From the NCBI RefSeq assembly GCF_008704535.1, contig NZ_CP023701.1:1178001-1242000 (forward strand): a DNA stretch of 64,000 nt. The letters run 5' to 3'. The notes under the pieces are model-generated. The model worked only from the letters and a program-made list of their open reading frames with translations. It was not told the origin of the DNA and ran no database searches. Position 1 is the stretch's first letter. Every line of letters begins with the position of its first letter. A program made the translations under genes and the position numbers. This stretch comes from Streptomyces subrutilus. Lineage in GTDB: Bacteria; Actinomycetota; Actinomycetes; Streptomycetales; Streptomycetaceae. Positions 1-64,000 of the stretch are shown piece after piece.

Positions 1-31
1 GTGCCCGGCCCGGAGGCTGCCGGGGGGGAGG

Positions 32-63
32 GCCGGGTCCGGGCGCTGCCGCCCGGACCCGGC
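32..63 (-). terminator. Strong hairpin terminator after the first YVTN gene
   Basis: Perfect 14-bp inverted repeat, GCCGGGTCCGGGCG and its complement, around a 4-nt loop. It lies 7 nt beyond the stop codon of the minus-strand gene at 71-1120. There is no U-tract, as is usual for terminators in high-GC actinobacteria. Confidence 0.7.
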
Positions 64-70
64 GCCGGGA

Positions 71-1120
71 TCAGGCGGGGGTGCCGGCGCGGCCGAGGCG
101 GCGCAGGCGCTCGGGCTCGGAGAGGGTGTCGAGGTCGAACAGGACCACGGAGCAGGGTCCGTAGCCCACGGTGATCTCCTCGTAGGTGAAGACGCCCTCG
201 TCCCGGTCGAGGGGGGCGGAGGTCAGGTCGACCATGGTGAGGGAGTTGGGGGCGAAGTGGGGGTGGGCGGCGCTCATCATGCCGGCGCGGGCGAAGTTGG
301 TGACGTAGACGGTCTGGTCGCCCTGGTCGACGACGAGGCCGCGGGGGCCGGAGCCGGTGGGGATCTGGCGGGTGACCCGCAGGGTGGCGACGTCGATGAC
401 GGCGATCGTGGACGAGTTCTCGACGGTCACCAGGGCGTACCGGCCGTCGGTGGTGAACGCGACGCCGCGGCCGCCGGTCGAGCCGACGTCGACGCGGTGC
501 GTCTCGTCGGTGGCGACGTCGATGACGGTCACGTAGGAGGCCTGGGTGTTCGCGACGAACACCCGGGCGCCGGACGGGTCGATGCCGAGGCTGTAGGGGT
601 GGGCTTCGCGGTCGACGGGGATCTGCGCGAGTTCGGTGACGCCCTGCGGGTCGCCTGCGGCGAGGGGGCTGATGTCGAGCTTGCTGATGTAGCCGCCGCC
701 CCAGACGCAGACGTAGGCGATGGTGCCGGCCTGGTTGATGCCCATGTGGCGGGGGTCGCGGCCGGTGGGGATCCGGTGGACCTCCAGGTTCAGCTCCAGG
801 TCGACGACGGAGACGGTGTCGGAACCGGAGTTGGAGACGAGGAGGTACTTGTCGCCGGGCAGCAGGCCCTGGCCGCGGGGGCCGTGGCCGACCTCGATGC
901 GGCGTACCTCGGTGAGGGCGACGGCGTCGATTTCGGAGATCGTGTTCTGCGAGGTGTTGCAGACGAATCCGCGGCCGTCCTTGGTGAACTTCACTCCTCC
1001 GCGGGGCGCGTTGCCGATGGGAATCTGTGCGATGGCGCGGTGCTCGCCCGCACCGGTCTTGGCGACGACGGAGACGACTCCGTCGTCGGTGTCGGTGGAG
1101 AAGAACTGGATATTGCGCAT
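71..1120 (-). CDS. YVTN-repeat (YncE-like) beta-propeller protein
   Basis: A 349-residue protein made almost wholly of beta-propeller blades of the YVTN/YncE type. Repeats such as LLVSNSGSDTVSVVDL, VFVANTQASYVTVIDV and VYVTNFARAG recur about every 42 residues. There is no signal peptide, so it is probably cytosolic. YncE-like propellers act as binding scaffolds and no enzymatic residues can be assigned. The ATG is preceded by GGAAG with good spacing. It follows the 2OG oxygenase gene by 84 nt on the same strand, so the two are probably co-transcribed and end at the hairpin at 32-63. A second propeller gene lies at 2643-3602. The fold is well supported; the role is unknown. Confidence 0.85.
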   Translation of the reverse strand: MRNIQFFSTDTDDGVVSVVAKTGAGEHRAIAQIPIGNAPRGGVKFTKDGRGFVCNTSQNTISEIDAVALTEVRRIEVGHGPRGQGLLPGDKYLLVSNSGSDTVSVVDLELNLEVHRIPTGRDPRHMGINQAGTIAYVCVWGGGYISKLDISPLAAGDPQGVTELAQIPVDREAHPYSLGIDPSGARVFVANTQASYVTVIDVATDETHRVDVGSTGGRGVAFTTDGRYALVTVENSSTIAVIDVATLRVTRQIPTGSGPRGLVVDQGDQTVYVTNFARAGMMSAAHPHFAPNSLTMVDLTSAPLDRDEGVFTYEEITVGYGPCSVVLFDLDTLSEPERLRRLGRAGTPA

Positions 1121-1204
1121 GGCGGGACTTCCTTTTCTCCTGCGGGATGGAAACCGGAATGTGGGACCTTTCCGGCCGGATTCGGCTGACCGTGGAATTC
1201 TTCG

Positions 1205-1900
1205 TCAGCCGAGGGTGTAGTTCAGGTTCCAGGCGACGGACACACGGGGTGCCTCGTCCCGGAACGGCGGTACGGCGTGCCGGAGCCAGCCGGGGAAGAC
1301 CAGCAGCTCGCCGGGCGTGCAGGCGAGGCGGACGCGGTGGCTCTCGCCGGCCAGGGTGATGCCCGGGTCGTAGTAGTCGACGGCCGGGCGGGGGTCGATC
1401 AGGTCGATCTCGCACACGCCGGGCGCGGCCACGTAGTAGACCGCGGAGAGGGCGGTGTTGGGGTGGAAGTGCGGCTCGTGCCGGTCGCCGGCCCGGTAGT
1501 GGGAGGCCCAGCTGCGGGTCACGCCCACCGCCACCGCCCGCACCTCGCCCGCCTCCCGCTCGGCCTCGCGGTCCAGCGAGCGACCGAAGGCCTCCGCGAG
1601 CGGCATCCCGGTCAGGGACTCGGTGAACCTGCCGGCCACCGCGCACACCCACCGGCTGAGCCGGACGGCGTCCTGGCCTCCCCACCGGGTGAACTCCCCC
1701 GCGGTCTCCCGCTTGTAGCCGAACTCCTTCACCCCCGCACCGGTCCGCTCGGCCAGCAGGCCGGCCAGGCGGCCGTTGACCTCGTCGGCGAACGGGCACC
1801 GGGTGCGGGCGACGGCGGTGGCGAACAGCTGCATGACGGTCGCCCGGGTGGCATCGGCCGCCCGGGGCCCCGGACTCTGGGCTTTCTCGGAAACGGGCAT
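1205..1900 (-). CDS. 2OG-Fe(II) oxygenase (2OG-FeII_Oxy_5 type)
   Basis: A 231-residue putative non-haem iron dioxygenase. The C-terminal half carries the family pattern HEPHFHPNTALSAVYYV, then GELLVFPGWLRHAVPPF and PRVSVAWNLN. These supply the facial iron ligands (first His pair and the distal His) and the Arg that holds 2-oxoglutarate. The start chosen is the ATG at 1900, preceded by GAGGGGGG at about 10 nt. An upstream in-frame ATG would add 38 low-complexity residues rich in HSL repeats and is rejected. It is the first gene of a probable two-gene unit with the YVTN protein. Family members hydroxylate small molecules or peptides; the substrate here is not evident. Confidence 0.8.
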   Translation of the reverse strand: MPVSEKAQSPGPRAADATRATVMQLFATAVARTRCPFADEVNGRLAGLLAERTGAGVKEFGYKRETAGEFTRWGGQDAVRLSRWVCAVAGRFTESLTGMPLAEAFGRSLDREAEREAGEVRAVAVGVTRSWASHYRAGDRHEPHFHPNTALSAVYYVAAPGVCEIDLIDPRPAVDYYDPGITLAGESHRVRLACTPGELLVFPGWLRHAVPPFRDEAPRVSVAWNLNYTLG

Positions 1901-2237
1901 GAGACAGCAACCCCCCTCGACAATCAGCGGAGACAGAGAATGCGGGAAGTGCAGACAACGCAGGGAATGCAGGGAATGCAGAGAATGCGAGATGACCGGA
2001 AACGCGACGGGCAATCATCAGTCTGCGCCCGGTTCCATGAAGGCTGCAAGCTTTTCGATCCTGCTCTAAAAGGGCGCACGGCGCATTCCGCACGCCACCC
2101 CGGACCGTTCATCACACCGGAAATGCAAGCGCGCGGCGCCCTTTCCCCCCGAACCGGCAAAATGCCGTCCCACCCGCCCCTCGCGCACCAGCCGGCCGCC
2201 CCCGCCGCGCCTGCCGCCGGTGGCAGGGGGCGTGCGC
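1901..2237. other. Intergenic region with short GAATGCAGG repeats
   Basis: The 337 bases between the oxygenase start and the ArsR-like stop hold no supported gene. Close upstream of the oxygenase (about 1938-1990) is a run of imperfect 9-10 bp repeats around GAATGCAGG, and the stretch 2000-2130 is less GC-rich than its surroundings. It presumably carries the oxygenase promoter on the minus strand. Confidence 0.5.
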
Positions 2238-2567
2238 TCACCGGGAGCCGTCCGGCGGACGGCGGCGGCCGGGCAGGCCGTGCGCCCCCAGCAGGCTCTG
2301 GCCGAGCGGGGTCAGCGCGTGGTGGACGCTCACCCCGTCCCGCTCCGTCGTGATCAGGGCGGAGTGCCGCAGGACGCCGGTGTGGTGGGAGACCGTCGCG
2401 GCGGACACGGCCAGTTCCTGCACCAGGTCGTTGGTCGTCGCCGCTTCCAGCGCGGCGATCCGCAGCAGGATGTGCGCGCGGGTCGCGCCCAACAGGGCGG
2501 CCAGCGCGCGGACTCTGGCGGGCTCCGGACGCCCGGACCCGCGGGAGGAGGGGGGAGGCAAGGGCAT
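2238..2567 (-). CDS. ArsR-like winged-helix regulator
   Basis: About 109 residues with a winged helix-turn-helix: an ALAALLGATRAHILLRIA helix, an NDLVQELAVSAATVSHHTGVLRHSALI recognition region and a short wing RDGVSVHHALT. There is no effector or metal-binding domain, so it resembles the small HTH_5/HTH_20 transcription factors. The ATG at 2567 is chosen; a GTG at 2609 is also possible. It lies downstream of the second YVTN gene on the same strand (gap about 75 nt), suggesting co-transcription and local regulation. The direct repeats at 3705-3756, upstream of that operon, are a candidate binding site (inference). Confidence 0.7.
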   Translation of the reverse strand: MPLPPPSSRGSGRPEPARVRALAALLGATRAHILLRIAALEAATTNDLVQELAVSAATVSHHTGVLRHSALITTERDGVSVHHALTPLGQSLLGAHGLPGRRRPPDGSR

Positions 2568-2642
2568 GTGCGTACTGCTTTCCGAGTCATGCGGGAGCCG
2601 TCGCCGCACCCGGTGGAGCCCGGGGGCCGCCGGGGTGCGGAG

Positions 2643-3602
2643 TCAGACGGCGGGGTCGTCGACGCGGGCCAGCGCGACGGAACTCGGGCCCGCGCCCACG
2701 GATATCTCCTCGAACTGCGGACGGCCGTCGGTGGTGGACAGGTCCACCCCGTCCAGATGCACCACGGCCAGCGCCCGCTGCCCGGCCAACGCGCAGTACA
2801 CGGTGGTGTCGGCCGGATCGATGACGAGGCCCCGCGGGCGGGCCCCGAGCGGGACCAGGCGGGTCACGGTCCACTCCAGCAGGTCCACCACCGCGAGGGC
2901 CCCGATCCGCTCCAGCGTCACCAGGGCGTAGTCGCCCTCCCCCGTCACCGCCACCCCGGCCGGCGCCGCCCCCGCCACCGGAAGCCGCACCCGCTCCTCG
3001 ACCCGTCCGCCCTCGATGTGCACGACGGGCAGGACGTCCAGCCGGGCGCACGCCACCAGCGCCCGGGCGCCGGACAGCGCCACGGCCCGCGGCTGGACGT
3101 GGGCGGAGCCGAGCGCGATCCGGGCCGCGAGCCCGACGCGACCGTCCCGTGCGAGCCCGGACAGGTCCAGTACGGCGACGGCGCCCGCGCCGCGCTCGCA
3201 CACCACCGCGCCGCACCCGTCCGGCGACACCGCGATCGCCCCGGGCTCCCGCCCCACCGCCACCCGCGCGACCTCGCGCGCCCCGGAGGTGTCGACGACG
3301 GAGACGCTGTCGGAGCCCGCGTTCGACACCAGCAGGAACGGCGTACCGGGCACCGGGGCGAGGCAGCGCGGCGCCCAGCCCACGCGCACCCGGCCCCGGG
3401 GCGTTCCGTCCGGGTCCAGGACGAGGACCTCGTCGGAGACCGACACGGCCAGGTAGAGCCGGCCGTCGGCGCCCTGCGCGGCCGCGAGGGGGCCGCGGCC
3501 CACGGGGACGGCCCGGGCCGTTCCGTAGGCCGACGGGCCGGACTTGGGGATCAGGGACGCCTGCCCGGCAGCGGTGTCCGCCGAGCACAGCAGCACGGCC
3601 AC
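2643..3602 (-). CDS. Second YVTN-repeat beta-propeller protein
   Basis: A 319-residue paralogue of the propeller protein at 71-1120. It has the same blades (LLVSNAGSDSVSVVDT, ALVTLERIGALAVVDL, EEISVGAGPSSVAL) and the same C-terminal ending pattern EEI-VG-GP-SV. The start is the GTG at 3602, placed just after GGAAGGAGG. Longer in-frame versions would add an Arg-rich, non-homologous N-terminus. There is no signal peptide. It leads a probable operon with the ArsR-like gene. The two propellers, the oxygenase and the regulator form a compact locus; the function is unknown. Confidence 0.82.
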   Translation of the reverse strand: MAVLLCSADTAAGQASLIPKSGPSAYGTARAVPVGRGPLAAAQGADGRLYLAVSVSDEVLVLDPDGTPRGRVRVGWAPRCLAPVPGTPFLLVSNAGSDSVSVVDTSGAREVARVAVGREPGAIAVSPDGCGAVVCERGAGAVAVLDLSGLARDGRVGLAARIALGSAHVQPRAVALSGARALVACARLDVLPVVHIEGGRVEERVRLPVAGAAPAGVAVTGEGDYALVTLERIGALAVVDLLEWTVTRLVPLGARPRGLVIDPADTTVYCALAGQRALAVVHLDGVDLSTTDGRPQFEEISVGAGPSSVALARVDDPAV

Positions 3603-3704
3603 GAGCCGGCCTCCTTCCCCGTGCGGGGACGCCCGGCCACCGGACCCGGCCGGTCCGCAGCGCCGCCGACGGCGACGACGCCGTACGGCTGTCGTACGCG
3701 TCCG

Positions 3705-3756
3705 GCCGTCGCACCCACAGGGGTGTCCTACCCACAACGGTGTCGTACCCACACCG
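3705..3756. repeat. Tandem 17-bp direct repeats upstream of YVTN gene 2
   Basis: Two tandem copies, GTGTCCTACCCACAACG at 3723-3739 and GTGTCGTACCCACACCG at 3740-3756, are preceded by a weaker third copy (GTCGCACCCACAGG). They lie about 105-150 nt upstream of the GTG at 3602, within the divergent region shared with the VOC gene. They look like regulator-binding iterons. That is inference. Confidence 0.5.
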
Positions 3757-3891
3757 GGAGGGGAGACGGGCGCAACAGCCCGTCAACTGTCCTTAATCGC
3801 TACGGCATATGACCGAAGAGGCCTTCTGGACGCAAACCGGCCCATCCGGTATAGGCTGCCGCACCCACACACCCCGAGGAGAGAACACACC

Positions 3892-4314
3892 GTGACCGAC
3901 GAGACCGCACCGGTACCCGGCACCCTCCACCACGTCGAGATCTGGGTGCCCGACCTCGACCGTGCCGTCGGCGACTGGCAGTGGCTGCTCGAAGACCTCG
4001 GCTACGCCCTCCACCAGAGCTGGGAGAACGGCCGCAGCTGGAAACTCGGTGCCACCTACCTCGTCTTCGAGCAGTCCCCCGCCCTGACCGCCGACCGCCA
4101 CGACCGCTGCGCGCCCGGCCTCAACCACCTCGCGTTCCACATCGACACCGCCGCCCGCACCGACCTCCTCACCGCCAAGGCCCGCGAGAACGGCTGGACC
4201 CTGCTGTTCCCCGACCGCCATCCCCACGCCGGCGGCGCCCACCAGCACACCGCCTACCTCGCGTCCCGCGACGGTTTCGAGATCGAACTCGTCGCCCCGC
4301 TCGCGGAGCGCTGA
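3892..4314 (+). CDS. VOC / glyoxalase-superfamily protein
   Basis: A 140-residue single vicinal-oxygen-chelate domain with paired beta-alpha-beta-beta-beta halves. Candidate metal ligands are the His of TLHHVEIWV, the His of LNHLAFHID and the Glu of DGFEIELVAP. The GTG start follows GAGGAGAG. It stands alone between divergent and downstream promoters. VOC proteins include lyases, dioxygenases and binding proteins that confer antibiotic resistance (bleomycin-type), so the name alone does not give a substrate. A short CCCCCGG-CT-CCGGGGG hairpin at 4354-4369 follows the stop. Confidence 0.82.
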   Translation: MTDETAPVPGTLHHVEIWVPDLDRAVGDWQWLLEDLGYALHQSWENGRSWKLGATYLVFEQSPALTADRHDRCAPGLNHLAFHIDTAARTDLLTAKARENGWTLLFPDRHPHAGGAHQHTAYLASRDGFEIELVAPLAER

Positions 4315-4447
4315 CGGCTCCGGGCGGGTCCTGCGCGGCGGGCCGGGGGTTGTCCCCCGGCTCCGGGGGCCCGCTGGCCGCATGGCCGAGTGGATCTTGC
4401 AGGGGCAGGCTGGACACGTCCGGATTTCTTGTGGAAGGGACCTTTTC

Positions 4448-5260
4448 GTGTTCAGTACGAGTTCTGCCGTGCGCCGCCGTGCGGCCCGCCTCGCCACCGT
4501 CGCCCTGGCCGCCGCCCTGTGCGCCGCCACGACGGCCGGCACCGCCGGTGCGATCGTGGGCGGGGAGGACGCGACCCAGCGCTACCCGTTCATGGCCTCG
4601 CTCCCCGTCACGGGGGTGGCGGCCCCGGTCGAGGGGGTCTGCGGGGCCACGCTGATCGACCCGCAGTGGCTGCTGACCGCGGCCCACTGCGTGGACCCGG
4701 AGCTGGTCCGGCCCACCGGCACCGTGCGCGTCGGCAGCGGGTGGCGGGAGTCCGGGGGGACGGTGCGCGGCATCTCCCGGACGGTGACCCACCCGGGCTA
4801 CGCACTGGGCGGCCCCAACCGGAACGACGTCGCGCTGATCCGGCTGGACCGCCCGGTCGCCGAGCGGCCCGTCCGCCTCGCCGAGCAGCCCGCACGCCCC
4901 GGTACGCCCACCCGGCTCCTGGGCTTCGGTACGACCGCCGACACCACCGACCACAGCCGGTGGGTCCTTCCCCAGCGGCTCCAGCAGCTCGACGCCCGCA
5001 GGGCGTCCGCGGCCGAGTGCGCGCCCGGCTACGCGGGGGCGACCCGGCTGTGCACGGTCAGCCGGGTACCGCACGCCATGGCGTGCTTCGGCGACTCCGG
5101 CGGCCCGCAGCTCCAGCGCGGCAGGGACGGCCGGTGGGAACTGGTCGGAACCACGTCCGGCCCCGGCGCCCCCGCCCCCGACTGCGCCTCCGGCCCGGGC
5201 CTGTACAGCAGCGTCCCCGCCTACGCGGACTGGATCCGCCGCACCGTCGCCGCCGGCTGA
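4448..5260 (+). CDS. Secreted trypsin-fold serine protease
   Basis: A 270-residue S1-family protease. The GTG at 4448 follows GGAAGGGA. Residues 1-35 form a signal peptide (Arg-rich start, Ala/Leu core, AGA cleavage site) that abuts IVGG, the mature N-terminus of active proteases. The triad is His80 (LTAAHC), Asp127 (RNDVAL) and Ser217 (GDSGGP). The position equal to trypsin Asp189, six residues before the Ser, is Met211, so Arg/Lys specificity is not expected. Signal peptidase cleavage would release an already active N-terminus with no pro-peptide. Such extracellular proteases are common in Streptomyces. Confidence 0.9.
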   Translation: MFSTSSAVRRRAARLATVALAAALCAATTAGTAGAIVGGEDATQRYPFMASLPVTGVAAPVEGVCGATLIDPQWLLTAAHCVDPELVRPTGTVRVGSGWRESGGTVRGISRTVTHPGYALGGPNRNDVALIRLDRPVAERPVRLAEQPARPGTPTRLLGFGTTADTTDHSRWVLPQRLQQLDARRASAAECAPGYAGATRLCTVSRVPHAMACFGDSGGPQLQRGRDGRWELVGTTSGPGAPAPDCASGPGLYSSVPAYADWIRRTVAAG

Positions 5261-5317
5261 CCCGCCCCGCCCGGGCCGTCCCTTCCGGGTCGTTCGGGGC
5301 CCGGGGCGCCGGCCGGG

Positions 5318-6598
5318 CTACTCGGACGCGGACGCCTCGGTGCGGTCGGCGCCGGCGGTCGCGCTGCGGGTGGCCTGCCGGGTGCCGTACCAGTCCAGGC
5401 ACATGACCGTGGCGTCGTCCTGGAGACGGCCGCGGTGCGCGCGCAGGACCTCCGCGACCAGGGCGCGGGAGGCTTCTCGCGGGTGGAGGTCCGCGGTGCG
5501 CACGACGAGGGACGGCAGGTCCACGCTGGCGGCGCGGCGTTCGAGCATGCCGTCCGTGAGCATCACCAGCCGGTCCCCCGGCCGCAGGTCGATGCGCTGC
5601 GTCCGGTAGGCGGTACGGGGCCGGACTCCGAAGGGCAGGTCCACCAGGGGGACGATCTCCTCGACCTCGCCGTCCCTGAGCCGCAGCGGGCGGGGGTGGC
5701 CCGCGTTGACGAACCGGGTGCTGCCGTCGATCAGGCTGACGCGCAGCAGCTGGCCGGTGACGAAGCCCTGCCGGCCGTTCTCCACGAGGGCCTGGTTGGC
5801 CTCCCGTGCCTGGCGTGCGAGATCGGCTCCCGCGCGTCTGGCCCGGCGCAGCGCGCCGACGGCCAGGGTCGCGAGGAGCGCGGCTTCCACGTCGTGGCCC
5901 ATGGCGTCGGTGACGGAGAGCTGCATGGTGTCGCGGTCGACGACGTAGTCGAAGGTGTCACCACCGACGTGGGTCGCCGGCTCCAGCGCACCGGCGACCG
6001 TGAACTGGGCCGCTTCGCACGCGAGCGAGGCGGGGAGCAGCCGGTGCTGGATTTCGGCGGCCAGGTTCAGCGGACGGGTGCGCCGGCCCCATTGGTAGAC
6101 GTCGGTGAAGGCCCGGTTGGCGATGACGATGTAGGCCAGGGCGTGCGCCGTCGCGCCGATCTGCCGCATCGCGTCCGCGCCGGGGCGGGCGGGCAGGAAC
6201 AGTTCGAGGAGGCCGATCGCGTCGCCGCGGTTGGTGACGGGCGCCACGATCCGCACGCGGCCGTCCCCCTGACCCTGCGCCGCGGGCCGCTGCGTGCGCA
6301 GGACGTCTCCGTAGAGGGTGCCCGGCAGGTCGATGCGCTCGGGGGGGTCGTCGGACTCGACGCTCTCGGCCGCGCCGAGCCGTACCACCGACGATCCGGT
6401 GAAGTCCACGATCAGGAAGGACACCGCGTCCGCGTTCAGCCGGTCCCTGAGCATCCGCGCGACCACGTCCAGGGACTCGACCGGCGATGCGGCCTCCGCC
6501 GCCGCGAGTGCGCCGGCGAGGTCCACTTCCGCCGCCTGCCCTGACTCCGTGCGTCCGCCGAGCGCGTCCGCGTCGTGCCGGTTCCCGGGCGGTGGCAT
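5318..6598 (-). CDS. GAF-domain SpoIIE/PP2C serine phosphatase
   Basis: A 426-residue soluble PPM phosphatase of the RsbU/SpoIIE class. A GAF-like sensor covers roughly residues 30-170. The phosphatase covers about 190-415, with metal motifs [24 protein letters not shown] and QDDATVM. Streptomyces encode dozens of these, which dephosphorylate anti-anti-sigma factors to free sigma factors of the SigB group. No anti-sigma or sigma gene lies next to it. The ATG at 6598 is preceded by AAAGGAG at 7 nt. The upstream gap to 6857 contains an unusually AT-rich stretch at 6727-6765 that probably holds the promoter. Confidence 0.88.
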
Positions 6599-6856
6599 GG
6601 ACACGCTCCTTTCGGCAGCGGGGCCGCTCCCGCCACGAGGTGCTTCGGCCGGCCGGGTCACGACGGAGCGGTCCGGGGGCGTCGGCGCGGACGTCCCGCG
6701 CCCGTCCCTTCCCGTCCTCCTCGACGCGATACGTACATTCTCCACACATACCGACATTTTGACGTCGCAGCGCTCGCCGGCCGGGGCGGATCCCCCGAGC
6801 ACCGCAAGCGCCCGGCCCGGCGGGCGCGGCCGGTGCGGCCCGCCCCCGTGCCGTCC

Positions 6857-7486
6857 TCAGCCGTCGAGGTGGCGGGTGTCTCCGAGGCGGGCGAGCTGGC
6901 GGTTGTGGAAGAAGTCGTCCTCGCGGAGATGGGTGATGCTGCCCGAGGCGACCCGGAAGTTGACGTGGCCGAGGGAGTCCATCGGCATGCCGATCCAGGC
7001 CGCCACGACGAAGGTCAGGGCGAAGCCGTGGGTCACGACGACCTGGTGCTCGTACGGGCGGCGCAGGATGCCGTCCATCGCCTCGTAGATCCGCTCCGCG
7101 AACGCGGCCCGGGTCTCGGCCCCCTCGATCCCCTCGACGTGCGCCATCCGGTCGCCGGTCGCGGGCGGGGGGACGAACCGCTTGTCCAGCCACTCCTGGG
7201 GCCTGCCCTCCGCCTCTCCGTACGACTTCTCGCGCAGCCGGCGGTCCAGGGTGGCCTCCACGTCGAACACCCGGGCGATCTCGTCCGCCGTGCGCCGGGT
7301 CCGCAGGAGGTCGGAGGAGATCAGGTCGACCTCGGCGCCCTCGGGGATCTCGGTCCGCAGGGCGCGGGCGATCGCGGCCGCCTCCCGCACCCCCGCGGGG
7401 GTCAGGGTCGAATCGTGCCATCCGCCGACCAGGCCCTCGACGTGGTGACTGGCCTCCGGATGGGTGACGACGTGGATGCTGCGCAC
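6857..7486 (-). CDS. Histidine phosphatase family protein (RHG motif altered)
   Basis: A 209-residue phosphoglycerate-mutase-like phosphatase. The N-terminal motif reads VVTHPEASHH, so the usual Arg of LVRHG is Thr while the phosphorylated His is kept. The second Arg (SSDLLRTRRTA) and the late His (VVVTHGFALT) are present. The GTG at 7486 follows AGAGAGG. It is the last gene of a minus-strand run with asparagine synthetase and nucleotidyltransferase 1 and may remove a phosphate installed elsewhere in the cluster (inference). Confidence 0.82.
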   Translation of the reverse strand: MRSIHVVTHPEASHHVEGLVGGWHDSTLTPAGVREAAAIARALRTEIPEGAEVDLISSDLLRTRRTADEIARVFDVEATLDRRLREKSYGEAEGRPQEWLDKRFVPPPATGDRMAHVEGIEGAETRAAFAERIYEAMDGILRRPYEHQVVVTHGFALTFVVAAWIGMPMDSLGHVNFRVASGSITHLREDDFFHNRQLARLGDTRHLDG

Positions 7487-7563
7487 CGGCGCGCCTCTCT
7501 TTCGACGGGGTTCTGCCCTGCTCGGGGACGGTACCGCGTGCGCCCGGCCCGGGGGGCGGGGTC

Positions 7564-9300
7564 TCACGGAAGAGACAGTTCCAGGATCATCAGGCCCCAC
7601 ACCAGACGCGCCTGGTCGCGGCGGACGGCGTGCGCGTCCAGGACCTCGCGCACGGCGGCGGCGCTCAGGAATCCGGCGGTGCTCAGCCGGGGCCCGGCCA
7701 GTACGTCGGTCGCGAACTCCCACAGTTTGGTGCCCGGGGCCAGGAACGCGTCGACGGGGAAGGTGAAGGGCTGCTTCTGCCGCGTCCGCACCGATTGCGG
7801 CACGAGAGGGCCGCCGGCGTCCCAGAGGATCCCCTTGCGCCGGGTCTCGGTGGCCTTCAGGGCGTCCGGGGTGCGCCGCGCGAAGTCGGTGACGGCCGGC
7901 TGGCAGTAGGGCACCCGGCCCTCGATCGAGTGGGCCATGGAGAGGTGGTCGAGCTTGCGCAGGTTGAGCCCGGGGAGCTTGTGCAGCCGGTCGAAGGCGA
8001 GCAGCTGCTCCAGGCGTGCGGGGGCCGGCGGGCCGAGCAGCTCCCGCGCGCGCTCGCGGCTGCCCCCGGCGTCGTCGAGCAGTGCCCGGTACTCGGGCGT
8101 GTAGAGCCGGCGGTAGCGCGCGCGGGGGACCAGCGAGAGCCGGTCCAGGTAGCGCTCCTGCCACGTGTCGTCGGTGGCGGCGAGCGCGGTGCTGTAGCGG
8201 CGGTAGCCGCCGAACTGCTCGTCCGCGCCGTCGCCCACGAAGCACACCCGGAAGGAGCGCTTGGCGATCTCCCGGAAGAGGACGTACGCGCTGAGCGCGT
8301 GGGGCGTCGCGTTGGGCGAGCCCAGCGCCGCCACCATGGGCCCGATCAGCTCGGGCAGTTCCGCCTCCCGGATCTCGACCACTTCGAGCGGGATCCCGGC
8401 GTGCGCGGCGGCATCGCGCGCGTAGGTCTCCTCGTCGGAGGGGTGGGTGCCCTCGTGGGTGACGTGGAAGGCGGTGACGTCGGTGCGCCGGCGGCCCAGC
8501 AGCGTGGCCAGGACGGCCGAGTCGAGGCCGCCGGAGAGCTGTACGGCCACGGGCGCGGACTGGAGCGACATCCGCTCCACTTCCCCGGCCAGCAGGGACC
8601 CGAGGCGATCGGGCGTGCAGCCGGCGTCCGGCGGCGGCGCCGTGGTGCGCGGTACCCGGGTGGCGGCCGTCCGCCCGTCGTGGACCAGGTGCTCGCCCGC
8701 CCGGAGCGAGGACACTCCGGTGTGGAGGGACCTACCGGGAGGCAGGCACTGCCAGTTCAGGTAGTGGTCCACGGCGTACGGGTCCACCTCGGGGCGGCCC
8801 GTCCGCAGGGCGGCGAGGCCGCCGGGTTCGGACGCGAAGGCGATGCCGTCCGCGGTGACCTCGTAGTACAGGCTCTTGACCGCCAGCGGGTCGCTCCACA
8901 GCTTCAGCCGGCGCCCGGAGCGCAGGTCCACCAGGGCGATGGCGTACATGCCTTCGAGCCGCTCGACGAACCGGTCGCCGTGCAGTTCGTAGTAGGGCAG
9001 CAGGACGGAGCCGTCGGAGTCGCCCTCGACGTGCACCCCGTGCCCGGCGAGCTCCCGCCGGATGGCGCGGAAGTTGTAGATCTCGCCGTTGAACACGGCG
9101 TGCACCGATCCGTCGGCGTTGGCGAACGGCTGGCGGCCGTGGGACGGGTCCTGGATCGCGAGGCGGTTGCAGCCCAGGCCCCAGTCCTCCCCCCGGACGT
9201 GGGCCTGCCGGTCGGGACCGCCCGACAGCTGGGCGTCGCGCGCGGCCTCCATCGCGCGCACGGCGCGATCGGAACCGAAATAGCCGTAGATCCGGCACAA
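7564..9300 (-). CDS. asnB: Asparagine synthetase (glutamine-hydrolysing), amidotransferase
   Basis: A 578-residue two-domain enzyme. The N-terminal glutaminase has Cys2 exposed after Met removal (MCRIYGYF instead of the usual MCGIVG) and the glutamine-binding NGEIYN and NRLAIQD motifs. The synthetase half has the pyrophosphate loop SGGLDSA at residues 256-262 and a C-terminal SIEGRVPYC segment. It activates a carboxylate with ATP and amidates it with ammonia from glutamine. Placed between a nucleotidyltransferase and a phosphatase in an apparent biosynthetic cluster, it may amidate a pathway intermediate rather than aspartate. Lasso cyclases are relatives, but no lasso partner genes are present. 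Confidence 0.88.
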   Translation of the reverse strand: MCRIYGYFGSDRAVRAMEAARDAQLSGGPDRQAHVRGEDWGLGCNRLAIQDPSHGRQPFANADGSVHAVFNGEIYNFRAIRRELAGHGVHVEGDSDGSVLLPYYELHGDRFVERLEGMYAIALVDLRSGRRLKLWSDPLAVKSLYYEVTADGIAFASEPGGLAALRTGRPEVDPYAVDHYLNWQCLPPGRSLHTGVSSLRAGEHLVHDGRTAATRVPRTTAPPPDAGCTPDRLGSLLAGEVERMSLQSAPVAVQLSGGLDSAVLATLLGRRRTDVTAFHVTHEGTHPSDEETYARDAAAHAGIPLEVVEIREAELPELIGPMVAALGSPNATPHALSAYVLFREIAKRSFRVCFVGDGADEQFGGYRRYSTALAATDDTWQERYLDRLSLVPRARYRRLYTPEYRALLDDAGGSRERARELLGPPAPARLEQLLAFDRLHKLPGLNLRKLDHLSMAHSIEGRVPYCQPAVTDFARRTPDALKATETRRKGILWDAGGPLVPQSVRTRQKQPFTFPVDAFLAPGTKLWEFATDVLAGPRLSTAGFLSAAAVREVLDAHAVRRDQARLVWGLMILELSLP

Positions 9301-9348
9301 GGGCTCTTCCCCCAGGTGTTCGGTGGGTCGACGCGGACCGCCGGCCGC

Positions 9349-10449
9349 TCAGGCGGACTTGTTGTTCTCCCCGACGGGGGCCGTGCGGTCCTTCGCCCAT
9401 TCCCGCAGCGGCAGGTGGTGCGGGGCCGCGGTGCGGGCGGTCAGGGCGGCGAGCAGCTCGCGCAGCGGGGGGAGGCCGGGCTCGACCTCGCGGGCGCGGA
9501 AGCAGTACTCGTTCGAGATCTCGGCGTTCCAGGTCATGCTCTCGTGCAGTTCCTCCTTCAGCAGACCGAGGAAGTCCGCGCGGCCGACGAACGCCTCGGC
9601 CTTCTCCCGGCCCGCCCGGATCTCGGCGAAGGCGAGGTCGACGAGGTCGAGCCATTCCAGGACCACGTCGGCGGCATCGACCCGCGGACCCGCGCCGAGC
9701 GCGTTCAACTCGGCGAAGCGAAGGGTCAGTTCGGAGGGCAGCGGGAGGCGGTCGAGGAAGCGGGAGAGGTACTTCGGGTTGCGGTTGGTGTTGCCGTGGA
9801 CGTGCGTCAGCCCCCGGAAGGTGTCGACGCCCAGCTTGCGCGCCGCGATCAGCGCCGACGCGTGGTCTCCTTGCGCCCACATGCCGGCCAGGTCGCGGAA
9901 GTCGGGGTAGCTGCCGACCGCCGCGCGGAAGGCCGTGTAGGCGACCTCTCCGGGGCGCACCCCGGCGGTGAGCTCGCCGAACGCGGCGGCGTTCGTCAGC
10001 GGGACCCCGTACGTGAGCCGCGACAGGACCCGGAAGTCGACGGCGGACGCCGCGAATCCGGAGGACTTGCGGGCGCGGGTGCGCATCTGGGCGTAGAGCC
10101 GTGCGTGCGCGTCGAGCAGGGCGGAGACCTCCTGGACCGTCCAGTACTCGACGTCCACTCCGAGCAGGCTGCCGGGCAGGTAGTCGAAGCTGGCCTTCAC
10201 CCGGTCGCCGCTGGTGTAGTACCGCATGTGCTGCTCGCGGGGGAAGGTGGCGCGGTGGAACCGCTCGTCCTGCGACCGGGCGATGACGCAGAAGTCGAAG
10301 TCCGAGGACGGGGTGCCCGAGCCGTCCACGAGCGAGCCGGACAGCATCAGGATGTCGTCGTCCACGAGGTGGATCTTCGCGAGGACGGCCTCCTCGTCGA
10401 AGTCGTCCATGCCGCGGACCGCGGCGAGGTGGGTGCGGAAGGAGAGCAC
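9349..10449 (-). CDS. Nucleotidyltransferase-fold protein 1
   Basis: A 366-residue protein with the polymerase-beta/KNTase-type signature LSGSLVDGSGTPSSDFDFCV (GS...D-x-D) near residues 30-50; the two Asp would bind the metal-nucleotide. The remainder is helical and unlike common families. The GTG at 10449 is preceded by a GAGAGGGGCAGGG tract; an in-frame ATG at 10410 is the alternative. It is the first gene of a minus-strand run leading to asnB and the phosphatase, and is divergent from the Nudix gene. It may transfer AMP or another nucleotide to a small molecule. A second NTase-fold protein lies at 26981-28024 with the same GS...D-x-D logic but low overall similarity. Confidence 0.72.
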   Translation of the reverse strand: MLSFRTHLAAVRGMDDFDEEAVLAKIHLVDDDILMLSGSLVDGSGTPSSDFDFCVIARSQDERFHRATFPREQHMRYYTSGDRVKASFDYLPGSLLGVDVEYWTVQEVSALLDAHARLYAQMRTRARKSSGFAASAVDFRVLSRLTYGVPLTNAAAFGELTAGVRPGEVAYTAFRAAVGSYPDFRDLAGMWAQGDHASALIAARKLGVDTFRGLTHVHGNTNRNPKYLSRFLDRLPLPSELTLRFAELNALGAGPRVDAADVVLEWLDLVDLAFAEIRAGREKAEAFVGRADFLGLLKEELHESMTWNAEISNEYCFRAREVEPGLPPLRELLAALTARTAAPHHLPLREWAKDRTAPVGENNKSA

Positions 10450-10566
10450 GGCTGCCCTGCCCCTCTCGGTCGAAGTGCGGTGTCCCGGCCGGGTGTCCGG
10501 CCGGCTGGAAGCGCTGGGATCCGGGTGCGCCGGGCGCGGTGTCCCGGCGGCGCGTACGGTGTCCCG

Positions 10567-11067
10567 GTGACTTCGCTGAAGCTTCGGCACTCCGTGCGCG
10601 CGATCGTGTTGGACGCGGAGGACCGCGTGCTGCTCTGCCGGTTCCTGCTGCGCGAGCCGTCCGGAGCGGTGGTCCTGTGGGCGGCGCCCGGCGGGGGCGT
10701 CGCCCCCGGCGAGGGGCCGCTCGACGCGCTGCGCCGGGAGCTGCGCGAGGAGGTGGGGCTCGCCCCGGTCGGCGGCGATCCGCCCCACGTGTGGCACCAG
10801 GAGGTCGTACGGCCCGGCATGAGCCGGGGGTACGACGGCGTCGTGAACGACTACTACCTCGTGCGCACCGCGGCCTTCGTCCCGCGCGGGGAGCTGACCG
10901 ACGAGGAGCTCGCCGCCGAGAACATCACCGGCACGCGGTGGTGGCGGGCGCCGGAGATCGTCGGCTACCGCGGCCCCGACCTCTTCGCCCCGCGCGATCT
11001 CGGCACTCCGCTCACCGCCCTGCTCACCGGTGGTGTCCCGGAGCGGCCGGTGCGGCTCGGTCTGTGA
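10567..11067 (+). CDS. Nudix hydrolase
   Basis: A 166-residue Nudix domain protein. The Nudix box is complete: GGGVAPGEGPLDALRREL followed by REEVGL, giving the G-x5-E-x7-RE-x2-EE-x-G pattern with metal-binding glutamates. The rest matches the MutT-like fold (VRAIVLDAEDRVLLCRF strand). The start is the GTG at 10567. Its 3' end overlaps the convergent HprK-like gene by 44 nt. Nudix enzymes cleave nucleoside diphosphates linked to another group, which fits the nucleotide-centred gene set around it. Substrate unknown. Confidence 0.85.
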   Translation: MTSLKLRHSVRAIVLDAEDRVLLCRFLLREPSGAVVLWAAPGGGVAPGEGPLDALRRELREEVGLAPVGGDPPHVWHQEVVRPGMSRGYDGVVNDYYLVRTAAFVPRGELTDEELAAENITGTRWWRAPEIVGYRGPDLFAPRDLGTPLTALLTGGVPERPVRLGL

Positions 11068-12121
11068 GACGCTGCTCCGGGGAGCGCCGCGGCGACGGCA
11101 CCCGGGCGCGCAGGTGGCCGGCGAGCCGGGCGACCTCCCGGCCCGCGTCGGCGAACGCGTACCGGAAGCGGAAGGTGGGCAGCGCCGTGAGGGCGTCGCG
11201 GGTCCGGCCGGGACCGGAGCCGTCCGGTGCGTGGCCGAAGATGTTGAGGTGTTTGTTGGGCAGGCCCAGGACGTGCCGCTCCAGGAGTGCGGCGCGCTCG
11301 GCCTGCGGGACCTCGGCCACGCCGGTCTCCGACGGGTCGTCGGCGAGGCTCAGGTGGACGATCGCGTCGACCCCGGCCGACCGGCCGATGCGGGTGTCCA
11401 GCAGGTCCGCGTACTCCCAGGGGTAGATCAGGGCCGTCCCGTGCTCCTCCACCCCCGACGCGCGCAGGCTCCCCAGCGTCCGGTTGGCGGGATGGGTCAG
11501 GGAGGACAGCACCGTCCGCGCCTTCTCCGGTCCGAACAGCAGGTCGAGGGTGTCCAGCCGGACCGAGACGGACCGCGGCCAGCCGGCGCCGAGGACCCCG
11601 CTCCCGTCCGGCTGCGCCGTGAGGCTCACGTCGTCGTTGCACACCATGACGCCCGCGCCGTGCAGCACGCTCGCCATGACGAAGGTGGTCTTGCCCGCCC
11701 GGCTGCCGCCCACGAGGGCGACGCCCAGCCCGTCGAGCTGCACCAGCCCGGCGTGCAGGAAGAGCATGCCCTGCCGGGCGGCCGTCGAGCGGTGGATCGC
11801 CCGGGTAGCCCGCAGCAGGGACTGCACCACCCACGGCTCGCCCCCCGGGGCGAGGTGGTGGACGGTCCTGCGGGGGTGGTCGACCGCGTAGCGGACGCTG
11901 TCCTCGCCCTGCGCGGTGACCGTCTCCCGCGCGGCGTCCTCCGGGGGTTCGGCGCCGGCCACGACCTGCCAGGCGCCCGGTCCGCAAGGGCCCGGTTCGA
12001 CGGTCAGGTAGGGGCGTGCGAGGCGGTCGATGTGCTGCGCCACGGACGGTGAGCACGTCAGGCCGGTGCTCTCGACGTGCGAACGGACGGTGTACCGGTG
12101 CGTGGGTGCGCTCGATGTCAT
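11024..12121 (-). CDS. HprK-like P-loop kinase 1
   Basis: A 365-residue protein with an HPr-kinase-type C-terminal domain. A lead-in GMLFLHAGLVQLDGLGVALV runs into the Walker A loop GGSRAGKTT at residues 138-146, then a CNDD acidic pair typical of this family. The N-terminal 110 residues are unassigned. ATG 12121 is chosen. Actinobacterial HprK-like proteins lacking HPr partners occur in natural-product loci, where some phosphorylate peptides or small molecules. Convergent overlap with the Nudix gene (11024-11067). A second such kinase is at 14708-15850, only about 15% identical by eye. Confidence 0.75.
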   Translation of the reverse strand: MTSSAPTHRYTVRSHVESTGLTCSPSVAQHIDRLARPYLTVEPGPCGPGAWQVVAGAEPPEDAARETVTAQGEDSVRYAVDHPRRTVHHLAPGGEPWVVQSLLRATRAIHRSTAARQGMLFLHAGLVQLDGLGVALVGGSRAGKTTFVMASVLHGAGVMVCNDDVSLTAQPDGSGVLGAGWPRSVSVRLDTLDLLFGPEKARTVLSSLTHPANRTLGSLRASGVEEHGTALIYPWEYADLLDTRIGRSAGVDAIVHLSLADDPSETGVAEVPQAERAALLERHVLGLPNKHLNIFGHAPDGSGPGRTRDALTALPTFRFRYAFADAGREVARLAGHLRARVPSPRRSPEQRLTDRAAPAAPGHHR

Positions 12122-12284
12122 GCCGTCTATCACCCCCGTGGTGTCTGGGTGAGGGCCCGCGCCGTGCCGGGTCCCGGTCTTGTCGGGTCGATCATGACAA
12201 GGACGGCGGGGCCTGTCCCGGGCGATTCCGCAGAGCGGAACGGACATGGGATTCGGTCGGCGCGGGACGCGGGTCGGCGCGGAT

Positions 12285-12986
12285 TCAGTCGGCGTCCGCC
12301 ACCATCGGCCCGCGGGTGTCCCAGCCCAGCTCGTCGAGCCCCCGGAAGAACCTGCCGTTGGACCGCCCGGCGGGTACGCCCAGCAGGCGCACGAGGTCGC
12401 CGGCGGCCGGGGCCGGCTCGTTCGGGGCGTCCGGCGTCCCCATGTCGGTACGGATCCATCCCGGGCAGTACGCGAAGGCGGCCAGGTCGCCGGAGGCCTC
12501 GGCGAAGTGCCGGGCCACCGACAGGACCAGGGAGTTGGCCGCCAGCTTGGACGACCGGTAGGCGAAGGAGGCCCCGTCGGCGTCCTGGAGTCGTCCCATG
12601 CCCGAGGAGACGCAGACGATCCGGCCCGAGCCCCGCGCGAGCATCCGCGGCGCGTACCGCTGGACCAGCCGGGCCGTGCCGAACAGGTTGACCTCGAAGG
12701 TGTCCCGCAGGTCGTCCGGGGTGAGGGAGAAGAGGTCGCCGTACCCGCCCCGGGGGTCGTCCAGGTAGACGCCCGCGTTGTTGACCAGCACGTCGACGTC
12801 CTCGGCGGCGAAGAGGTCGTCGGCGAGCGGCTCGCGCAGGTCCAGGGCCCGGTAGTCGTCGACGTGGTCGCCGCCCGGCGAGGGCGACAGGCCCACGCCC
12901 AGGACGCGGTGGCCTGCGGCCCGCAGCGCACGGCACAGATGGGCTCCGAGGCCGCGGGAGACACCGGACACGAGTGCAGTCGGCAT
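12285..12986 (-). CDS. Short-chain dehydrogenase/reductase 1
   Basis: A 233-residue classical SDR. It has the nucleotide loop SGVSRGLG, NNAGVY, the Ser of CVSSGMG and the catalytic YRSSK (Y-x3-K). It presumably oxidises or reduces a hydroxyl/ketone with NAD(P)H. The ATG is at 12986. It is divergent from the NMP-kinase-like gene and upstream of HprK-like 1 on the same strand (gap 163 nt). Substrate not predictable from sequence. Confidence 0.87.
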   Translation of the reverse strand: MPTALVSGVSRGLGAHLCRALRAAGHRVLGVGLSPSPGGDHVDDYRALDLREPLADDLFAAEDVDVLVNNAGVYLDDPRGGYGDLFSLTPDDLRDTFEVNLFGTARLVQRYAPRMLARGSGRIVCVSSGMGRLQDADGASFAYRSSKLAANSLVLSVARHFAEASGDLAAFAYCPGWIRTDMGTPDAPNEPAPAAGDLVRLLGVPAGRSNGRFFRGLDELGWDTRGPMVADAD

Positions 12987-13150
12987 GGCGGCGAGCGTAG
13001 CCCCCGCGCGGGCGCCTGTCCGTACCGCGCGGCGCCGGTGCGGGCCGCTGCGCGACGGCCCGCCGTCCCGTGCGCCGTGTCGTGCGGCGGGCGGGCCGGT
13101 TAGTCTGGTGCGCCCGGTCAAGGGATGCCCGAGGAATGAGGAGGCGGCGG

Positions 13151-13714
13151 ATGCACACGCACCGACTGCTCGTCACGGGGCCGAGCGGGGCCGGCAGCAC
13201 CACGCTCGGCCGCGCGCTCGCGACCCTGTGGGCAGCGGCCCACGCGGACGTGGACGACTACCTGTGGGTGCCGACCATCCCGCCCTACACCCGCAAACGC
13301 CCCGTCGAGGAGCGACTGGCGCTGATGGAGTCCATCTTCGTGCCGCGCGCCGCCTGGGTGCTGTCCGGGACGCTGCGGGGCTGGGGCGACAGCGTCATCG
13401 CGCAGGCCGACGGCGTGGTGTTCCTGACCATCGACCCGCAGGTCCGGATGGACCGGCTGATGCGCCGCGAGGTCGTCCGGTACGGGGACCGCATCGAGTC
13501 CGGCGGCGCCCTGGAGACGGCCCACCACGACTTCATGACCTGGGCGAGGGGCTACGAGGACACCGAGGTGCCGGCCCGCCAGTCCAAGGACGAGCGCTGG
13601 CTGGCCACGCTCACCTGTCCGGTGCTGCGCCTGGACAGCGCCCTGCCGCCGGACAAGCTGGTCGCCGAGGTGACCGACTGGTTCGAGGGCGGGGCGCCGG
13701 ACCGGTCCCCGTGA
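13151..13714 (+). CDS. P-loop NMP-kinase-like ATPase
   Basis: A 187-residue protein resembling adenylate/shikimate-kinase-type P-loop enzymes. Walker A GPSGAGSTT lies at residues 10-18, with an acidic DVDDYLW strand (the DxD region) and a lid-like RLMRREVVRYGDR segment rich in Arg. The ATG at 13151 follows GAGGAGG. The stop overlaps the next gene's start (GTGA), so the two are translationally coupled and probably act together. These proteins phosphorylate small hydroxylated substrates or nucleotides. Confidence 0.78.
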   Translation: MHTHRLLVTGPSGAGSTTLGRALATLWAAAHADVDDYLWVPTIPPYTRKRPVEERLALMESIFVPRAAWVLSGTLRGWGDSVIAQADGVVFLTIDPQVRMDRLMRREVVRYGDRIESGGALETAHHDFMTWARGYEDTEVPARQSKDERWLATLTCPVLRLDSALPPDKLVAEVTDWFEGGAPDRSP

Positions 13715-14685
13715 CGGGAGCCGTTCGGCCCACCGTCCCCGGGGCCATGCGGCTGGTCGCCGCGGGCCGGGCCGAACTCCTCGACGGCCGGGGCCTCAAC
13801 AGCTCCTACCGGGTGGCCTGGGGCTCCCGGGCGCTCTCGGTGAAGGTGCACTGCGCGGAGCGTTCCTCGGCCGCCGAGTTCCAGCGGATAGGCCGTGTCG
13901 ACGCCGCCCTGCGCGGCGCGCCCTGGTACCCGCCGGTGCTCGCCCTGGGCTTCCACGGGACGCCGCGGCCCCGGCTGGTGGTCGTCCGTCCGTACGCCCC
14001 CGGTACGCCGGCGCAGGACGCGCGGCGGCACATCACCGGCGTCGTCGGCGTCCTGGCGGACCTGGCGGCGCGCGCGGAGGGGGTCCGGGCCGGGGAGGCG
14101 CTGGTCGGGGACTACGCCTCGGTGTGGCTGTCGGGGGCGAGGTCGGAGCGGTCCCTCGTGGACCCGCTGCTGACCGGCGAGTGGCGGGGCCTGGCCCGGG
14201 CCATGGACGCGCACCTAGGCGAACTGAGCGCGGGCGCGGCCCGGTTGACCCGGCCGAGCGGCCTGCTGGTCCACCACGGCGACCTGCACGGGCGCAACCT
14301 GATCGCGGACGGCCCGGACCGGCTGACGGTCATCGACTGGGACGAGGCCGGCTTCTCCCGGCGGCCGGCCGACGCGGGCAAGGCGCTGTGGCTCTCGTGC
14401 CGTCTCGGGCGGGGCGACTTCGTGCTGGACCCGGACGCGACGGCCCTCTTCCTGGGCCGGCTGCACGCCCGGCTGGGCACGCCGTACGCGGACGCCCGCG
14501 ACCTGGCCCTGCTCGGCGCCCTGTGGTTCCTGCCCCGGCACGGCCACGTCACCCTGCTGGGGCGGCGCGGCGCGGGCCTGGACACCTGGTACCTCGGCTG
14601 GGTCCTGCGCTTCTGGACGCGTTTCCGGACGAACCTGGAGCTGGTCGCCGCGGCGGCCGCGGCGCTGGAGGCGGGGGCGCCTTGA
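13711..14685 (+). CDS. Aminoglycoside-phosphotransferase-like (APH) kinase
   Basis: A 324-residue APH/choline-kinase-fold protein. It has the nucleotide Lys (LSVKVH, about residue 45), the catalytic loop HHGDLHGRN (Asp191) and the metal motif IDWDEAGF (Asp209/Asp211). Its GTG start sits in the stop codon of the preceding P-loop kinase gene. Members phosphorylate sugars, cyclitols or amino alcohols and often give self-resistance to aminoglycoside-like compounds. Together with the inositol-phosphate synthase nearby, a cyclitol or amino-cyclitol substrate is an attractive guess. Confidence 0.82.
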   Translation: MTGAVRPTVPGAMRLVAAGRAELLDGRGLNSSYRVAWGSRALSVKVHCAERSSAAEFQRIGRVDAALRGAPWYPPVLALGFHGTPRPRLVVVRPYAPGTPAQDARRHITGVVGVLADLAARAEGVRAGEALVGDYASVWLSGARSERSLVDPLLTGEWRGLARAMDAHLGELSAGAARLTRPSGLLVHHGDLHGRNLIADGPDRLTVIDWDEAGFSRRPADAGKALWLSCRLGRGDFVLDPDATALFLGRLHARLGTPYADARDLALLGALWFLPRHGHVTLLGRRGAGLDTWYLGWVLRFWTRFRTNLELVAAAAAALEAGAP

Positions 14686-14707
14686 GCGGTGCCCCGGCGG
14701 CGCGCCC

Positions 14708-15850
14708 TCACCTGCGCACGCGGTCCTCGAAGTCGGCGGCGAGCCTCGCCACGTCGGCCGCACTGCCCACGGAGCAGCGCAGCACGGGGAGTTTCGCGAG
14801 GTGTTCCAGGAAGGCGCCGACCGAGGGGGGTGCCGCCCGGCGCCGGACGGGGACGTCGAGCCAGTCCTCGCCGTAGAGGTTGTCGTCGAGGGAGAAGCAG
14901 TTGCGGGTGATGACGTCCGCGGCGTGGGCGGGGCTCGCGGCGGCGAGGCGGTAGCCGGCCGCGCGGTCCACGCGGGGCAGGATCACGCCGGCGAGCGGTG
15001 CGTGGGGCACGACCCGGACGCCGAGGTAGCGGCCGACCTCCTGCGAGCTCAGCTTCAGTTTGTCCTCGCCCTGGAAACGGTCCCAGTCCGATCCGGCCGG
15101 CGGGAAGCCCGCGCGCACGGACCACGATCCGAAGTCGGTGACGCCCATGACGTCGAGGGAGCCCTTGTTGATGGCGAGCGGCAGCGGGCAGGCCGTCACC
15201 TGGTAGCCGGGGCCGCGCTGGTCGAGGTGCATCCGGTCGTTGCCCATCCAGCCGGCCGAGGGCAGCAGCCGGGCCAGCGCGATGGCCGTGGTCGACTTGC
15301 CGGCCCCGGAGTCGCCGATCACCAGGTAGGCGCCGTCGTCGTGCACGAAGGCGGAGGAGTGCAGGACCAGCGAGCCCTCGGCCTTGGCGATCCGGGTGGC
15401 GACGTCGCGGATGACCCGGGTGAGCCACCGGTCCCCCAGCCCGGACCGGGGGCGCAGGAGCGTCACGCGGCCCTCGGTGCGGATCAGGGCGGCCACCTCG
15501 TCGGAGTTCTGGTCGCGGAGCTCGAAGACGGTGTGGCCCTCGCCGTCGAAGCGCGGCTGCCGGTAGTGGCGGGTCAGTTCGTACTCGCCCCGTACGGCCG
15601 TCTCGGCCGCGTGCCGGAGCAGCCCGGACACCTCGGAGGGGTCCCGGGCCACGTCGACGATCACGAGGTCCGGCTCCTCCTCCGGGCCGCTCTCTCCGAC
15701 GCCGAGCATGCCGGGCGGGCAGAAGGTCTCCGAGACCAGGCCGTCGGCCTCGGGCGAATCGGTGACGACCTTCACCGTCTGGTCCCGGACGCGCAGGTAC
15801 CGGGTGGTCGCACCGTCCGGGTCACGGGATACGAGGTCACTGAGGGACAT
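14708..15850 (-). CDS. HprK-like P-loop kinase 2
   Basis: A 380-residue HPr-kinase-like protein. HSSAFVHDDGAYLV leads into Walker A GDSGAGKST at residues 179-187, followed by MGNDRMHLD, which supplies the Asp pair of the family. The N-terminal 150 residues are not assigned. It ends 22 nt from the convergent APH-like gene. Two HprK-like kinases in one cluster is unusual. Their substrates are probably cluster-specific molecules or a protein not encoded here. Confidence 0.76.
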   Translation of the reverse strand: MSLSDLVSRDPDGATTRYLRVRDQTVKVVTDSPEADGLVSETFCPPGMLGVGESGPEEEPDLVIVDVARDPSEVSGLLRHAAETAVRGEYELTRHYRQPRFDGEGHTVFELRDQNSDEVAALIRTEGRVTLLRPRSGLGDRWLTRVIRDVATRIAKAEGSLVLHSSAFVHDDGAYLVIGDSGAGKSTTAIALARLLPSAGWMGNDRMHLDQRGPGYQVTACPLPLAINKGSLDVMGVTDFGSWSVRAGFPPAGSDWDRFQGEDKLKLSSQEVGRYLGVRVVPHAPLAGVILPRVDRAAGYRLAAASPAHAADVITRNCFSLDDNLYGEDWLDVPVRRRAAPPSVGAFLEHLAKLPVLRCSVGSAADVARLAADFEDRVRR

Positions 15851-15926
15851 GGAGACTCCACGGGGGAACGGTCGGGGACGTGCTGCGGGGCGCGGCGCCG
15901 GTGGCGGCCGGAACCGCGGCCGGAGC

Positions 15927-15981
15927 GGTGTTCGGTGCGGTGTTTCGATGGGACGTTTCGATGGGGTGTTCGGTGCGGTGT
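15927..15981. repeat. Nested direct repeats upstream of HprK-like 2
   Basis: A 17-bp unit GGTGTTCGGTGCGGTGT occurs at 15927-15943 and 15965-15981, with a 10-bp unit TTTCGATGGG twice between them (15943-15952, 15956-15965). The array lies 77-131 nt upstream of the ATG at 15850, in the 144-nt gap after the PHP gene. It may be regulatory or simple slippage. Confidence 0.6.
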
Positions 15982-15994
15982 CCCGGTGCGGCGG

Positions 15995-16804
15995 TCAGCA
16001 CAGCGGGCGGGTCACGGCGGCGCCGCGGCGGAACACGGTCCAGGTACGGAACCCGATGTCCCCGAGCACCTTGGCCACCTCCGGGTACTGGTCGGCCACG
16101 CGCTCCGGGACGTGCGCGTCGGACCCGAAGGTGATCGGCACCCCGAAGTGGTGGGCCCGCTCCAGCAGGTCGAACTCGGGGTACCAGCCGCCGCACATCT
16201 TGGTGCCGCCGGAGGTGTTGACCTCCATCACCGCGCCGGAGTCCCGGATCGCGCGGAGCATCTCGTCGGCCGCGGCGGGCGCGGGGACGGCGCCCAGCGC
16301 CGGGTGGTTGCCCTTCAGCGCGTCCACGTGGCCCATGACGTGGAACAGGCCGGAGCGGGCGCATGCGGCGATCTCCCGGAAGTAGCGCGATTTGACCGCG
16401 CTCAGCTCGTCCTCCGCCACGCTCTCCCAGCGGGTGGTGTCGAAGATGTCCCGGCCCTCGAACATGTGGACCGAACCGATGACGTAGTCGAGCGGGTAGG
16501 CGCTCAGCGCCCTCGTGTACGGGTCGGTCCGCCCGTCGAGGAAGTCGGCCTCCGTGGAGACGAGGATCTCGATGCTGCCCGCGAACTCCTCCTTGAGGGC
16601 CAGGGCTTCCGCGATGTAGGAGGGGAAGCCGGACTTCGGCATCGCGACGCGCGGCAGCGCGTGGTCCTCCTCCTCCGCGAACATCGGCGTGTGGTCGGAG
16701 AGTCCGAGGACCCTGACGCCCCGGTCGAGCGCCGCGGTGACGTAGTCCCTCAGCGATCCCGTGGCGTGCCCGCAGCGCTGGTGGTGGGTGTGCAGATCGA
16801 TCAC
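15995..16804 (-). CDS. PHP-domain phosphatase (histidinol-phosphatase-like)
   Basis: A 269-residue PHP hydrolase. The N-terminal metal motif is HTHHQRCGHATG, then LGLSDHTPMF, GSVHMF, VMGHVDALK and the late GSDAHVP, together the ligands of a trinuclear metal site. Family members remove phosphate from histidinol phosphate or similar small esters. GTG start at 16804, 3 nt after the SDR 2 stop, so it closes the coupled run 19787 to 15995. Context suggests a pathway phosphatase rather than histidine biosynthesis. Confidence 0.84.
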   Translation of the reverse strand: MIDLHTHHQRCGHATGSLRDYVTAALDRGVRVLGLSDHTPMFAEEEDHALPRVAMPKSGFPSYIAEALALKEEFAGSIEILVSTEADFLDGRTDPYTRALSAYPLDYVIGSVHMFEGRDIFDTTRWESVAEDELSAVKSRYFREIAACARSGLFHVMGHVDALKGNHPALGAVPAPAAADEMLRAIRDSGAVMEVNTSGGTKMCGGWYPEFDLLERAHHFGVPITFGSDAHVPERVADQYPEVAKVLGDIGFRTWTVFRRGAAVTRPLC

Positions 16805-16807
16805 GGC

Positions 16808-17596
16808 TCACACCGCCAGGTATCCGCCGTCGACCGGCAGGTCGGTGCCGGTGATGAAGCCGGCCTCGGCGGAGAGCAGGAAGGCGATCGGCGCCGCGAT
16901 CTCCTCGGGATCGGCGAAGCGCCGCAGCAGGAACTTCCCCCCGTGTTCCGGGGCCGCCTCGGCCGTCGCCCGGTCGAGCCCGAGGGCCTCGCGGTGGTAG
17001 CGCTCGTTGTTGGCGTTCCACACGGTCCCCGGGCTCACCGAGTTGACCCGGACGCCCCGGGGGGCCAGTTCCTGGGCGGCGCAGCGGGTGAAGCCCAGCA
17101 CCGCCGACTTGCCGGTGTTGTAGGTCAGGTATCCGCTCTGCGCGATGTGCGCCGAGATGGACGCCATGTTGACGATCGCGGCCCCGGCCGCGTCCGGGGG
17201 CAGTGCGGCGACGAACTCCCGGGTGACCAGGGACAGGCCGACGATGGTGGGGGCGAGTGCGGCCTGCCAGTCCTGCGGGGTGGCGTCCAGGCCCTTGAAG
17301 ACGAAGCCCGCGGCGAGGTTCACCAGCAGGGTGGGGGCCGGCCAGCCGGCCGGGACGCCGGCGAAGGCCGCCCGGACCGCGTCCTCGTCGACCACGTCGC
17401 CCACCGCGAGGGCCACCTCGTGACCGTGCTCCCGCCAGTCCTTGACCGCCGAACGGCCGTGTTCGGCGCTCTTGTCGAGGACGAGGACCCGGCACCCTTC
17501 CGCGCACAGCCGCGCGACGACCGCCGCGCCGATGCCCTGGGCTCCGCCGGTCACGACCGCGGTGCGGCCCGCGAGCCCCCGTTCGAGCGTGTTCAT
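16808..17596 (-). CDS. Short-chain dehydrogenase/reductase 2
   Basis: A 262-residue classical SDR. It has GGAQGIG for NAD(P), NLAAG in place of NNAG, NMASISAH for the catalytic Ser and YNTGK for Tyr-x3-Lys. The tail ITGTDLPVDGGYLAV is typical of family members. Its ATG overlaps the stop of the NDPK-like gene (ATGA), so it is translationally coupled to it. It likely oxidises an alcohol on a cluster intermediate; a cyclitol phosphate is a reasonable candidate given the neighbouring inositol-phosphate synthase. Confidence 0.88.
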   Translation of the reverse strand: MNTLERGLAGRTAVVTGGAQGIGAAVVARLCAEGCRVLVLDKSAEHGRSAVKDWREHGHEVALAVGDVVDEDAVRAAFAGVPAGWPAPTLLVNLAAGFVFKGLDATPQDWQAALAPTIVGLSLVTREFVAALPPDAAGAAIVNMASISAHIAQSGYLTYNTGKSAVLGFTRCAAQELAPRGVRVNSVSPGTVWNANNERYHREALGLDRATAEAAPEHGGKFLLRRFADPEEIAAPIAFLLSAEAGFITGTDLPVDGGYLAV

Positions 17597-18600
17597 GTCG
17601 TCTCCAGCCCCTTTCCGGTGGCCCATGCGCGTACGTGGTCGAGCGCGTCCCCGCGGTGCAGCCCCTCGGTGGCGCCGTGCGGCGAGAACGTCTCGCCGGA
17701 GTCCTCGGTGAGGTTGCGGTCGTCGGCCAGCGCCGCCACGGCCGGCGCCGGTACGCCCCGCTCGGCCAGGCCGGCGCCGAAGGAGGTGCTCCCGATCCCC
17801 AGGCCGTCGGCCGCGGCGAAGTACCGCCAGACCTGGAACATGCCCTCCAGGTGCCCGGCCGACAGGTGGACGGTGTTGCGTCCCTCGGAGACGGTGGTGC
17901 CCCGGCTCGCGGCCAGGGCGCCCAGCGCGCCCCGCAGGGAGTCCGGGGCCGCGTGCGCCGGGTGCAGCGCGCCCAGGACCTCGGCGCGCAGGGCGTCGAT
18001 CTCGCGGTCGCCGTGGCACTCCAGGAGGCCGACGAACGCCCCGGCCCCGGTGTAGCCCTCGGCGAGGGCCGGCAGGAAGCCGTTCAGCACCACCGCCCGC
18101 CGGCCGCTCGGCCCGGTCACCGAGGCGTACGAGCCGGAGCCCAGCTTGTGGATGCCCGCGGCACGGCAGCGCGCGTCCAGCGCCTCCGGGGTGAGGCCCG
18201 CCTCCCGCGCCATCACCCCGTACGCCCCCAGGACCTCCTCGGTGCCCGTCCTCTCCCCCAGCGACCGCAGGGCCCGCAGGGCACCGGAGGTCAGGGTCGC
18301 GGGGCCGTCCGCGGCCAGCCGGTGCAGGCGCGGGTAGTGCAGGTAGAGGTGGCCGCCGCGCCCGAACTCCCGCGCCGGGACGACGGCCGCGCGGCGTACG
18401 TCCACCTCCGCTGCGCCGAGGACCCGTACCGCCTCGGCCAGCGCCTCGGGGGCCCCCGAGGCGGTCATGACCTCCGGTTTGACCAGTACCACGAAGTGGC
18501 TGCCGGCCGCGGGCGGGGCGGCCGGCGGCGGCCCGGTGTCGGTGCGGGGGTCCGCGGCGCGCGCCCGCGCGGCGAGGGCGCGCGCCTCCCGGACGCTCAC
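17593..18600 (-). CDS. Enlarged nucleoside-diphosphate-kinase-like protein
   Basis: A 335-residue protein whose two ends match NDP kinase. FVVLVKPEV (Lys41) resembles the first strand. Residues 187-262 carry the P-A-x-x-A-P-x-S-x-R-G segment and GRNTVHLSAGH, in which His245 aligns with the phospho-accepting His. Normal NDP kinases are about 140 residues. Here about 85-100 extra residues (roughly 100-185) split the fold, and a 70-residue C-terminal tail contains LTEDSGETFSPHG. The GTG overlaps the AdoMet synthetase stop by 4 nt. The role is not established: it may phosphorylate a non-nucleotide or act with the synthetase. Confidence 0.65.
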   Translation of the reverse strand: MSVREARALAARARAADPRTDTGPPPAAPPAAGSHFVVLVKPEVMTASGAPEALAEAVRVLGAAEVDVRRAAVVPAREFGRGGHLYLHYPRLHRLAADGPATLTSGALRALRSLGERTGTEEVLGAYGVMAREAGLTPEALDARCRAAGIHKLGSGSYASVTGPSGRRAVVLNGFLPALAEGYTGAGAFVGLLECHGDREIDALRAEVLGALHPAHAAPDSLRGALGALAASRGTTVSEGRNTVHLSAGHLEGMFQVWRYFAAADGLGIGSTSFGAGLAERGVPAPAVAALADDRNLTEDSGETFSPHGATEGLHRGDALDHVRAWATGKGLETT

Positions 18601-19787
18601 CACAGGGTGATGCCCTTCTCGATCAGCTCGACCGTCAGGTCGGCGGAGCTCGCGACGGTGGCCTCCACCAGGGCCCGCAGCGCCGGTTCGTCCGCGTCGG
18701 GGGTGGTCACGACGACCTCGTCGGGGTGCTCCAGCGGGGCTTCCTTGGAGGTGAAGATGTGCACCTGCGCCGGTCCGCCGAACTCCTCGTGGACCTGCCG
18801 GGCCAACCGTGCGGCCATCACGTTGTAGATCTTGCCGGTGTGGTCGAGCGGGTTCTTGCCGGCGGGGGCCTCGATGCTCATGGGACGCATGGGTGTGATC
18901 AGGCCGTTGACCCGGTTGCCCCGCCCGACCACGCCCACGTCGCCGGTGTCGGCCACGGACCCGAGGGCGGTGAGGTAGGGGCGGCCGTTGCGGTCGGTGG
19001 CGTTCATCAGGAGGCGGACGTCGTGGATGCCCAGCGAGGCGATGTACGCGTCCAGCTCGGCCCGCACGACGGCCTTGCGCGCCAGGTAGTGGTCCATCGA
19101 CTCGATGTGCGCCGCGAGGAAGGGCATGTTGACGACCAGGCTGAAGGCGTCCTGCCGCCTGCTGCCGAAGACCTTGACGTCCCAGCCCGAGTCCGGGTGG
19201 CGCCGCTTGAAGGCGGCGCCGTTGACGAGGTGCTCCAGTCCGAGCACCACGCTCTCCAGCCGGGACAGCGGGGCGTAGCCGTGGAGCAGGTTGGTGTCGT
19301 TGGACACCAGCCCCTGCGCGCGCAGGGGTACGAGGTCCCGCAGCGAGGCGGGCTGGTAGCGGGAGCGGCCGCGGCCCGAGCCCTGGTGGTCGACGACGCC
19401 GAGTTCGACGACGAGGTGGCGGGTGGCGTCGAAGCCGGTGGTGACCTCCGCCAGGACGTCGGCCGCCGCGCGGAAGACGAGCTCCTGGACGGGTATCTCG
19501 GCGGCCCCGACCCGGAAGGCGGCCTTGCCGAAGACCATCACCCGGTAGGGCGAGGTGAGTTCGCCCCGCCCGTAGTCGGTGTCCGCCCCGCCGCCGTAGA
19601 GGGTCACCTTGTCGAACCAGTGGTGGGCGACCCCGCCGAACTCCTTGAGGCAGTGGAGGGAGTAGTAGCGCGACATGCGCTCCGCGATGGCGTCGCACAT
19701 GGTGTCCGGGTGTCCCACTCCCTTGCGCTCGACCAGCTCGTAGGGCAGGTCCTCGACCGATCGGGAGTCCCGTTGTATGGACAGCAT
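18597..19787 (-). CDS. Archaeal-type S-adenosylmethionine synthetase
   Basis: A 396-residue AdoMet synthetase of the archaeal family (AdoMet_Synthase), not the bacterial MetK family. Diagnostic segments are VERKGVGHPDTMCDAIAE, VVELGVVDHQGSGRGR, VGRGNRVNGLITPMRPMS and EAPAGKNPLDHTGKIYN, covering ATP/methionine binding and the flexible loop. It makes AdoMet from methionine and ATP. Streptomyces already have a housekeeping bacterial MetK, so a second copy of this type inside a biosynthetic block suggests heavy or specialised AdoMet demand. Overlaps the NDPK-like gene and lies 35 nt below the inositol-phosphate synthase. Confidence 0.9.
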   Translation of the reverse strand: MLSIQRDSRSVEDLPYELVERKGVGHPDTMCDAIAERMSRYYSLHCLKEFGGVAHHWFDKVTLYGGGADTDYGRGELTSPYRVMVFGKAAFRVGAAEIPVQELVFRAAADVLAEVTTGFDATRHLVVELGVVDHQGSGRGRSRYQPASLRDLVPLRAQGLVSNDTNLLHGYAPLSRLESVVLGLEHLVNGAAFKRRHPDSGWDVKVFGSRRQDAFSLVVNMPFLAAHIESMDHYLARKAVVRAELDAYIASLGIHDVRLLMNATDRNGRPYLTALGSVADTGDVGVVGRGNRVNGLITPMRPMSIEAPAGKNPLDHTGKIYNVMAARLARQVHEEFGGPAQVHIFTSKEAPLEHPDEVVVTTPDADEPALRALVEATVASSADLTVELIEKGITLW

Positions 19788-19822
19788 TGACCGTCTCTCT
19801 GTTCGGTGGCCGGGGGGCTGGC

Positions 19823-20890
19823 TCAGGAGGCGAAGTCCAGGAACGCGGCCCTGGCCTCGGATTCGGGCAGACCGTGCGGCGGGCTCTTGAAGAGCAGCGG
19901 GGAGGGGGCGTCCACCGCGCCGGACAGGCCCCGGTCGGTGGCGGTCTTCGCGGCGCGCACGGCGTTGGCGATGACGCCGGCGGCGTTCGGGCTGTCCTCC
20001 ACCGTGAGTTTGATGTCGATGCTCACTTGGGAGCCGAGCACCGACTTCGCCGTGACGTTGGCGAAGCACAGCTTGGTGTCGGCGAGGTGCCCGATGAACC
20101 CGGAGGGGCCCGCGACCCCGTCCACGTCGCTCATGCCGGCCGCGCGCAGCGCGTTGGCCTTCGAGGTGAACTTGGAGGCGGAGCGGCCGGCGTCGGCGAG
20201 GTTCAGGAAGTCGGTGTTCCCGCCGACGTTGAGCTGGTAGGTGCTCTGCAGCTCCAGCCCTCGGCTGAGGAGCAGTTCGATGAGGGCGGTGTGCAGGCAG
20301 GTGGCCCCGAGATGGCTGCGCAGGTCGTCGCCGAGCAGGACCACCCCCGCCTCCGCGAACCTGCGGCTGACGCTCGCGTCCCGGGCCAGCTCCTCCGGAG
20401 TGCAGTTGACGACGGCGGTCCCGGCGGTGAGCGCGGCCTGCGCGAACATCCGGATGGCCCGGGAGGCCCCCGTGGGCAGGGCGATGACCAGGACGTCGAC
20501 CTCGTGCTCGACGAGGGCCTTGGCCACGTGCTCCGGGGTGGCGTCCCGTGCGGCGGCGGCGGGCCGCACCACGGACGCGAGCGGGCCCACCAGGCCGTCC
20601 AGCACGGGCGCCGGGAGCACCGGGGCGTCGCGGTCGGCGCCGAGGTCGGTGAAGCCGGTGGCGGAGATGACGGGGGCGGTGAACGCCTCCGCCAGGGGCA
20701 GTCCGACCTTCGCCTCGTCCACGTCGAACGCGGCGACGATCCGGACGTCCGCGAGGCGGTAGCCGCCGAGGGTGTGGCACATCAGGCCCGGCAGCCTGGT
20801 GTCCGGGGCGGCCTGGGCCAAGGCGACGAACTGGGCGAAGCTCCACGCGCAGTTGCCTGCGCCGGCGAGCGCGACACGGATGTTCTTCAT
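19823..20890 (-). CDS. ino1: myo-Inositol-1-phosphate synthase
   Basis: A 355-residue synthase with the NAD loop VALAGAGNCAWS, the inositol-synthase core QLNVGGNTDFLNL and KFTSKA (catalytic lysines), and VEDSPNAAGVIANAVRAAK. It isomerises glucose 6-phosphate to an inositol phosphate with bound NAD. It differs clearly from the housekeeping actinobacterial enzyme I know (GVGNCAASLVQG and so on), so it is probably a dedicated cluster copy. The ATG is at 20890. It heads a run with the AdoMet synthetase, NDPK-like, SDR and PHP genes, suggesting a cyclitol precursor. Confidence 0.87.
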   Translation of the reverse strand: MKNIRVALAGAGNCAWSFAQFVALAQAAPDTRLPGLMCHTLGGYRLADVRIVAAFDVDEAKVGLPLAEAFTAPVISATGFTDLGADRDAPVLPAPVLDGLVGPLASVVRPAAAARDATPEHVAKALVEHEVDVLVIALPTGASRAIRMFAQAALTAGTAVVNCTPEELARDASVSRRFAEAGVVLLGDDLRSHLGATCLHTALIELLLSRGLELQSTYQLNVGGNTDFLNLADAGRSASKFTSKANALRAAGMSDVDGVAGPSGFIGHLADTKLCFANVTAKSVLGSQVSIDIKLTVEDSPNAAGVIANAVRAAKTATDRGLSGAVDAPSPLLFKSPPHGLPESEARAAFLDFAS

Positions 20891-20993
20891 GGCGGTTGTT
20901 CCTTCCTGGGCGGACGGCGGCACTCCGGACCCGGCGGATCGGCTCGTACCTTCGGACGTGCCCCCGCGGCGCCGGGACCGCGGTGCGTACCGG

Positions 20994-22010
20994 TCAGGTC
21001 CGCCACGGCCGGGGGACCCGGCGGGCGGCGCTCGCATGGGTCTCGGCCCAGCGGCGTATCGATCGGTGGAGCACCAGGGCCGTGTCGGGCACCCGGTGCG
21101 TGACCTCGAACGGTTCCGTGACCGACAGGTAGCCCTGGTAGGCGCGGAACGCGGTGACCCGGAGCAGTTGCGCCCGGTCCAGGTGCTGCTCGGCGAAGGG
21201 CAGGTAGAAGCGGTTCCACTGCTCGGGCGTCATGGAGGGGAGCCGGTCCAGCGGGGGGACCCCGTGCGCGGCCCGCCAGGTGTTGAGGGCGGCCCGGACC
21301 GTCTCGAAGGCCTCGGCCACCGGCTGGGCGCGGTCGCCGCGCCCGAGGACCGACAGCCGGGTGGCCGCCGGGGCGCCCGCGGCGAGGAGCCGGGTGACGT
21401 GCTGGGCCACGTCGTCGGTGCTGACGATGTCCAGCAGTGCCTTCTCCTCGGCCACCATCGCCGGGACCGCGCCGCTGCACAGCGACGTGGGCAGCCAGAA
21501 GAACCCGCTGTAGCGGTCCAGCAGGCCGTCGGTGCGCGCTCCCATCACCACGGGGAACCGCACGATGTCGGCGCGCGCGCTCTCGGCGTGCACCAGCCGT
21601 TCCGTCGCCGCCTTGGACCACTCGTACGAGTTGCGGTAGGCGTCCGGGGAGGGCGAGGTGACGTCCCCGGCCAGGCCGGTGGCGTAGGAGGACGAGAGGT
21701 GCACGAGGTGGGTCTCGGGGGTGGTCAGGCGCAGCACCGCCCGCAGCGGGTCGACGTTGGCCCGTTCGGCCTCCTCGAAGGGCAGGTTCCAGCGGGTGTC
21801 GGCGGCGCAGTGCACCACGGTGTCCCACGGGCCGCGCAGCGCCGGGGGCGGCTCCTCGCGTCCGACCTGCCAGACGTGCTGCCGGGGGCCCGTCCCCCCT
21901 CGGCGGCTGACGCCGTGGGGCCGGTGTCCCGCCGCGTCGAGCGCGCGCATCACGGCGCCGCCGACGGCGCCGGTGGCACCGGTCACGAGGATGCGCACGG
22001 AGCCGCTCAC
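20994..22010 (-). CDS. NAD-dependent epimerase / thioester-reductase-like SDR
   Basis: A 338-residue extended SDR. It has TGATGAVGG near the N-terminus, HLSSSYA, and SYEWSK for the Tyr-x3-Lys pair. The overall pattern resembles the male-sterility/thioester-reductase branch (PF07993), but no carrier-protein domain is attached. The GTG at 22010 overlaps the SRPBCC stop (GTGA). It may epimerise or reduce a small substrate. No partner NRPS or acyl carrier is visible. Confidence 0.78.
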   Translation of the reverse strand: MSGSVRILVTGATGAVGGAVMRALDAAGHRPHGVSRRGGTGPRQHVWQVGREEPPPALRGPWDTVVHCAADTRWNLPFEEAERANVDPLRAVLRLTTPETHLVHLSSSYATGLAGDVTSPSPDAYRNSYEWSKAATERLVHAESARADIVRFPVVMGARTDGLLDRYSGFFWLPTSLCSGAVPAMVAEEKALLDIVSTDDVAQHVTRLLAAGAPAATRLSVLGRGDRAQPVAEAFETVRAALNTWRAAHGVPPLDRLPSMTPEQWNRFYLPFAEQHLDRAQLLRVTAFRAYQGYLSVTEPFEVTHRVPDTALVLHRSIRRWAETHASAARRVPRPWRT

Positions 22011-22450
22011 GCGACCGTGATCCGCCGCTCGATGGCGCGGAGCATGTGCTCGGAGTTCTCGCGCAGGGCCTTCGCGGCGACCGGGTTCAGCATGTCGGCC
22101 AGCAGGGGTATGCCGATCTCGAAGTCGACCGAGAAGACGACGACCGAGGTGCCGTCGCCCTGGTCGTCGACGCGCCAGTAGCCGGTGAACTCGTCGAGGT
22201 CGCCGGAGACCTGGGTGAACGTCATGACGCGGCCGGCCTCGTCGAGCACGTCCTCCTCCACCCATTCGAGTACGGAGCCCTTCAGCAGCACGGACCACTC
22301 GCTGGTGCGGGTGCCGTCCTCCGCCTCGCCGAGCACGGTCACCGCTTCGACGTTCTCCATGTAGTCGGCGTAGTCCTCCAGCCGGGTGACGGCGCGCCAG
22401 GCGTCCGCCGCCGGGGCCTTGATGGGCAGGTTGACCTCGACGTGGGGCAT
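22007..22450 (-). CDS. SRPBCC / START-like cyclase-coenzyme Q-binding-family protein
   Basis: A 147-residue helix-grip domain typical of the polyketide cyclase/SRPBCC superfamily: VEVNLPIKAPAADAWRAVT at the start, a conserved hydrophobic SGDLDEFTGYWRV core and a C-terminal helix with LRENSEHMLRAIE. Such proteins bind hydrophobic ligands and some catalyse cyclisation, but no PKS is present. The ATG is at 22450, with translational coupling to the downstream epimerase. The ligand is unknown. Confidence 0.75.
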   Translation of the reverse strand: MPHVEVNLPIKAPAADAWRAVTRLEDYADYMENVEAVTVLGEAEDGTRTSEWSVLLKGSVLEWVEEDVLDEAGRVMTFTQVSGDLDEFTGYWRVDDQGDGTSVVVFSVDFEIGIPLLADMLNPVAAKALRENSEHMLRAIERRITVA

Positions 22451-22486
22451 GGCTGTGTGTCTCCTTCGGGCAGGGGGCCGGGCGGC

Positions 22487-23656
22487 TCAGCCGGCCGGGT
22501 CGAAGCTGATCTCACGTCCCGTACAGAAGGCGCCGACCACCTCGTCGCACGTCAGCAGGGACGGCGGGTGGTGGTGGACGGCGAGCGAGTCGACGAGGAG
22601 GGAGGCGGCCGCCTGCCCCCGTCCGTAGAGGCGGCTGCCGATGACGGGGGTCACGGCGGCGAGCACGCGGTCGCGGGTGTCGCTGAGCGAGGCCCGCAGG
22701 CCGACCGCGGCGGCCATTGCGGCCCGTCCCGCGACCGCTCCGGACCCGACGTCGGCGGCGAGCTGGCGGCAGGCTCCGCCGAGGGTGAGCAGTTCCCGGG
22801 TGGCGCGGCCGAGCAGGGCCGTCCTCGGGCCGTGCGTCTGCGCGCGGATCACCTGGCGGTAGGCGACGTCCAGCAGCCCGCTGAGGACGCCGTGGTAGGT
22901 GGCGCTCAGCAGGACCGCGAACCACACCATGCCGGAGATCACGTTGTCGTCGATGACGTCGGCGGGGCCCCGGTGGAAGACGAGCCGGTCGTCCAGGTCC
23001 ACGTCGCGCAGGACCAGTCCCGCCGTGTCCGAGTCGGTCATGCCCAGCGAGGACCACTCCCCCTCGACCGTGAGCCCCGGTGACGAGCGGGGGCACAGGG
23101 CCAGGATCGTGTCGTCGGTTCCGGTGACCCGGGCCGTCAGGCACACCAGGGTGGCCGTGGTGGCGAGGGAGCAGGGGAACTTCGTGCCCGAGACCCGGTA
23201 CCCCTTGGCGGTGGGGACCGCCTCGGAGCGGCTGCTCATGAAGTTGGGGCTGCCGCCGGGCTCGGCGAACGCGGACGCGACCAGGGACCCGGTCCGGGCT
23301 ATCCCCTCCAGCAGCATCCAGCTGGAGTCCCGGTGGCGCTGCCAGTAGTCGGCCATCAGGCCGACGGTGAAGGCGTGCATGTTGAGCGCGATCGCGGCCG
23401 ACGGATCGACCATGCCCAACGCGCGTTGTGCGGCGGCGACCTCGACGAGGCTCGCGCCCCCGCCGCCGAACTCCCGCGGGATCGGCAGGCCCGCGTAGCC
23501 GCTCGCGGTGAGGTCACGGATGCGGTCGGCGCCCGAGGCGCCCTCGCGGGGCGGCGCGGGCGTCCAGGCCGTGCTCCAGCCGGCGTTGAGCAGGGCCAGG
23601 TGGGGGGCCCCGGCGCGGCCGGAGCGGTCCGTCGCGTCCGCGGCGGCATGGGTCAT
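22487..23656 (-). CDS. Acyl-CoA-dehydrogenase-like flavoprotein
   Basis: A 389-residue protein of the acyl-CoA dehydrogenase fold. The N-terminal helical domain contains GYAGLPIPREFGGGGAS; the middle domain has FAEPGGSPN and SGTKFPCS (FAD-contacting motifs in the family); and a C-terminal helical domain follows. It likely uses FAD to oxidise or, in related monooxygenase branches, to hydroxylate a substrate. The ATG at 23656 follows GGAGAGG. A strong near-palindrome 25-50 nt upstream (23681-23706) suggests a specific regulator. First gene of the run to the epimerase. Confidence 0.82.
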   Translation of the reverse strand: MTHAAADATDRSGRAGAPHLALLNAGWSTAWTPAPPREGASGADRIRDLTASGYAGLPIPREFGGGGASLVEVAAAQRALGMVDPSAAIALNMHAFTVGLMADYWQRHRDSSWMLLEGIARTGSLVASAFAEPGGSPNFMSSRSEAVPTAKGYRVSGTKFPCSLATTATLVCLTARVTGTDDTILALCPRSSPGLTVEGEWSSLGMTDSDTAGLVLRDVDLDDRLVFHRGPADVIDDNVISGMVWFAVLLSATYHGVLSGLLDVAYRQVIRAQTHGPRTALLGRATRELLTLGGACRQLAADVGSGAVAGRAAMAAAVGLRASLSDTRDRVLAAVTPVIGSRLYGRGQAAASLLVDSLAVHHHPPSLLTCDEVVGAFCTGREISFDPAG

Positions 23657-23680
23657 GCCTCTCCCCTCGGGTTTTCGGTT

Positions 23681-23706
23681 CCGTACGGACCGTCGGTCGG
23701 TACGGG
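23681..23706. promoter_or_regulatory. 26-bp near-palindrome upstream of the acyl-CoA dehydrogenase gene
   Basis: CCGTACGGACC...GGTCGGTACGGG, with two mismatched positions in 13-nt half-sites, lies 25-50 nt upstream of the ATG. The shape is that of TetR-family operators in actinobacteria. The regulator is not in the immediate neighbourhood (the IclR gene at 30816 is a candidate). Promoter hexamers are not obvious. Confidence 0.5.
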
Positions 23707-23804
23707 ATGAACACAAGCAGACGGCGGCGGTCTTATCAGCAAGTGTTTCTTTGTGCGGAACACGAATCGGCGCGGGTGTTCCGGGCGGCTGTCGGCAGAA
23801 TCGT

Positions 23805-24461
23805 TTACCGGAGTTCCAGGAGGGCGAGGAGCCGGGCGGGATCGGGGCGCGCGGGATTCACGCGCACGGTCTCCCAGCCGAGCGCGCGCGCCGGCTCGAT
23901 ATCGAGTTCGGCGGAATCCCCGACCATCACGCGCCGGTCGAACGCGCCCTCTGCGATGAGCCGGAATGCGCGGGGATCCGGCTTCTTCGGACCGCCGTCC
24001 GCCGTGAACAGGGCCCGCTCGTACACCCCGGGCACGTGCAGGCCGTCCAGGAGCCTGCGCATGAGGGGGCCCGGCAGGTAGCAGTTGGACATGAGGCGGA
24101 CGGTGTGCCCGGCCGCGGCGATCCGGGTCATGGCGTCGGCCACGGGCGCGCACAGGGTGTACTGGGCGGGGTCGGCGCACCCGAACGCCCGCCACAGCGC
24201 CTCCTCCAGATCGGCTCGCTCCCGGCGTTCGCCCTGCTCCCGCAGGGCTGCCTCCAGCAGGTCGAGGGTCGGCGGCTGGAGCGCGGACGGGTCGGCCATC
24301 GCGGTGAGGAGGGCGTCGAAGACGCTCCGCACGACCTCGCCGGCCCGCCGCTGGTCCAGGGCGAGCACGTCGGCGAGGCAGGCGGTGAAGTGCTCCGCTC
24401 CCGGGAGCGGACGGGACAGGACGAGGGTGTCGAAACAGTCGAAGACCACGACGGCGGGCAT
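23805..24461 (-). CDS. HAD-superfamily hydrolase
   Basis: A 218-residue haloacid-dehalogenase-fold phosphatase. Motif I is FDCFDTL (nucleophile and general-acid Asp pair), then MSNCYLP (motif II), KKPD (Lys) and VMVGDSAELD (metal Asp). It resembles small-molecule phosphatases with a helical cap. The ATG is at 24461. It is between the dehydrogenase run and the ABC group on the minus strand, separated from the latter by 100 nt. It may remove a phosphate from a cluster intermediate or detoxify one. Confidence 0.85.
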   Translation of the reverse strand: MPAVVVFDCFDTLVLSRPLPGAEHFTACLADVLALDQRRAGEVVRSVFDALLTAMADPSALQPPTLDLLEAALREQGERRERADLEEALWRAFGCADPAQYTLCAPVADAMTRIAAAGHTVRLMSNCYLPGPLMRRLLDGLHVPGVYERALFTADGGPKKPDPRAFRLIAEGAFDRRVMVGDSAELDIEPARALGWETVRVNPARPDPARLLALLELR

Positions 24462-24561
24462 GGCGTCCCTCTCGGATGTCGCGCGGGGGCGGCTTCTTCG
24501 GTGGCGGGTTCGGGAGGCGGGGGACGGCGGGTTTCGCGACCGGGGCCGCGCGTGCGCGGCG

Positions 24562-25344
24562 TCAGGACCACGAGAGCTTGCGGTGGTGGACCCGGAAGAA
24601 CAGCAGGGTCACCGCGGTCAGCCCGGCCGCGAACGCGCAGAGCACGCCGGCCGGCAGCAGGACCGCGCGCACCCCGCCGCCGTCGAGGATGACGGTGGAG
24701 AAGCCGCGCATCGCCCAGTAGCTGGGCACGCCCGGGGCGAGCGGACGCGCCCACTGCGGCAGCGCGGACAGCGGCGTCAGCGCCCCGCCGAGACCGGCGA
24801 AGACCAGGGCGAGGAGGTTGGCGAAGACGCTGAGCTGCGCGATCGTGCGGCAGAGCGCCACCAGCGCCATGCCCGCCATGACCACGCACAGCGCGAGGGG
24901 GACGCCCACCACGACGAGCGCGGTCCACGAGCCCCGTACCCGCAGCCCGAACAGCGCTCCGCCCGCGGCGAAGACCACGGCGAGTTGCACCACCGCGACC
25001 GCCAGGGGGACCAGGATGCGTCCCGCGACCAGCTCGAACGGTCGCGCGGGGCCCGCCCGGAGCCGGTCCCAGGTGTTCCAGCCGTGCTCCCGGAACATCG
25101 CGAAGCCCATGACGGTGACGAGGAAGAAGAGGAACATCACCGCCATGCCGGGCACGCCCTGTTCGGCTCCGGTGGCGTCCTCGACGTCGCCGGCCCGCAG
25201 GGCCGCGCGGAACAGCGGCTGCATGAAGCCCATGATCAGCAGGGGCATGACCGTACGGACGACGAGCGGCGCCGGATCGCGCACGAGGAGCCTGACGTCC
25301 TGCCGGACCAGCGCGGCGATCCGGCGCGGTGACCCGTCACCCAT
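24562..25344 (-). CDS. ABC-2-type transporter permease
   Basis: A 260-residue integral membrane protein with about six hydrophobic segments and the DrrB-like arrangement (long first loop ARAGDVEDATG, then FLFFLVTVMGFAMFREHGWNTWDRL). The ATG at 25344 overlaps the ATPase stop by 8 nt, so the pair is co-translated. Together they form a homodimeric-type exporter of drug or lipid substrates. Because it adjoins the nucleotidyltransferase in this cluster, export of the product or of a modified, inactive form is plausible. Confidence 0.85.
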   Translation of the reverse strand: MGDGSPRRIAALVRQDVRLLVRDPAPLVVRTVMPLLIMGFMQPLFRAALRAGDVEDATGAEQGVPGMAVMFLFFLVTVMGFAMFREHGWNTWDRLRAGPARPFELVAGRILVPLAVAVVQLAVVFAAGGALFGLRVRGSWTALVVVGVPLALCVVMAGMALVALCRTIAQLSVFANLLALVFAGLGGALTPLSALPQWARPLAPGVPSYWAMRGFSTVILDGGGVRAVLLPAGVLCAFAAGLTAVTLLFFRVHHRKLSWS

Positions 25345-26428
25345 GGCGACCCGCCTCCACGGTCCGGCCGGCCGGCGGTGTCGGGCCGTCCCCGCGCCCG
25401 TCGTCCGGACCGGCCGCGGCCGCCGTGGCGCCCGGGGCACCGGTCTCGGCCCCGGCCTCGGGCCGCTGTCCCGTCAGGGCCAGGAAGACCGTCTCCAGGC
25501 TGGGCCGCAGCACCCGCAGGTTGACCAGCCTCGGGAGGGAGTCGCCGAGGGCGGCGAGCACCTCGGGTGCCGCGAGGTGCGGCTCGCGGGCGTGCACCCG
25601 CAGGGTTCCGTCGGCGCGGGTCACCGGCCAGGGGACGCGCAGGGGCGGCGGGGCGCCGGAGAAGGTGAGCTCCACGGCGCCCTCGCCGTGGTCGCGCACC
25701 AGGTCGGTGACGGTGCCGCGGGCGACCAGGCGTCCGTGGTCGAGTACGGCCGCGCTCGCGCCGAGGTCCTCCACCTCGCCCAGGTAGTGGGTCGAGTAGC
25801 AGACGGCCGTGCCCGCGGCGGCCAGCTCGCGGACGTGGGCGATGAGCCGGGCCCGGGTCTCCACGTCCACGCCGGCCGTCGGCTCGTCGAGCAGGAGCAG
25901 CCTGGGCCGGTGCAGCAGGGCCATGGCGGTGTGCACGCGCCGCTGTTCGCCCCCCGAGAGCCGGCCGACGCGGCGTTCGAGCAGGTCGGTGAGGCCCAGC
26001 GGTGCGGCGGCCTCCTCGATGCGCCGCTCGGCCTCCCGGCGGCGCAGTCCCGCCAGCTCCGCGAAGAAGCGGAGGTTCTGCCGTACGGTCAGTGGGGGGT
26101 ACACGCCCAGTTCCTGCGGCGCCAGGCCGAGCCCGAGGCGGGCCCGGCGCGGCTCGCGGACCGGGGAGACGCCCAGGACCTCGATCTCGCCGGCGTCGGG
26201 CCGCAACAGCCCGGCCACCAGGGACATCAGGGTGGTCTTGCCCGCACCGTTGTGTCCGAGCAGGCCGACGACCTCGCCCTCGGCGATGTCGAGGCTCACG
26301 TCGTCCAGGGCCGTCACGGAGCCGTACCGCTTGCCGACGCCGCGCAGGCTCAGCGGCAGCGGCGGGCCGCCGGACGCGCTCGGGTTCGGGTTCGGGTTCG
26401 CGTTCGCGGGGGCCGGGTCAGTCGACAC
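25337..26428 (-). CDS. ABC transporter ATP-binding protein (DrrA type)
   Basis: A 363-residue ATPase with Walker A GHNGAGKTT, signature LSGGEQRR, Walker B LLLLDEPTAGVD and an HYLGEVEDLG switch region, plus a DrrA-like C-terminal extension. It powers the adjacent permease and overlaps it by 8 nt. Its 5' end overlaps the unassigned protein at 26418 by 11 nt, tying four genes (26981-28024 NTase, 26418 unknown, ATPase, permease) into one operon. Confidence 0.9.
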   Translation of the reverse strand: MSTDPAPANANPNPNPSASGGPPLPLSLRGVGKRYGSVTALDDVSLDIAEGEVVGLLGHNGAGKTTLMSLVAGLLRPDAGEIEVLGVSPVREPRRARLGLGLAPQELGVYPPLTVRQNLRFFAELAGLRRREAERRIEEAAAPLGLTDLLERRVGRLSGGEQRRVHTAMALLHRPRLLLLDEPTAGVDVETRARLIAHVRELAAAGTAVCYSTHYLGEVEDLGASAAVLDHGRLVARGTVTDLVRDHGEGAVELTFSGAPPPLRVPWPVTRADGTLRVHAREPHLAAPEVLAALGDSLPRLVNLRVLRPSLETVFLALTGQRPEAGAETGAPGATAAAAGPDDGRGDGPTPPAGRTVEAGRHG

Positions 26429-26984
26429 GGCGCGACCAGGCTTCGGGCAGCAGGTCGGGGAGGCCGACGCGCTGGAGGTGGGGCTGCCAGGTGCGGGCCA
26501 GCTTGAAGCCCTTCATGAGTCCGCTGCCGGACCGCACGTCGGGCAGCGGCTCGCGGTAACCGAGCAGGCCCTCGGTGTCCCGCAGGTGGTCCCGGAGCCG
26601 CTCCAGCCACTCCTCGCCGCGCGCGGGGTCTCCGTTCGCCGCCTCCCGGCCCCGGGCGGCGAGCAGCAGCCCCGCCTCGACCTGGTCGGCCGGGACGCCG
26701 GCGAAGGGGTCGGAGGCGGCCTCGTCGCGCCCGTAGCTCAACTCCCCCTCGGTGCGCAGCCCGCGTACGGACAGCGACAGCTGGACGAGTTCGTACGCCA
26801 TGAGGACGGCGACCTCGGTCTGGCCCGCGGCGGCGGCGCCCTCGATGTCCTCCAGCCGGGCCCGGCAGCCGAGCAGCAGGCGGGCGGCGCCGTGGGCCCG
26901 GAACGCGAGGAGCCGGCGCAGGTCGGTCGGGACGGCTTCGCCGGGCGCCGTGGCGGCCGGGCCGGTGCTGCCGGGGGGCGTCAC
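26418..26984 (-). CDS. Unassigned helical protein coupled to NTase 2
   Basis: A 188-residue mostly alpha-helical, Leu/Ala/Arg/Glu-rich protein. A 50-residue helix-rich start (RRLLAFRAHGAARLLLGCRARL) precedes LVQLSLSVRGLRTEGELSYGRDE and a C-terminal LKLARTWQPHLQRVGLPDLL. I recognise no domain with confidence. The GTG at 26984 overlaps the NTase 2 stop (GTGA) and its stop overlaps the ABC ATPase start by 11 nt, so it is tightly coupled to both. A HEPN-like partner of an MNT domain was considered, but the R-x4-6-H motif is not clear. Confidence 0.7.
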   Translation of the reverse strand: MTPPGSTGPAATAPGEAVPTDLRRLLAFRAHGAARLLLGCRARLEDIEGAAAAGQTEVAVLMAYELVQLSLSVRGLRTEGELSYGRDEAASDPFAGVPADQVEAGLLLAARGREAANGDPARGEEWLERLRDHLRDTEGLLGYREPLPDVRSGSGLMKGFKLARTWQPHLQRVGLPDLLPEAWSRRVD

Positions 26985-28024
26985 GCGGGTACCTCCGGGT
27001 CGGGCTGGGCCACTCCCAGCCACATCATGCCGCCGACGAACAGGGGCAGCAGGTCGTCCGGGAGTGCGGAGCCGGCGGGGCCCGACCAGACGACCGCGTC
27101 GCTCTCCTGGTGCGGCAGGTCGGAGCGGAGCACTTCCAGGGCCCGCAGCTGCCACCGGTCCACGACCGTGCGGTCGTCCAGGGCGGTCGTTCCGATGCCG
27201 GTGGACCACCGCAGGACCGCGTGGAGCGGCCCGGCCGGTCCGACGAGCCGCTCGACGAGGCCGAGGCAGTGCGGGACCCGCTCGCGGGGGTCGAGGGGCG
27301 GGGCCAGGGCGTCGCCGAGGACGGCCAGGCCCTCGGCGTCGTCGAGGGCCTTGAGCTTCTCCCCCACCCATTTGGCGGGGAGGTAGACCTGTCCGCCGGC
27401 CGCGGCCCGGGCGTTGAGCGCGGCGACCACCGCCTCGCGTGCGCGGGCCGCCGCCGCCATCGGCTTGGCTCCGAGCAGCCAGCGGGCGGCCTGGGCGAGC
27501 CGGTGCGCCTCCACCGTCCACCACTGCTCCACCACGTCGGCGTGCCAGGGCGCGCGCAGGGCGGCGTACCAGGCGTCCCAGGGCGGCGCGGCGACGAGCG
27601 GCAGTCCGAGGGCGAGCCGGTTCGCGGTGTTGAGGGCGCGGCGCCGGTGGTTCCAGCCGGATTCGCCGACCGACGCGAAGCGGGGCCAGGGCTCGACGCG
27701 CAGGGCGGCCGTGGTGTCCCGGACGGCGCTCGCCCGGCGGATGTTGACGTCGATCAGCGTGCCGTGCTCGTGGGACTGGACGGGGAAGCGGGTGAGCCGG
27801 TCGTTCTCCACCAGGACGAAGAGGTCGAGGTCGCTGCGGTGGTTGCCGAAGCCGGCCAGTACGGATCCGGCGGCGACGGCGAGCACCGGAGCGCCCATGC
27901 CCTGGTCCGCCTCCCGGCGCACCGCGTCCGTGGTGATGGCGCGCTCGTCCAGAAAGGCGGCCAGACGGCTCTGCAGAATTCCTGGACCGGGAAATGCGTC
28001 GGCACGTGCCGAAGTGGTCTGCAT
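26981..28024 (-). CDS. Nucleotidyltransferase-fold protein 2
   Basis: A 347-residue protein with the NTase signature AGSVLAGFGNHRSDLDLFV (GS...DLD metal site) at residues 50-70. A C-terminal helical half matches the KNTase-like substrate-binding type only loosely. It may adenylylate a small molecule, as in aminoglycoside O-nucleotidyltransferases. ATG start at 28024. It leads the coupled operon NTase-unknown-ABC ATPase-permease, a layout that fits modification plus export of a toxic compound (inference). Confidence 0.74.
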   Translation of the reverse strand: MQTTSARADAFPGPGILQSRLAAFLDERAITTDAVRREADQGMGAPVLAVAAGSVLAGFGNHRSDLDLFVLVENDRLTRFPVQSHEHGTLIDVNIRRASAVRDTTAALRVEPWPRFASVGESGWNHRRRALNTANRLALGLPLVAAPPWDAWYAALRAPWHADVVEQWWTVEAHRLAQAARWLLGAKPMAAAARAREAVVAALNARAAAGGQVYLPAKWVGEKLKALDDAEGLAVLGDALAPPLDPRERVPHCLGLVERLVGPAGPLHAVLRWSTGIGTTALDDRTVVDRWQLRALEVLRSDLPHQESDAVVWSGPAGSALPDDLLPLFVGGMMWLGVAQPDPEVPA

Positions 28025-28135
28025 GGAGTTCGGTGCACCTTTCCGATGCGGCTGCCGGCGGGGCGTCGGGGGGATCGGGCGATTCCCGAGGCATTCCGGT
28101 GGGCGTTCACCGGATGTCCGCGGAAATCGGGAACT

Positions 28136-28176
28136 CCCGCGGCGGCGCCCAGCCTTTCAGGGGGCGCCGCCGCGGG
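28136..28176. repeat. Perfect 15-bp hairpin between divergent NTase 2 and aminotransferase genes
   Basis: CCCGCGGCGGCGCCC at 28136-28150 and its complement at 28162-28176, with an 11-nt loop. It lies 112 nt upstream of the NTase start and 130 nt upstream of the aminotransferase start. It could insulate the two promoters, or be part of a 5' leader. Confidence 0.6.
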
Positions 28177-28305
28177 CAACGAACGTTCCGGCAGCCGGAA
28201 CGCGACTTCTCCGCGGCGGCGCGGACCGCTAGAACCGTCCTTGGACGGATTCCCATCACGTCCGCGCCGGACCGGTCGGCGCCGGACGAGGAGAGGACGG
28301 CACCG

Positions 28306-29583
28306 ATGGCCGCGAGCGACGGACACGGGGCCGCCCGGGACGCGCTCGCCGCGACCCGCCGCCACCAGTCCCCCCAACTGGCCCTGGTCTACGGGATGAA
28401 CGGCTCCGGAGCGATCGAGATGCGCGGCGAGGGCGCCCGCCTGCTGCTCTCCGACGGCCGTGGCGCCCTGGACTTCGGGAGCTACGCCGTCACCCTGCTC
28501 GGGCAGCGCCATCCGGCCGTCCTGGCCGCCGTGCGCGACGAGCTGGACGCGATGCCGGTGTCGACCCGGGTGCTGGCCAACCGGACGACCGCCGAACTGG
28601 CCCGGCGGCTGGCGGCCTGGGGCGATGCGGAACGCCTGACCAAGGTGTGGCTGGGGCTCAACGGCTGTGACGCGGTCGAGGCGGCGCTCAAACTGGCCCG
28701 GCTCGCCACGGGCCGCAGCCGCGTCCTCGCGATCGAGGGCGCCTACCACGGCAAGTCCCTCGGAGCACTGGCCGCGACCTCGAACGCACGCTACCGCCGC
28801 GGTCTGGAACCCCTGCTGGGCGGCGTCATCCACATCCCGGCGGACACTGCGGCGATCCCCGCGGCCTTCGCGGCGGGCGGGGCGGACGGCGGGGTGGCGG
28901 CCGTCCTCTTCGAGCCGGTCCAGGGCGAGGGCGGGGTGCTGCCGCTGGAGCCCGCTTTCCTGCGGGCCCTGGCCGACGCCGCGCACGCGCACGGCGCCTT
29001 CGTGATCGCGGACGAGATCCAGACGGGGCTGCGCCGGTGCGGCCCCCGGCTGGTCAGTACCGAGGCCGGGGTGCGCCCGGACGCGGTGCTCCTCGGCAAG
29101 GCACTGGGCGGCGGGGTGCAGCCGCTGTCCGCGGTGCTGGCCACGCCGGAGCTGTACGCCCCGCTGACGGCGGACCCGTTCGCCCACACCACCACCTTCT
29201 CGGGGCATCCGCTCGGCGCGGCGGCCGGCCTCGCCGCCCTCACGGCGGTGGAGGAACTCGCGCCGCGCGGAGCCGTGCTGGAGCGCCTGCTGGCCGACGG
29301 CCTGGCGCGGATCGCCGGCCGGCACCCCGGCCTGGTGACGCGGGTGCGTGGCCGCGGGCTCCTGTGGGGCGTGGAGTTCGGCACTCCCGCCGCGGCCGGG
29401 GACGTGCTGATGGAGCTCGGCCGCAAGGGCCTCGTGGTCTCGCCGTGCCTGGGCCGGCCGGAGGTGCTCCGGCTGCTCCCGCCGCTGGTGGCCTCGGACG
29501 AGGAGGCCGAGGAGGCCCTCGCGATCCTCGACTCCGTCTGCGCCGCCGTACCCGACGAGTTCAGGTCCGCCGACGCGCCCTAG
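28306..29583 (+). CDS. Class III PLP-dependent aminotransferase
   Basis: A 425-residue class III enzyme (ornithine/acetylornithine-aminotransferase fold). It has NGCDAVEAALKLAR for cofactor phosphate binding, EGAYHGKSLGAL, FEPVQGEGG, VIADEIQTG (Asp236 for the pyridine nitrogen) and LLGKALGGG with the Schiff-base Lys265. It transaminates a ketone or aldehyde, or an omega-amine. ATG 28306 is preceded by GAGGAGAGG. It opens a plus-strand pair with the methyltransferase, opposite in direction to the bulk of the cluster. Confidence 0.9.
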   Translation: MAASDGHGAARDALAATRRHQSPQLALVYGMNGSGAIEMRGEGARLLLSDGRGALDFGSYAVTLLGQRHPAVLAAVRDELDAMPVSTRVLANRTTAELARRLAAWGDAERLTKVWLGLNGCDAVEAALKLARLATGRSRVLAIEGAYHGKSLGALAATSNARYRRGLEPLLGGVIHIPADTAAIPAAFAAGGADGGVAAVLFEPVQGEGGVLPLEPAFLRALADAAHAHGAFVIADEIQTGLRRCGPRLVSTEAGVRPDAVLLGKALGGGVQPLSAVLATPELYAPLTADPFAHTTTFSGHPLGAAAGLAALTAVEELAPRGAVLERLLADGLARIAGRHPGLVTRVRGRGLLWGVEFGTPAAAGDVLMELGRKGLVVSPCLGRPEVLRLLPPLVASDEEAEEALAILDSVCAAVPDEFRSADAP

Positions 29584-29666
29584 CCGGACCGGGCCCCGGC
29601 CGGGCGGCGGCCCGCCGTACGCACGTACCGAACGAACGACCGACCGACCGACCGAGGAGCGTCACC

Positions 29667-30626
29667 ATGCCGGATGCCGGGCCGTACGCCGCGGGGCGCG
29701 ATGCCGGACGGGGGTCCGGTCCCGGGCCCGGGCCCGTACCGGCGGCGGCCGGAGCGGCTTCACCGGCGGGTCAGCGGGGAGCCCAGTACCGCTACCACCG
29801 GGACCTGTTCCCCGCGCTGCACGACTGGGAGCGCACCGAGCGCTCCATCGTCGAGTTCAGCGGCGAGGAGGGTCCCGCCGGACTGCTGGGCCTCGACCAG
29901 ATGGGCCACTTCGGTCCGCAGGGCTGCGACCTGGTGGCCTCCGCCGTGATCGACCACGGCGGAGGTCCGCTCGACCTGTGCGAGCTGGGCAGCGGTTTCG
30001 GCGGCGCCCTCCGGTACACGGTGGACAAGATCACCGCGGGCGGGCTGACCGTGCGCCGTGCCCACGGCGTCGACCTGGTCCCCGAGCACTGCGCCGTCAG
30101 CCGGAACATCAACCACGCGCAGGGGCGCACCGGGACGACCGACATCTGCGCGTCCGCCACGGCCGTCCCGCTCCCCGACGCCTCGCTCGACGTCGTCCTG
30201 GTGACGGGATCGATGCCGCACTTCCCCGCGCCCGGCGAGGTGCTGCGCGAGGCCGGACGGCTGCTGCGCCGCGGCGGGTTGCTCGTCCTGACGGAGGAGG
30301 TGAGCCTGACGCCCGGCGGTGACGGGCCGTCGGAGCCGTTCCGCGCCACCCACCCGCGCGGGGTGTTCTTCACGACCCCGCTCGCCGACCGGCTGCGGGA
30401 GCTGGAGCGCGCGGGCTTCGCGGACGTGGTCCACAGGGACCTGACGCGGTGGGCGGTGGCACTGCTCACCGACCGCCTGAAGGTCGTGCGCATCTTCCGG
30501 GGAAGTGTGGCCGGCATCTACGGGCCCGCGTCGGCCGATCTCATCCGCGACACCCTCGACGCGGCCCGCACGGAGTTCCTGGCGGGCCGGCTGTCACCCG
30601 CCCTGATCACGGCCCTGCGGGTCTGA
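29667..30626 (+). CDS. Class I SAM-dependent methyltransferase
   Basis: A 319-residue methyltransferase with motif I LCELGSGFGG, the acidic post-motif DLVPEHC, DASLDVVLVTGSMPHF (motif II/III) and LRRGGLLVLTEE. The 40-residue N-terminus (Gly/Pro/Ala rich) is probably disordered. ATG 29667 follows GAGGAG, and a (CGAA)2(CGAC)4 run sits just upstream. It would use the AdoMet made by the archaeal-type synthetase of the same block. Confidence 0.85.
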   Translation: MPDAGPYAAGRDAGRGSGPGPGPVPAAAGAASPAGQRGAQYRYHRDLFPALHDWERTERSIVEFSGEEGPAGLLGLDQMGHFGPQGCDLVASAVIDHGGGPLDLCELGSGFGGALRYTVDKITAGGLTVRRAHGVDLVPEHCAVSRNINHAQGRTGTTDICASATAVPLPDASLDVVLVTGSMPHFPAPGEVLREAGRLLRRGGLLVLTEEVSLTPGGDGPSEPFRATHPRGVFFTTPLADRLRELERAGFADVVHRDLTRWAVALLTDRLKVVRIFRGSVAGIYGPASADLIRDTLDAARTEFLAGRLSPALITALRV

Positions 30627-30756
30627 CGCGGCGCCACGGCGGCGGGGTCCGCGACGCTGCTGCCGGTCTCCCGGGGGCTGCGGTCGGGCCGGGCCCGTCC
30701 GCACGCGCGCGAGGGGGGGCGGGCCGGGTCCCGAGGCCGGCGGTCCCGCACCGTCC

Positions 30757-30795
30757 GCCGCACCCGCGCGACGAGGGGGCCCGCGCGGGTGCGGC
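30757..30795. terminator. Bidirectional hairpin between methyltransferase and IclR genes
   Basis: Perfect 14-bp stem, GCCGCACCCGCGCG and its complement, with an 11-nt loop, in the 189-nt gap between two convergent genes. It probably terminates both transcripts. Confidence 0.7.
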
Positions 30796-30815
30796 AGGTG
30801 CGCGTCAGCGGGACG

Positions 30816-31544
30816 TCACTGGGCCAGCGCCATGTCGGGCGTCCGCTGGAGCGCGCGCGAGACGGCGGCGCACGCCGCCCTCAGGTGCGAGACCGCCCCG
30901 ACGACCTGGAGCCGCCCCGGCGGGCCGGTGACGGCCAGGGCGCCCACCGCCGTGCTCGACGCCGTGAGCACGGGGGCGGCGATGCCGATGGCGCCGGTCA
31001 CGCCGCGCACGGCCACGAACCCCTGGTGCCGGACCCGCCCGGCCTCCCCCTCCGCCTCGCCCCACGCGGCCGCGAGGGGCAGCACCGGGCCGGAGGCGAA
31101 GGCGTGGAAGATCCGGGTCGCCGCCTGCACCGACGCCCAGGCCTCGTCCTCGACTCCGAGCTCGGTACCGGAGCCGTGCGCCCGGCGCACCGCGTCCACC
31201 AGCGCCGCGTCCGGACCGAATGCGTCGGAAATGAAAATGAACGCGCTCCCCCGCGTGACGTGGTGGAGCTGTTCCGCGTACGGGAAAGCCAGACTGCGCA
31301 GCTTGAGTTGGCGGGGAACGCGCGCACCCAGCATGAAAAGTGCCACGCCCAGCCGCAAGCCCTTCTCGCCGCGCTCCAGCATTCCCTCCTCGACGAGTTC
31401 CGAGATGATCCGGTGGGCGGTCGCCTTGGGCATATCGGCTCTGCGCGCTATTTCGGACAACTGGAGTTCTGGTTCGCCCGGCCGAAAGCAACGCAGAACG
31501 CTCAGACCGCGCGCGAGCATCGAACGAGGGTGCTGATCGGACAA
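30816..31544 (-). CDS. IclR-family transcriptional regulator
   Basis: A 242-residue regulator with an N-terminal winged helix (LARGLSVLRCFRPG, LSEIARRADMPKATAHRIISELVEEGML) and a C-terminal IclR effector-binding domain (HHVTRGSAF, VRGVTGAIGIAAPV). The preferred start is TTG at 31544, set 5 nt after GGAGG; an ATG 24 nt downstream would cut into the conserved start of the helix. IclR regulators bind small-molecule ligands. It borders the biosynthetic block and is the only cluster-adjacent regulator, so it may control it. Confidence 0.85.
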   Translation of the reverse strand: MSDQHPRSMLARGLSVLRCFRPGEPELQLSEIARRADMPKATAHRIISELVEEGMLERGEKGLRLGVALFMLGARVPRQLKLRSLAFPYAEQLHHVTRGSAFIFISDAFGPDAALVDAVRRAHGSGTELGVEDEAWASVQAATRIFHAFASGPVLPLAAAWGEAEGEAGRVRHQGFVAVRGVTGAIGIAAPVLTASSTAVGALAVTGPPGRLQVVGAVSHLRAACAAVSRALQRTPDMALAQ

Positions 31545-32069
31545 GGACACCTCCCGTGAGGGCCTGGTGGAGCGGCGAAGGGCACACCGGTGCGGGCACC
31601 GGCGGGCATGCACCGCCCGGTGCGGGACATTGCACGAGCGAGCCGCTGCCCGGTGCCGAAAATTCCACACGAAACGCGAAAGACGGCCCACCCCAGAAAC
31701 ACGCCCCCCTTTCGCCACTTCCGGTATCACCTTCAGCGGCGGCCGAGTCGGCAGCCGAAAGATGTACGGGAGGGAAACTGTAGCAGTGCAGGAATAGCCG
31801 TCCTGCCCCGTCGTATCGATCCGGTCATCCTGCATGCATTTATGAACAGGGGTTTGGAGGCGCGATAACCGCTGTTGACGCAGGGAAAGGCAGGTGGGAT
31901 CGATGCGGCGCGAACGACCCTCGCCGATCCCCCACACCGGACAAATGACGGGAACCAGTCATCCCCCGGACGGCACCGCACCCGCACCCGCGCCCGCCGT
32001 CGCGGGAGCGAGCGCGCACCCCGACGGTCCGGACGTGCCGACTCCTGCGCACCGGCCGAGGCGCGTCGC
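31545..32069. other. Gene-poor spacer between the cluster and the damaged two-component locus
   Basis: 525 bases with no supported gene. The stretch 31680-31870 is much less GC-rich than its surroundings, with a TTTATGAAC-type AT run at about 31838-31847, and probably holds the IclR promoter. Short reading frames here have no family signature, SD or codon bias. Confidence 0.5.
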
Positions 32070-32732
32070 TCAGCGGTCCGGCGTGACGAGTCCCGTCTCG
32101 TAGGCGGTGATCACGAGCTCGATGCGGTCGCGCGCGCCCAGTTTGGCGAGCAGCCGCGACACGTGCGACTTGGCGGTTGCCACCGATATGAAGAGGTCCT
32201 CCGCGATCTCGGTGTTCGACCGGCCGCGTCCGATCAGGGTCAGCACCTCCCGTTCCCGTTCGGTGATGCCCGCGACCGGTTGCGGAGAGCGCCGCGGGAC
32301 CGTTTCGGGGCGCCCGACGAAGTCGGCGATCAGACGGCGCGTCACGCCGGGCGCGATCAGCGCGTCACCGGCGGCGACCACGTGGACCGCCGCGAGGATG
32401 TCGTCGAGGGCCATGTCCTTGACCAGGAAGCCGCTCGCACCGGCCCGGAGCGCGCCGTAGACGTGGTCGTCCTCGTCGAAGGTGGTCAGCATGAGGACCC
32501 GCGTCGCGGCCCGGTCGGCCGTGATCAGGCGGGTGGCCTCGATCCCGTCCATGCCCGGCATCCGGATGTCCATCACCACGACGTCGGGATGGACGTCCCG
32601 GGCCAGCCGGACCGCCTCGGCGCCGGTGGCGGCTTCACCGACGACTTCCAGGCCGGGGTCGTCCGCCATGAGGACGCGCAGACCGGACCGCACCAGCGGC
32701 TGGTCGTCGACGAGCAGGATCCGGACGGTCAT
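32070..32732 (-). CDS. NarL/DesR-family response regulator
   Basis: A 220-residue regulator. The receiver has the acidic pocket VDDQ, phospho-acceptor Asp in VVMDIRMPG and Lys in FLVKDM. A LuxR-type helix-turn-helix (TEREREVLTLIGRGRSNTEIAEDLFIS) follows. ATG 32732 overlaps the histidine kinase stop (ATGA). The gene is intact although its partner kinase has lost its sensor end. It presumably still binds DNA but may have lost its input. Confidence 0.9.
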   Translation of the reverse strand: MTVRILLVDDQPLVRSGLRVLMADDPGLEVVGEAATGAEAVRLARDVHPDVVVMDIRMPGMDGIEATRLITADRAATRVLMLTTFDEDDHVYGALRAGASGFLVKDMALDDILAAVHVVAAGDALIAPGVTRRLIADFVGRPETVPRRSPQPVAGITEREREVLTLIGRGRSNTEIAEDLFISVATAKSHVSRLLAKLGARDRIELVITAYETGLVTPDR

Positions 32733-33450
32733 CGGGCCACCACCGCAACCGTGGCGGGGGCGGGGGCGGGCAGCGGCAGCCGGGCCGCCACCCGGAAGCC
32801 GCCCTCGGGTCGGGGGCCCGCGGTGAGGCGGCCGCCCACCAGGCCGACCCGCTCCCGCATGCCGATGATGCCGAAGCCGTGGGCCGAGCCGTCTCCGGTG
32901 GTACCGCGCCCGTCGTCGACGACCTCCACGAGGAGTTCCCCGTCCCGGTAGTCGATGGCCACCCGGCACCGTTCGGTGGCCGCGTGACGGACCACGTTGG
33001 TCAGTGACTCCTGCACGATCCGGTAGGCGGACAGGTCGATGTCGGTCGGCACCGGACGCTGCTCCCCGCCGCGGCGCACGTCGACGCGTACCCCCGCGTC
33101 CGCGGTCGCCGCTGCCAGCCGTTCGACGTCCGCCAGCCCCGGCGACGGTGCGAGCGGCGACGGCTCCGAGGCCGTCGCACCCCGTTCGGCACGGCGGAGT
33201 GAGACGAGCGTGCGCCGAAGGCCCGACAGCGTCTCCCTGCTGGTGGTCTCGATGGCGCGCAGGGCCTCGCGGGCCTCCGCGGGCCGGGTCTGGATGACGC
33301 GGCTGCCCACGCCGGCCTGGATGGCGATGATGCCGATGCTGTGCGCGACCACGTCGTGGAGTTCCCGTGCGATCCGCAGCCGTTCGGCCGTCACGGCCTC
33401 GGCCACTTCCTGCGAACGCAGCGCCACGGCGTGCTCGCGGCGTTCGCGGC
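32729..33450 (-). pseudogene. Histidine kinase, 5' end deleted
   Basis: Encodes only the cytosolic C-terminal half of a NarL-partner sensor kinase: a coiled lead RREHAVALRSQEVAEAV, the HisKA_3 box ERLRIARELHDVVAHSIG (phospho-His) and a complete HATPase_c with NVVRHA, VVDDGRG and GFGIIGMRERV. The 4-6 membrane spans that should precede it are absent. Homology stops near 33,450, where the sequence switches at once into a divergent ABC ATPase fragment (33452-34204). The reading frame stays open beyond that point as a GC-rich shadow with no family signal. Read as a truncated remnant with an intact catalytic core but no own start. Confidence 0.75.
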
Positions 33451-33451
33451 T

Positions 33452-34204
33452 CAGGCCACCGTCGGCGGCGTCCCCTTCCGCCGGCACCCTCGCGGGCTGC
33501 GCCACGTCGGCGCCCTCCTCGACGCCGGTCAGGTCCACGGCGGCCGTAGCGCCACCGCCCACCTCTCCGCCCTGGCCCGCGGCAACGGCATCCCGCGGCG
33601 GCGGGTGGACGAAGTGCTCCGGGACGTGGGGCTGGCCGAGGCGGCGAGCCGTCTCATCGGCGGTCTCTCCCTCGGCATGAAGCAGCGGCTGGGGATCGCC
33701 ACCGCTCTGCTCGGCGACCCGCCCGTGCTCGTGTTCGACGAGCCCATCAACGGCATGGACCCGGAGGGCGTGCTGTGGGTGCGCAGGCTCTTCCGGCGTC
33801 TGGCCGCCGAGGGGCGCACGGTCTTCCTCTCCAGCCACCTGATGTCGGAGATGGAGAACACCGCCGACGACCTGGTCGTCATCGGCCGGGGCCGCCTGAT
33901 CGCCGCCGAGTCGGTACGGGACTTCGCGGCCCGCGGCGCCCGTCGCGGCGTCGTGGTGGGAACACCCCGGGCGGCCGAACTGGCAGCCGTGCTGACGGCG
34001 GCGGGCGCCACGGTCGAGCCGGAGGGCTCTGCGGGTGCGGAGAAGCTCTCCGTGACCGGCCTCCCGGCGAACCGGATCGGAGCGCTCGCCTTCGAGCACC
34101 ACATCCGACTGGACGAGCTGACCACCCCCACCGCCTCGCTGGAGTCGGCCTTCATGGAACTCACCGCCGACAGCGTCGAATACCAGGCAGGACGGCCCCG
34201 ATGA
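33452..34204 (+). pseudogene. ABC transporter ATPase, 5' end deleted (no Walker A)
   Basis: C-terminal two thirds of an ABC ATPase. It begins abruptly at ATVGGVPFRRHPRGLRHVGALL and keeps VHGGRSA, the LSLGMKQRLGIA signature, LVFDEPINGMD (Walker B) and SSHLMSEME. The first approximately 60 residues, including Walker A, are missing, and no SD or start lies at the junction. It cannot hydrolyse ATP. The missing part, the shared promoter region and the kinase N-terminus would all have lain between the two truncated genes, so a single deletion explains both. Confidence 0.75.
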
Positions 34205-34924
34205 ACACTCCCACCACCGTGCCCCGGGCCACCCGCTCGCTTCCGCGACCTGCTCGCCTCCGAGTGGATCAAGACGTGGTCCCTGCGTTCCACGCCGTGG
34301 ACGATCGCCCTCACCGTCCTGTTCGTCGTCGCGTCCTCCGCCGTGGCCACCCTCGTCGCCGGCAGCATGGGCGCCCTCACCGTGGTGAGCGAGTACGGCA
34401 GCGGGCTGATCCGCACCACCATCGTGGCCGTCCCGGCCCGCGGCTCGGTGGTGCCGGCCAAGGCGGCCGTCACCGCCATGCTGTGGACCGCCGTCGGCAC
34501 GGTCGTCTCCACCGGTTCCCTCCTGGTCTCCCAGGCCGTCCTCGCCGGGCGTCACGCCGGGGTCCCGCTCACCCACCCCGGTGTGCTCCGGGCGCTGGCG
34601 GCGTCCGCGCTGCTGGCCCCGGTCTGCGCCCTGATCGGCCTGGGCCTCGGCGCCCTGATCCGCCACGGCGCCGCGACCGTGGTCGCCGGCGTCGTGACGC
34701 TGCTCATGCTGCCCCCGATGTTCTCGGAGGGCGACCGCTGGTCGGCGGACGTCAACCACGCGATGGTGTCGGCCGCTTGGAAGCGCCTGGTCCAGAACTG
34801 GGAGCCGGATCCCGGATCCCCGGGGTACACCGCCACGGTCCCCGGCTCCTGGATCGTGTACGCGGTGTGGCCGCTGATCGCAGTCGCACTCGCCGTGGTC
34901 GTGGTGAGGCGCCGGGACGTGTGA
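34201..34924 (+). pseudogene. ABC-2 permease with frameshift and internal deletion
   Basis: Starts at ATG 34201 (overlapping the ATPase stop) as MNTPTTVPRATRS, then must shift by one base near 34240 to continue FRDLLASEWIKTWSLRSTPW, the usual start of Streptomyces permeases of this type. Later, SSAVATL runs straight into VAGSMGALTVVSEYGSGLIRTT, skipping about 40 residues (a loop and part of a membrane span) present in typical relatives. The last 190 residues are well preserved to the stop at 34924. Two independent lesions argue for a decaying gene, not a sequencing slip. Confidence 0.65.
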
Positions 34925-35002
34925 GCGCGCCCGCCCCGTGCCCACCGGTCTTCCCGGACGCGCCGCCGGCGCGCCGGGAGGACCACCCCTTCTCGTCCCC
35001 TT

Positions 35003-35030
35003 GACGATATAAGCGGGACCCGTTATCGTC
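35003..35030. promoter_or_regulatory. Inverted repeat upstream of the SPFH gene
   Basis: GACGATA at 35003-35009 and TATCGTC at 35024-35030, separated by 14 nt that include CGGGACCCG. It lies 28-55 nt upstream of the ATG at 35058, a typical place for an operator or promoter element. Regulator unknown. Confidence 0.5.
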
Positions 35031-35057
35031 GCGCTGACGAAATGAAGGGGGTCCGCC

Positions 35058-36071
35058 ATGGCCGACATCACCCGGCGCTTCGGCTGGCGTCATCTGCGCT
35101 CCGCGCCCACCGCGCACGTCCGCCACCACAAGCGCGGCCGACTCGCCCACGACGGGCGAGGGCTCAGTTTCTGGTACCGGGCCCTGTCGGCCGCGCTGTC
35201 CGAAGTGCCGGTCGACGACCGGGAGCTGGCCATGGCGTTCCATGCCCGGACCTCCGACTTCCAGGACGTCGCCGTGCAGGCCACGGTCACCTACCGGATC
35301 AGCGACCCGGCCCAGGCCGCGGACCGGATCGACTTCTCCGTCGACCCGGACACCGGGAGTTGGCGCGGCGCGCCCCTGGAGCAGATCGCCACGCTCCTCA
35401 CCGAGACCGCGCAGCAGCACACGCTGGACGTACTGGCCCGCACCCCGCTGGCCGTCGCCCTGGTGGACGGCGTCGCCTCCGTACGGGAGCGGGTCGCCGC
35501 CGGTCTGGCCGCCGAGCCCAGGCTCCCGGCCACCGGCATCGACGTGGTGGCCGTACGGGTGGTGGCGATCCGCCCCGAAGCCGAGGTGGAGCGCGCCCTG
35601 CGCACCCCGGCCCGCGAGCAGATCCAGCAGGAGGCGGACCGGGCCACCTACGAACGGCGGGCCGTCGCCGTCGAGCGTGAGCGCGCCATCGCCGAGAACG
35701 AGCTGGCCAGCCAGATCGAACTGGCCCGGCGCGAGGAGCAGTTGATCGACCAGCGCGGCATCAACGCCCGCCGCGAGGCCGAGGAGAAGGCGGCGGCGGA
35801 CGGCGTGCGGACCGAGACGGAGGCGGCCCGCAAGGTGCGCCTGGCCCGCGCGGACGCCGAGGCGGCGCGCGAGACGGGCGCCGCGCGCGCCGAGGTCCAG
35901 GCCGCCTGGCTGCGCGTGCACGACGAAGCCGGCCCGGGCACGCTGCACGCCCTGGCCGCGACCCGGCTGGCGGAGAACCTGCCGCGGATCGAGAGCGTCA
36001 CGCTCTCCCCCGACGTCCTCACCGGCCTGCTCGCCCGGCTCGGACGCCCGGAAGCCGGCGCGGGCGAGTGA
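35058..36071 (+). CDS. SPFH (band 7 / prohibitin-like) domain protein
   Basis: A 337-residue protein. The SPFH domain spans about 40-190 (SFWYRALSAALSEVPVDDRELAMAFHARTSDFQDVAVQATVTYRI), followed by a long charged coiled coil (about 190-290, EREIxxxEAEEKAAADGV-type) and a short C-terminal domain. There is no signal peptide or membrane hairpin, unlike flotillins. The ATG at 35058 follows GAAGGGGG. It is coupled by a GTGA overlap to a NAD-kinase-like gene, so the two probably work together. Role unknown; SPFH proteins often scaffold assemblies. Confidence 0.85.
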   Translation: MADITRRFGWRHLRSAPTAHVRHHKRGRLAHDGRGLSFWYRALSAALSEVPVDDRELAMAFHARTSDFQDVAVQATVTYRISDPAQAADRIDFSVDPDTGSWRGAPLEQIATLLTETAQQHTLDVLARTPLAVALVDGVASVRERVAAGLAAEPRLPATGIDVVAVRVVAIRPEAEVERALRTPAREQIQQEADRATYERRAVAVERERAIAENELASQIELARREEQLIDQRGINARREAEEKAAADGVRTETEAARKVRLARADAEAARETGAARAEVQAAWLRVHDEAGPGTLHALAATRLAENLPRIESVTLSPDVLTGLLARLGRPEAGAGE

Positions 36072-36967
36072 GCCTGGCCCCGCGGGCGGTGCTCGTGCAC
36101 CGCAGGACCGAGTACGAGGAACTGCTCGCCCGGCACGGGACGCACGGGCAGGCCGCGTTCTTCCTCTCCAGCAGGGGCCGCTCGATCGACGAGGTGGTCC
36201 GCCGCCACGACCGCACGCGGGAGGCACTGCGGGAGGTCGCGGCGGCGGTGCCGCTCACCTGGCGCAGCTCCCGGGTGGAGCGGGCCGACCTGGACCGCTT
36301 CCTGTTCGCCCCGGAGGACGTCGTGGTCGTGGTCGGCCAGGACGGCCTGGTCGCGAACACCGCGAAGTACCTGGGCGGACAGCCGGTGGTGGGCATCGAC
36401 ACCGATCCGGGGCGCAACCCGGGCGTCCTGGTCCGCCACCGCAGCGCCGACGCGTCCGCCCTGCTGCGTGCGGCGACCGCCGCCGGGGGCCGCACGGAGG
36501 AGCTGACCATGGTCGAGGCCGTCGCCGACGACACCCAGCGCCTCCTCGCGCTGAACGAGATCTACCTCGGCTCGCCCGGTCACCAGACGGCCCGCTACCG
36601 CCTGGGCCCCGACGGCGAGGAGGAGCCGGGAGAGGCCCAGGCGTCCTCCGGCGTGCTGGTGGGCACCGGTACGGGCGCCACCGGCTGGCTGCGTTCCCTG
36701 TGGCTGGAGCGCGGCGGCGCCGCGGGACTGCCCGCCCCCTGCGACCGGCGGCTCCTGTGGTTCGTGCGCGAGGCCTGGCCCTCGCCCACGTCCGGAACGA
36801 CGAGGGTCGCCGGCGAGCTGGAACGGGGCCAGCGGCTGCGGCTGACCGTGGAATCGGACCGGCTCGTGGTCTTCGGCGACGGCATGGAGGCCGACGCCCT
36901 GGAGCTGACCTGGGGCCAGAGCGTACGGCTCGGCATCGCGGCAACGTCACTGCACCTGGTGACGTGA
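36068..36967 (+). CDS. NAD-kinase-like (DAG/NAD-kinase fold) protein
   Basis: A 299-residue protein of the ATP-NAD-kinase/sphingosine-kinase fold. The glycine-rich nucleotide motif reads VVGQDGLVANTAKYL, where the canonical GGDG is GQDG, and the substrate strand NEIYLGSPGHQTARY follows at about residue 160-175, with the GTGTGATGW turn. GTG start at 36068 inside the SPFH stop. The altered GGDG may reduce or change catalysis, though Asp remains. Possibly a sugar or NAD(H) kinase variant. Confidence 0.75.
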   Translation: MSLAPRAVLVHRRTEYEELLARHGTHGQAAFFLSSRGRSIDEVVRRHDRTREALREVAAAVPLTWRSSRVERADLDRFLFAPEDVVVVVGQDGLVANTAKYLGGQPVVGIDTDPGRNPGVLVRHRSADASALLRAATAAGGRTEELTMVEAVADDTQRLLALNEIYLGSPGHQTARYRLGPDGEEEPGEAQASSGVLVGTGTGATGWLRSLWLERGGAAGLPAPCDRRLLWFVREAWPSPTSGTTRVAGELERGQRLRLTVESDRLVVFGDGMEADALELTWGQSVRLGIAATSLHLVT

Positions 36968-37151
36968 GCGCCCTGCCCGACGGCAACGCTGGTGTGGATG
37001 ACGTGCGCGCGTGCCCGCGGACCTCCTCGACGCCGTGATCGACGAGCTGCGCGACGCACCCGACTCGCTCTCCCTCGCCTCCGGAGTCCGCCGCAGCTGC
37101 CGAGCCGCGTCGCCGCTGCACCGGACCGCGCCGTCAGGACGTACCTGCGGT

Positions 37152-38117
37152 TCAGCGGGTTCTGCCCCTGGGCTTCAGGCGGGTCGGCGGGAGCTGCGGG
37201 GCCGGGATCGGAGCGCCGTCGTAGCCCTTGACCTCGCCGTAGCGGGTGCCTCGGGTCCAGTCGTCGCGGAACTGTTCGATCTCCTCCTGGGACCGTCCGA
37301 TCCAGTTCCAGAACATCACGATCTCCTCCTCGAACGGCTCTCCGCCCAACAGCATCAGGCCCGCGTCCGACAGGGCCCGCAGGGGCAGCTCCGTGCGGCC
37401 GCAGCCCAGGTAGAGCATCGAGCCCGGGAGGATGCGGACACCGTCGACCTCCGCCTCGCCCGACATGGACAGGACCGCGTACTCGAAGTCCGGGTCGAGC
37501 GGGAGGCTGGTCCGCGTGTCCGCCGCCAGGGCCAGGTCCGCGCCGACGATGGGGCTGTACGCCGTGCCGGGCGAGGTCGCCGTGTCGAGGGTGCCGAGGA
37601 TGACCGTGGCCGTCAGGCCGGGGGCCGTGACCTGCGGGAGTTCCGCGTGGTGCTGGAAGTGCGGGGCCACGTTGCGGTGGGCGTCCGGCAGGGCCACCCA
37701 CAGCTGCGCGCCGTGCAGGAGCCGGGCGTGCGGGCGGGGGCTCTCCTCGGAGTGGCTGATGCCGCGGCCGGAGGTCATCAGGCCGAGCTCGCGGGGCCGG
37801 ATCGTCTCCAGGCTGCCGACGCTGTCGCGGTGCAGCACCTCGCCCTCGTGCAGCCAGCTCACCGTCTGGAGCCCGGAGTGGGGGTGCGGTGCGACCTGCA
37901 TGCCGGGCTCGTCGGCGATGTCGTCGGGACCGTAGTGGTCCACGAAGCACCAGGCGCCCACCATGCGGCGGCCCAGGTTCGGCAGGAGGCGGCGGACCTC
38001 GGTGGACTCCCCGAGCTTGACCGTGCGCGGACTGAGGAGCTCGCGGACCGGTTCGGCGACGACGAAACCGCGGCCGCCGCAGGCGGAGAGAGCGGGCTGG
38101 CGATCGAGATTGCTCAT
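37152..38117 (-). CDS. Pirin family protein
   Basis: A 321-residue bicupin. N-terminal cupin motifs include FVDHYGPDD, PHPHSGLQTVSWLHEGEVLHRDS with the metal His/His/Glu set, and GRGISHSE; a C-terminal pirin domain contains WNWIGRSQEEIEQFRDDW. Family members bind Fe or act as quercetinase-like dioxygenases. ATG 38117. It is divergent from the TPR gene and convergent with the NAD-kinase-like gene. Confidence 0.9.
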   Translation of the reverse strand: MSNLDRQPALSACGGRGFVVAEPVRELLSPRTVKLGESTEVRRLLPNLGRRMVGAWCFVDHYGPDDIADEPGMQVAPHPHSGLQTVSWLHEGEVLHRDSVGSLETIRPRELGLMTSGRGISHSEESPRPHARLLHGAQLWVALPDAHRNVAPHFQHHAELPQVTAPGLTATVILGTLDTATSPGTAYSPIVGADLALAADTRTSLPLDPDFEYAVLSMSGEAEVDGVRILPGSMLYLGCGRTELPLRALSDAGLMLLGGEPFEEEIVMFWNWIGRSQEEIEQFRDDWTRGTRYGEVKGYDGAPIPAPQLPPTRLKPRGRTR

Positions 38118-38240
38118 GCGGACAACCTAGCCGCGCCCGTCGGCCGCACCGAGCCGCGCGGGACGGAATGTTCCGGGGTGCACCCGTGTTGGAGGCAGCG
38201 AACGCGACAACGGGAAGACGCGAACGGCGAAAGGGATGCG

Positions 38241-38591
38241 ATGAACGGGCCGACGACGTACCTCGGGCACGGGACGGCAGCCGAGCGCTGGGAGCGGGCC
38301 GGGCTCTTCTTCGAGGCGAAGGAGTACGCCACGGCGGCCCGCATCCTGGACGCCCTGGCCGAGGAGGCGCCCGAGCAGCTGGCGCCCCGGCTGCTGCTGG
38401 CCCGCGCCTACTACCACTCCGCGCAGCTCTCGCGGGCCGAGGCCGAGCTCCGCTCCCTCCTGGAGCGGTGGCCGGTCGAGGACTACGCGCAGCTCCTGCT
38501 GGGCCGCACGCTGGAACGGCTCGGCCGGGCCGCCGAGGCCCGTCCGTACCTGCGGATGGCCGCGGCGATGGCCGGGGACCTCCCGGAGTAG
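38241..38591 (+). CDS. Small tetratricopeptide-repeat protein
   Basis: A 116-residue protein of two to three TPR helix pairs (AERWERAGLFFEAKEYATAARILDAL and similar). It likely mediates protein interactions. ATG 38241 follows GAAAGGG. It ends just before a 17-bp hairpin. No partner is obvious among its neighbours. Confidence 0.85.
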   Translation: MNGPTTYLGHGTAAERWERAGLFFEAKEYATAARILDALAEEAPEQLAPRLLLARAYYHSAQLSRAEAELRSLLERWPVEDYAQLLLGRTLERLGRAAEARPYLRMAAAMAGDLPE

Positions 38592-38599
38592 GACCGCTC

Positions 38600-38641
38600 G
38601 CCGGGGCACCGGCCCCGTTCGTGTGGGGCCGGTGCCCCGGC
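38600..38641 (+). terminator. Hairpin terminator after the TPR gene
   Basis: Perfect 17-bp stem (GCCGGGGCACCGGCCCC and its complement) with an 8-nt loop, beginning 8 nt after the stop at 38591 and ending 20 nt before the next gene. Confidence 0.75.
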
Positions 38642-38661
38642 TCGGTTAGCCTGGGGGCCAT

Positions 38662-39864
38662 ATGAACCGTCTGACCACGCCCTATGGCTCCTACGAGCTC
38701 ACCCGCTTCCCGGAGGACCCGCGCGACCGGCTCTTCGCCTGGGACGCCGCGGACGAGTACCTCCTGCGCCACCTCCACTCCGGTACGGGCGAACGCGGCC
38801 CGGTGGACCTGGCCGGCGCCGGCCAGGTCACCGTGATCGGGGACCGCTGGGGTGCGCTGACCACGGCCCTCGCGGCCTACCACCCGACGCAGATCACCGA
38901 CTCCTCCCTGACCCGGTCGGCCACCGCGGCGAACCTGGACCGGGCGGGGATCGGCACCTCGAAGGCGACGCTGACCCTGCTGACCACGCAGGACCCGCCG
39001 CCCGAGCGGATCGACGTGCTCCTCGTGCGCGTGCCCAAGAGCCTGGCGCTGCTGGAGGACCAGCTGCACCGGGTGGCGCCGCACGTGCACGCGGGGACCG
39101 TGGTGGTCGGGGCGGGCATGGTGAAGGAGATCCACACCTCCACCCTGCGGCTCTTCGAGCGGATCCTGGGCCCCACGAAGACCTCGCTCGCCGAGAAGAA
39201 GGCCCGGCTGATCTTCTGCACGCCGGGCACTCCCGGGGCCACCCGTCCCGCGACCCCCGGGCCGTGGCCGCTGACGTACACGGTCGACGAGGACGGCGGC
39301 TCGGGTGCCGGGCTGACCGTCGTCAACCACGCGGGGATCTTCTGCGCGGACCGGCTGGACATCGGCACCCGCTTCTTCCTGCAGAACCTGCCGACCAACA
39401 CCGACGGCGCCCGGGTCGTGGACCTGGGCTGCGGCAACGGTGTCGTCGGCACGGCGATCCAGGTCGGCGACGAGGACGCCGAGGTGGTCTTCACCGACGA
39501 GTCCTACCAGGCCGTCGCCTCGGCCCGGGCCACGTACCGGGCGAACGTGCGCGAGGGCCGGCGGACGGCCGAGTTCCTGGTCGGCGACGGGGTGGCCATG
39601 CTGCCGCCGGGCTCCGTCGACCTGGTGCTGAGCAATCCGCCGTTCCACTCCCACCAGGCCACGACGGACGCGACGGCGCTGCGGATGTTCGCGCAGTCGC
39701 GCAAGGTGCTGCGGCCCGGCGGCGAGCTGTGGGTGGTCGCCAACCGGCACATGGGCTACCACACGCACCTGCGCCGGCTCTTCGGCAACAGCGAAGTGGT
39801 CGCGAGCGAACCGAAGTTCGTGGTGCTGCGCGCGGTCAAGCAGGACCGTCCGCGATCCGTGTGA
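38662..39864 (+). CDS. rlmG: RlmG-like rRNA (guanine-N2) methyltransferase
   Basis: A 400-residue two-lobed methyltransferase like RlmG/RsmC. The catalytic half has VVDLGCGNGVVG (SAM), VVFTDESYQAV, and VLSNPPFHSH, the NPPF motif of base-N methyltransferases; the N-terminal half is a degenerate Rossmann duplicate. Methylates N2 of a guanine in 23S rRNA. The symbol follows family similarity, so it is provisional. Single gene ahead of the RR/HK/ABC operon. Confidence 0.8.
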   Translation: MNRLTTPYGSYELTRFPEDPRDRLFAWDAADEYLLRHLHSGTGERGPVDLAGAGQVTVIGDRWGALTTALAAYHPTQITDSSLTRSATAANLDRAGIGTSKATLTLLTTQDPPPERIDVLLVRVPKSLALLEDQLHRVAPHVHAGTVVVGAGMVKEIHTSTLRLFERILGPTKTSLAEKKARLIFCTPGTPGATRPATPGPWPLTYTVDEDGGSGAGLTVVNHAGIFCADRLDIGTRFFLQNLPTNTDGARVVDLGCGNGVVGTAIQVGDEDAEVVFTDESYQAVASARATYRANVREGRRTAEFLVGDGVAMLPPGSVDLVLSNPPFHSHQATTDATALRMFAQSRKVLRPGGELWVVANRHMGYHTHLRRLFGNSEVVASEPKFVVLRAVKQDRPRSV

Positions 39865-39939
39865 CCCGCCCCCGCGCGGGGCGCACGGGGCCCGAAGGGC
39901 GTACGGGGCTGGAGGGCGTGCGGAGTCCGTGGGGCGCGG

Positions 39940-40545
39940 CTACAGCCAGCCCTGACGCCGGGCGGCGCGGACGGCCTCCATGCGGTTGCGGGTCGCGGTC
40001 TTGCCGATGGCGGCCGACAGGTAGTTGCGCACGGTCGATTCGGACAGGTGGACCCGCGCCGCGATGTCGGCGACGGTCGCCCCGTCGGCGGCGGCGTTCA
40101 GGACGTCCACCTCGCGAGGGGTCAGCGGGCTGGGGCCGGCGCCCAGGGCCGCGGCGGCGAGCGCGGGGTCGATCACCCGCTCCCCCGCGAGCACCCGGCG
40201 GACGGCCGCGGCCAGTTCCTCCACCGGGCCGTCCTTCACCAGGAATCCGGCGGCTCCGGCCTCCATGGCGCGCCGCAGGTAGCCGGGCCGGCCGAAGGTG
40301 GTCAGGATCAGCACCCGGCAGTCCGGGCAGCGGGCGCGCAGTTCGGCGGCGGCGTCCAGGCCGCTCAGGCCCGGGAGTTCGATGTCCAGCAGGGCCACGT
40401 CGGGCCGGGCCTCCAAGGCGGCGGGCACGATCTCGTGCCCGGCCGCGACCTGCGCCACCACCTCGATGTCCTCCTCCAGACCCAGCAGCAGGGCCAAGGC
40501 GCTGCGCATCATGCCCTGGTCCTCGGCCAGCAGGATCCTGATCAC
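39940..40545 (-). CDS. NarL/LuxR-type response regulator
   Basis: A 201-residue regulator. The receiver has LAEDQGM (acidic pocket), Asp in VALLDIELPG and Lys in FLVKDG. A LuxR-type HTH (TPREVDVLNAAADGATVADIAARVHLSESTVRNYL) follows. The GTG at 40545 overlaps the kinase stop (GTGA). Its likely target is the ABC operon that contains it, as in DesKR-like modules. Confidence 0.88.
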   Translation of the reverse strand: MIRILLAEDQGMMRSALALLLGLEEDIEVVAQVAAGHEIVPAALEARPDVALLDIELPGLSGLDAAAELRARCPDCRVLILTTFGRPGYLRRAMEAGAAGFLVKDGPVEELAAAVRRVLAGERVIDPALAAAALGAGPSPLTPREVDVLNAAADGATVADIAARVHLSESTVRNYLSAAIGKTATRNRMEAVRAARRQGWL

Positions 40546-41870
40546 CCGGTCTCCTCGTCCGCCCGTACCGCGGTCACGTCCGGTGCCTCTCCTTCCGCCG
40601 GTTCCACCGGCAGCTCGGCGCGGACCCGGAACCCCCGGCCGGGGAGCGGTCCGCTGAGCAGGGTGCCGCCCGCCGCCGCGAGCCGTTCGGCCAGGCCGGT
40701 CAGGCCGCTGCCCGGCGGGGCGGTGACCGTTGCCTGAGCCGGGACCGAGCCTACGCGGGCCGCCGGGTCCGCGGGGGCGGCGCCCCCGCCCGTCCCGCCG
40801 CCGTCGTCGGTGACGGTGAGCCGGACGCGCTCGGCTGAGCCCCGTACCTCGATCTCGCAGGTCGCGGCGGAGCCGCCGTGCCGGAGCACGTTGGTGACGG
40901 ACTCGCGCACCACCCAGCCGAGCAGGGCGGCCGTCTGCGGGGGCAGCGGCGGCCCGGACTGCCGTACGAAGGGCTCTATCCCGGCCGCGGCCAGCGCGCC
41001 GCGGGCGCGGTCGAGCTCCTGCCCCAGGCTGGCCCGCCGGTAGCCGGTGACGGCCTCGCGGATCTCGGTGAGCGCCTGCCGGCCGACCGACTCGATGTCG
41101 CGGACCTGGTCGAGGGCAGCCTCGATGTCGCGCGGCGCGATCCGGCGGGCCGCCTCCGACTTCACCACGATCACCGACAGGGTGTGCCCGAGCAGGTCGT
41201 GCAGGTCTCGGGAGAACCGCAGCCGCTCCCGTTCCACGGCCGAGCGCGCCAGCTCCTGGCGGGTGTCGCGCAGTTCGCGCACCGTCTCGGACAGGGCGAG
41301 GATGGCCGCGGTGACCATGCCGGACACGAAGGTGCCGTAGACGATCCCGAGGGTGTCCCAGCCCTCGTAGCGTCCGGCGATCAGCCCGGTGAGGGCGGTG
41401 ATGCCGAACATGGCCTGCCCGAGCCGCCTGCCCCGGAGCACCGCGCCGGTGGCGAGGCCCAGCAGGGGGAAGAAGAGCAGCCAGTTGCCGCCGTAGGCGA
41501 GGGCGAGGGCGCAGGTGACGACGCCCAGGGCCACGAGGCACCAGCGGGTGGCGGCCGCTTCCCGGGCCCGCTTGTCGAAGGCGCGGAACACCAGGCCGAC
41601 GTAGAGGGAGTTGAAGACGAGCAGGCCGAGGCCGCCGACCCAGGGGTTGGGGGTCTCCCCCTGGATCACGTTCGAGATGGCCCCCATGCCCAGCAGCAGC
41701 CAGGGCAGCAGGGTGAAGGCGCCGGGCGGCCGCGTGGAGCCGTGCCCGTCGCCGCCGTCCTCCCCCGCGCCGGGGCCCTCGCGCCGGCACTCGCCGTCCG
41801 GGCGCGGCCGGAGCCGCCACCCGGTCCTGCGTGCGGTCCGTTCACCGCGCACGGGCACGCTCCGTTCCAT
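40542..41870 (-). CDS. DesK-type sensor histidine kinase
   Basis: A 442-residue kinase: a Pro/Arg-rich N-terminal tail, about five membrane spans (residues 50-190), then HisKA_3 with RFSRDLHDLLGHTLS (phospho-His), a dimerisation coil and HATPase_c (NVLRHGGSA, VTDDGGG, GSGLTGLAERL). It presumably senses membrane or envelope stress. Three nt downstream of the permease on the minus strand. Confidence 0.88.
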   Translation of the reverse strand: MERSVPVRGERTARRTGWRLRPRPDGECRREGPGAGEDGGDGHGSTRPPGAFTLLPWLLLGMGAISNVIQGETPNPWVGGLGLLVFNSLYVGLVFRAFDKRAREAAATRWCLVALGVVTCALALAYGGNWLLFFPLLGLATGAVLRGRRLGQAMFGITALTGLIAGRYEGWDTLGIVYGTFVSGMVTAAILALSETVRELRDTRQELARSAVERERLRFSRDLHDLLGHTLSVIVVKSEAARRIAPRDIEAALDQVRDIESVGRQALTEIREAVTGYRRASLGQELDRARGALAAAGIEPFVRQSGPPLPPQTAALLGWVVRESVTNVLRHGGSAATCEIEVRGSAERVRLTVTDDGGGTGGGAAPADPAARVGSVPAQATVTAPPGSGLTGLAERLAAAGGTLLSGPLPGRGFRVRAELPVEPAEGEAPDVTAVRADEETG

Positions 41871-41873
41871 GGT

Positions 41874-42593
41874 CTACGCCGTCCTCGCGGAACGACGGTA
41901 CGAGAGGACCGCGTACGAGCCGAACAGCAGGGCCCACGCCCCGAGCACCGCGACCGCCGCGAGGCCGGGGGCGGCGCCGGCCGCGAGGGCCTGGCCGAGT
42001 TCCGCGAACCGGTGGGTGGGCGTGAGGTCCGAGAGGGAGCGCAGCCAGCCGGGGAACAGCTCGACGGGGAACCAGAGGCCGCCGACGACGGAGAGGAACA
42101 GGTTGCAGCCGACGTTGACCAGCCCCGTGGTCTGGGCCGACAGGCGGTAGCCGTTGCCGATGCCGAGCAGGGTGAAGGGGAGCGCGCCGAGCCACAGCAC
42201 CAGGGCCACGGCCGCCCACTGCGCGGCGCCCAGCCGCACGCCGTTGACCAGGGCGCCCGCGGCCAGCACGGCGAGGATCGAGGGCAGCACGATCACCGAG
42301 CCCGTGAGCGCCCGCCCGGCGACCACCTGGCGCGGGGTCATCGGCGTGATGCGCAGTGCGCGGAGCCAGCCGGCCCCCTTGTCCTCGGCGACGCCGGTCC
42401 CGGTCGAGAGCGCCGAGCCCAGGGCGCCGTACGCGGCCATGGCCACCATGGAGGCGGTCCGCCAGCCGGGATCGCCGGTGCCGAGGTTGGTGAAGAGCAG
42501 GTACATCAGCACCGGCATGCCGATGCCGAAGAAGACGAAGCCGGTGTCGCGCAGGGTGCGCCGGACTTCGAGGCGGACGTAGGCGGTGATCAT
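41874..42593 (-). CDS. ABC-2-type transporter permease
   Basis: A 239-residue permease with about six hydrophobic spans and a DPGWRTASMVAM first loop. Its ATG overlaps the ATPase stop by 4 nt (ATGA). It is the membrane part of an exporter controlled, by gene order, by the downstream two-component pair. Substrate unknown. Confidence 0.87.
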   Translation of the reverse strand: MITAYVRLEVRRTLRDTGFVFFGIGMPVLMYLLFTNLGTGDPGWRTASMVAMAAYGALGSALSTGTGVAEDKGAGWLRALRITPMTPRQVVAGRALTGSVIVLPSILAVLAAGALVNGVRLGAAQWAAVALVLWLGALPFTLLGIGNGYRLSAQTTGLVNVGCNLFLSVVGGLWFPVELFPGWLRSLSDLTPTHRFAELGQALAAGAAPGLAAVAVLGAWALLFGSYAVLSYRRSARTA

Positions 42594-43561
42594 CGGACCT
42601 CCACGACGGTGTCGGCCGGGGCGGCCGGGACGGCGGCGGCCGTCGGGGCGGGCGCGTCGGTGAGGGCGAGGAAGGCGTCTTCGAGGGAGGGGGCGGTGAC
42701 TTCGAGCCCCCGTACGGCGCCGAGGCCGACGAGGGCGACCACGGTCGCGTCCGGGTCCTCCGTACGGAGCCGGGCCCGGTCGCCGCGCACCTCGACGCAG
42801 CCGACTCCGGGGAGCGCGGCGAGGCCCTCGGAGGGCCGGCCGGCAAGGTCGAAGGAGACCAGGGAGCCGCCCGCGGCCCGGCGGAGCTGTTCGGCGGTGC
42901 CGTCGGCGACGATCCGGCCCCGGTCGATGACCACGATCCGGTCGGCGTACGCGTCGGCCTCCTCCAGGTGGTGCGTGGAGAACAGGACCGTGTGGCCGCG
43001 CCGGGCACGGCCGCGCACGGACGCCCAGAAGGCCCGGCGGGCCTCCACGTCCAGGGCGGCGGTGGGTTCGTCGAGGACGATCAGCGCCGGGTTCCCGACG
43101 AGGGCGACGGCGAAGCGGACGCGCTGGGCCTGGCCGCCGGAGAGCCGGTCGACGCGGCGGCCGGCGAGGTCGGTGAGGCCGGCGAGGTCGAGGGCCTCGG
43201 CCACGGGCATCGGGGCCGGATGGGTCCGGGCGACGAAGGCGACGAGCTCGCGGGCGGTGACCCGCGGGACCGGACGGGCGTCCTGGAGCATCGCGCCGAC
43301 CCGGCCGTCCCGTACGGCCCGCTCGGGGGGCTCTCCGAAGAGCCGGACGCTGCCGGCGTCGGGGGTGTCGAGCCCGAGCAGCAGGCTGACGGTGGTGGAC
43401 TTGCCGGCGCCGTTGCGGCCGAGCAGCGCGACCGTCTCGCCGGCCCGGACGTCGAGGTCGATGCCGGACACGGCGCGCACGGCTCCGAAGGACTTGGCGA
43501 CGTGCCGGAACCGCACCGCGGGGGGTGCCCCGGAGGGGGCCGTGGGGAGCGTCTGCGTCAT
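42590..43561 (-). CDS. ABC transporter ATP-binding protein
   Basis: A 323-residue ATPase with Walker A GRNGAGKST, signature LSGGQAQR, Walker B LIVLDEPTAALD and FSTHHLEEADAYAD switch. Start ATG 43561; a GTG at 43570 is the alternative. It leads the operon ATPase-permease-histidine kinase-response regulator (43561 to 39940). This intact set mirrors the broken set at 32.0-34.9 kb. Confidence 0.9.
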   Translation of the reverse strand: MTQTLPTAPSGAPPAVRFRHVAKSFGAVRAVSGIDLDVRAGETVALLGRNGAGKSTTVSLLLGLDTPDAGSVRLFGEPPERAVRDGRVGAMLQDARPVPRVTARELVAFVARTHPAPMPVAEALDLAGLTDLAGRRVDRLSGGQAQRVRFAVALVGNPALIVLDEPTAALDVEARRAFWASVRGRARRGHTVLFSTHHLEEADAYADRIVVIDRGRIVADGTAEQLRRAAGGSLVSFDLAGRPSEGLAALPGVGCVEVRGDRARLRTEDPDATVVALVGLGAVRGLEVTAPSLEDAFLALTDAPAPTAAAVPAAPADTVVEVR

Positions 43562-43659
43562 GTCGGCCACGCTAGGGTCCCGGGCCCCGACCCCGGCAGA
43601 TCCGCTTGTACGGACCCGGGCGGTACGAATGTCACGGGCGGGGGTCGCGGGCCCTGGGG

Positions 43660-44244
43660 TCAGGCGCTCCCGGCGGCGCCGCCGGGAGCGGGTCGACCGC
43701 CCTCGTTGTAGCGCAGCAGGCAGGCCGCGAAGCGGTCGAGGTCCTCGCCGGCCCAGTCCGCGAGCCGTTCCTCGAACATCGCGCGGCGGTTGCGGGTGAC
43801 CTGCGCGAGGATCTCCGTGCCGGCGGCCGTGAGGACGAGCACGTGGACGCGCTGGTCCTCGGGGGCGGGGTGCCGCTCGACCAGTCCGGCCCGCTCCAGG
43901 GCGGCGACCTGGCGGCTGACCGTCGACTTGTCGAGGGCGTAGTACGCGGCCAGGTCCGTGACCCGGCAGCCCGCGCGCTCCTCCAGGTGCCCGAGGAGCG
44001 TGTAGGAGACCAGGGACAGCTCCGGGTGCAAGCGGGCGGCAGCGGCCCTGGCCCGTCGGGCGAAGGTCGTCATCTCGCGCTGGATCGTGTCCACGGCGGC
44101 GGCACGGCCCGCCGCCGCAGGGCCCGGAACGGTAAGTTCCGGAGCCGCACGGCCCGAAGGGGCCCGTCCCGACGTCCCACGGTCCCGTCCCGGGGCCCCG
44201 TGGACTCCCCCGTCCCGCTGCCCGAGGGTGTGCTGCGCGGTCAT
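43660..44244 (-). CDS. MarR-family transcriptional regulator
   Basis: A 194-residue regulator: a disordered 45-residue N-terminus, then the MarR winged-helix core (LSLVSYTLLGHLEERAGCRVTDLAAYYALDKSTVSRQVAALERAGLVERH, and the wing EDQRVHVLVLTAAG). ATG 44244. It is divergent from a membrane-exporter gene, which it most likely represses, using the inverted repeat at 44272-44295. Confidence 0.87.
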   Translation of the reverse strand: MTAQHTLGQRDGGVHGAPGRDRGTSGRAPSGRAAPELTVPGPAAAGRAAAVDTIQREMTTFARRARAAAARLHPELSLVSYTLLGHLEERAGCRVTDLAAYYALDKSTVSRQVAALERAGLVERHPAPEDQRVHVLVLTAAGTEILAQVTRNRRAMFEERLADWAGEDLDRFAACLLRYNEGGRPAPGGAAGSA

Positions 44245-44271
44245 GACCCCACCTCCAGATTTAAATGTATG

Positions 44272-44295
44272 CTACAACTGTATGGAAGGTTGCAG
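44272..44295. promoter_or_regulatory. Candidate MarR operator in the divergent promoter
   Basis: CTACAAC at 44272-44278 and GTTGCAG at 44289-44295 form an inverted repeat with one mismatch, 10 nt apart, in the only AT-rich stretch of the 119-nt divergent gap. The Asp/Arg-containing wing of the MarR protein suits this kind of site. Confidence 0.5.
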
Positions 44296-44363
44296 ATGCC
44301 AACCAATGGTCGCCCCCACCGGCCCCCGGCCCCGGACGACCCGCCGACCAGGAGGTTCTCCGC

Positions 44364-45521
44364 ATGTCCGGTCGTACACCCACGTCCCGCCGAGCTCCCG
44401 GCGCCGAGCCGCGCGGGACCGTGCACCACGCCGCGGGCGCGGGCGGTGCGGTCGCCGGACTGCGCGATCCGGCGCTGCGGCACGTCCTCACCCACCTCGT
44501 CACCCCCCTGCTGATGTGCCTCGGCATGGGCCTCGCCTACCTCGGCGCCTTCGTCCACCCCGAGCCCCATCACCTGCCCGTCGCCGTCGTCGCCCAGGAC
44601 GCGCAGGCCAAGGTCTTCGCGCAGAACGTCAAGGACGGGGCCGGTGACGCGCTCGACGTCCGTACCGTGGCCGACCGCTCCGATGCCGTCGACGCCGTCA
44701 AGGGCCGCGAGGTCACGGCCGCCTACGTACCGGACGGCTCACGACCGGAGCTGATCGTCGCGACGGCCGCGTCCGACACGGGCGCCACCGTCGCGGAGAA
44801 GGTCTTCACACCGATCGCCGCCCGGCAGGGCTCGCCGCTCGCGGTCACGGACGTGGTCGGCACGGTCGAGGACGACCCGACGGGCCAGGGCCTGTTCTTC
44901 CTGCTCGTGGCCGTCAGCATCGGCTCGTACGCCTCCGTGGCGGTCATCGGCGGCGCGGGCGCCGCGCTGCGCATGCGCGGCCGCGCCCTGCTCGTGGTCG
45001 GCGTCTCCGGCGTCGTCAGCGTCATCGGCACGCTGCTCGCCGGGCCCGTCTTCCACCTCGTCCACCACGAACTGGCCGGGCTCTGGGGCCTGAGCTGGCT
45101 GTACTCGGCCGGCATCCTCTTCATCGGTGTCGGACTCCACACGTTCCTGAAGCGGTGGACCACCCTGGCGATGATGGCGCTGTTCGTGATGCTCAACTTC
45201 ACCAGCTCCGGCGGCCTGTTCCGGCCCGAGCTGCAGAACGGCTTCTTCGGAACGCTCCACTCCTTCTGGAACGGCGCCGGCTTCGTGGAGGGCCTGCGCA
45301 GCCTGGTCTACTTCGGCCACGACGGCCTGGGCCGCCACGTGTGGACCCTCGTCCTCTGGCTCCTGGCCGGACTCGCGGTGACCGGCGCCGCGGCACTCGC
45401 GGAACGTCGCACCGAGGCCCGAGCGGCCCGCACCCGGGCAGCCGAAGCCGATGCCGATGCCGATCCGACGAAGAACGCGGCGGCGGAGGAAGAGGAGATG
45501 GAAGAGGCGGTCGGCGTCTGA
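44364..45521 (+). CDS. Multi-span membrane protein of the YhgE/ABC-2-permease type
   Basis: A 385-residue protein with an N-terminal span near residue 40-65, a 110-residue periplasmic-like loop (HHLPVAVVAQDAQAKVFAQ), then five C-terminal spans (FFLLVAVSIGSYASVAV, LLVVGVSGVVSVIGTLL, SAGILFIGVGLHTFL and others) and an acidic tail. ATG 44364 follows GGAGG. The YhgE/ABC-2 permease layout fits an exporter or toxin-secretion accessory, and it is paired with MarR, so it may give resistance. A terminator hairpin follows. Confidence 0.75.
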   Translation: MSGRTPTSRRAPGAEPRGTVHHAAGAGGAVAGLRDPALRHVLTHLVTPLLMCLGMGLAYLGAFVHPEPHHLPVAVVAQDAQAKVFAQNVKDGAGDALDVRTVADRSDAVDAVKGREVTAAYVPDGSRPELIVATAASDTGATVAEKVFTPIAARQGSPLAVTDVVGTVEDDPTGQGLFFLLVAVSIGSYASVAVIGGAGAALRMRGRALLVVGVSGVVSVIGTLLAGPVFHLVHHELAGLWGLSWLYSAGILFIGVGLHTFLKRWTTLAMMALFVMLNFTSSGGLFRPELQNGFFGTLHSFWNGAGFVEGLRSLVYFGHDGLGRHVWTLVLWLLAGLAVTGAAALAERRTEARAARTRAAEADADADPTKNAAAEEEEMEEAVGV

Positions 45522-45579
45522 CCGGCCCCGCTCCACTCCACCGCGCACCACCGCGCCCCTCCCCGCCCACGTGCGGAAA

Positions 45580-45621
45580 CGGCCGGCGCCGACCCGTCAG
45601 TCCGAGGGTCGGCGCCGGCCG
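45580..45621 (+). terminator. Hairpin terminator after the membrane-exporter gene
   Basis: Perfect 16-bp inverted repeat (CGGCCGGCGCCGACCC and its complement) with a 10-nt loop, 58 nt beyond the stop at 45521. Confidence 0.72.
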
Positions 45622-45666
45622 GTGTGGTTCCGGCCCGCCGCCACGACCGCCGCTTACCGTGGGCCC

Positions 45667-46167
45667 GTGACGGAACATGCGGTGGACCCGAACACGGCCG
45701 CGGCCCAGCTCAAGGAACGGCTGTACGCGACGATCACCATGATCTCCGTGGTCATCGGCCTCGCCGGCAGCGGCCACGTGGACGCCCTCGGCGCCGTGGC
45801 CACCGTCGTCACCGCCTCGGTCGGCCTGTGGCTCGCGGCCCTCGTCGCGGACCAGCAGGCCCACCGCGTGACGAGCGGCTCCTTCGCCACCGGCGCCGAG
45901 CTGCGCACGATGCTCTTCATCAGCAGCCCCCTGCTGCTCTCGGCGGTGGGGCCGCTGATCCTGATCGGCCTGTCGGCCCTGGGCGTGATGGCCATGGACA
46001 CCGCACTGCTCACCGCCGCCGGAGTGAACGTCGGCACCCTGTTCGCCTGGGGATGCCACGGAGGGCTCCGGATGGGCGGCGGCACGGTCTTCGCCCTGCT
46101 CGCCGGAGCGATCGACGCGGCGATCGGCACGGCGGTGGCACTGGTGAAGGTGGTGGCCGGCCACTGA
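45667..46167 (+). CDS. Small hydrophobic membrane protein
   Basis: A 166-residue protein with four to five likely membrane spans (ISVVIGLAGSG, ALGAVATVVTASVGLWLAAL, LLLSAVGPLILIGL, LFAWGCHGGLRM, LAGAIDAAIGTAVALVKV). No known family. The GTG at 45667 is preceded by a weak SD. It lies just before the DUF2087 gene on the same strand but 111 nt apart. Confidence 0.65.
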   Translation: MTEHAVDPNTAAAQLKERLYATITMISVVIGLAGSGHVDALGAVATVVTASVGLWLAALVADQQAHRVTSGSFATGAELRTMLFISSPLLLSAVGPLILIGLSALGVMAMDTALLTAAGVNVGTLFAWGCHGGLRMGGGTVFALLAGAIDAAIGTAVALVKVVAGH

Positions 46168-46278
46168 AACGGGGACGGTACCGGGTCGTCACGGGGGCGG
46201 TACGGGGGCGGTACGGCCCGCGGGCGGCGCGGGAAAATGCGTTGCCGGGGGCTCCGGAACCGGGAGAAGCTCGCCGAC

Positions 46279-46584
46279 ATGTCACAGAGCACCGCACATC
46301 AACCGAGCGCGCCCCGCACCCCGCGCGACGTGTCCGACCTCTTCACCGCGACGGGCCGTCTCATCGCCGTCCCCCGCAAGGCCGCACGCCGCGAGCAGTT
46401 GCTCGCCCACCTCACCGGGACCCTCTTCGCGGCCGACCGCGACTACACGGAGCCGGAGGTGAACGACGCGCTGCGCACCGTGCACGAGGACTGCTCGGCG
46501 CTACGGCGCCACCTGATCACCGCGGGCCTGCTCACCCGCACCCGCGACGGCCGCAGCTACCGGCGGGCCGCGACCGCCGGATAG
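46279..46584 (+). CDS. DUF2087 domain protein
   Basis: A 101-residue protein with the DUF2087 pattern: VPRKAARREQLLAHLTGTLFAADRDYTEPEVNDALR then CSALRRHLITAGLL and GRSYRR. Some DUF2087 proteins follow an HTH domain in regulators; here it stands alone. ATG 46279 follows GGGAGAAG. Function unknown. Confidence 0.85.
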   Translation: MSQSTAHQPSAPRTPRDVSDLFTATGRLIAVPRKAARREQLLAHLTGTLFAADRDYTEPEVNDALRTVHEDCSALRRHLITAGLLTRTRDGRSYRRAATAG

Positions 46585-46604
46585 CGGGACCCCGTCCCCC
46601 GCTC

Positions 46605-46736
46605 GGACGGGCGGACGGGCGGACGGGCGGACGGGCGGACGGGCGGACGGGCGGACGGGCGGACGGGCGGACGGGCGGGCGGACGGGCGGACGGGCGGAC
46701 GGGCGGACGGGCGGACGGGCGGACGGGCGGACGGGC
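46605..46736. repeat. Tandem repeat of 16 copies of GGACGGGC
   Basis: An 8-bp unit GGACGGGC repeats 16 times with one 4-nt slip (GGGC) after copy 9. It fills the gap between two convergent genes, and runs directly into the hairpin at 46737-46764. Every copy is identical, so the array is recent or constrained. It is not coding in any sensible frame. Confidence 0.9.
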
Positions 46737-46764
46737 GGAACTCCCCCGGACCGGGGGGAGTTCC
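46737..46764. terminator. Convergent hairpin terminator
   Basis: GGAACTCCCCCG and its complement at 46753-46764, 12-bp stem with a 4-nt loop, directly after the tandem array and 11 nt before the stop codon of the LAXTG protein gene (minus strand). Confidence 0.75.
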
Positions 46765-46775
46765 CTGCCGCCCCG

Positions 46776-48983
46776 TCACGCGGCGCCGCCCGGGCGCCTG
46801 CGCCGCACCAGTGCCCAGCCGGCCGCCGTGAGCACGACGGCCGCCCCGCCGAGGGAGGCCACGGTCACCCCCGTCGAGGCGAGCGCACCGCCCGTCGTAC
46901 CGCCGGCAGCGGTGGCCCCGCCGGAGCCCCCGCCGGCCGTGCCGCCGGAGGCGGTGCCACCGGTGGTGGTGTCGGAGGAACCGCCGGCCGCGCCGGCCGT
47001 GACCGTGCCGTCGCCGCCACCCGTAGCAGCCGTACCACCCGTACCGCTCGTACCGGCCGAGGCATCCGTACCGCCCGTACTTCCCGTACCGCCCGCACCC
47101 TCCGTGGAGGAGCCGTCCGGCGGCGCCGTCACCGTGAGCGTGATCGCGGTGGTGCGGCTGGTGCCGGCGGAGTTGTGGAACTCGGCCCGGTAGCGCTGCC
47201 CGTCGTGAGCGGCCGCGGCGGTGAAGGCGTACGTCGCCGCGGTCGCTCCCGGCACCGCCTTCCAGTTCTTCCCGGCGTCCGTGCTGACCTGCCAGACGAC
47301 CGCGGGGCTGGGAGTTCCCTCGGCCCGGGCGGTCAGGGAGACGACGGTGCCGGCCGTGACGGTCCGGTCGGTGGGCCCCTGGGCGACCGTCGGGGACACG
47401 GACCGCTCCAGTCGGACGATCCGCCCCTCGGCCGGGTTGGTGACGAAGAGGGTCCCGCCGCCGGGCTGGACCGCGAGCGAGGCGGCGCCCGACTGGCCGT
47501 GGTTTCCGGGCAGGACGACCGGCTTCGCCGCGGGCTTGAGGTCGGCCGTGCGGTAGACGGCCAGGGCGCCGTTGTTGTCGGAGCCCGGCCTGGAGGGGTC
47601 GCCCGCGTCCTGCCACACCACGTACGCCTCGTGCGCGGCCGCGTCGAACCGCGCCGCGCGGGGCAGGTCCTGTCCCTCGACGGTGCCCACCCGCTCGCCC
47701 GCCGCGTCGTGGACGACCACCGAGGTGTCCAGGCCGACCCAGACCGCTCCGGTCTCCGGGTCCACTTCGGCGAAGCCGCCGAAGCCCTCGCCCCGCGGCA
47801 GCTCGACGGCCGCGGTGACCTTGAAGGCGGCGGTGTCCACGCGGTACATCCGGCGGTTGCCGAAGTCGGTGAACCACACCGCGCCGCGGGCGGCGTCGAG
47901 CGCGAACTCCTCGCCCCCGTCCAGGGTGAGGGTCCGCTTGACCGCGGCGGTGGCGATGTCCACCTCGGAGAGCACCGGCCCCTGCGCGACGAGCACCGTC
48001 CCGGGCGTGACGCCGGGGGCCGAGTCCGTGACGGCCGCGCCGGGGACCCACGCACCCGCGGCCGCGGAGTCTCCTTCCCTGGCGGTGCCGATGCCGCGCA
48101 GCGGGTAGGCGAAGACCACGCCGTCCCCGGGCAGCGGCGCGATCAGCTGCCGGACCGGCCGCTGGCTCAGCGCGCCCGTCGAACCGGGCGCCCGGGTGAC
48201 GCTGCCGCGCAGCCTGCCGTCGGCCGGGTCCAGGACGTGCAGGCCGCTCTCGTTGGCGCCTGCGGTGTCGGGCAGGTCCTCCGAACCGACGTACAGCTTC
48301 CCGGAGTCGGGGTGGAGCAGGACGTCGCGCGGCTTGCCTGCGGTGGTGAACTGCGCGACCGCCGCGTACGCGACCGTGCCCTGCGGGACGTCGACCCCCT
48401 CGCCGCCGGGACCGACCGCGTCCCCGCCCCGGAACGCGACGGGGACCCGCACGTCCTGGGAGCGGTCGCCGACGCCCCGGTGGTCGACGCGGGTGACGAC
48501 GGAGCAGGCCACCCGGGCGCAGTCGAGGCCCTCGCTCTTCGCGGTGAGCCTCAGCTCCACGTCGAAGCCTCCGCCCGCACCGTAGGGGGTGCCGAGCTCG
48601 CCGGCGTGCGCGTCCCCCACGGGGACGATCCACTGCGAGGCCTTGGCGGCGCCGGTCACGTCGGCCCCGCCGGCGCAGGGGGCCGGGAGCCTGTCGTCCC
48701 CGTTGTCCTTGCACAGGGCCACGTAGACGCCCTTGGCGGGGTCGTACCCCTTCCCGGTGACGCGCACGGTCTGGCCGGGCGGCGCGAGGTCGGATGCGGT
48801 GGAGACGGTCAACTGCTGTCCGGCGGAGCCCGGAGCGGTCCGGGGCGCCCCGGCGGCGGCGCTCACCGTGCCGCCGGAGGCGAGGGCGAGCGCGGAGGCC
48901 GAGGCGAGCACGAGGGTGAGGGCCGCGCCGGCGGCCCCGAGGCGGTGGGGTGCGGGGGGCGTGGTGGGGAGTGGGGCTGTCAT
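46776..48983 (-). CDS. LAXTG-anchored surface protein with beta-propeller and Ig-like regions
   Basis: A 735-residue secreted protein. After a signal peptide (to about residue 44) comes a domain shared with the next gene: QTVRVTGKGYDPAKGVYVALC. A middle stretch of YVTN-like repeats (LYVGSEDL, EVDIATAAVKRTL, TLFVTNPAEGR) and an Ig-like domain (SPTVAQGPTDRTVTAGTVVSL) follow. The Gly/Thr/Ser linker ends in LASTG at 701-705, then a membrane span and RRRR tail, a class E sortase signal (LAXTG). ATG 48983 follows GAGGAAG. Lies 75 nt below the iron-box gene, so it is probably iron-regulated too. Confidence 0.85.
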   Translation of the reverse strand: MTAPLPTTPPAPHRLGAAGAALTLVLASASALALASGGTVSAAAGAPRTAPGSAGQQLTVSTASDLAPPGQTVRVTGKGYDPAKGVYVALCKDNGDDRLPAPCAGGADVTGAAKASQWIVPVGDAHAGELGTPYGAGGGFDVELRLTAKSEGLDCARVACSVVTRVDHRGVGDRSQDVRVPVAFRGGDAVGPGGEGVDVPQGTVAYAAVAQFTTAGKPRDVLLHPDSGKLYVGSEDLPDTAGANESGLHVLDPADGRLRGSVTRAPGSTGALSQRPVRQLIAPLPGDGVVFAYPLRGIGTAREGDSAAAGAWVPGAAVTDSAPGVTPGTVLVAQGPVLSEVDIATAAVKRTLTLDGGEEFALDAARGAVWFTDFGNRRMYRVDTAAFKVTAAVELPRGEGFGGFAEVDPETGAVWVGLDTSVVVHDAAGERVGTVEGQDLPRAARFDAAAHEAYVVWQDAGDPSRPGSDNNGALAVYRTADLKPAAKPVVLPGNHGQSGAASLAVQPGGGTLFVTNPAEGRIVRLERSVSPTVAQGPTDRTVTAGTVVSLTARAEGTPSPAVVWQVSTDAGKNWKAVPGATAATYAFTAAAAHDGQRYRAEFHNSAGTSRTTAITLTVTAPPDGSSTEGAGGTGSTGGTDASAGTSGTGGTAATGGGDGTVTAGAAGGSSDTTTGGTASGGTAGGGSGGATAAGGTTGGALASTGVTVASLGGAAVVLTAAGWALVRRRRPGGAA

Positions 48984-49058
48984 GACTTCCTCGTCGACGT
49001 GGCCGGGACCCCTGCGCCGACGCGCGGGGTCCCGACCGGTGGCGGCTGCCCGGACGGG

Positions 49059-49595
49059 CTAGTTGAAGGCGACGGGGACGTGCACGTCGTACGTGCGGTT
49101 GGCCGAGTTGAAGTGGTCGGCGCGGGTGACGATGGCGCACTGGACGGTGTCGCCGCAGATCTGGCCGTTGCCCAGGTCGGCCTTGACGTGGATGGTCACG
49201 CTGAAGCTGCCCCCGGCGGCGAACTTCGAGGTGTTGGGCAGGGTGCCGCCGTAGGTGTTGTTCACCCAGTGCGAGGCGCCGGTGGTGCCGGCCTGGTCCG
49301 AACCGCCCAGACACGGGGTGGGCTTGTTGGCGCCCTGGGCCCCGCTGACCGCGCAGAGGCCCACGTATATGCCCTTGGCGGTGTTGAAGCCGCTGCCGGT
49401 GACGGTGACGTTCTGCCCGGCGGCGGTGGCGGTGCCCGGCGCGGTCACGCTCAGGTTGAAGGTCGCGCCGTCGGTGACCGTACGCGTGGACGTGGCGGCG
49501 GAGGCGGAGCCGGCGACGCCGAGGGCGAGGGCCACGGCGGCGGTGGAGGCGACGGCCGCGCGGGCGGCGGTACGGGACAGGAGGGCAGCACGCAT
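49059..49595 (-). CDS. Secreted protein with the GSGFxxxKGIYVxLC domain, iron-box controlled
   Basis: A 178-residue exported protein: signal peptide (ALALGVAGSASA), then one domain with QNVTVTGSGFNTAKGIYVGLCAVSG, two Cys pairs (LC, PCLGG; ICGDTVQC) and a C-terminal VHVPVAF ending. The same domain opens the neighbouring LAXTG protein (VTGKGYDPAKGVYVALC). The ATG is at 49595; a GTG 3 nt upstream is possible. A perfect-looking iron box lies at 49635-49653. Family name is uncertain; relatives sit near haem/iron uptake genes in actinobacteria as I recall it, so surface iron or haem use is the likely role. Confidence 0.75.
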   Translation of the reverse strand: MRAALLSRTAARAAVASTAAVALALGVAGSASAATSTRTVTDGATFNLSVTAPGTATAAGQNVTVTGSGFNTAKGIYVGLCAVSGAQGANKPTPCLGGSDQAGTTGASHWVNNTYGGTLPNTSKFAAGGSFSVTIHVKADLGNGQICGDTVQCAIVTRADHFNSANRTYDVHVPVAFN

Positions 49596-49598
49596 CAC

Positions 49599-49923
49599 TG
49601 GGACACCTTTCAGGTGCGGTCAGAGGGCTGAAACTGAGGTAAGGCTAACCTAAGATTGATCAAGGTGAAACCCCCTCCGCGAACCCGCGGACACGAAGCA
49701 CCGCCCAGCTGCCGGTCCGTCAATTCCACTGTGTACCAGCACAGTTGCGGCGCACCCCGCGCTCGCGCCGCGCTCCCCACCCGGTCCGGCGCGGTACACC
49801 GGCCCGGGTTCGAGGGTCCCGCCCCCGGCCCTCGACCTGCGCGTTCGCCCCACGCCGGGGGTGGACTTCGCGGCGGCGCGACGCGGTGGTCCCCCGCTCG
49901 ACCGGGGGCCTAGCATGGGGTCC
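49599..49923. other. Divergent intergenic region with iron box
   Basis: Holds the iron box described above and the promoter of the secreted-protein gene. The rest to 49923 (including short GC-rich repeats) shows no gene; the N-acetyltransferase starts at 49924 with a weak SD. Confidence 0.5.
49635..49653. promoter_or_regulatory. DmdR/IdeR-type iron box
   Basis: TGAGGTAAGGCTAACCTAA, 40-58 nt upstream of the ATG at 49595, matches the 19-bp actinobacterial iron-box consensus TTAGGTTAGGCTCACCTAA at most positions and reads as TTAGGTTAGCCTTACCTCA on the gene strand. It predicts repression by DmdR1 when iron is sufficient. Confidence 0.8.
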
Positions 49924-50472
49924 ATGCCCCTTACACCGTCACGGGTCGAACTGTGCCCGCTCACCCTCGCCGACCAGGACGAGTTCTGCTCGCTGGTACG
50001 GGCCAGCACCGCGCTCCACGTGCCGTGGATGCAACTGCCCGCGAACGCCGGGGAGTTCCGGGACTGGATGCACCGCTTCGAGGACGGCACCAACCGGGGC
50101 TACCTGATCCGCGTTCTGGAGACGGGCGCGGCGGCCGGCATGGTCAACATCAACTCGGTCATCCGGGGCCGCTACCAGGGCGCGTCCGTCGGCTACGCGG
50201 CCTTCGCCCCGTCCGCGGGCCGGGGCTACATGACCGAAGGCCTCGCGCTCGCCCTCGGGCACGCCTTCGGCGACCTGCGGCTCCACCGGCTGGAGGCGAA
50301 CATCCAGCCCGAGAACACGACCTCGTTGGCCCTGGTCCGGCGACTCGGCTTCCGGTACGAGGGCATGTCGCCCGACTACCTCTACATCAACGGCGCCTGG
50401 CGCGACCACGAACGCTGGTCGATCACCGCCCCGTCCCCCTGGACGCCCGACCCTTCCCTTCCCGCGGTCTAG
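49924..50472 (+). CDS. GNAT-family N-acetyltransferase (RimJ-like)
   Basis: A 182-residue acetyltransferase. Motif A reads AFAPSAGRGYMTEGLALALGHAFGDLRLHRLEANIQPENTTSLALVRRLGFRYEG, with the R/Q-x-x-G-x-G/A acetyl-CoA loop in the GRGYMTE segment. RimJ-type enzymes acetylate ribosomal or other protein N-termini. The ATG at 49924 has a weak SD; an in-frame ATG 9 nt upstream is possible. Confidence 0.88.
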   Translation: MPLTPSRVELCPLTLADQDEFCSLVRASTALHVPWMQLPANAGEFRDWMHRFEDGTNRGYLIRVLETGAAAGMVNINSVIRGRYQGASVGYAAFAPSAGRGYMTEGLALALGHAFGDLRLHRLEANIQPENTTSLALVRRLGFRYEGMSPDYLYINGAWRDHERWSITAPSPWTPDPSLPAV

Positions 50473-50489
50473 GGGATGCGCGCCGGCCC

Positions 50490-50794
50490 GTGCGGAGGGT
50501 TGTCGGCGGCGGCCGGCACGCCGGGCCCGTGCCGATCCGGGCGGGCGTCGCCGACGACGACGAGGGGGCTACGGGCCTGGCACAGGCGCTCCTGGCGGAC
50601 ACCCCCTGCGGGAACCGGCCGAGGGGACGCTCACCCGCACCTCCCCGCTCTCGGGAGGTCAGGACCCGTACCCCGCCCTCCTGAACTGCGACGACGTCCT
50701 CAGCCCGCGGTGCGACGTCCGCCCCGCCCGGGGCATCCCCCGCGACCGGAGCGACCGACTGGCCCGAGCCCTCGGCACCCGGCCCACCACGTGA
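50490..50794 (+). pseudogene. Frameshifted coding remnant
   Basis: The 423-nt gap before the flavoprotein gene contains two stretches with strong coding codon bias (nearly all G/C third positions) in different frames. The first is VPIRAGVADDDEGATGLAQALLADTPCG; a shift near 50610 then gives EPAEGTLTRTSPLSGGQDPY and LLNCDDVLSPRC, ending in a TGA at about 50792. No family is recognised and no clear start is visible. It looks like a decayed gene. Confidence is limited. Confidence 0.35.
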
Positions 50795-50895
50795 CCGGGC
50801 CGAGCGACCGGAGACCCGGCTCGGTGGGGTCGGGCCGGGCAGGTGGGTCGGTACCGCGCCGCGCCCCGGACCGGTCCGGGGCGCGGCGGGGCCGG

Positions 50896-52329
50896 TCAGG
50901 CCTGCCGGTACGCCTCCAGCAGCCGTAGCCAGATCTCGCTGATCGTCGGGAAGGCCGGCACCGCGTGCCACAGCCGGTCGATCGGGACCTCGGCCGCGAC
51001 CGCGATGGTGGCCGCGTGCAGCAGCTCGGCCGCGCCCGGGCCCACGAAGGTGGCGCCGAGGAGGACTTCGCGGTCCAGGTCGACGACCATCCGGGCCCGG
51101 CCGCGGTACCCGTCGGCGTACAGGCCCGCGCCCGACACCTTCGCCAGGTCGTAGTCGACGGCCCGCACCCGGCGACCGGCGCCCTCGGCTTCCGCCAGGG
51201 AGAGGCCCACCGCCGCGGCCTCCGGGTCGGTGAACACCACCTGGGGCAGGGCCCGCTCGTCGGCCGTCGCCACGTGCGCGCCCCAGGGCGCGGTGTCCAG
51301 CTCGGCCTCCCCGGCCGCGCGGGCCGCGATGACGGCGCCCGCGATCCGCGCCTGGTACTTGCCCTGGTGGGTCAGCAGGGCGCGGTGGTTGACGTCGCCG
51401 ACCGCGTACAGCCAGTCGTGGCCGGGGACCCGGCAGCTGTCGTCGACCCCGATCCACTCCCCCGGCGCCAGCCCCACCGTGTCCAGCCCGATGTCCTCGG
51501 TCCGCGGCGAACGGCCCGTGGCCATCAGCAGTTCGTCGCCCTCCAGGGTTTCGCCGCCCTCCAGGACCACCGTCACCGGGCCGGTCGACCCGTCCCGTAC
51601 GACCGCCTCGACGGCCACCTCCGTACGGATCACCGCGCCGGCCTCGCGCAGCGCGTCGGCGACGAGCTCCCCGGCGAACGGCTCCATGCGCGGCAGCAGC
51701 CGCGAGCCGCGCACGAGCACCGTGACCTGCGAACCCAGCCCCTGCCAGGCCGTGGCCATCTCGGCGGCCACCACGGACCCGCCCACGATCAGCAGCCGCC
51801 CGGGCGCCTCCTGCGCGGAGGTCGCCTCGCGGCTGGTCCAGGGGCGGGCGTCGGCGATGCCGGGCAGGTCGGGGACGACGGCCCGGGTCCCGGTGGCGAT
51901 GACCACCGCGTGCCGGGCGGAGAGCACGTGGTGCTCCCCCTCGGGGCTGGTGACGGCGACCTTGCGGACCCCGTAGAGCCGGCCGTGGCCGCGGTAGACG
52001 TGCGCGCCGATGGAGTCGAGCCAGTCGATCTGGCCCTGGTCCTTCCAGTCGCTCGCCCAGTAGTCCCGGTGCGCGAGGACCGCCGCCGTGTCCAGCGGCC
52101 CCCCGACGGCCCCGGCCAGCCCCGGCACCCGGCGGGCGTCCGCCCGGGCCAGCACGGGCCGCAGCAGCGCCTTGCTCGGGACGCAGGCCCAGTAGGAGCA
52201 CTCCCCGCCCACGAGCTCGCTCTCCACCAGCGCCGTGCTCAGCCCGGCGGCACGGGCCCGGTCGACGACGTTCTCGCCGGCCGGCCCGCCGCCGAGCACC
52301 ACGACGTCGTACTCCACCGCTTCGGTCAT
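50896..52329 (-). CDS. Pyridine nucleotide-disulfide oxidoreductase family flavoprotein
   Basis: A 477-residue enzyme of the dihydrolipoamide-dehydrogenase/mercuric-reductase family. It has VLGGGPAGENVV for FAD, the redox pair GGECSYWACVPSKALL (CxxxxC), GGSVVAAEMATAWQ for NAD(P) and the C-terminal AFPTISEI interface. The ATG at 52329 follows GGAAGG; a GTG 6 nt upstream overlaps that SD and is rejected. It reduces a disulfide or other acceptor at the cost of NAD(P)H. It is upstream of no obvious partner; thioredoxin lies on the same strand 198 nt further up. Confidence 0.9.
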   Translation of the reverse strand: MTEAVEYDVVVLGGGPAGENVVDRARAAGLSTALVESELVGGECSYWACVPSKALLRPVLARADARRVPGLAGAVGGPLDTAAVLAHRDYWASDWKDQGQIDWLDSIGAHVYRGHGRLYGVRKVAVTSPEGEHHVLSARHAVVIATGTRAVVPDLPGIADARPWTSREATSAQEAPGRLLIVGGSVVAAEMATAWQGLGSQVTVLVRGSRLLPRMEPFAGELVADALREAGAVIRTEVAVEAVVRDGSTGPVTVVLEGGETLEGDELLMATGRSPRTEDIGLDTVGLAPGEWIGVDDSCRVPGHDWLYAVGDVNHRALLTHQGKYQARIAGAVIAARAAGEAELDTAPWGAHVATADERALPQVVFTDPEAAAVGLSLAEAEGAGRRVRAVDYDLAKVSGAGLYADGYRGRARMVVDLDREVLLGATFVGPGAAELLHAATIAVAAEVPIDRLWHAVPAFPTISEIWLRLLEAYRQA

Positions 52330-52527
52330 AGACACCTTCCAAGGATTCCGCAGGGTCCACCAGGACCCGCAGGAATCCCGGTCAGGGGCTCGATCCCGTC
52401 ACTGTACGGGGCGGCCGCGGGTGTCGCGCGGGTTGCGGCGCGGCCCCGGCGTGGTGCGGTGGCACCGGGCCGGGGCCGCGTCGTGGGTCCGTCCGGGCCG
52501 GTCGGCGCCGACCGGCCCGGGGGCGGT

Positions 52528-52920
52528 TCAGCCCTTCGGGGTGCCGGGGCCGCCGGCGGCCTGCTGGTCCGCGGCGATCTTGGCGCGCACCTCGTCCATG
52601 TCGAGCGCGCGGGCCTGACCGATGATGTCCGTGAGGGCCGCCTCCGGCAGGGCGCCCGGCTGGGAGAAGATCGCCACCTGCTCCCGGACGATCATGAGTG
52701 TCGGGATGGAGCTGATCTCGAAGGCCGCCGCCAGCTCCTGCTGCGCCTCGGTGTCGACCTTGGCGAAGACCAGGTCGGGGTGGGCCTCCGAGGCCTTCTC
52801 GTAGACCGGGGCGAACTGCAGGCACGGCCGGCACCAGCCCGCCCAGAAGTCGATCAGCAAGAACGGGTTCTCGCTGACCGTCTGGTCGAAGTTCTCCTTG
52901 GTGAGCTCGACTGTAGCCAC
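52528..52920 (-). CDS. trxA: Thioredoxin
   Basis: A 130-residue thioredoxin with the active site WAGWCRPC, cis-Pro in SSIPTLMIV and an acidic C-terminal extension (AKIAADQQAAGG). It reduces protein disulfides in the cytosol. GTG start at 52920 follows GGAGG at 10 nt. The Streptomyces genome has several thioredoxins, so the symbol is general. Confidence 0.88.
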   Translation of the reverse strand: MATVELTKENFDQTVSENPFLLIDFWAGWCRPCLQFAPVYEKASEAHPDLVFAKVDTEAQQELAAAFEISSIPTLMIVREQVAIFSQPGALPEAALTDIIGQARALDMDEVRAKIAADQQAAGGPGTPKG

Positions 52921-53013
52921 GGTGTCCAAACCTCCAGATGAGAGCCGTCTGCCTGCTTGAACGAACGACCCGCCCGCATCATTCCGCACGTCCCCCGCAG
53001 GGGGGAGCGGCGG

Positions 53014-54453
53014 CTAGAACGGGTGGTCGGCCGGGGTCGTGCGGGCCGTGGTCCAGCGCAGCTCCGTGAAGGCGTCCAGGTTGGACTCGCCGCCGAACCG
53101 CGCGCCGGTGCCGGACGCGCCGACCCCGCCGAAGGGGGCGACGGCCTCGTCGTTCACCGTCTGGTCGTTGATGTGGGCGATCCCGGTCGGGATCCGCTCG
53201 GCCAGGTCCAGGCCGCGGGCGGCGTCGCGGGTCACGATCCCGAGCGAGAGGCCGTACGGTCCCGCCGAGGCCAGCGCGACCGCCTCCTCCTCCGTCGCGA
53301 AGGACCGTACGGGCGCGACGGGCCCGAAGACCTCCTCGGCGTACGCGGGGGTGTCGTCGGCGACGCCCGCCAGGACGGTCGGCCGGTAGAAGAGGTCCCG
53401 GTGGGTGCCTCCCGCGACGAGCTTGGCCCCCTGCGCCGTGCTCGCCTCGACCAGGGCGTGCACCCGCTCCACCTGGCCGGCGTCGATCAGCGGGCCCAGG
53501 TGGACCTGCTCGCGGTACGGGTCCCCGACCGCGAGGGCGTCGGCGCGCGCGGCCAGCCGCTCCACGTACTCGTCGTACAGGGAGGCGTGCACGAGGTGGC
53601 GGCCGGCGGTCATGCAGATCTGGCCCTGGTGGAAGAAGGAGCCCCAGGAGGCCTGCGCCACGGCCGCCTCGATGTCGGCGTCGCGCAGGACGACGAGCGC
53701 GGAATTGCCGCCCAGTTCCAGGTGGGCGCGCTTGAGGTGCCGGCCGGCCAGTTCGCCGACCGCGCGTCCGGCCGCGGTGGACCCGGTGAAGGACACCACC
53801 CGCACCCGGGGGTCGGCGACCAGCGCGGCCCCCGTCTCGGCCCCGCCGGGCAGGACGTGCAGCAGCCCGCCCGGGAGGCCGGCGGCCACGAGGACGGCCG
53901 CGAGCGCGAGGCCCCCGGACACCGCGGTGCGCCGGTCCGGCTTGAGCAGCACCGCGTTGCCCAGCGCCAGCGCGGGCGCGACCGAGCGCACCGCCAGGAC
54001 CAGCGGGACGTTGAACGGGGCCACGACCCCGACCACCCCGGCCGGCACCCGGCGGGTGAAGGACAGCCGCGGCGCCTCGCTCGGCAGCACCTGTCCGGTC
54101 GGGCGGGAGGCCAGCGCGGCGGCCTCGTAGCACTCCTCGGCGGCGACGTGCAGTTCGAAGGCGGCCTTGCCGGGTATGGAGCCCGTTTCCCGCACCAGCC
54201 ACTCGCGCAACTCGTCGGCGTGGGTGGCGAACAGGTCTCCGGCGCGGCGCAGCACGGCGGCGCGTTCCAGGTGGGTGGCGCGCGCCCAGTCCCGCTGCGC
54301 GGCGCGGGCCCGTACGGCGGCCTCGGCGACATCGCCGGGTGCGGCCAGGTCGAGCGTGGCGAGGGTTCGGCCGGTGGCGGGTTCGACGACGGGTGCGGCG
54401 CCCCCGGTGAGGGTGGGTCCGTCCTGCCAGAGCGTCGGGTCGAGGAGCGGCAT
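53014..54453 (-). CDS. Aldehyde dehydrogenase (benzaldehyde-type)
   Basis: A 479-residue NAD(P)-dependent aldehyde dehydrogenase with FNVPLVL, VLLKPDRRT (cofactor), LELGGNSALVVL (Glu), the nucleophile Cys in GQICMTAG and EEVFGPVAPV. It oxidises aromatic or other aldehydes to acids. The ATG at 54453 follows GGAGG. Upstream, before the thiolase, is a 199-nt gap with lower GC that probably contains its promoter. Confidence 0.9.
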   Translation of the reverse strand: MPLLDPTLWQDGPTLTGGAAPVVEPATGRTLATLDLAAPGDVAEAAVRARAAQRDWARATHLERAAVLRRAGDLFATHADELREWLVRETGSIPGKAAFELHVAAEECYEAAALASRPTGQVLPSEAPRLSFTRRVPAGVVGVVAPFNVPLVLAVRSVAPALALGNAVLLKPDRRTAVSGGLALAAVLVAAGLPGGLLHVLPGGAETGAALVADPRVRVVSFTGSTAAGRAVGELAGRHLKRAHLELGGNSALVVLRDADIEAAVAQASWGSFFHQGQICMTAGRHLVHASLYDEYVERLAARADALAVGDPYREQVHLGPLIDAGQVERVHALVEASTAQGAKLVAGGTHRDLFYRPTVLAGVADDTPAYAEEVFGPVAPVRSFATEEEAVALASAGPYGLSLGIVTRDAARGLDLAERIPTGIAHINDQTVNDEAVAPFGGVGASGTGARFGGESNLDAFTELRWTTARTTPADHPF

Positions 54454-54652
54454 GGCGCGGGGCCTCCGGGTGGGGATGGCTGGGGCGGGGGGCGGCAGCA
54501 TGCGCCATCGTGCCAGACCGGAGGTCCCAGTTCTGTTCAGTTATTGGGCAGTTGGCATGTGCCGGTGACCGGAAACGATCCACGCCGCCGGGTGGGAGGC
54601 GCGTTCGCGCGCACGTGTCCGCGGTGGTCCGGACGTGCGCGCGCCGCCCGGT

Positions 54653-55852
54653 TCAGCGTTCCAGGACGAGCGCGATGCCCTGGCCGACGCCGATGCACAG
54701 CGTCGCCAGGCCCGTGCCGGATCCGGCCGCTGCCAGTTGGTGCGCGACCGACCCCGCCAGCCGCGCGCCCGAGGCCCCGAGCGGGTGGCCGATGGCGATG
54801 GCGCCCCCGCGCGGGTTGAGCACGGCGGGGTCCAGCTCGGGCCAGGCCGAAAGGCAGCCCAACGCCTGCGCCGCGAAGGCCTCGTTCAGTTCGAGGACCG
54901 ACAGCTCGGCCAACCCGCGGCCGGCCTTGCCGAGGGCCCGCGCGACGGCGTCCACCGGTCCCAGGCCGAAGAGCCGGGGCTCGATCCCGGTCACCGCAGA
55001 GGCGCCGATGCGGGCGAGCGGCTCGCGGCCCGTGGCGGCGAGCCCCGCCTCGTCGGTCAGCAGCAGGGCGGCCGCGCCGTCGTTGAGCGGGGAGGCGTTG
55101 CCGGCCGTCACCGTCCCCGAACCGTCCGTCCGGAAGGCCGGCTTGAGCCGGGCCAGCGCCTGCGGGCCGGAGTCCTCGCGGACGCACTCGTCCCGCACCA
55201 GGTCGACACCGGGGTACGGGACGACCTCCGCGTCGTACTGTCCCGCGGCCCAGGCGGCCGCGGCCTTGCGGTGGCTCTCCAGGGCGAAGGCGTCCTGCGC
55301 CTCGCGCCCGATCCCGCACTTCTCGGCGACGAGTTCGGCGCCCTCGCCGAGCGAACCGGTCCAGTCCGCGGACATCCGCGGGTTGGTCATCCGCCAGCCG
55401 AGGGTGGTGGACCACATCTGCTGGTGGCCTGCGGGGAAGGTCCGTTCGGGCTTCTGCACCACCCAGGGGGCGCGGCTCATCGATTCGACGCCGCCGGCGA
55501 TGGCGACGGAGGCGTCACCGAGCGCGATGGCGCGGGCGGCCTGTACGACGGCTTCCAGACCCGAGCCGCAGAGCCGGTTGACGGTGACCCCCGGAACGGT
55601 CACGGGCAGGCCCGCCAGCAGCACCGCCATCCGGGCCACGTCGCGGTTGTCCTCGCCCGCGCCGTTGGCGTCGCCGAAGACCACGTCGTCGATGCGGGCC
55701 GGGTCGAGGTCCGGCGTACGGTCCACCAGCGCGCGGACGACGTGCGCGGCCAGGTCGTCGGGGCGGATCCCGGCCAGGGCCCCGCCGAACCTGCCGATCG
55801 GGGTGCGGACGGCGTCGACCACGTAGACGTCGCGGACGGTGCGGATGCTCAT
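54653..55852 (-). CDS. Thiolase (acetyl-CoA acetyltransferase / beta-ketoadipyl-CoA type)
   Basis: A 399-residue thiolase with the acylated Cys in NRLCGSGLEAV, the catalytic His in GHPLGASGARL and the second Cys near CIGVGQG. It cleaves or forms beta-ketoacyl-CoAs. ATG 55852. The aldehyde dehydrogenase and thiolase together would suit the degradation of aromatic or fatty acids; PcaF-like chains are close relatives. Confidence 0.9.
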   Translation of the reverse strand: MSIRTVRDVYVVDAVRTPIGRFGGALAGIRPDDLAAHVVRALVDRTPDLDPARIDDVVFGDANGAGEDNRDVARMAVLLAGLPVTVPGVTVNRLCGSGLEAVVQAARAIALGDASVAIAGGVESMSRAPWVVQKPERTFPAGHQQMWSTTLGWRMTNPRMSADWTGSLGEGAELVAEKCGIGREAQDAFALESHRKAAAAWAAGQYDAEVVPYPGVDLVRDECVREDSGPQALARLKPAFRTDGSGTVTAGNASPLNDGAAALLLTDEAGLAATGREPLARIGASAVTGIEPRLFGLGPVDAVARALGKAGRGLAELSVLELNEAFAAQALGCLSAWPELDPAVLNPRGGAIAIGHPLGASGARLAGSVAHQLAAAGSGTGLATLCIGVGQGIALVLER

Positions 55853-56056
55853 GGGGTCTCTCCTGGGCGAATCCGTGCGGGTGCCGGCGCGCCGGCCCCG
55901 GTGGTCCGGGGCGGTCCGCTGCCGGGCGGTCCGGTTCCCGGGCGGAGCGGTTCCGGTGGACGGTTCGCCGGGACCCCGCCGCCGGGCACGCCCGGTGGGG
56001 CGCGCCCGAAGTCTCCGTCCGCAGGTCACCGCCTGTCAACGGCCCCCCGGGGCCGG

Positions 56057-57109
56057 TCAGGTCGATTCGCGGTGCACGGCGACGGCGGTCATCAGGTCGT
56101 GCCGTCGCGTGAGCTCGGACGGTTCGCGCACCGCGCGGTCCACCAGTTCCGCGAGGTGGTCACCCGTCGGCAGTTCCAGCCGCACGGTGCTCAGCCGGGG
56201 CCGCAGCAGCCTGCCGAGGAGCAGGTCGTCGGCGCCGATGACCGCGACGTCCGCGGGGACGGCGAGCCCCTCGTCCTGGAGGGCCCGCATCAGCAGCATC
56301 GCGTACTCGTCGTTGTAGGCGAAGGCCGCGTCGCGCCCGAGCCGGCGCCAGCGTGCCGCCAGCGCGGCCGCGGACTCCTCGGTGTAGGCCATCGGGAAGG
56401 TCTCGACGTCGGCGCCCGCGACGGAGCGGGCACCCGCGAGGCGGGGCGCCGAGAACAGCTCCAGACCGTCCTCCTCGGGCACCACCACGCCGATCCGCCG
56501 CCGCCCCCGTTCCACGAGGTGCGCGGCCGCCCGGGCCCCCACCTCCTGCTGGTCCATGACCAGCGCGTGCGCGCCCGGGACCCCGTCCGGGCCCATGGTT
56601 ATCACCGCGCGGGCGCCGGCGCGCTTGAGGGTGGCGACGTTGTGCGCGGAGAGCGTGATCTCGCCGAGCGAGATCACCGCCACCGGCCGCAGCTCCGCCC
56701 AGGCGCGCGCGGCCTCGTCGCCGGTCAGGCCGAGGCTGCCGTACTGGACCACCGTGTAGTCCAGCCGGCGCAGCGCCCACTGGAGCTCGTTGAGGAACGC
56801 GCTGTACAGCGGGCCCACCGGCACGTGCGAGGTGGGCAGCAGGACGAGGCGGGTGTGCCCGGCGCGCAGGCTGCGCGCCGCCGCGTGCGGTACGTACCCG
56901 AGCTCCTCGGCGGCCCGGCGGACCTTGAGGCGGGTCGGCTCGCTGATGCGCACGGCTTCCGCGTTGTTGAGCACGTACGAGACGGTCGCGCGCGACACGC
57001 CGGCGAGGCGGGCCACGTCGGCGCTGGTCGGGACGGGTGGCGGAGGCGTCAGGGGGGACGGTCCGGTGGCCGGTGTGGGCGGCGTCGGCGACTTCGGTGA
57101 CTGTGACAT
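56057..57109 (-). CDS. LacI-family transcriptional regulator
   Basis: A 350-residue repressor. The N-terminal LacI HTH is TSADVARLAGVSRATVSYVLNNAEAVRISEPTRLKVRRAAEELGYVPH; the rest is a periplasmic-binding-protein-like sensor (VLLPTSHVPV, PVAVISLGEITL). A Pro-rich 25-residue tail precedes the HTH. ATG 57109. It is divergent from the MFS/hydrolase genes across a 500-nt gap, the likely controlled promoter. Confidence 0.88.
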   Translation of the reverse strand: MSQSPKSPTPPTPATGPSPLTPPPPVPTSADVARLAGVSRATVSYVLNNAEAVRISEPTRLKVRRAAEELGYVPHAAARSLRAGHTRLVLLPTSHVPVGPLYSAFLNELQWALRRLDYTVVQYGSLGLTGDEAARAWAELRPVAVISLGEITLSAHNVATLKRAGARAVITMGPDGVPGAHALVMDQQEVGARAAAHLVERGRRRIGVVVPEEDGLELFSAPRLAGARSVAGADVETFPMAYTEESAAALAARWRRLGRDAAFAYNDEYAMLLMRALQDEGLAVPADVAVIGADDLLLGRLLRPRLSTVRLELPTGDHLAELVDRAVREPSELTRRHDLMTAVAVHREST

Positions 57110-57609
57110 TGCCGGTGCATCCTTCCAGACCGGGTTCCGTCCGGGCTCCCGGCGTTGGCCTGAAACGCATGCTACAGAGCGTCGGCGCGCGCCGCGGCGC
57201 CGCGGACCGCCGCGGGGGACGGGACCCGTCGCCCGAGGGGCCCTGCGGTGCCCGGGTGCGAGGGGGTGGGGACGGTGCGGGCGGGGCGGGCGGTGCGGCT
57301 GCCGGGGCGGTACGGGCGCCGGCGCCGCGGGCCGGGGCCGCAGGCCGCTCCGCACCGCCCGGCAGGTCACGGCCCGGCCGGTGCCCGATCGCGCCGCGTC
57401 CGACCCGGGACCTCACCGGTCCCGCGGCCGGTCCCGCGGCCGGTCCCGCGGCCGGTCGCGACCGGCCGCGGGATAACGGTCCGGTCCCGGGTCTAGCGGA
57501 AGGCCGAGTGGCTGGGATACACAGTGTTCACACACCGCGTTGACACGTGTAACCCGGCTGTCACCCCCACGTCACCCCTCATCCGCTCACGCCTGCCCCG
57601 GAGGTCCCC
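57110..57609. other. 500-nt divergent intergenic region between LacI and MFS genes
   Basis: No gene is supported here. It contains three 12-bp repeats of CCGGTCCCGCGG (57416-57451), overlapping a perfect 28-bp palindrome (57445-57472), and TTGACACGTGTAA (57540-57552), which includes the palindrome ACACGTGT and could supply a -35 (TTGACA) for the MFS gene. Confidence 0.55.
57416..57472. repeat. 12-bp tandem repeats running into a 28-bp palindrome
   Basis: Three copies of CCGGTCCCGCGG (57416-57451), then CCCGCGGCCGGTCG/CGACCGGCCGCGGG, a perfect two-fold dyad at 57445-57472 that shares its first 7 nt with the last repeat. It lies 138-194 nt upstream of the GTG of the MFS gene and 307 nt upstream of the LacI start, a place where a LacI operator might lie. 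Confidence 0.65.
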
Positions 57610-58863
57610 GTGGCCAGAACCCAACCCGGCGCGGGCACCGGCACAGCCGATGCCCGTCCCTCAGACCCGGCCGCTCCCGGCCGTGGACTGCTCCCGCTGC
57701 TGCTCGTCGGCAACACCGCCATGTACGCCCTCTACATCGGCGTCGCCGGCGTCCTGCTCGCGCTCCAGGTCGAAGACATCGACCCGGCGGACAAGGTCGC
57801 CAACTTCGGCCTGATCGCTGGTGTCTCGGCCGTCTTCGCCACCGTGTTCAACCCCGTCGCCGGCGCGCTGTCCGACCGCAGCGGGCGGCGCAACCCGTGG
57901 ATACTCGGCGGCGGCCTCGCCGCCGTACCGGCCATGTTCCTGCTCGGCTTCGCCGACACGATCCTGCTGATCACGATCGCCTGGTGCCTCGGCCAGGCCG
58001 TCATGAACATCTACCAGGCCGCCCTCACCTCCGTGGTCCCCGACCGCGTCCCGGTGACGGCCCGCGGCAAGGCCTCCGCGGCCGTCGGCCTCGGACTGCC
58101 GTTCGGCTCGACGCTCGGCGCCCTGCTGGGGGCCGCGTTCTCCGAGGACTACCGCACCGGGTACCTCGTCTTCGGCGCGCTCGTCGCGGGCGCCGCCGTC
58201 CTCTTCACCGCCTGCACGCGCGAGGAGCGCCTCCCGGTACGGCCGCCGATGCCCGTCAGGGCCCAGCTCTCCGCCTTCGCGAGCGCCCTCGGCGACCACG
58301 ACTTCCGGTGGGCGTTCATCGGCCGGGCGCTGCTCGTCCTCGGGTACTTCGCGGTCAGCGGGTACCAGCTCTACATCCTCCAGGACCACACCGTGCTCCC
58401 CGACGGCATGGAGCCGGAGACCGCGGTGGCGGTGATGATGCCGCTGACCAGCGTGGCGATGGTCGTCTCCACGGTCCTCGGCGGCTACCTCTCCGACAGG
58501 TTCGACCGGCGCAAGCTCTTCGTGGGGGCCTCCGCGCTCCTGTCCGCCGTCGCCCTCGTCATCCCGGCCCTGTCGACCAGTTGGACGGCGATGCTGACCT
58601 TCGCCGTGGTCAACGGACTCGCGTTCGGCTGCTACATGGCCGTGGACACCGCGCTCGTGACGATGGTCCTCCCCAAGGCCGAGGACGCCGCCCGCGACAT
58701 GGGCGTGCTCAACATCGCCAACGCGGGCCCGCAGATCGTCGCGCCCTTCATCGCCTCGGTGGTCGTCTCGCTCAGCGGCGGCTACACCGCCCTCTTCGTC
58801 CTCGCCGCCGTCCTGGCCGTGGCCGGGGCCCTGGCGGTGATGCCGATCCGCAGCGTCCGCTGA
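57610..58863 (+). CDS. MFS transporter
   Basis: A 417-residue 12-span transporter with the MFS loop motif DRSGRRNPW, an SVVPDRVPVTARGKA stretch, and a second loop DRFDRRKLF. The GTG at 57610 is 5-6 nt after GGAGG. It probably moves a small organic substrate and lies beside a hydrolase that follows it by 76 nt. Confidence 0.88.
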   Translation: MARTQPGAGTGTADARPSDPAAPGRGLLPLLLVGNTAMYALYIGVAGVLLALQVEDIDPADKVANFGLIAGVSAVFATVFNPVAGALSDRSGRRNPWILGGGLAAVPAMFLLGFADTILLITIAWCLGQAVMNIYQAALTSVVPDRVPVTARGKASAAVGLGLPFGSTLGALLGAAFSEDYRTGYLVFGALVAGAAVLFTACTREERLPVRPPMPVRAQLSAFASALGDHDFRWAFIGRALLVLGYFAVSGYQLYILQDHTVLPDGMEPETAVAVMMPLTSVAMVVSTVLGGYLSDRFDRRKLFVGASALLSAVALVIPALSTSWTAMLTFAVVNGLAFGCYMAVDTALVTMVLPKAEDAARDMGVLNIANAGPQIVAPFIASVVVSLSGGYTALFVLAAVLAVAGALAVMPIRSVR

Positions 58864-58939
58864 CCGCCTGCCGGACGGCGGCGCGGACCCTCGCGGCCGC
58901 CGGTCCGCGCCCCCGAGCACCCACCGAGAAAGGCACCCC

Positions 58940-59635
58940 GTGCAACTCCACACCCACACCTGGGGCGAGGGCGACCGCGTCGCCCTCCTGATCCACGGCA
59001 TGATGGCCGACCACCGCACCTGGCGGCGCGTGGGACCCGCCCTCGCGGACCGCGGGTACCGCGTCATCGCCGTCGACCTGCGCGGCCACGGCGCCAGCGG
59101 GCGCGGCGACTACGCCCCGGAGCTCTACGCGGACGACCTCGCCGAGACGCTCCCGGCCGGCGCCGAATTGGCCCTCGGCCACTCCTTGGGCGGCCTGGCG
59201 CTCTCCCTCGCGGTCGACCGGCTGCGGCCGTCGCGGGCCGTCTTCTCCGACCCGGCGTGGCACCTCCCCGCTCCGGCGGACGGCTTCGGCCCCGAGCTGC
59301 TCGCGCAGTTCAAGCACGCCCCGAGGGAGCGGATACGGGCGATGAACCCGCGCTGGGCGGAGGCGGACGTCGACATCGAGGTGGAGACGCTCGCCCTGTG
59401 GGACGAGCGGACCGCCCTGGGCCTGTCCTCCCTCACCGGTACGGACCTGCTCCCCGCGGCGCCCGTGGTGCCCTCGCTCGTCCAGCTCGCGGATCCGAGC
59501 GCGCTGATCCCGCCGGAGCGCGCGGAGCTCCTCGAAAGCCGCGGTTTCGAGGTCCGCTGCGTCGCGGGCGCCGGACACACCGTCCACCGGGACGACTTCG
59601 AGGGGTTCATGTCCTCGCTGGAGGGCTGGGTCTAG
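58940..59635 (+). CDS. Alpha/beta-hydrolase
   Basis: A 231-residue alpha/beta-fold hydrolase. It has IHGMMADHRTW (oxyanion), the nucleophile elbow GHSLGG, an acid in PRWAEADVD-like context and His in AGAGHTVHRDD. GTG start at 58940. It hydrolyses an ester or related bond and sits in one operon with the MFS gene. The substrate might be what the MFS carries. Confidence 0.88.
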   Translation: MQLHTHTWGEGDRVALLIHGMMADHRTWRRVGPALADRGYRVIAVDLRGHGASGRGDYAPELYADDLAETLPAGAELALGHSLGGLALSLAVDRLRPSRAVFSDPAWHLPAPADGFGPELLAQFKHAPRERIRAMNPRWAEADVDIEVETLALWDERTALGLSSLTGTDLLPAAPVVPSLVQLADPSALIPPERAELLESRGFEVRCVAGAGHTVHRDDFEGFMSSLEGWV

Positions 59636-59745
59636 GCCGTCTCTTTCGGATCTTGTCGGGACCGCCCGCCGCGCGGGTCTGGCCGTCGGCCACCGCTCCC
59701 CACTACCGTCTACGTACCTACCGACGGGTAAGGGGAGGGGTCCCG

Positions 59746-61227
59746 GTGTCCGAGCCGACCGCACCACCGGCCGCGGCCCGCGCCGCGACGGCCGCCGCCG
59801 CGCCCCTCGGCCTGGCCGCCATGGCGGACGCGCTGGCCGAAGGTTCCGTCTCCGCGCGCAGGTTGGTGCAGGAAGCCCTGCACCGGATCGCGGAGGCGCA
59901 GCCGCGCCTCAACGCCTTCCGCAGCGTGCGGGCCGAGGCCGCGCTCGCCGAGGCGGACGCCGCCGACCGGCTGCTGGCCGGTGGTGGGCGGCTGCCGCTC
60001 CTCGGCGTGCCGATCGCCGTGAAGGACGACATGGACCTGGCCGGCGAGGTGACGGCCTTCGGCTGCGGCGGCCCGTTCGCGGCCAAGACCTCCGACAGCG
60101 AGGCGGTACGGCGGTTGCGCGCGGCCGGCGCCGTGATCGTCGGCAAGACCCAGACGCCCGAGCTGGGCCAGTGGCCCTTCACCGAGGGCGCGGCCTTCGG
60201 GCGCACCCGCAACCCGTGGAACCCCGACCACACCCCCGGCGGCTCCTCGGGCGGTTCGGCGGCCGCCGTGGCGGCGGGCCTGGTGCCGGCGGCGCTCGGG
60301 TCGGACGGGGCGGGGTCGGTCCGGATACCGGCGGCGTGGACGCACCTGATCGGGGTGAAGCCGCAGCGCGGACGCATCTCCACCTGGCCCGAGCCCGAGT
60401 CCTTCAACGGCCTCACGGTCAACGGCGTGCTGGCCCGCACGGTCGCCGACGCCGCGCTCCTGCTCGACGCGGCGAGCGGCCGCCACCCGGACGACCTGCA
60501 CCGTCCCGCGCGCATCTCGGCGGTCGAGGCGGCCCGGCGCCACCCGCGACGGCTGCGGATCGCCCTGTCCTTCGGCACGCCGTTCACGGCGACCGCCACG
60601 CCCCTGCACCCCGAGGTGCGCGCGTCCGTGGAGCGGCTGGCGGTCCGCCTGGAGTCGCTGGGCCACGAGGTGGTCCCGGAGGACCCCCGGTACGGCCCCA
60701 TCGGCCTGACCTTCGTGCCGCGCGCGACGGCGGGCGTACGGGACTGGGCGTCCCGGGTGCCGGACCCCGCGCTGCTGGACCCCCGGACGCTCGGGGCCGT
60801 ACGGACGGGCCGGGCGCTGGGCGGGCTGCCCCTGCGGGTCTCCCGCCGTGCGGAGGCGGGGCTGCGGTGGCGGGTCGGCGAGATCTTCGGCCGGTACGAC
60901 GTGGTCCTGACCCCGACCACGGCCGCTCCGCCGCTGCGCATCGGCGCGCTGGCCGGTCTGGGCGCGCTGGCCACGGACCGGGCGATGATCGCCGCCTGCC
61001 CGTACGCCTGGGCCTGGAACGTCCTGGGCTGGCCCGGGGTGAGCGTCCCGGCGGGCCTCACCACGACGGGGCTGCCGGTGGGCGCCCAACTGCTGGGCCC
61101 GGAGTCCTCGGAGCCGCTGCTGCTGGGACTGGCCGCGCAGGTGGAGGCGGCCGAGTCGCGGGCGTGGGCGGCCGCGTGGGCGGGTGTACCCGGTACGGGG
61201 GAGGCGCGGGTACTCGGTCGCGGCTGA
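59746..61227 (+). CDS. Amidase-signature (AS) family enzyme
   Basis: A 493-residue amidase. The AS region has the Lys in PIAVKDDMDL, the GGSSGGSAAAVAAG Ser-rich stretch and GSDGAGSVRIPA (cis-Ser and nucleophile Ser). It hydrolyses an amide bond. GTG start follows GGGGAGGGG. A perfect 12-bp hairpin at 61204-61237 encloses its stop and may terminate it. Confidence 0.9.
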   Translation: MSEPTAPPAAARAATAAAAPLGLAAMADALAEGSVSARRLVQEALHRIAEAQPRLNAFRSVRAEAALAEADAADRLLAGGGRLPLLGVPIAVKDDMDLAGEVTAFGCGGPFAAKTSDSEAVRRLRAAGAVIVGKTQTPELGQWPFTEGAAFGRTRNPWNPDHTPGGSSGGSAAAVAAGLVPAALGSDGAGSVRIPAAWTHLIGVKPQRGRISTWPEPESFNGLTVNGVLARTVADAALLLDAASGRHPDDLHRPARISAVEAARRHPRRLRIALSFGTPFTATATPLHPEVRASVERLAVRLESLGHEVVPEDPRYGPIGLTFVPRATAGVRDWASRVPDPALLDPRTLGAVRTGRALGGLPLRVSRRAEAGLRWRVGEIFGRYDVVLTPTTAAPPLRIGALAGLGALATDRAMIAACPYAWAWNVLGWPGVSVPAGLTTTGLPVGAQLLGPESSEPLLLGLAAQVEAAESRAWAAAWAGVPGTGEARVLGRG

Positions 61228-61237
61228 GTACCCGCGC
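61204..61237 (+). terminator. Hairpin at the amidase stop
   Basis: GCGCGGGTACTC (61204-61215) and GAGTACCCGCGC (61226-61237), 12-bp stem with a 10-nt loop, spanning the TGA of the amidase. Confidence 0.55.
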
Positions 61238-61274
61238 ACTGTCGGGCCGCGGGGCGAGCGGGAACGATGGCGGC

Positions 61275-61679
61275 ATGCGACGACGACTGCCGACCTCCGT
61301 GACCGCACCCCTGGGGACCCTGCTGCTGACCGGGGTGACGCTGGCCGCCTGGGCCGCCTGGCTGGGCTGGGACCAGCACCGCGACGTGCACCCCGACGGA
61401 TCGGAGACCGGGCCCTATGCGGCCTGGCAGGTCGTCGGGCTGGTGCTGACGCTGCTGGTGGCGGCGTACGCGGCGGTGTCGCTGTGCAACAGGACGGTCT
61501 GCGTGCTGGGCATCACGGCCGGCCTGACCGCCGCCGCCTTCTGGGACTGGTCGGACGACTCCAGCGGCCTTTACGCGCTGGGCGCGACGATGGTGGCGCT
61601 GGGGAGCCTGACGGCCACGACGGCCGTGGCCTTCGTGATCACCGCGGTCCGCGGAGGGCGAGGCCGAGTTCGCGGATGA
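61275..61679 (+). CDS. Small membrane protein of unknown function
   Basis: A 134-residue protein with about four hydrophobic spans (LLLTGVTLAAWAAWLGW, AWQVVGLVLTLLVAAYAAV, VLGITAGLTAAAFWDW, LGSLTATTAVAFVIT). ATG 61275. Its last 41 nt overlap the convergent Imm-5-like gene. No family recognised. Confidence 0.65.
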   Translation: MRRRLPTSVTAPLGTLLLTGVTLAAWAAWLGWDQHRDVHPDGSETGPYAAWQVVGLVLTLLVAAYAAVSLCNRTVCVLGITAGLTAAAFWDWSDDSSGLYALGATMVALGSLTATTAVAFVITAVRGGRGRVRG

Positions 61680-62178
61680 GCTCGCCCGCGCGCCCTCCGC
61701 CGGCAGGCGGCGCGGGCAGCCGGCCGAGCACCGCGGGGACCGCCGGCGGCGCGTGGTGGCGCGCCCAGGCGAGGGTCCCCCCGGTGGCGGGCGCGTGCCC
61801 GTCGCCGGCCAGCTCTTCCGCGCGCGCCGCGTGGGCCGCCGCGCCGAGGATGTGCTTCACCTGGTGGGCGCTGGCCTTCGGGTGGAGGAAGGCGGCGGCG
61901 GCCGCGTGGCTCGCCGCCCGCGCCGCGTCGCCCGCGGCGGGCGAGGCGGCTTCGGCCGCCGCCTTGTACGCGGCCCAGGCGCTCTGCCGCAGGGCCGTGG
62001 TGCGCGGTCCGCCGCGCGCGAAGGCCTCCGCCGCGTCGACGGCGTCGCGGGGGCGCGGGTCGGCGCCGTGGCCGTCTTCGAAGAGCGGCAGCACCCGCCG
62101 GGCGCACGCGGCCGCGTAGCCCGCTATCTCCCGGAGTTCGGCTTCGCTCAGCTCGATGGTGTCCGACTCTGTTGGCAT
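61639..62178 (-). CDS. Imm-5-like putative immunity protein
   Basis: A 179-residue helical protein with RVLPLFEDGHGADPRPRDAVDAAEAFARG and the repeated AAEAASPAAGDAARAASHAAAAAFLH arrangement of the Imm-5 group. Such proteins were proposed to protect against polymorphic toxins. No toxin gene is next to it. ATG 62178; its 3' end overlaps the neighbouring membrane-protein gene. Confidence 0.7.
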   Translation of the reverse strand: MPTESDTIELSEAELREIAGYAAACARRVLPLFEDGHGADPRPRDAVDAAEAFARGGPRTTALRQSAWAAYKAAAEAASPAAGDAARAASHAAAAAFLHPKASAHQVKHILGAAAHAARAEELAGDGHAPATGGTLAWARHHAPPAVPAVLGRLPAPPAGGGRAGELIRELGLALRGPR

Positions 62179-62192
62179 GGGGCCATCGTGCC

Positions 62193-62855
62193 TCAGTGCG
62201 TGACGAGGGCCATGACGAGGCCGTCGTACCCCTTGCCGCCCACGGTCTGGAGCGCCGTGGCGGTCAGCCGGGGGTGTGCGGCGATCAGCTCGGTGAAGCG
62301 GCGCACGCCCTGGACGCGGGGGTCGGTGCTGGCGGCGTCGACGACGGCTCCGTCGCGCACGACGTTGTCCCCGATGATCACGCTGCCGGGCCGGGTCAGT
62401 CGCAGGGCCCACTCCAGGTACCCGGGGTTGGACGGCTTGTCGGCGTCGATGAAGACCAGGTCGAACGGGTCCGCGCCGACGAGCTGCGGCAGCAGGTCGA
62501 GGGCCTTGCCCCGGCGGACGTCCACCACGTGGTCCAGCCCGGCGCGGGCGATGTTGGCGGTGGCGACGTCCGCACACCGCTCGTCCGCCTCCAGCGTGAC
62601 CAGCCGGCCGCCTTCGGGGAGCGCGCGAGCCATCCAGATGGTGCTGTACCCGCCCAGGGTGCCGATCTCCAGGATGGTCCGCGCGCCCCGGATGCGGGCC
62701 AGGAGGTGGAGCAGCTTCCCCTGGTTGGGGGCGACCTGGTGCGGTGGCAGGCCCGCCGCCGCCGAGTCCGCGACGGCCTCCCGCAGGGCCTCGTCCTCCT
62801 CGACCAACAGCCCGTCGAAGTAGGCGTCGACGTCCGTCCACGTCTGCCGGCTCAT
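62193..62855 (-). CDS. O-methyltransferase (class I SAM, CCoAOMT-like)
   Basis: A 220-residue methyltransferase with ILEIGTLGGYSTIWMARALPEGGRL for AdoMet, LVFIDADKPSNPGYLEWAL (metal-bound catechol type, Asp/Asn ligands) and VIIGDNVVRDG. It methylates a hydroxyl, often of a catechol. ATG 62855. Upstream is divergent to the MazF-like gene. Confidence 0.88.
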   Translation of the reverse strand: MSRQTWTDVDAYFDGLLVEEDEALREAVADSAAAGLPPHQVAPNQGKLLHLLARIRGARTILEIGTLGGYSTIWMARALPEGGRLVTLEADERCADVATANIARAGLDHVVDVRRGKALDLLPQLVGADPFDLVFIDADKPSNPGYLEWALRLTRPGSVIIGDNVVRDGAVVDAASTDPRVQGVRRFTELIAAHPRLTATALQTVGGKGYDGLVMALVTH

Positions 62856-62975
62856 CTAATTCTCCCCTCTCGCCGAATGAGTTCCCAAAAGGAACTTACC
62901 CCATGGCCCCCCGCGCCCGGCACGGGGGCAGCCGGTACCCCGCCTTCCGTCCCGCGGCGCGGTAACCTCGCCCGA

Positions 62976-63440
62976 ATGACGGCACTTTCCCACCACGGCA
63001 ACGACCACCTCGACCAGCCCGGCCGGGACGGCGACACCGCCACCACCGAGGCCGACCCCCGCTCCATCGGCCCCGTGCGCACCTCCTACGCACCCGACCC
63101 CGACGGCGATCCCGACCCCGGCGAGATCGTGTGGACCTGGGTTCCCTTCGAGGAGAACGACGGGCGCGGCAAGGACCGGCCCGTGCTGGTCGTCGCGCGC
63201 GAGGCGGGCGGGCCGACGCTGCTCGCCGTGCAGCTGTCCAGCAAGCGCCACGACCACGACCGGGAGTGGGTGCCGATCGGCACGGGCCCCTGGGACGGCG
63301 CGGGCCGGGAGTCGTGGGTGGCCGTGGACCGGGTGCTGCGCGTGCACGAGTCCGGGATGCGGCGGGAGGCGTGCGCCCTGGACCCGGAGCGCTTCCGGCT
63401 GGTGGTCGACCGGCTCGGCGAGCGGTACGGCTGGCAGTAG
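62976..63440 (+). CDS. PemK/MazF-family protein without a visible antitoxin
   Basis: A 154-residue protein. A disordered acidic N-terminus precedes the MazF core WTWVPFEENDGRGKDRPVLVVAREAGGP (Arg and Pro of the active site) and a C-terminal DLVDRL-type helix. It is probably an RNA endoribonuclease of the PemK group. The usual small antitoxin gene upstream is absent: the 120-nt divergent gap to the O-methyltransferase carries none. A hairpin follows at 63453-63477. Confidence 0.8.
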   Translation: MTALSHHGNDHLDQPGRDGDTATTEADPRSIGPVRTSYAPDPDGDPDPGEIVWTWVPFEENDGRGKDRPVLVVAREAGGPTLLAVQLSSKRHDHDREWVPIGTGPWDGAGRESWVAVDRVLRVHESGMRREACALDPERFRLVVDRLGERYGWQ

Positions 63441-63452
63441 CCCACCGCGATC

Positions 63453-63477
63453 GCGGCCCCGCCCGCGGCGGGGCCGC
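63453..63477. terminator. Convergent hairpin between MazF-like and TIGR02452 genes
   Basis: GCGGCCCCGCC (63453-63463) and its complement (63467-63477), 11-bp stem with a 3-nt loop, in the 40-nt gap between two convergent genes. Confidence 0.6.
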
Positions 63478-63480
63478 CGC

Positions 63481-64000
63481 TCAGGCGCCCAGGACCCGTT
63501 CGAAGGCTTCGCGCGTCCGCGGGTCGCGGTCCAGGACGGCGAACACCACCCGGTCGAACGCCCCCGCGAAGCGGCCGGCCAGCAGCGACCGGAAGGCCCC
63601 GGCCACCTCGGCCGGGTCGTTGCGGAACACTCCGCACCCCCAGGCGCCCAGCACCAGCCGTCCGTAGCCGTGCAGCGCCGCCACCTCCAGGACGCGCTCC
63701 CCGCGCCGGAGCAGGGCGGCCGGGATCTCGGCGGCCCGCTCGGGCTCCTGGCGCCGGATGGTGCCCGCGTTCGGGGCCGGGGAGGTCAGGAAGCCGACGC
63801 GGAACGGCGTCTCCAGCAGTGCGCCCCGGTCGTCGCGGAAGACGGGCACCCCGGGCGAGTGAATCACCCGGTCGGTGTAGAAGGTGCTGCGTTCCGCGCG
63901 GTGGACCGCGTAGTACTCCGGCGCCTCCAGGAGGGTCGCGTACAGGGCCGAGGCGCGGCACAGCGCCTCCTCCTGGGCCTTGGCCCCGCGGACGTAGCCG
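63481..64000 (-). CDS. TIGR02452/PARG-like macrodomain protein, cut by the window edge
   Basis: C-terminal part of a protein of the TIGR02452 (DUF2263) group. It shows YAVHRAERSTFYTDRVIHSPGVPVFRDD and an AAWGCGVFRND-type GCGVFR motif of the macro/PARG fold. The reading frame continues upstream through GYVRGAKAQEEALCRAS and leaves the window at 64000, so the start is not visible. Family members are suggested to act on ADP-ribose. The Leu-rich C-terminus ends in a normal stop at 63481. Confidence 0.8.
   Translation of the reverse strand, partial: GYVRGAKAQEEALCRASALYATLLEAPEYYAVHRAERSTFYTDRVIHSPGVPVFRDDRGALLETPFRVGFLTSPAPNAGTIRRQEPERAAEIPAALLRRGERVLEVAALHGYGRLVLGAWGCGVFRNDPAEVAGAFRSLLAGRFAGAFDRVVFAVLDRDPRTREAFERVLGA

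Follow-up and report, generated by a model that had tools for sequence, protein, structure and literature searches.

Which molecules do two HprK-type kinases phosphorylate when no established partner of such enzymes lies beside them? This question is raised by a stretch of 64,000 nucleotides from Streptomyces subrutilus (contig NZ_CP023701.1, positions 1,178,001 to 1,242,000; “the window”), which encodes two such proteins, here designated HprK1 and HprK2. HprK-type enzymes are known chiefly as regulators of sugar uptake and as kinases that tailor lasso peptides; the fosfomycin-pathway kinase FomB hints at a further, small-molecule branch of these enzymes. Our preferred reading, to which we assign a probability of roughly 0.6, places HprK1 and HprK2 in a cyclitol natural-product cluster, as members of the HprK/PEPCK superfamily that phosphorylate small molecules in biosynthesis rather than as HPr kinases. 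The small-molecule branch would become testable with a conserved cluster family that combines two HprK-type kinases and other phosphotransferases with a cyclitol-phosphate synthase and a SAM synthetase of its own; such a family points to phosphorylated cyclitols as an unexplored natural-product group. Among the open-access PMC papers listed by our searches, we recognised no description of this cluster.

Two distinct HprK-type kinases

Both open reading frames described in the first-pass annotation are present and intact, on the minus strand (Table 1). In N- to C-terminal order, HprK1 carries H123, the P-loop GGSRAGKT and N162-D163-D164, and HprK2 carries H164, the P-loop GDSGAGKS and N204-D205-R206; the His, P-loop and N-D motifs are invariant across all aligned rows of both kinases. 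An HPr-kinase-type P-loop followed by an acidic pair had been ascribed to both proteins; the P-loop is found in each, whereas the acidic pair is confined to HprK1, given that the motif reads NDD there and NDR in HprK2. Both kinases are under purifying selection, with dN/dS values against orthologues of 0.34–0.54 for HprK1 (9 pairs) and 0.25–0.51 for HprK2 (12 pairs, including two second copies from already-counted loci). With invariant motifs and dN/dS values of 0.25–0.54 for the pair, neither appears to be the degenerate copy whose existence had been considered.

With the family models TIGR04352 and TIGR04355 (HprK-related A and B), every row scanned gives a match, 10 of 10 for HprK1 and 13 of 13 for HprK2, but a weak one far under the cut-off (14–18 bits for the two window kinases versus the >200 required); for HprK2, these matches alone amount to P-loop-level evidence, since two ABC-transporter models score higher. 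Profile alignment joins HprK1 and HprK2 over 84 columns without and 223 columns with realignment, and aligns the two with several other HprK-like groups over 93–215 columns, whereas AAA_18 and ABC control profiles align over just 10–28 columns, nevertheless with probabilities of up to 83% for HprK2. The alignment of the two kinases begins at residue 93 of HprK1 and residue 138 of HprK2, in agreement with the earlier remark that their N-terminal parts are unlike.

HprK2 models well as an HprK/PEPCK-superfamily fold. Its predicted structure (pLDDT 82, pTM 0.83) matches HPr kinases with Z-scores of 11.7–12.4 across 134–140 residues (for 3tqf: Z 12.4, rmsd 3.0, 138 residues), the N-terminal domain being unlike theirs, and PEP carboxykinase 2pc9 with Z 13.5 and rmsd 5.2 across 286 residues in a comparison that used the whole model. 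HPr kinase and PEPCK are grouped in one class in PMC1079889; however, HprK2 scores 9.8 bits with the PEPCK model PRK09344 (cut-off 369), and the genomic context of a PEPCK is missing. Searched against PDB sequences, the HprK2 profile gave 18 matches, with ABC-transporter P-loops on top and HPr kinase at E 0.36, and the HprK1 profile gave one match at chance level. The structure prediction proposed at first pass supports the fold of HprK2, while HprK1 is, on profile comparison alone, a putative relative of the HprK/PEPCK family.

A phylogeny, likewise proposed, was carried out in part, in that the tree contained neither lasso-peptide kinases nor bona fide HPr kinase/phosphorylase sequences. A search with TIGR04352 found relatives in 34 of 197 class genomes, 0 of them over the cut-off; of 12 TIGR04352 loci given, 11 were used and 6 entered the tree after a motif filter, together with two of four PF07475 loci (the kinase of locus L112 was left out, its ORF not having been called). 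Deep branches are weak, and a single clade of HprK1 and HprK2 is not rejected: constraining the two to one group lowers the log-likelihood by 26.8 units (AU p 0.062), or by 2.4 units (p 0.377) when the kinase of locus L120 joins them. A common origin via duplication inside the cluster is not supported by these sequence comparisons. Two class-wide searches (E 0.001) yielded matches in 41/296 and 29/296 genomes, which outside the window's own genome were distant only, as were all 7 records of a plasmid search. In sum, the claim of two distinct HprK-type kinases is supported, and neither was HPr-specific in any test run.

A conserved cluster around the kinase pair

The first-pass annotation regarded the substrates as unknown on the grounds that partner genes were absent. 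This view has to be revised, as both kinases reside within a conserved cluster (~6.9–30.6 kb of the window) whose membership indicates a cyclitol or a derivative as the likely substrate class. The companions comprise a paralogue of the cyclitol-phosphate synthase MIPS, a PHP phosphatase, an SDR, and, flanked by the kinase pair as noted earlier, an AAA_18 and an APH-like kinase; further companions are an archaeal-type SAM synthetase, which matches SAM synthases in the PDB at E 1.8e-63, and a tentatively assigned NDK-like protein.

Table 1. Genes of the cluster in window coordinates, with the basis of assignment and the number of related loci carrying each gene.
Feature	Position	Strand	Basis	Loci
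Histidine phosphatase	6857..7486	-	PF00300	8/10
AsnB-type amidotransferase	7564..9300	-	TIGR01536, 291.6 bits, over cut-off 267.1	8/10
Nucleotidyltransferase-like protein, start not fixed	9349..10467	-	PF01909, 17.9 bits, cut-off 21 not reached	10/10
NUDIX hydrolase	10567..11067	+	PF00293	6/10
HprK1, HprK-type kinase, 365 aa	11024..12121	-	Motifs, alignment, profile matches	10/10
SDR1, short-chain dehydrogenase	12285..12986	-	PF00106	9/10
AAA_18 small P-loop kinase, NMP-kinase-like	13151..13714	+	PF13238, NF004861	10/10
APH-like phosphotransferase	13711..14685	+	PF01636, over cut-off	10/10
HprK2, HprK/PEPCK-superfamily kinase (predicted fold), 380 aa	14708..15850	-	Structure model, fold matches	10/10
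PHP-domain phosphoesterase	15995..16804	-	PF02811, over cut-off	9/10
SDR2, short-chain dehydrogenase	16808..17596	-	PF13561	9/10
NDK-like protein (tentative), start uncertain	17593..18600	-	Catalytic-segment alignment	9/10
Archaeal-type SAM synthetase	18597..19787	-	PF01941	9/10, one cut by contig end
MIPS paralogue, cyclitol-phosphate synthase	19823..20890	-	PF01658, tree, motifs	8/10
NAD-dependent epimerase or reductase, type A only	20994..22010	-	PF07993 and PF01370	5/10
SRPBCC, acyl-CoA-dehydrogenase-like, HAD and ABC permease genes, type A only	22007..25440	-	Pfam	6, 5, 5 and 4 of 10
ABC ATPase, conserved protein and nucleotidyltransferase-like gene	25337..28024	-		
Conserved protein, 188–195 aa	26418 to about 27005	-		
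Nucleotidyltransferase-like gene	26981–28024	-		5/10
Class III aminotransferase, type A only	27994..29583	+	PF00202	5/10
SAM-dependent methyltransferase, type A only, start approximate	29730..30626	+	PF08241	5/10

HprK1 and HprK2 co-occur in every related locus, as do the AAA_18 and APH-like genes, and the absences among the PHP, SDR2, NDK-like, SAM synthetase and MIPS genes fall on contigs of 6.7 and 9.6 kb. The AAA_18 gene scores 27.6 bits with PF13238, under the cut-off of 29.4, and 208.1 bits with NF004861, over the cut-off of 203, the latter being an NCBIfam family without a named function. The cluster is kept despite rearrangement in S. spinosus and Crossiella. It occurs as types A and B, whose tailoring genes differ, so that their products probably differ as well; a minus-strand ORF at 29795–30517 proved spurious, the true gene there being the plus-strand methyltransferase. 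A divergent cluster (L201/L202) repeats the MIPS, PHP, SDR2, APH, SAM synthetase, NDK-like and AAA_18 genes together with two HprK-fold genes. In the gene set common to all three architectures, the SAM synthetase adjoins the NDK-like gene; no SAM-consuming enzyme was recognised in this set, a methyltransferase being recognised in type A only.

The MIPS paralogue reaches 255 bits with TIGR03450 (cut-off 638). Together with the other MIPS paralogues and unlike INO1, it carries the TPE, SHLG and YQLN motifs of Ari2 (aristeromycin, PDB 6k96), for which PMC11188666 describes the reaction of a five-membered cyclitol-phosphate synthase. In contrast to Ari2, it retains the INO1 lysine in RAAK, and its match to 1gr0 (238 bits) outscores that to 6k96 (195 bits). 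In the MIPS-family tree, which is unrooted and in which Ari2 forms a long branch, the two lie on the same side of a 100/99.9 branch. For the NDK-like protein, Pfam and NCBIfam gave no match at E 0.01, and the PDB gave none either; its catalytic segment aligned to nucleoside diphosphate kinases with P 3.6e-4 and a probability of 37% (six controls: P ≥ 0.19), in a comparison for which 14 of 25 NDK loci passed the extraction pattern.

Proposed substrates and competing readings

From these data, we infer the substrate class, the order of steps and the product of the cluster as follows. The cluster probably makes a sugar-like carbon ring: the MIPS-type synthase would convert a hexose phosphate into a closed carbocycle, which the PHP phosphatase and SDR2 would then tailor. 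The APH-like kinase, HprK1, HprK2, the AAA_18 kinase and possibly the NDK-like protein would phosphorylate the cyclitol or its derivative, either successively or at separate positions, and the gene content points to repeated phosphorylation of the product during its synthesis. Sequential phosphorylation, suggested at first pass, is plausible given two HprK-type kinases beside other phosphotransferases, and HprK1 and HprK2 probably act in sequence on a cyclitol-derived intermediate. The substrate of FomB is fosfomycin monophosphate (PMC4790336), and by analogy one of the two may phosphorylate an existing phosphate.

The likeness to FomB (NF000361) lies in the arrangement of the His/Lys, P-loop and N-T motifs and in a profile match to HprK2 (112 columns, 95%); the match to HprK1 (43 columns, 75.6%) is hardly above that of FomB to the ABC control (24 columns, 75.6%). 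FomB differs, however, in having Lys in place of the His and NT or NS in place of ND, it forms its own separate group in the kinase tree, and NF000361 gives 12.7 bits for HprK1 and 14.1 bits for HprK2 (cut-off 400). In one genome, a FomB-family kinase gene lies ~8 kb from an Ari2-like synthase (67%); the pairing rests on this genome, since no HprK-fold gene was found at the other Ari2-like locus, L183, and no MIPS paralogue at six FomB-type loci.

FomB also lends itself to another reading, namely self-resistance, in which one or both kinases would inactivate the completed compound within the producing organism, a role that FomA and FomB play towards fosfomycin; FomB is a resistance kinase according to PMC4790336, and the profile comparisons relate it to HprK. 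The APH-like or the HprK genes could serve resistance rather than biosynthesis, considering that genes of the APH-like and nucleotidyltransferase-like kinds are commonly seen among antibiotic-modifying enzymes and that the type A cluster has ABC exporter genes. Yet both kinases are kept in all ten loci although the tailoring genes, and hence probably the products, differ between types A and B, and five phosphotransferases would seldom be needed for resistance, which makes self-resistance rather unlikely.

A more specific and distinctly unlikely proposal has the phosphotransferases build a triphosphate on a carbocyclic alcohol, which the cluster's own SAM synthetase would then displace with methionine; the product would be an S-adenosylmethionine analogue based on a cyclitol or a carbocyclic nucleoside. 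The APH-like or an HprK kinase would here form the monophosphate, AAA_18 or an HprK kinase the diphosphate, and the NDK-like protein the triphosphate. Bearing on this proposal are the adjacency of the SAM synthetase and NDK-like genes in the shared gene set, where no SAM-consuming enzyme was recognised, and an adenosine-deaminase gene near the divergent cluster L201/L202.

By gene type, the window resembles the lasso-peptide clusters of paeninodin and pseudomycoidin, whose K and N functions are covered in PMC8498205: an HprK-type kinase, a nucleotidyltransferase and an AsnB homologue, mirroring the K, N and C genes, co-occur. A lasso-like RiPP pathway is nevertheless very improbable, as the window AsnB exceeds the asparagine-synthase cut-off but scores 38.5 bits with the lasso-cyclase model (cut-off 525), and no precursor, B1 or B2 gene was recognised among the scanned window proteins and gap ORFs, the conserved ORFs in the checked gaps being neighbour ends, neighbour antisense or the 188–195 aa gene. 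Moreover, AsnB and the nucleotidyltransferase lack counterparts in L201/L202 at E 0.001.

That the pair are regulatory kinases of HPr or another protein is scarcely credible despite the HPr kinase fold predicted for HprK2 and the presence of one HPr gene in the genome, given that the window lacks HPr, as first noted, the sole PF00381 match lying at 2051530, ~0.86 Mb from HprK2, that a genome search with PF07475 (E 0.001) gave no match, that TIGR00679 scores 10.7 bits with HprK1 (cut-off 240) and is absent among the 20 matches listed for HprK2, and that linkage to metabolic genes is conserved; in the family-model scan, neither kinase reached the curated cut-off as an HPr, lasso-type or FomB kinase.

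In favour of the preferred reading, HprK-like genes elsewhere adjoin APH, GHMP-kinase, NUDIX or AAA_18 genes, these being chosen examples with no background count.

The two HprK-type kinases

Both kinase genes of the window, which covers positions 1178001-1242000 of a single-contig genome of 7.6 Mb, are real and intact, and the nearest orthologues are found in Streptomyces. HprK1 contains H123 and the P-loop GGSRAGKT followed by NDD, HprK2 contains H164 and GDSGAGKS followed by NDR; the P-loop named in the first-pass annotation is thus present in both, and the acidic pair said to follow it in HprK1 only. The dN/dS values are 0.34-0.54 for HprK1 and 0.25-0.51 for HprK2. It also holds that HPr is not encoded close by, the single HPr gene of the genome being located ~0.86 Mb away from HprK2; PF07475 has no match in the genome at E 0.001.

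Neither protein passes the curated cut-offs of the models listed (HPr kinase, HprK-related A/B, FomB, PEPCK). TIGR04352 and TIGR04355 weakly match 10/10 HprK1 rows and 13/13 HprK2 rows, the latter representing 11 distinct loci (L061 and L063 apparently repeat L074 and L080). For HprK2, ABC-transporter models outscore both, and family evidence must, therefore, be sought elsewhere.

Structure prediction was informative for HprK2 (pLDDT 82, pTM 0.83), while the HprK1 model was unusable (pLDDT 53). In Foldseek, PEP carboxykinases (PEPCK) rank at the top for HprK2, and HPr kinases begin at rank 45 (E 1.1e-4). With VIA-align, the PEPCK alignment comprises 286 residues (Z 13.5, rmsd 5.2) against 138 residues for the HPr kinase 3tqf (Z 12.4, rmsd 3.0); since the former spans the whole model, the N-terminal domain of HprK2 may be PEPCK-like. 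In profile comparison, HprK1 matches HprK2 with 91% probability (223 columns with realignment, 84 without), the t107 and t111 groups of other HprK-like kinases with 97.1% (215 columns) and 96.4% (162 columns), and the kinase of locus L120 with 98.6% (93 columns). P-loop controls gave 8.4% over 10 columns (AAA_18) and 45% over 19 columns (ABC) for HprK1, and 83% over 20 and 62% over 28 columns, respectively, for HprK2; family and controls are told apart by match length, not by probability.

A tree built from 47 kinase domains recovers HprK2 (support 100/100), HprK1 (92/97, or 98/98 once L120 is included) and the fosfomycin monophosphate kinase FomB (100/100) each as a single group. Deep branches are weakly supported and carry long-branch warnings, and a joint HprK1/HprK2 clade is not rejected (p 0.062).

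Gene neighbourhood and its conservation

According to Pfam and NCBIfam, the kinase pair is surrounded by genes for an AsnB-type amidotransferase, a nucleotidyltransferase-like protein, two SDRs, an AAA_18 protein and an APH-like kinase, and further for a PHP phosphoesterase, an archaeal-type SAM synthetase, a MIPS (cyclitol-phosphate-synthase) paralogue, a histidine phosphatase, NUDIX and others; outside the named families, genes were called with a simple script based on codon position.

Coordinates of features in the window and in two fetched loci
Feature	Source	Positions	Strand	Length	Remark
HprK1	window	11024-12121	-	365 aa	
SDR1	window	12285-12986			
HprK2	window	14708-15850	-	380 aa	
SDR2	window	16808-17596			
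NDK-like	window	17593-18600			conserved; adjoins SAM synthetase gene
MIPS paralogue	window	19823-20890			
Conserved protein	window	26418-27005		188-195 aa	no Pfam match; between ABC ATPase and nucleotidyltransferase-like gene
Second archaeal-type SAM synthetase	L106 (G384)	10015-11367			44% to the cluster's; elsewhere in that related genome
FomB-family kinase	L197 (G592)	8295-9362			~8 kb from Ari2-like synthase
Ari2-like synthase	L197 (G592)	17537-18610			67% to Ari2

The NDK-like protein has no family or PDB match. It bears LVKPE, SLRG and RNxVHLS, which we take to be NDK active-site motifs, and an hhalign comparison with 14 NDKs aligns 41 columns in the catalytic segment with P 3.6e-4 and a probability of 37%, against P 0.19-0.66 for six controls. 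From its sequence, it may be termed NDK-like only.

A contig scan with six exact HprK1 peptide patterns confirmed 9 loci (8 Streptomyces, 1 Crossiella) among 109 candidate stretches, which is a lower bound. Within the genus, 15/392 genomes match HprK2 at E 1e-9, four of them (the window's own counted) at at least 67% identity, two of which apparently are already within the pattern loci; G384 completes a set of 10. HprK1, HprK2, AAA_18, APH and the nucleotidyltransferase occur in all 10; SDR1 in 9 (absent from L079); PHP, SDR2, NDK-like and SAM synthetase each in 9 (absent from L078); MIPS, AsnB and histidine phosphatase each in 8 (absent from L078 and L080, contigs of 6.7 and 9.6 kb); NUDIX in 6, and an epimerase-like gene and a methyltransferase in 5 each. 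Type A architecture is marked by the genes from SRPBCC to aminotransferase. Type B is represented by S. spinosus (L079) and Crossiella (L082). Here, the core genes stand in a different arrangement and, by Pfam on chosen proteins, are accompanied by AMP-ligase, acyl-CoA-dehydrogenase and transketolase-N genes; L079 additionally carries a condensation-domain gene, and Crossiella a PhyH gene. Crossiella SDR2, PHP and MIPS are just 52, 47 and 50% identical, yet adjacent.

The probable cyclitol synthase and a third architecture

The cluster MIPS proteins form a group (95/93) distinct from housekeeping INO1, and in this unrooted tree the aristeromycin-cluster synthase Ari2 (PDB 6k96), itself a long branch, lies on the cluster side of a branch with 100/99.9 support. 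The motifs TPE, SHLG and YQLN are common to the cluster proteins and Ari2; however, the window protein retains the RAAK lysine, presumably catalytic in INO1 and absent from Ari2, and phmmer scores it higher with 1gr0 (238 bits) than with 6k96 (195 bits). Ari2 is described in PMC11188666 as converting fructose 6-phosphate to a five-membered cyclitol phosphate; the ring made by the window paralogue may have five or six members.

An Ari2 fragment matches 176 of 323 genus genomes at E 1e-60, with three standing out (L182 67%, L183 58%, L184 46%) and the remaining listed matches at 41-43%. The surroundings of L184 (L201/L202, G528, 39 kb) are a divergent relative of the window cluster with two HprK-fold genes. 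Identities are 50% for SDR2, 57% for PHP, 51% for MIPS, 33% for APH and 62% for SAM synthetase. The HprK1-like frame is 38% identical over 254 aa (profile E 1e-28), NDK-like and AAA_18 genes score E 5e-34 and 9e-8, and the second HprK-fold gene scores E 6e-9 with the HprK2 and 2e-12 with the t107 profile, all profile E-values here and at L182 referring to six loci only. Adenosine deaminase, PhyH, NUDIX and DegT aminotransferase genes lie near this core. AsnB, nucleotidyltransferase and histidine phosphatase have no match in L201/L202 at E 0.001 and, therefore, fall outside the widest core.

Common to the three architectures are MIPS, PHP, SDR2, SAM synthetase, NDK-like, AAA_18, APH and two HprK-fold kinases; the simplest account of this gene set would be a cyclitol pathway in which phosphoryl groups are transferred several times. 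Its main rival is a role in self-resistance. FomB, which converts fosfomycin monophosphate to the diphosphate (PMC4790336), appears HprK-related, its link to HprK2 being fair and that to HprK1 weak. At L182, a gene of the FomB family (profile E 2e-123) is located ~8 kb from the Ari2-like synthase; no HprK-fold gene was detected around L183, and the 14-19 kb fetched at each of six other FomB-type loci (L203-L208) contained no MIPS paralogue. A lasso-type RiPP was weighed because K-, N- and AsnB-like genes are found together (PMC8498205), but neither a precursor nor a B gene nor a lasso cyclase was recognised. At L197, around L182, PfkB and carbamoyltransferase genes lie between or near the FomB-family kinase and Ari2-like synthase genes.

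HprK-like genes elsewhere

Among 16 distant neighbourhoods that were retrieved, two groups were inspected closely, and 10 selected proteins were compared with Pfam, of which one AAA_18 stayed under the cut-off and one had no Pfam hit. In t111 (L111, L112, L115, L116; Streptomyces), the kinase occurs with NUDIX and APH or AAA_18-like genes; in t107 (L107-L110), with GHMP-kinase genes, NUDIX, HAD and PLP decarboxylase, and in L108 also APH. These cases illustrate a tendency of HprK-like genes to lie beside other kinase genes and are not a statistic. The four t107 loci, all from Streptomyces, represent a second kind of cluster that contains an HprK-like kinase and looks unrelated to the first.
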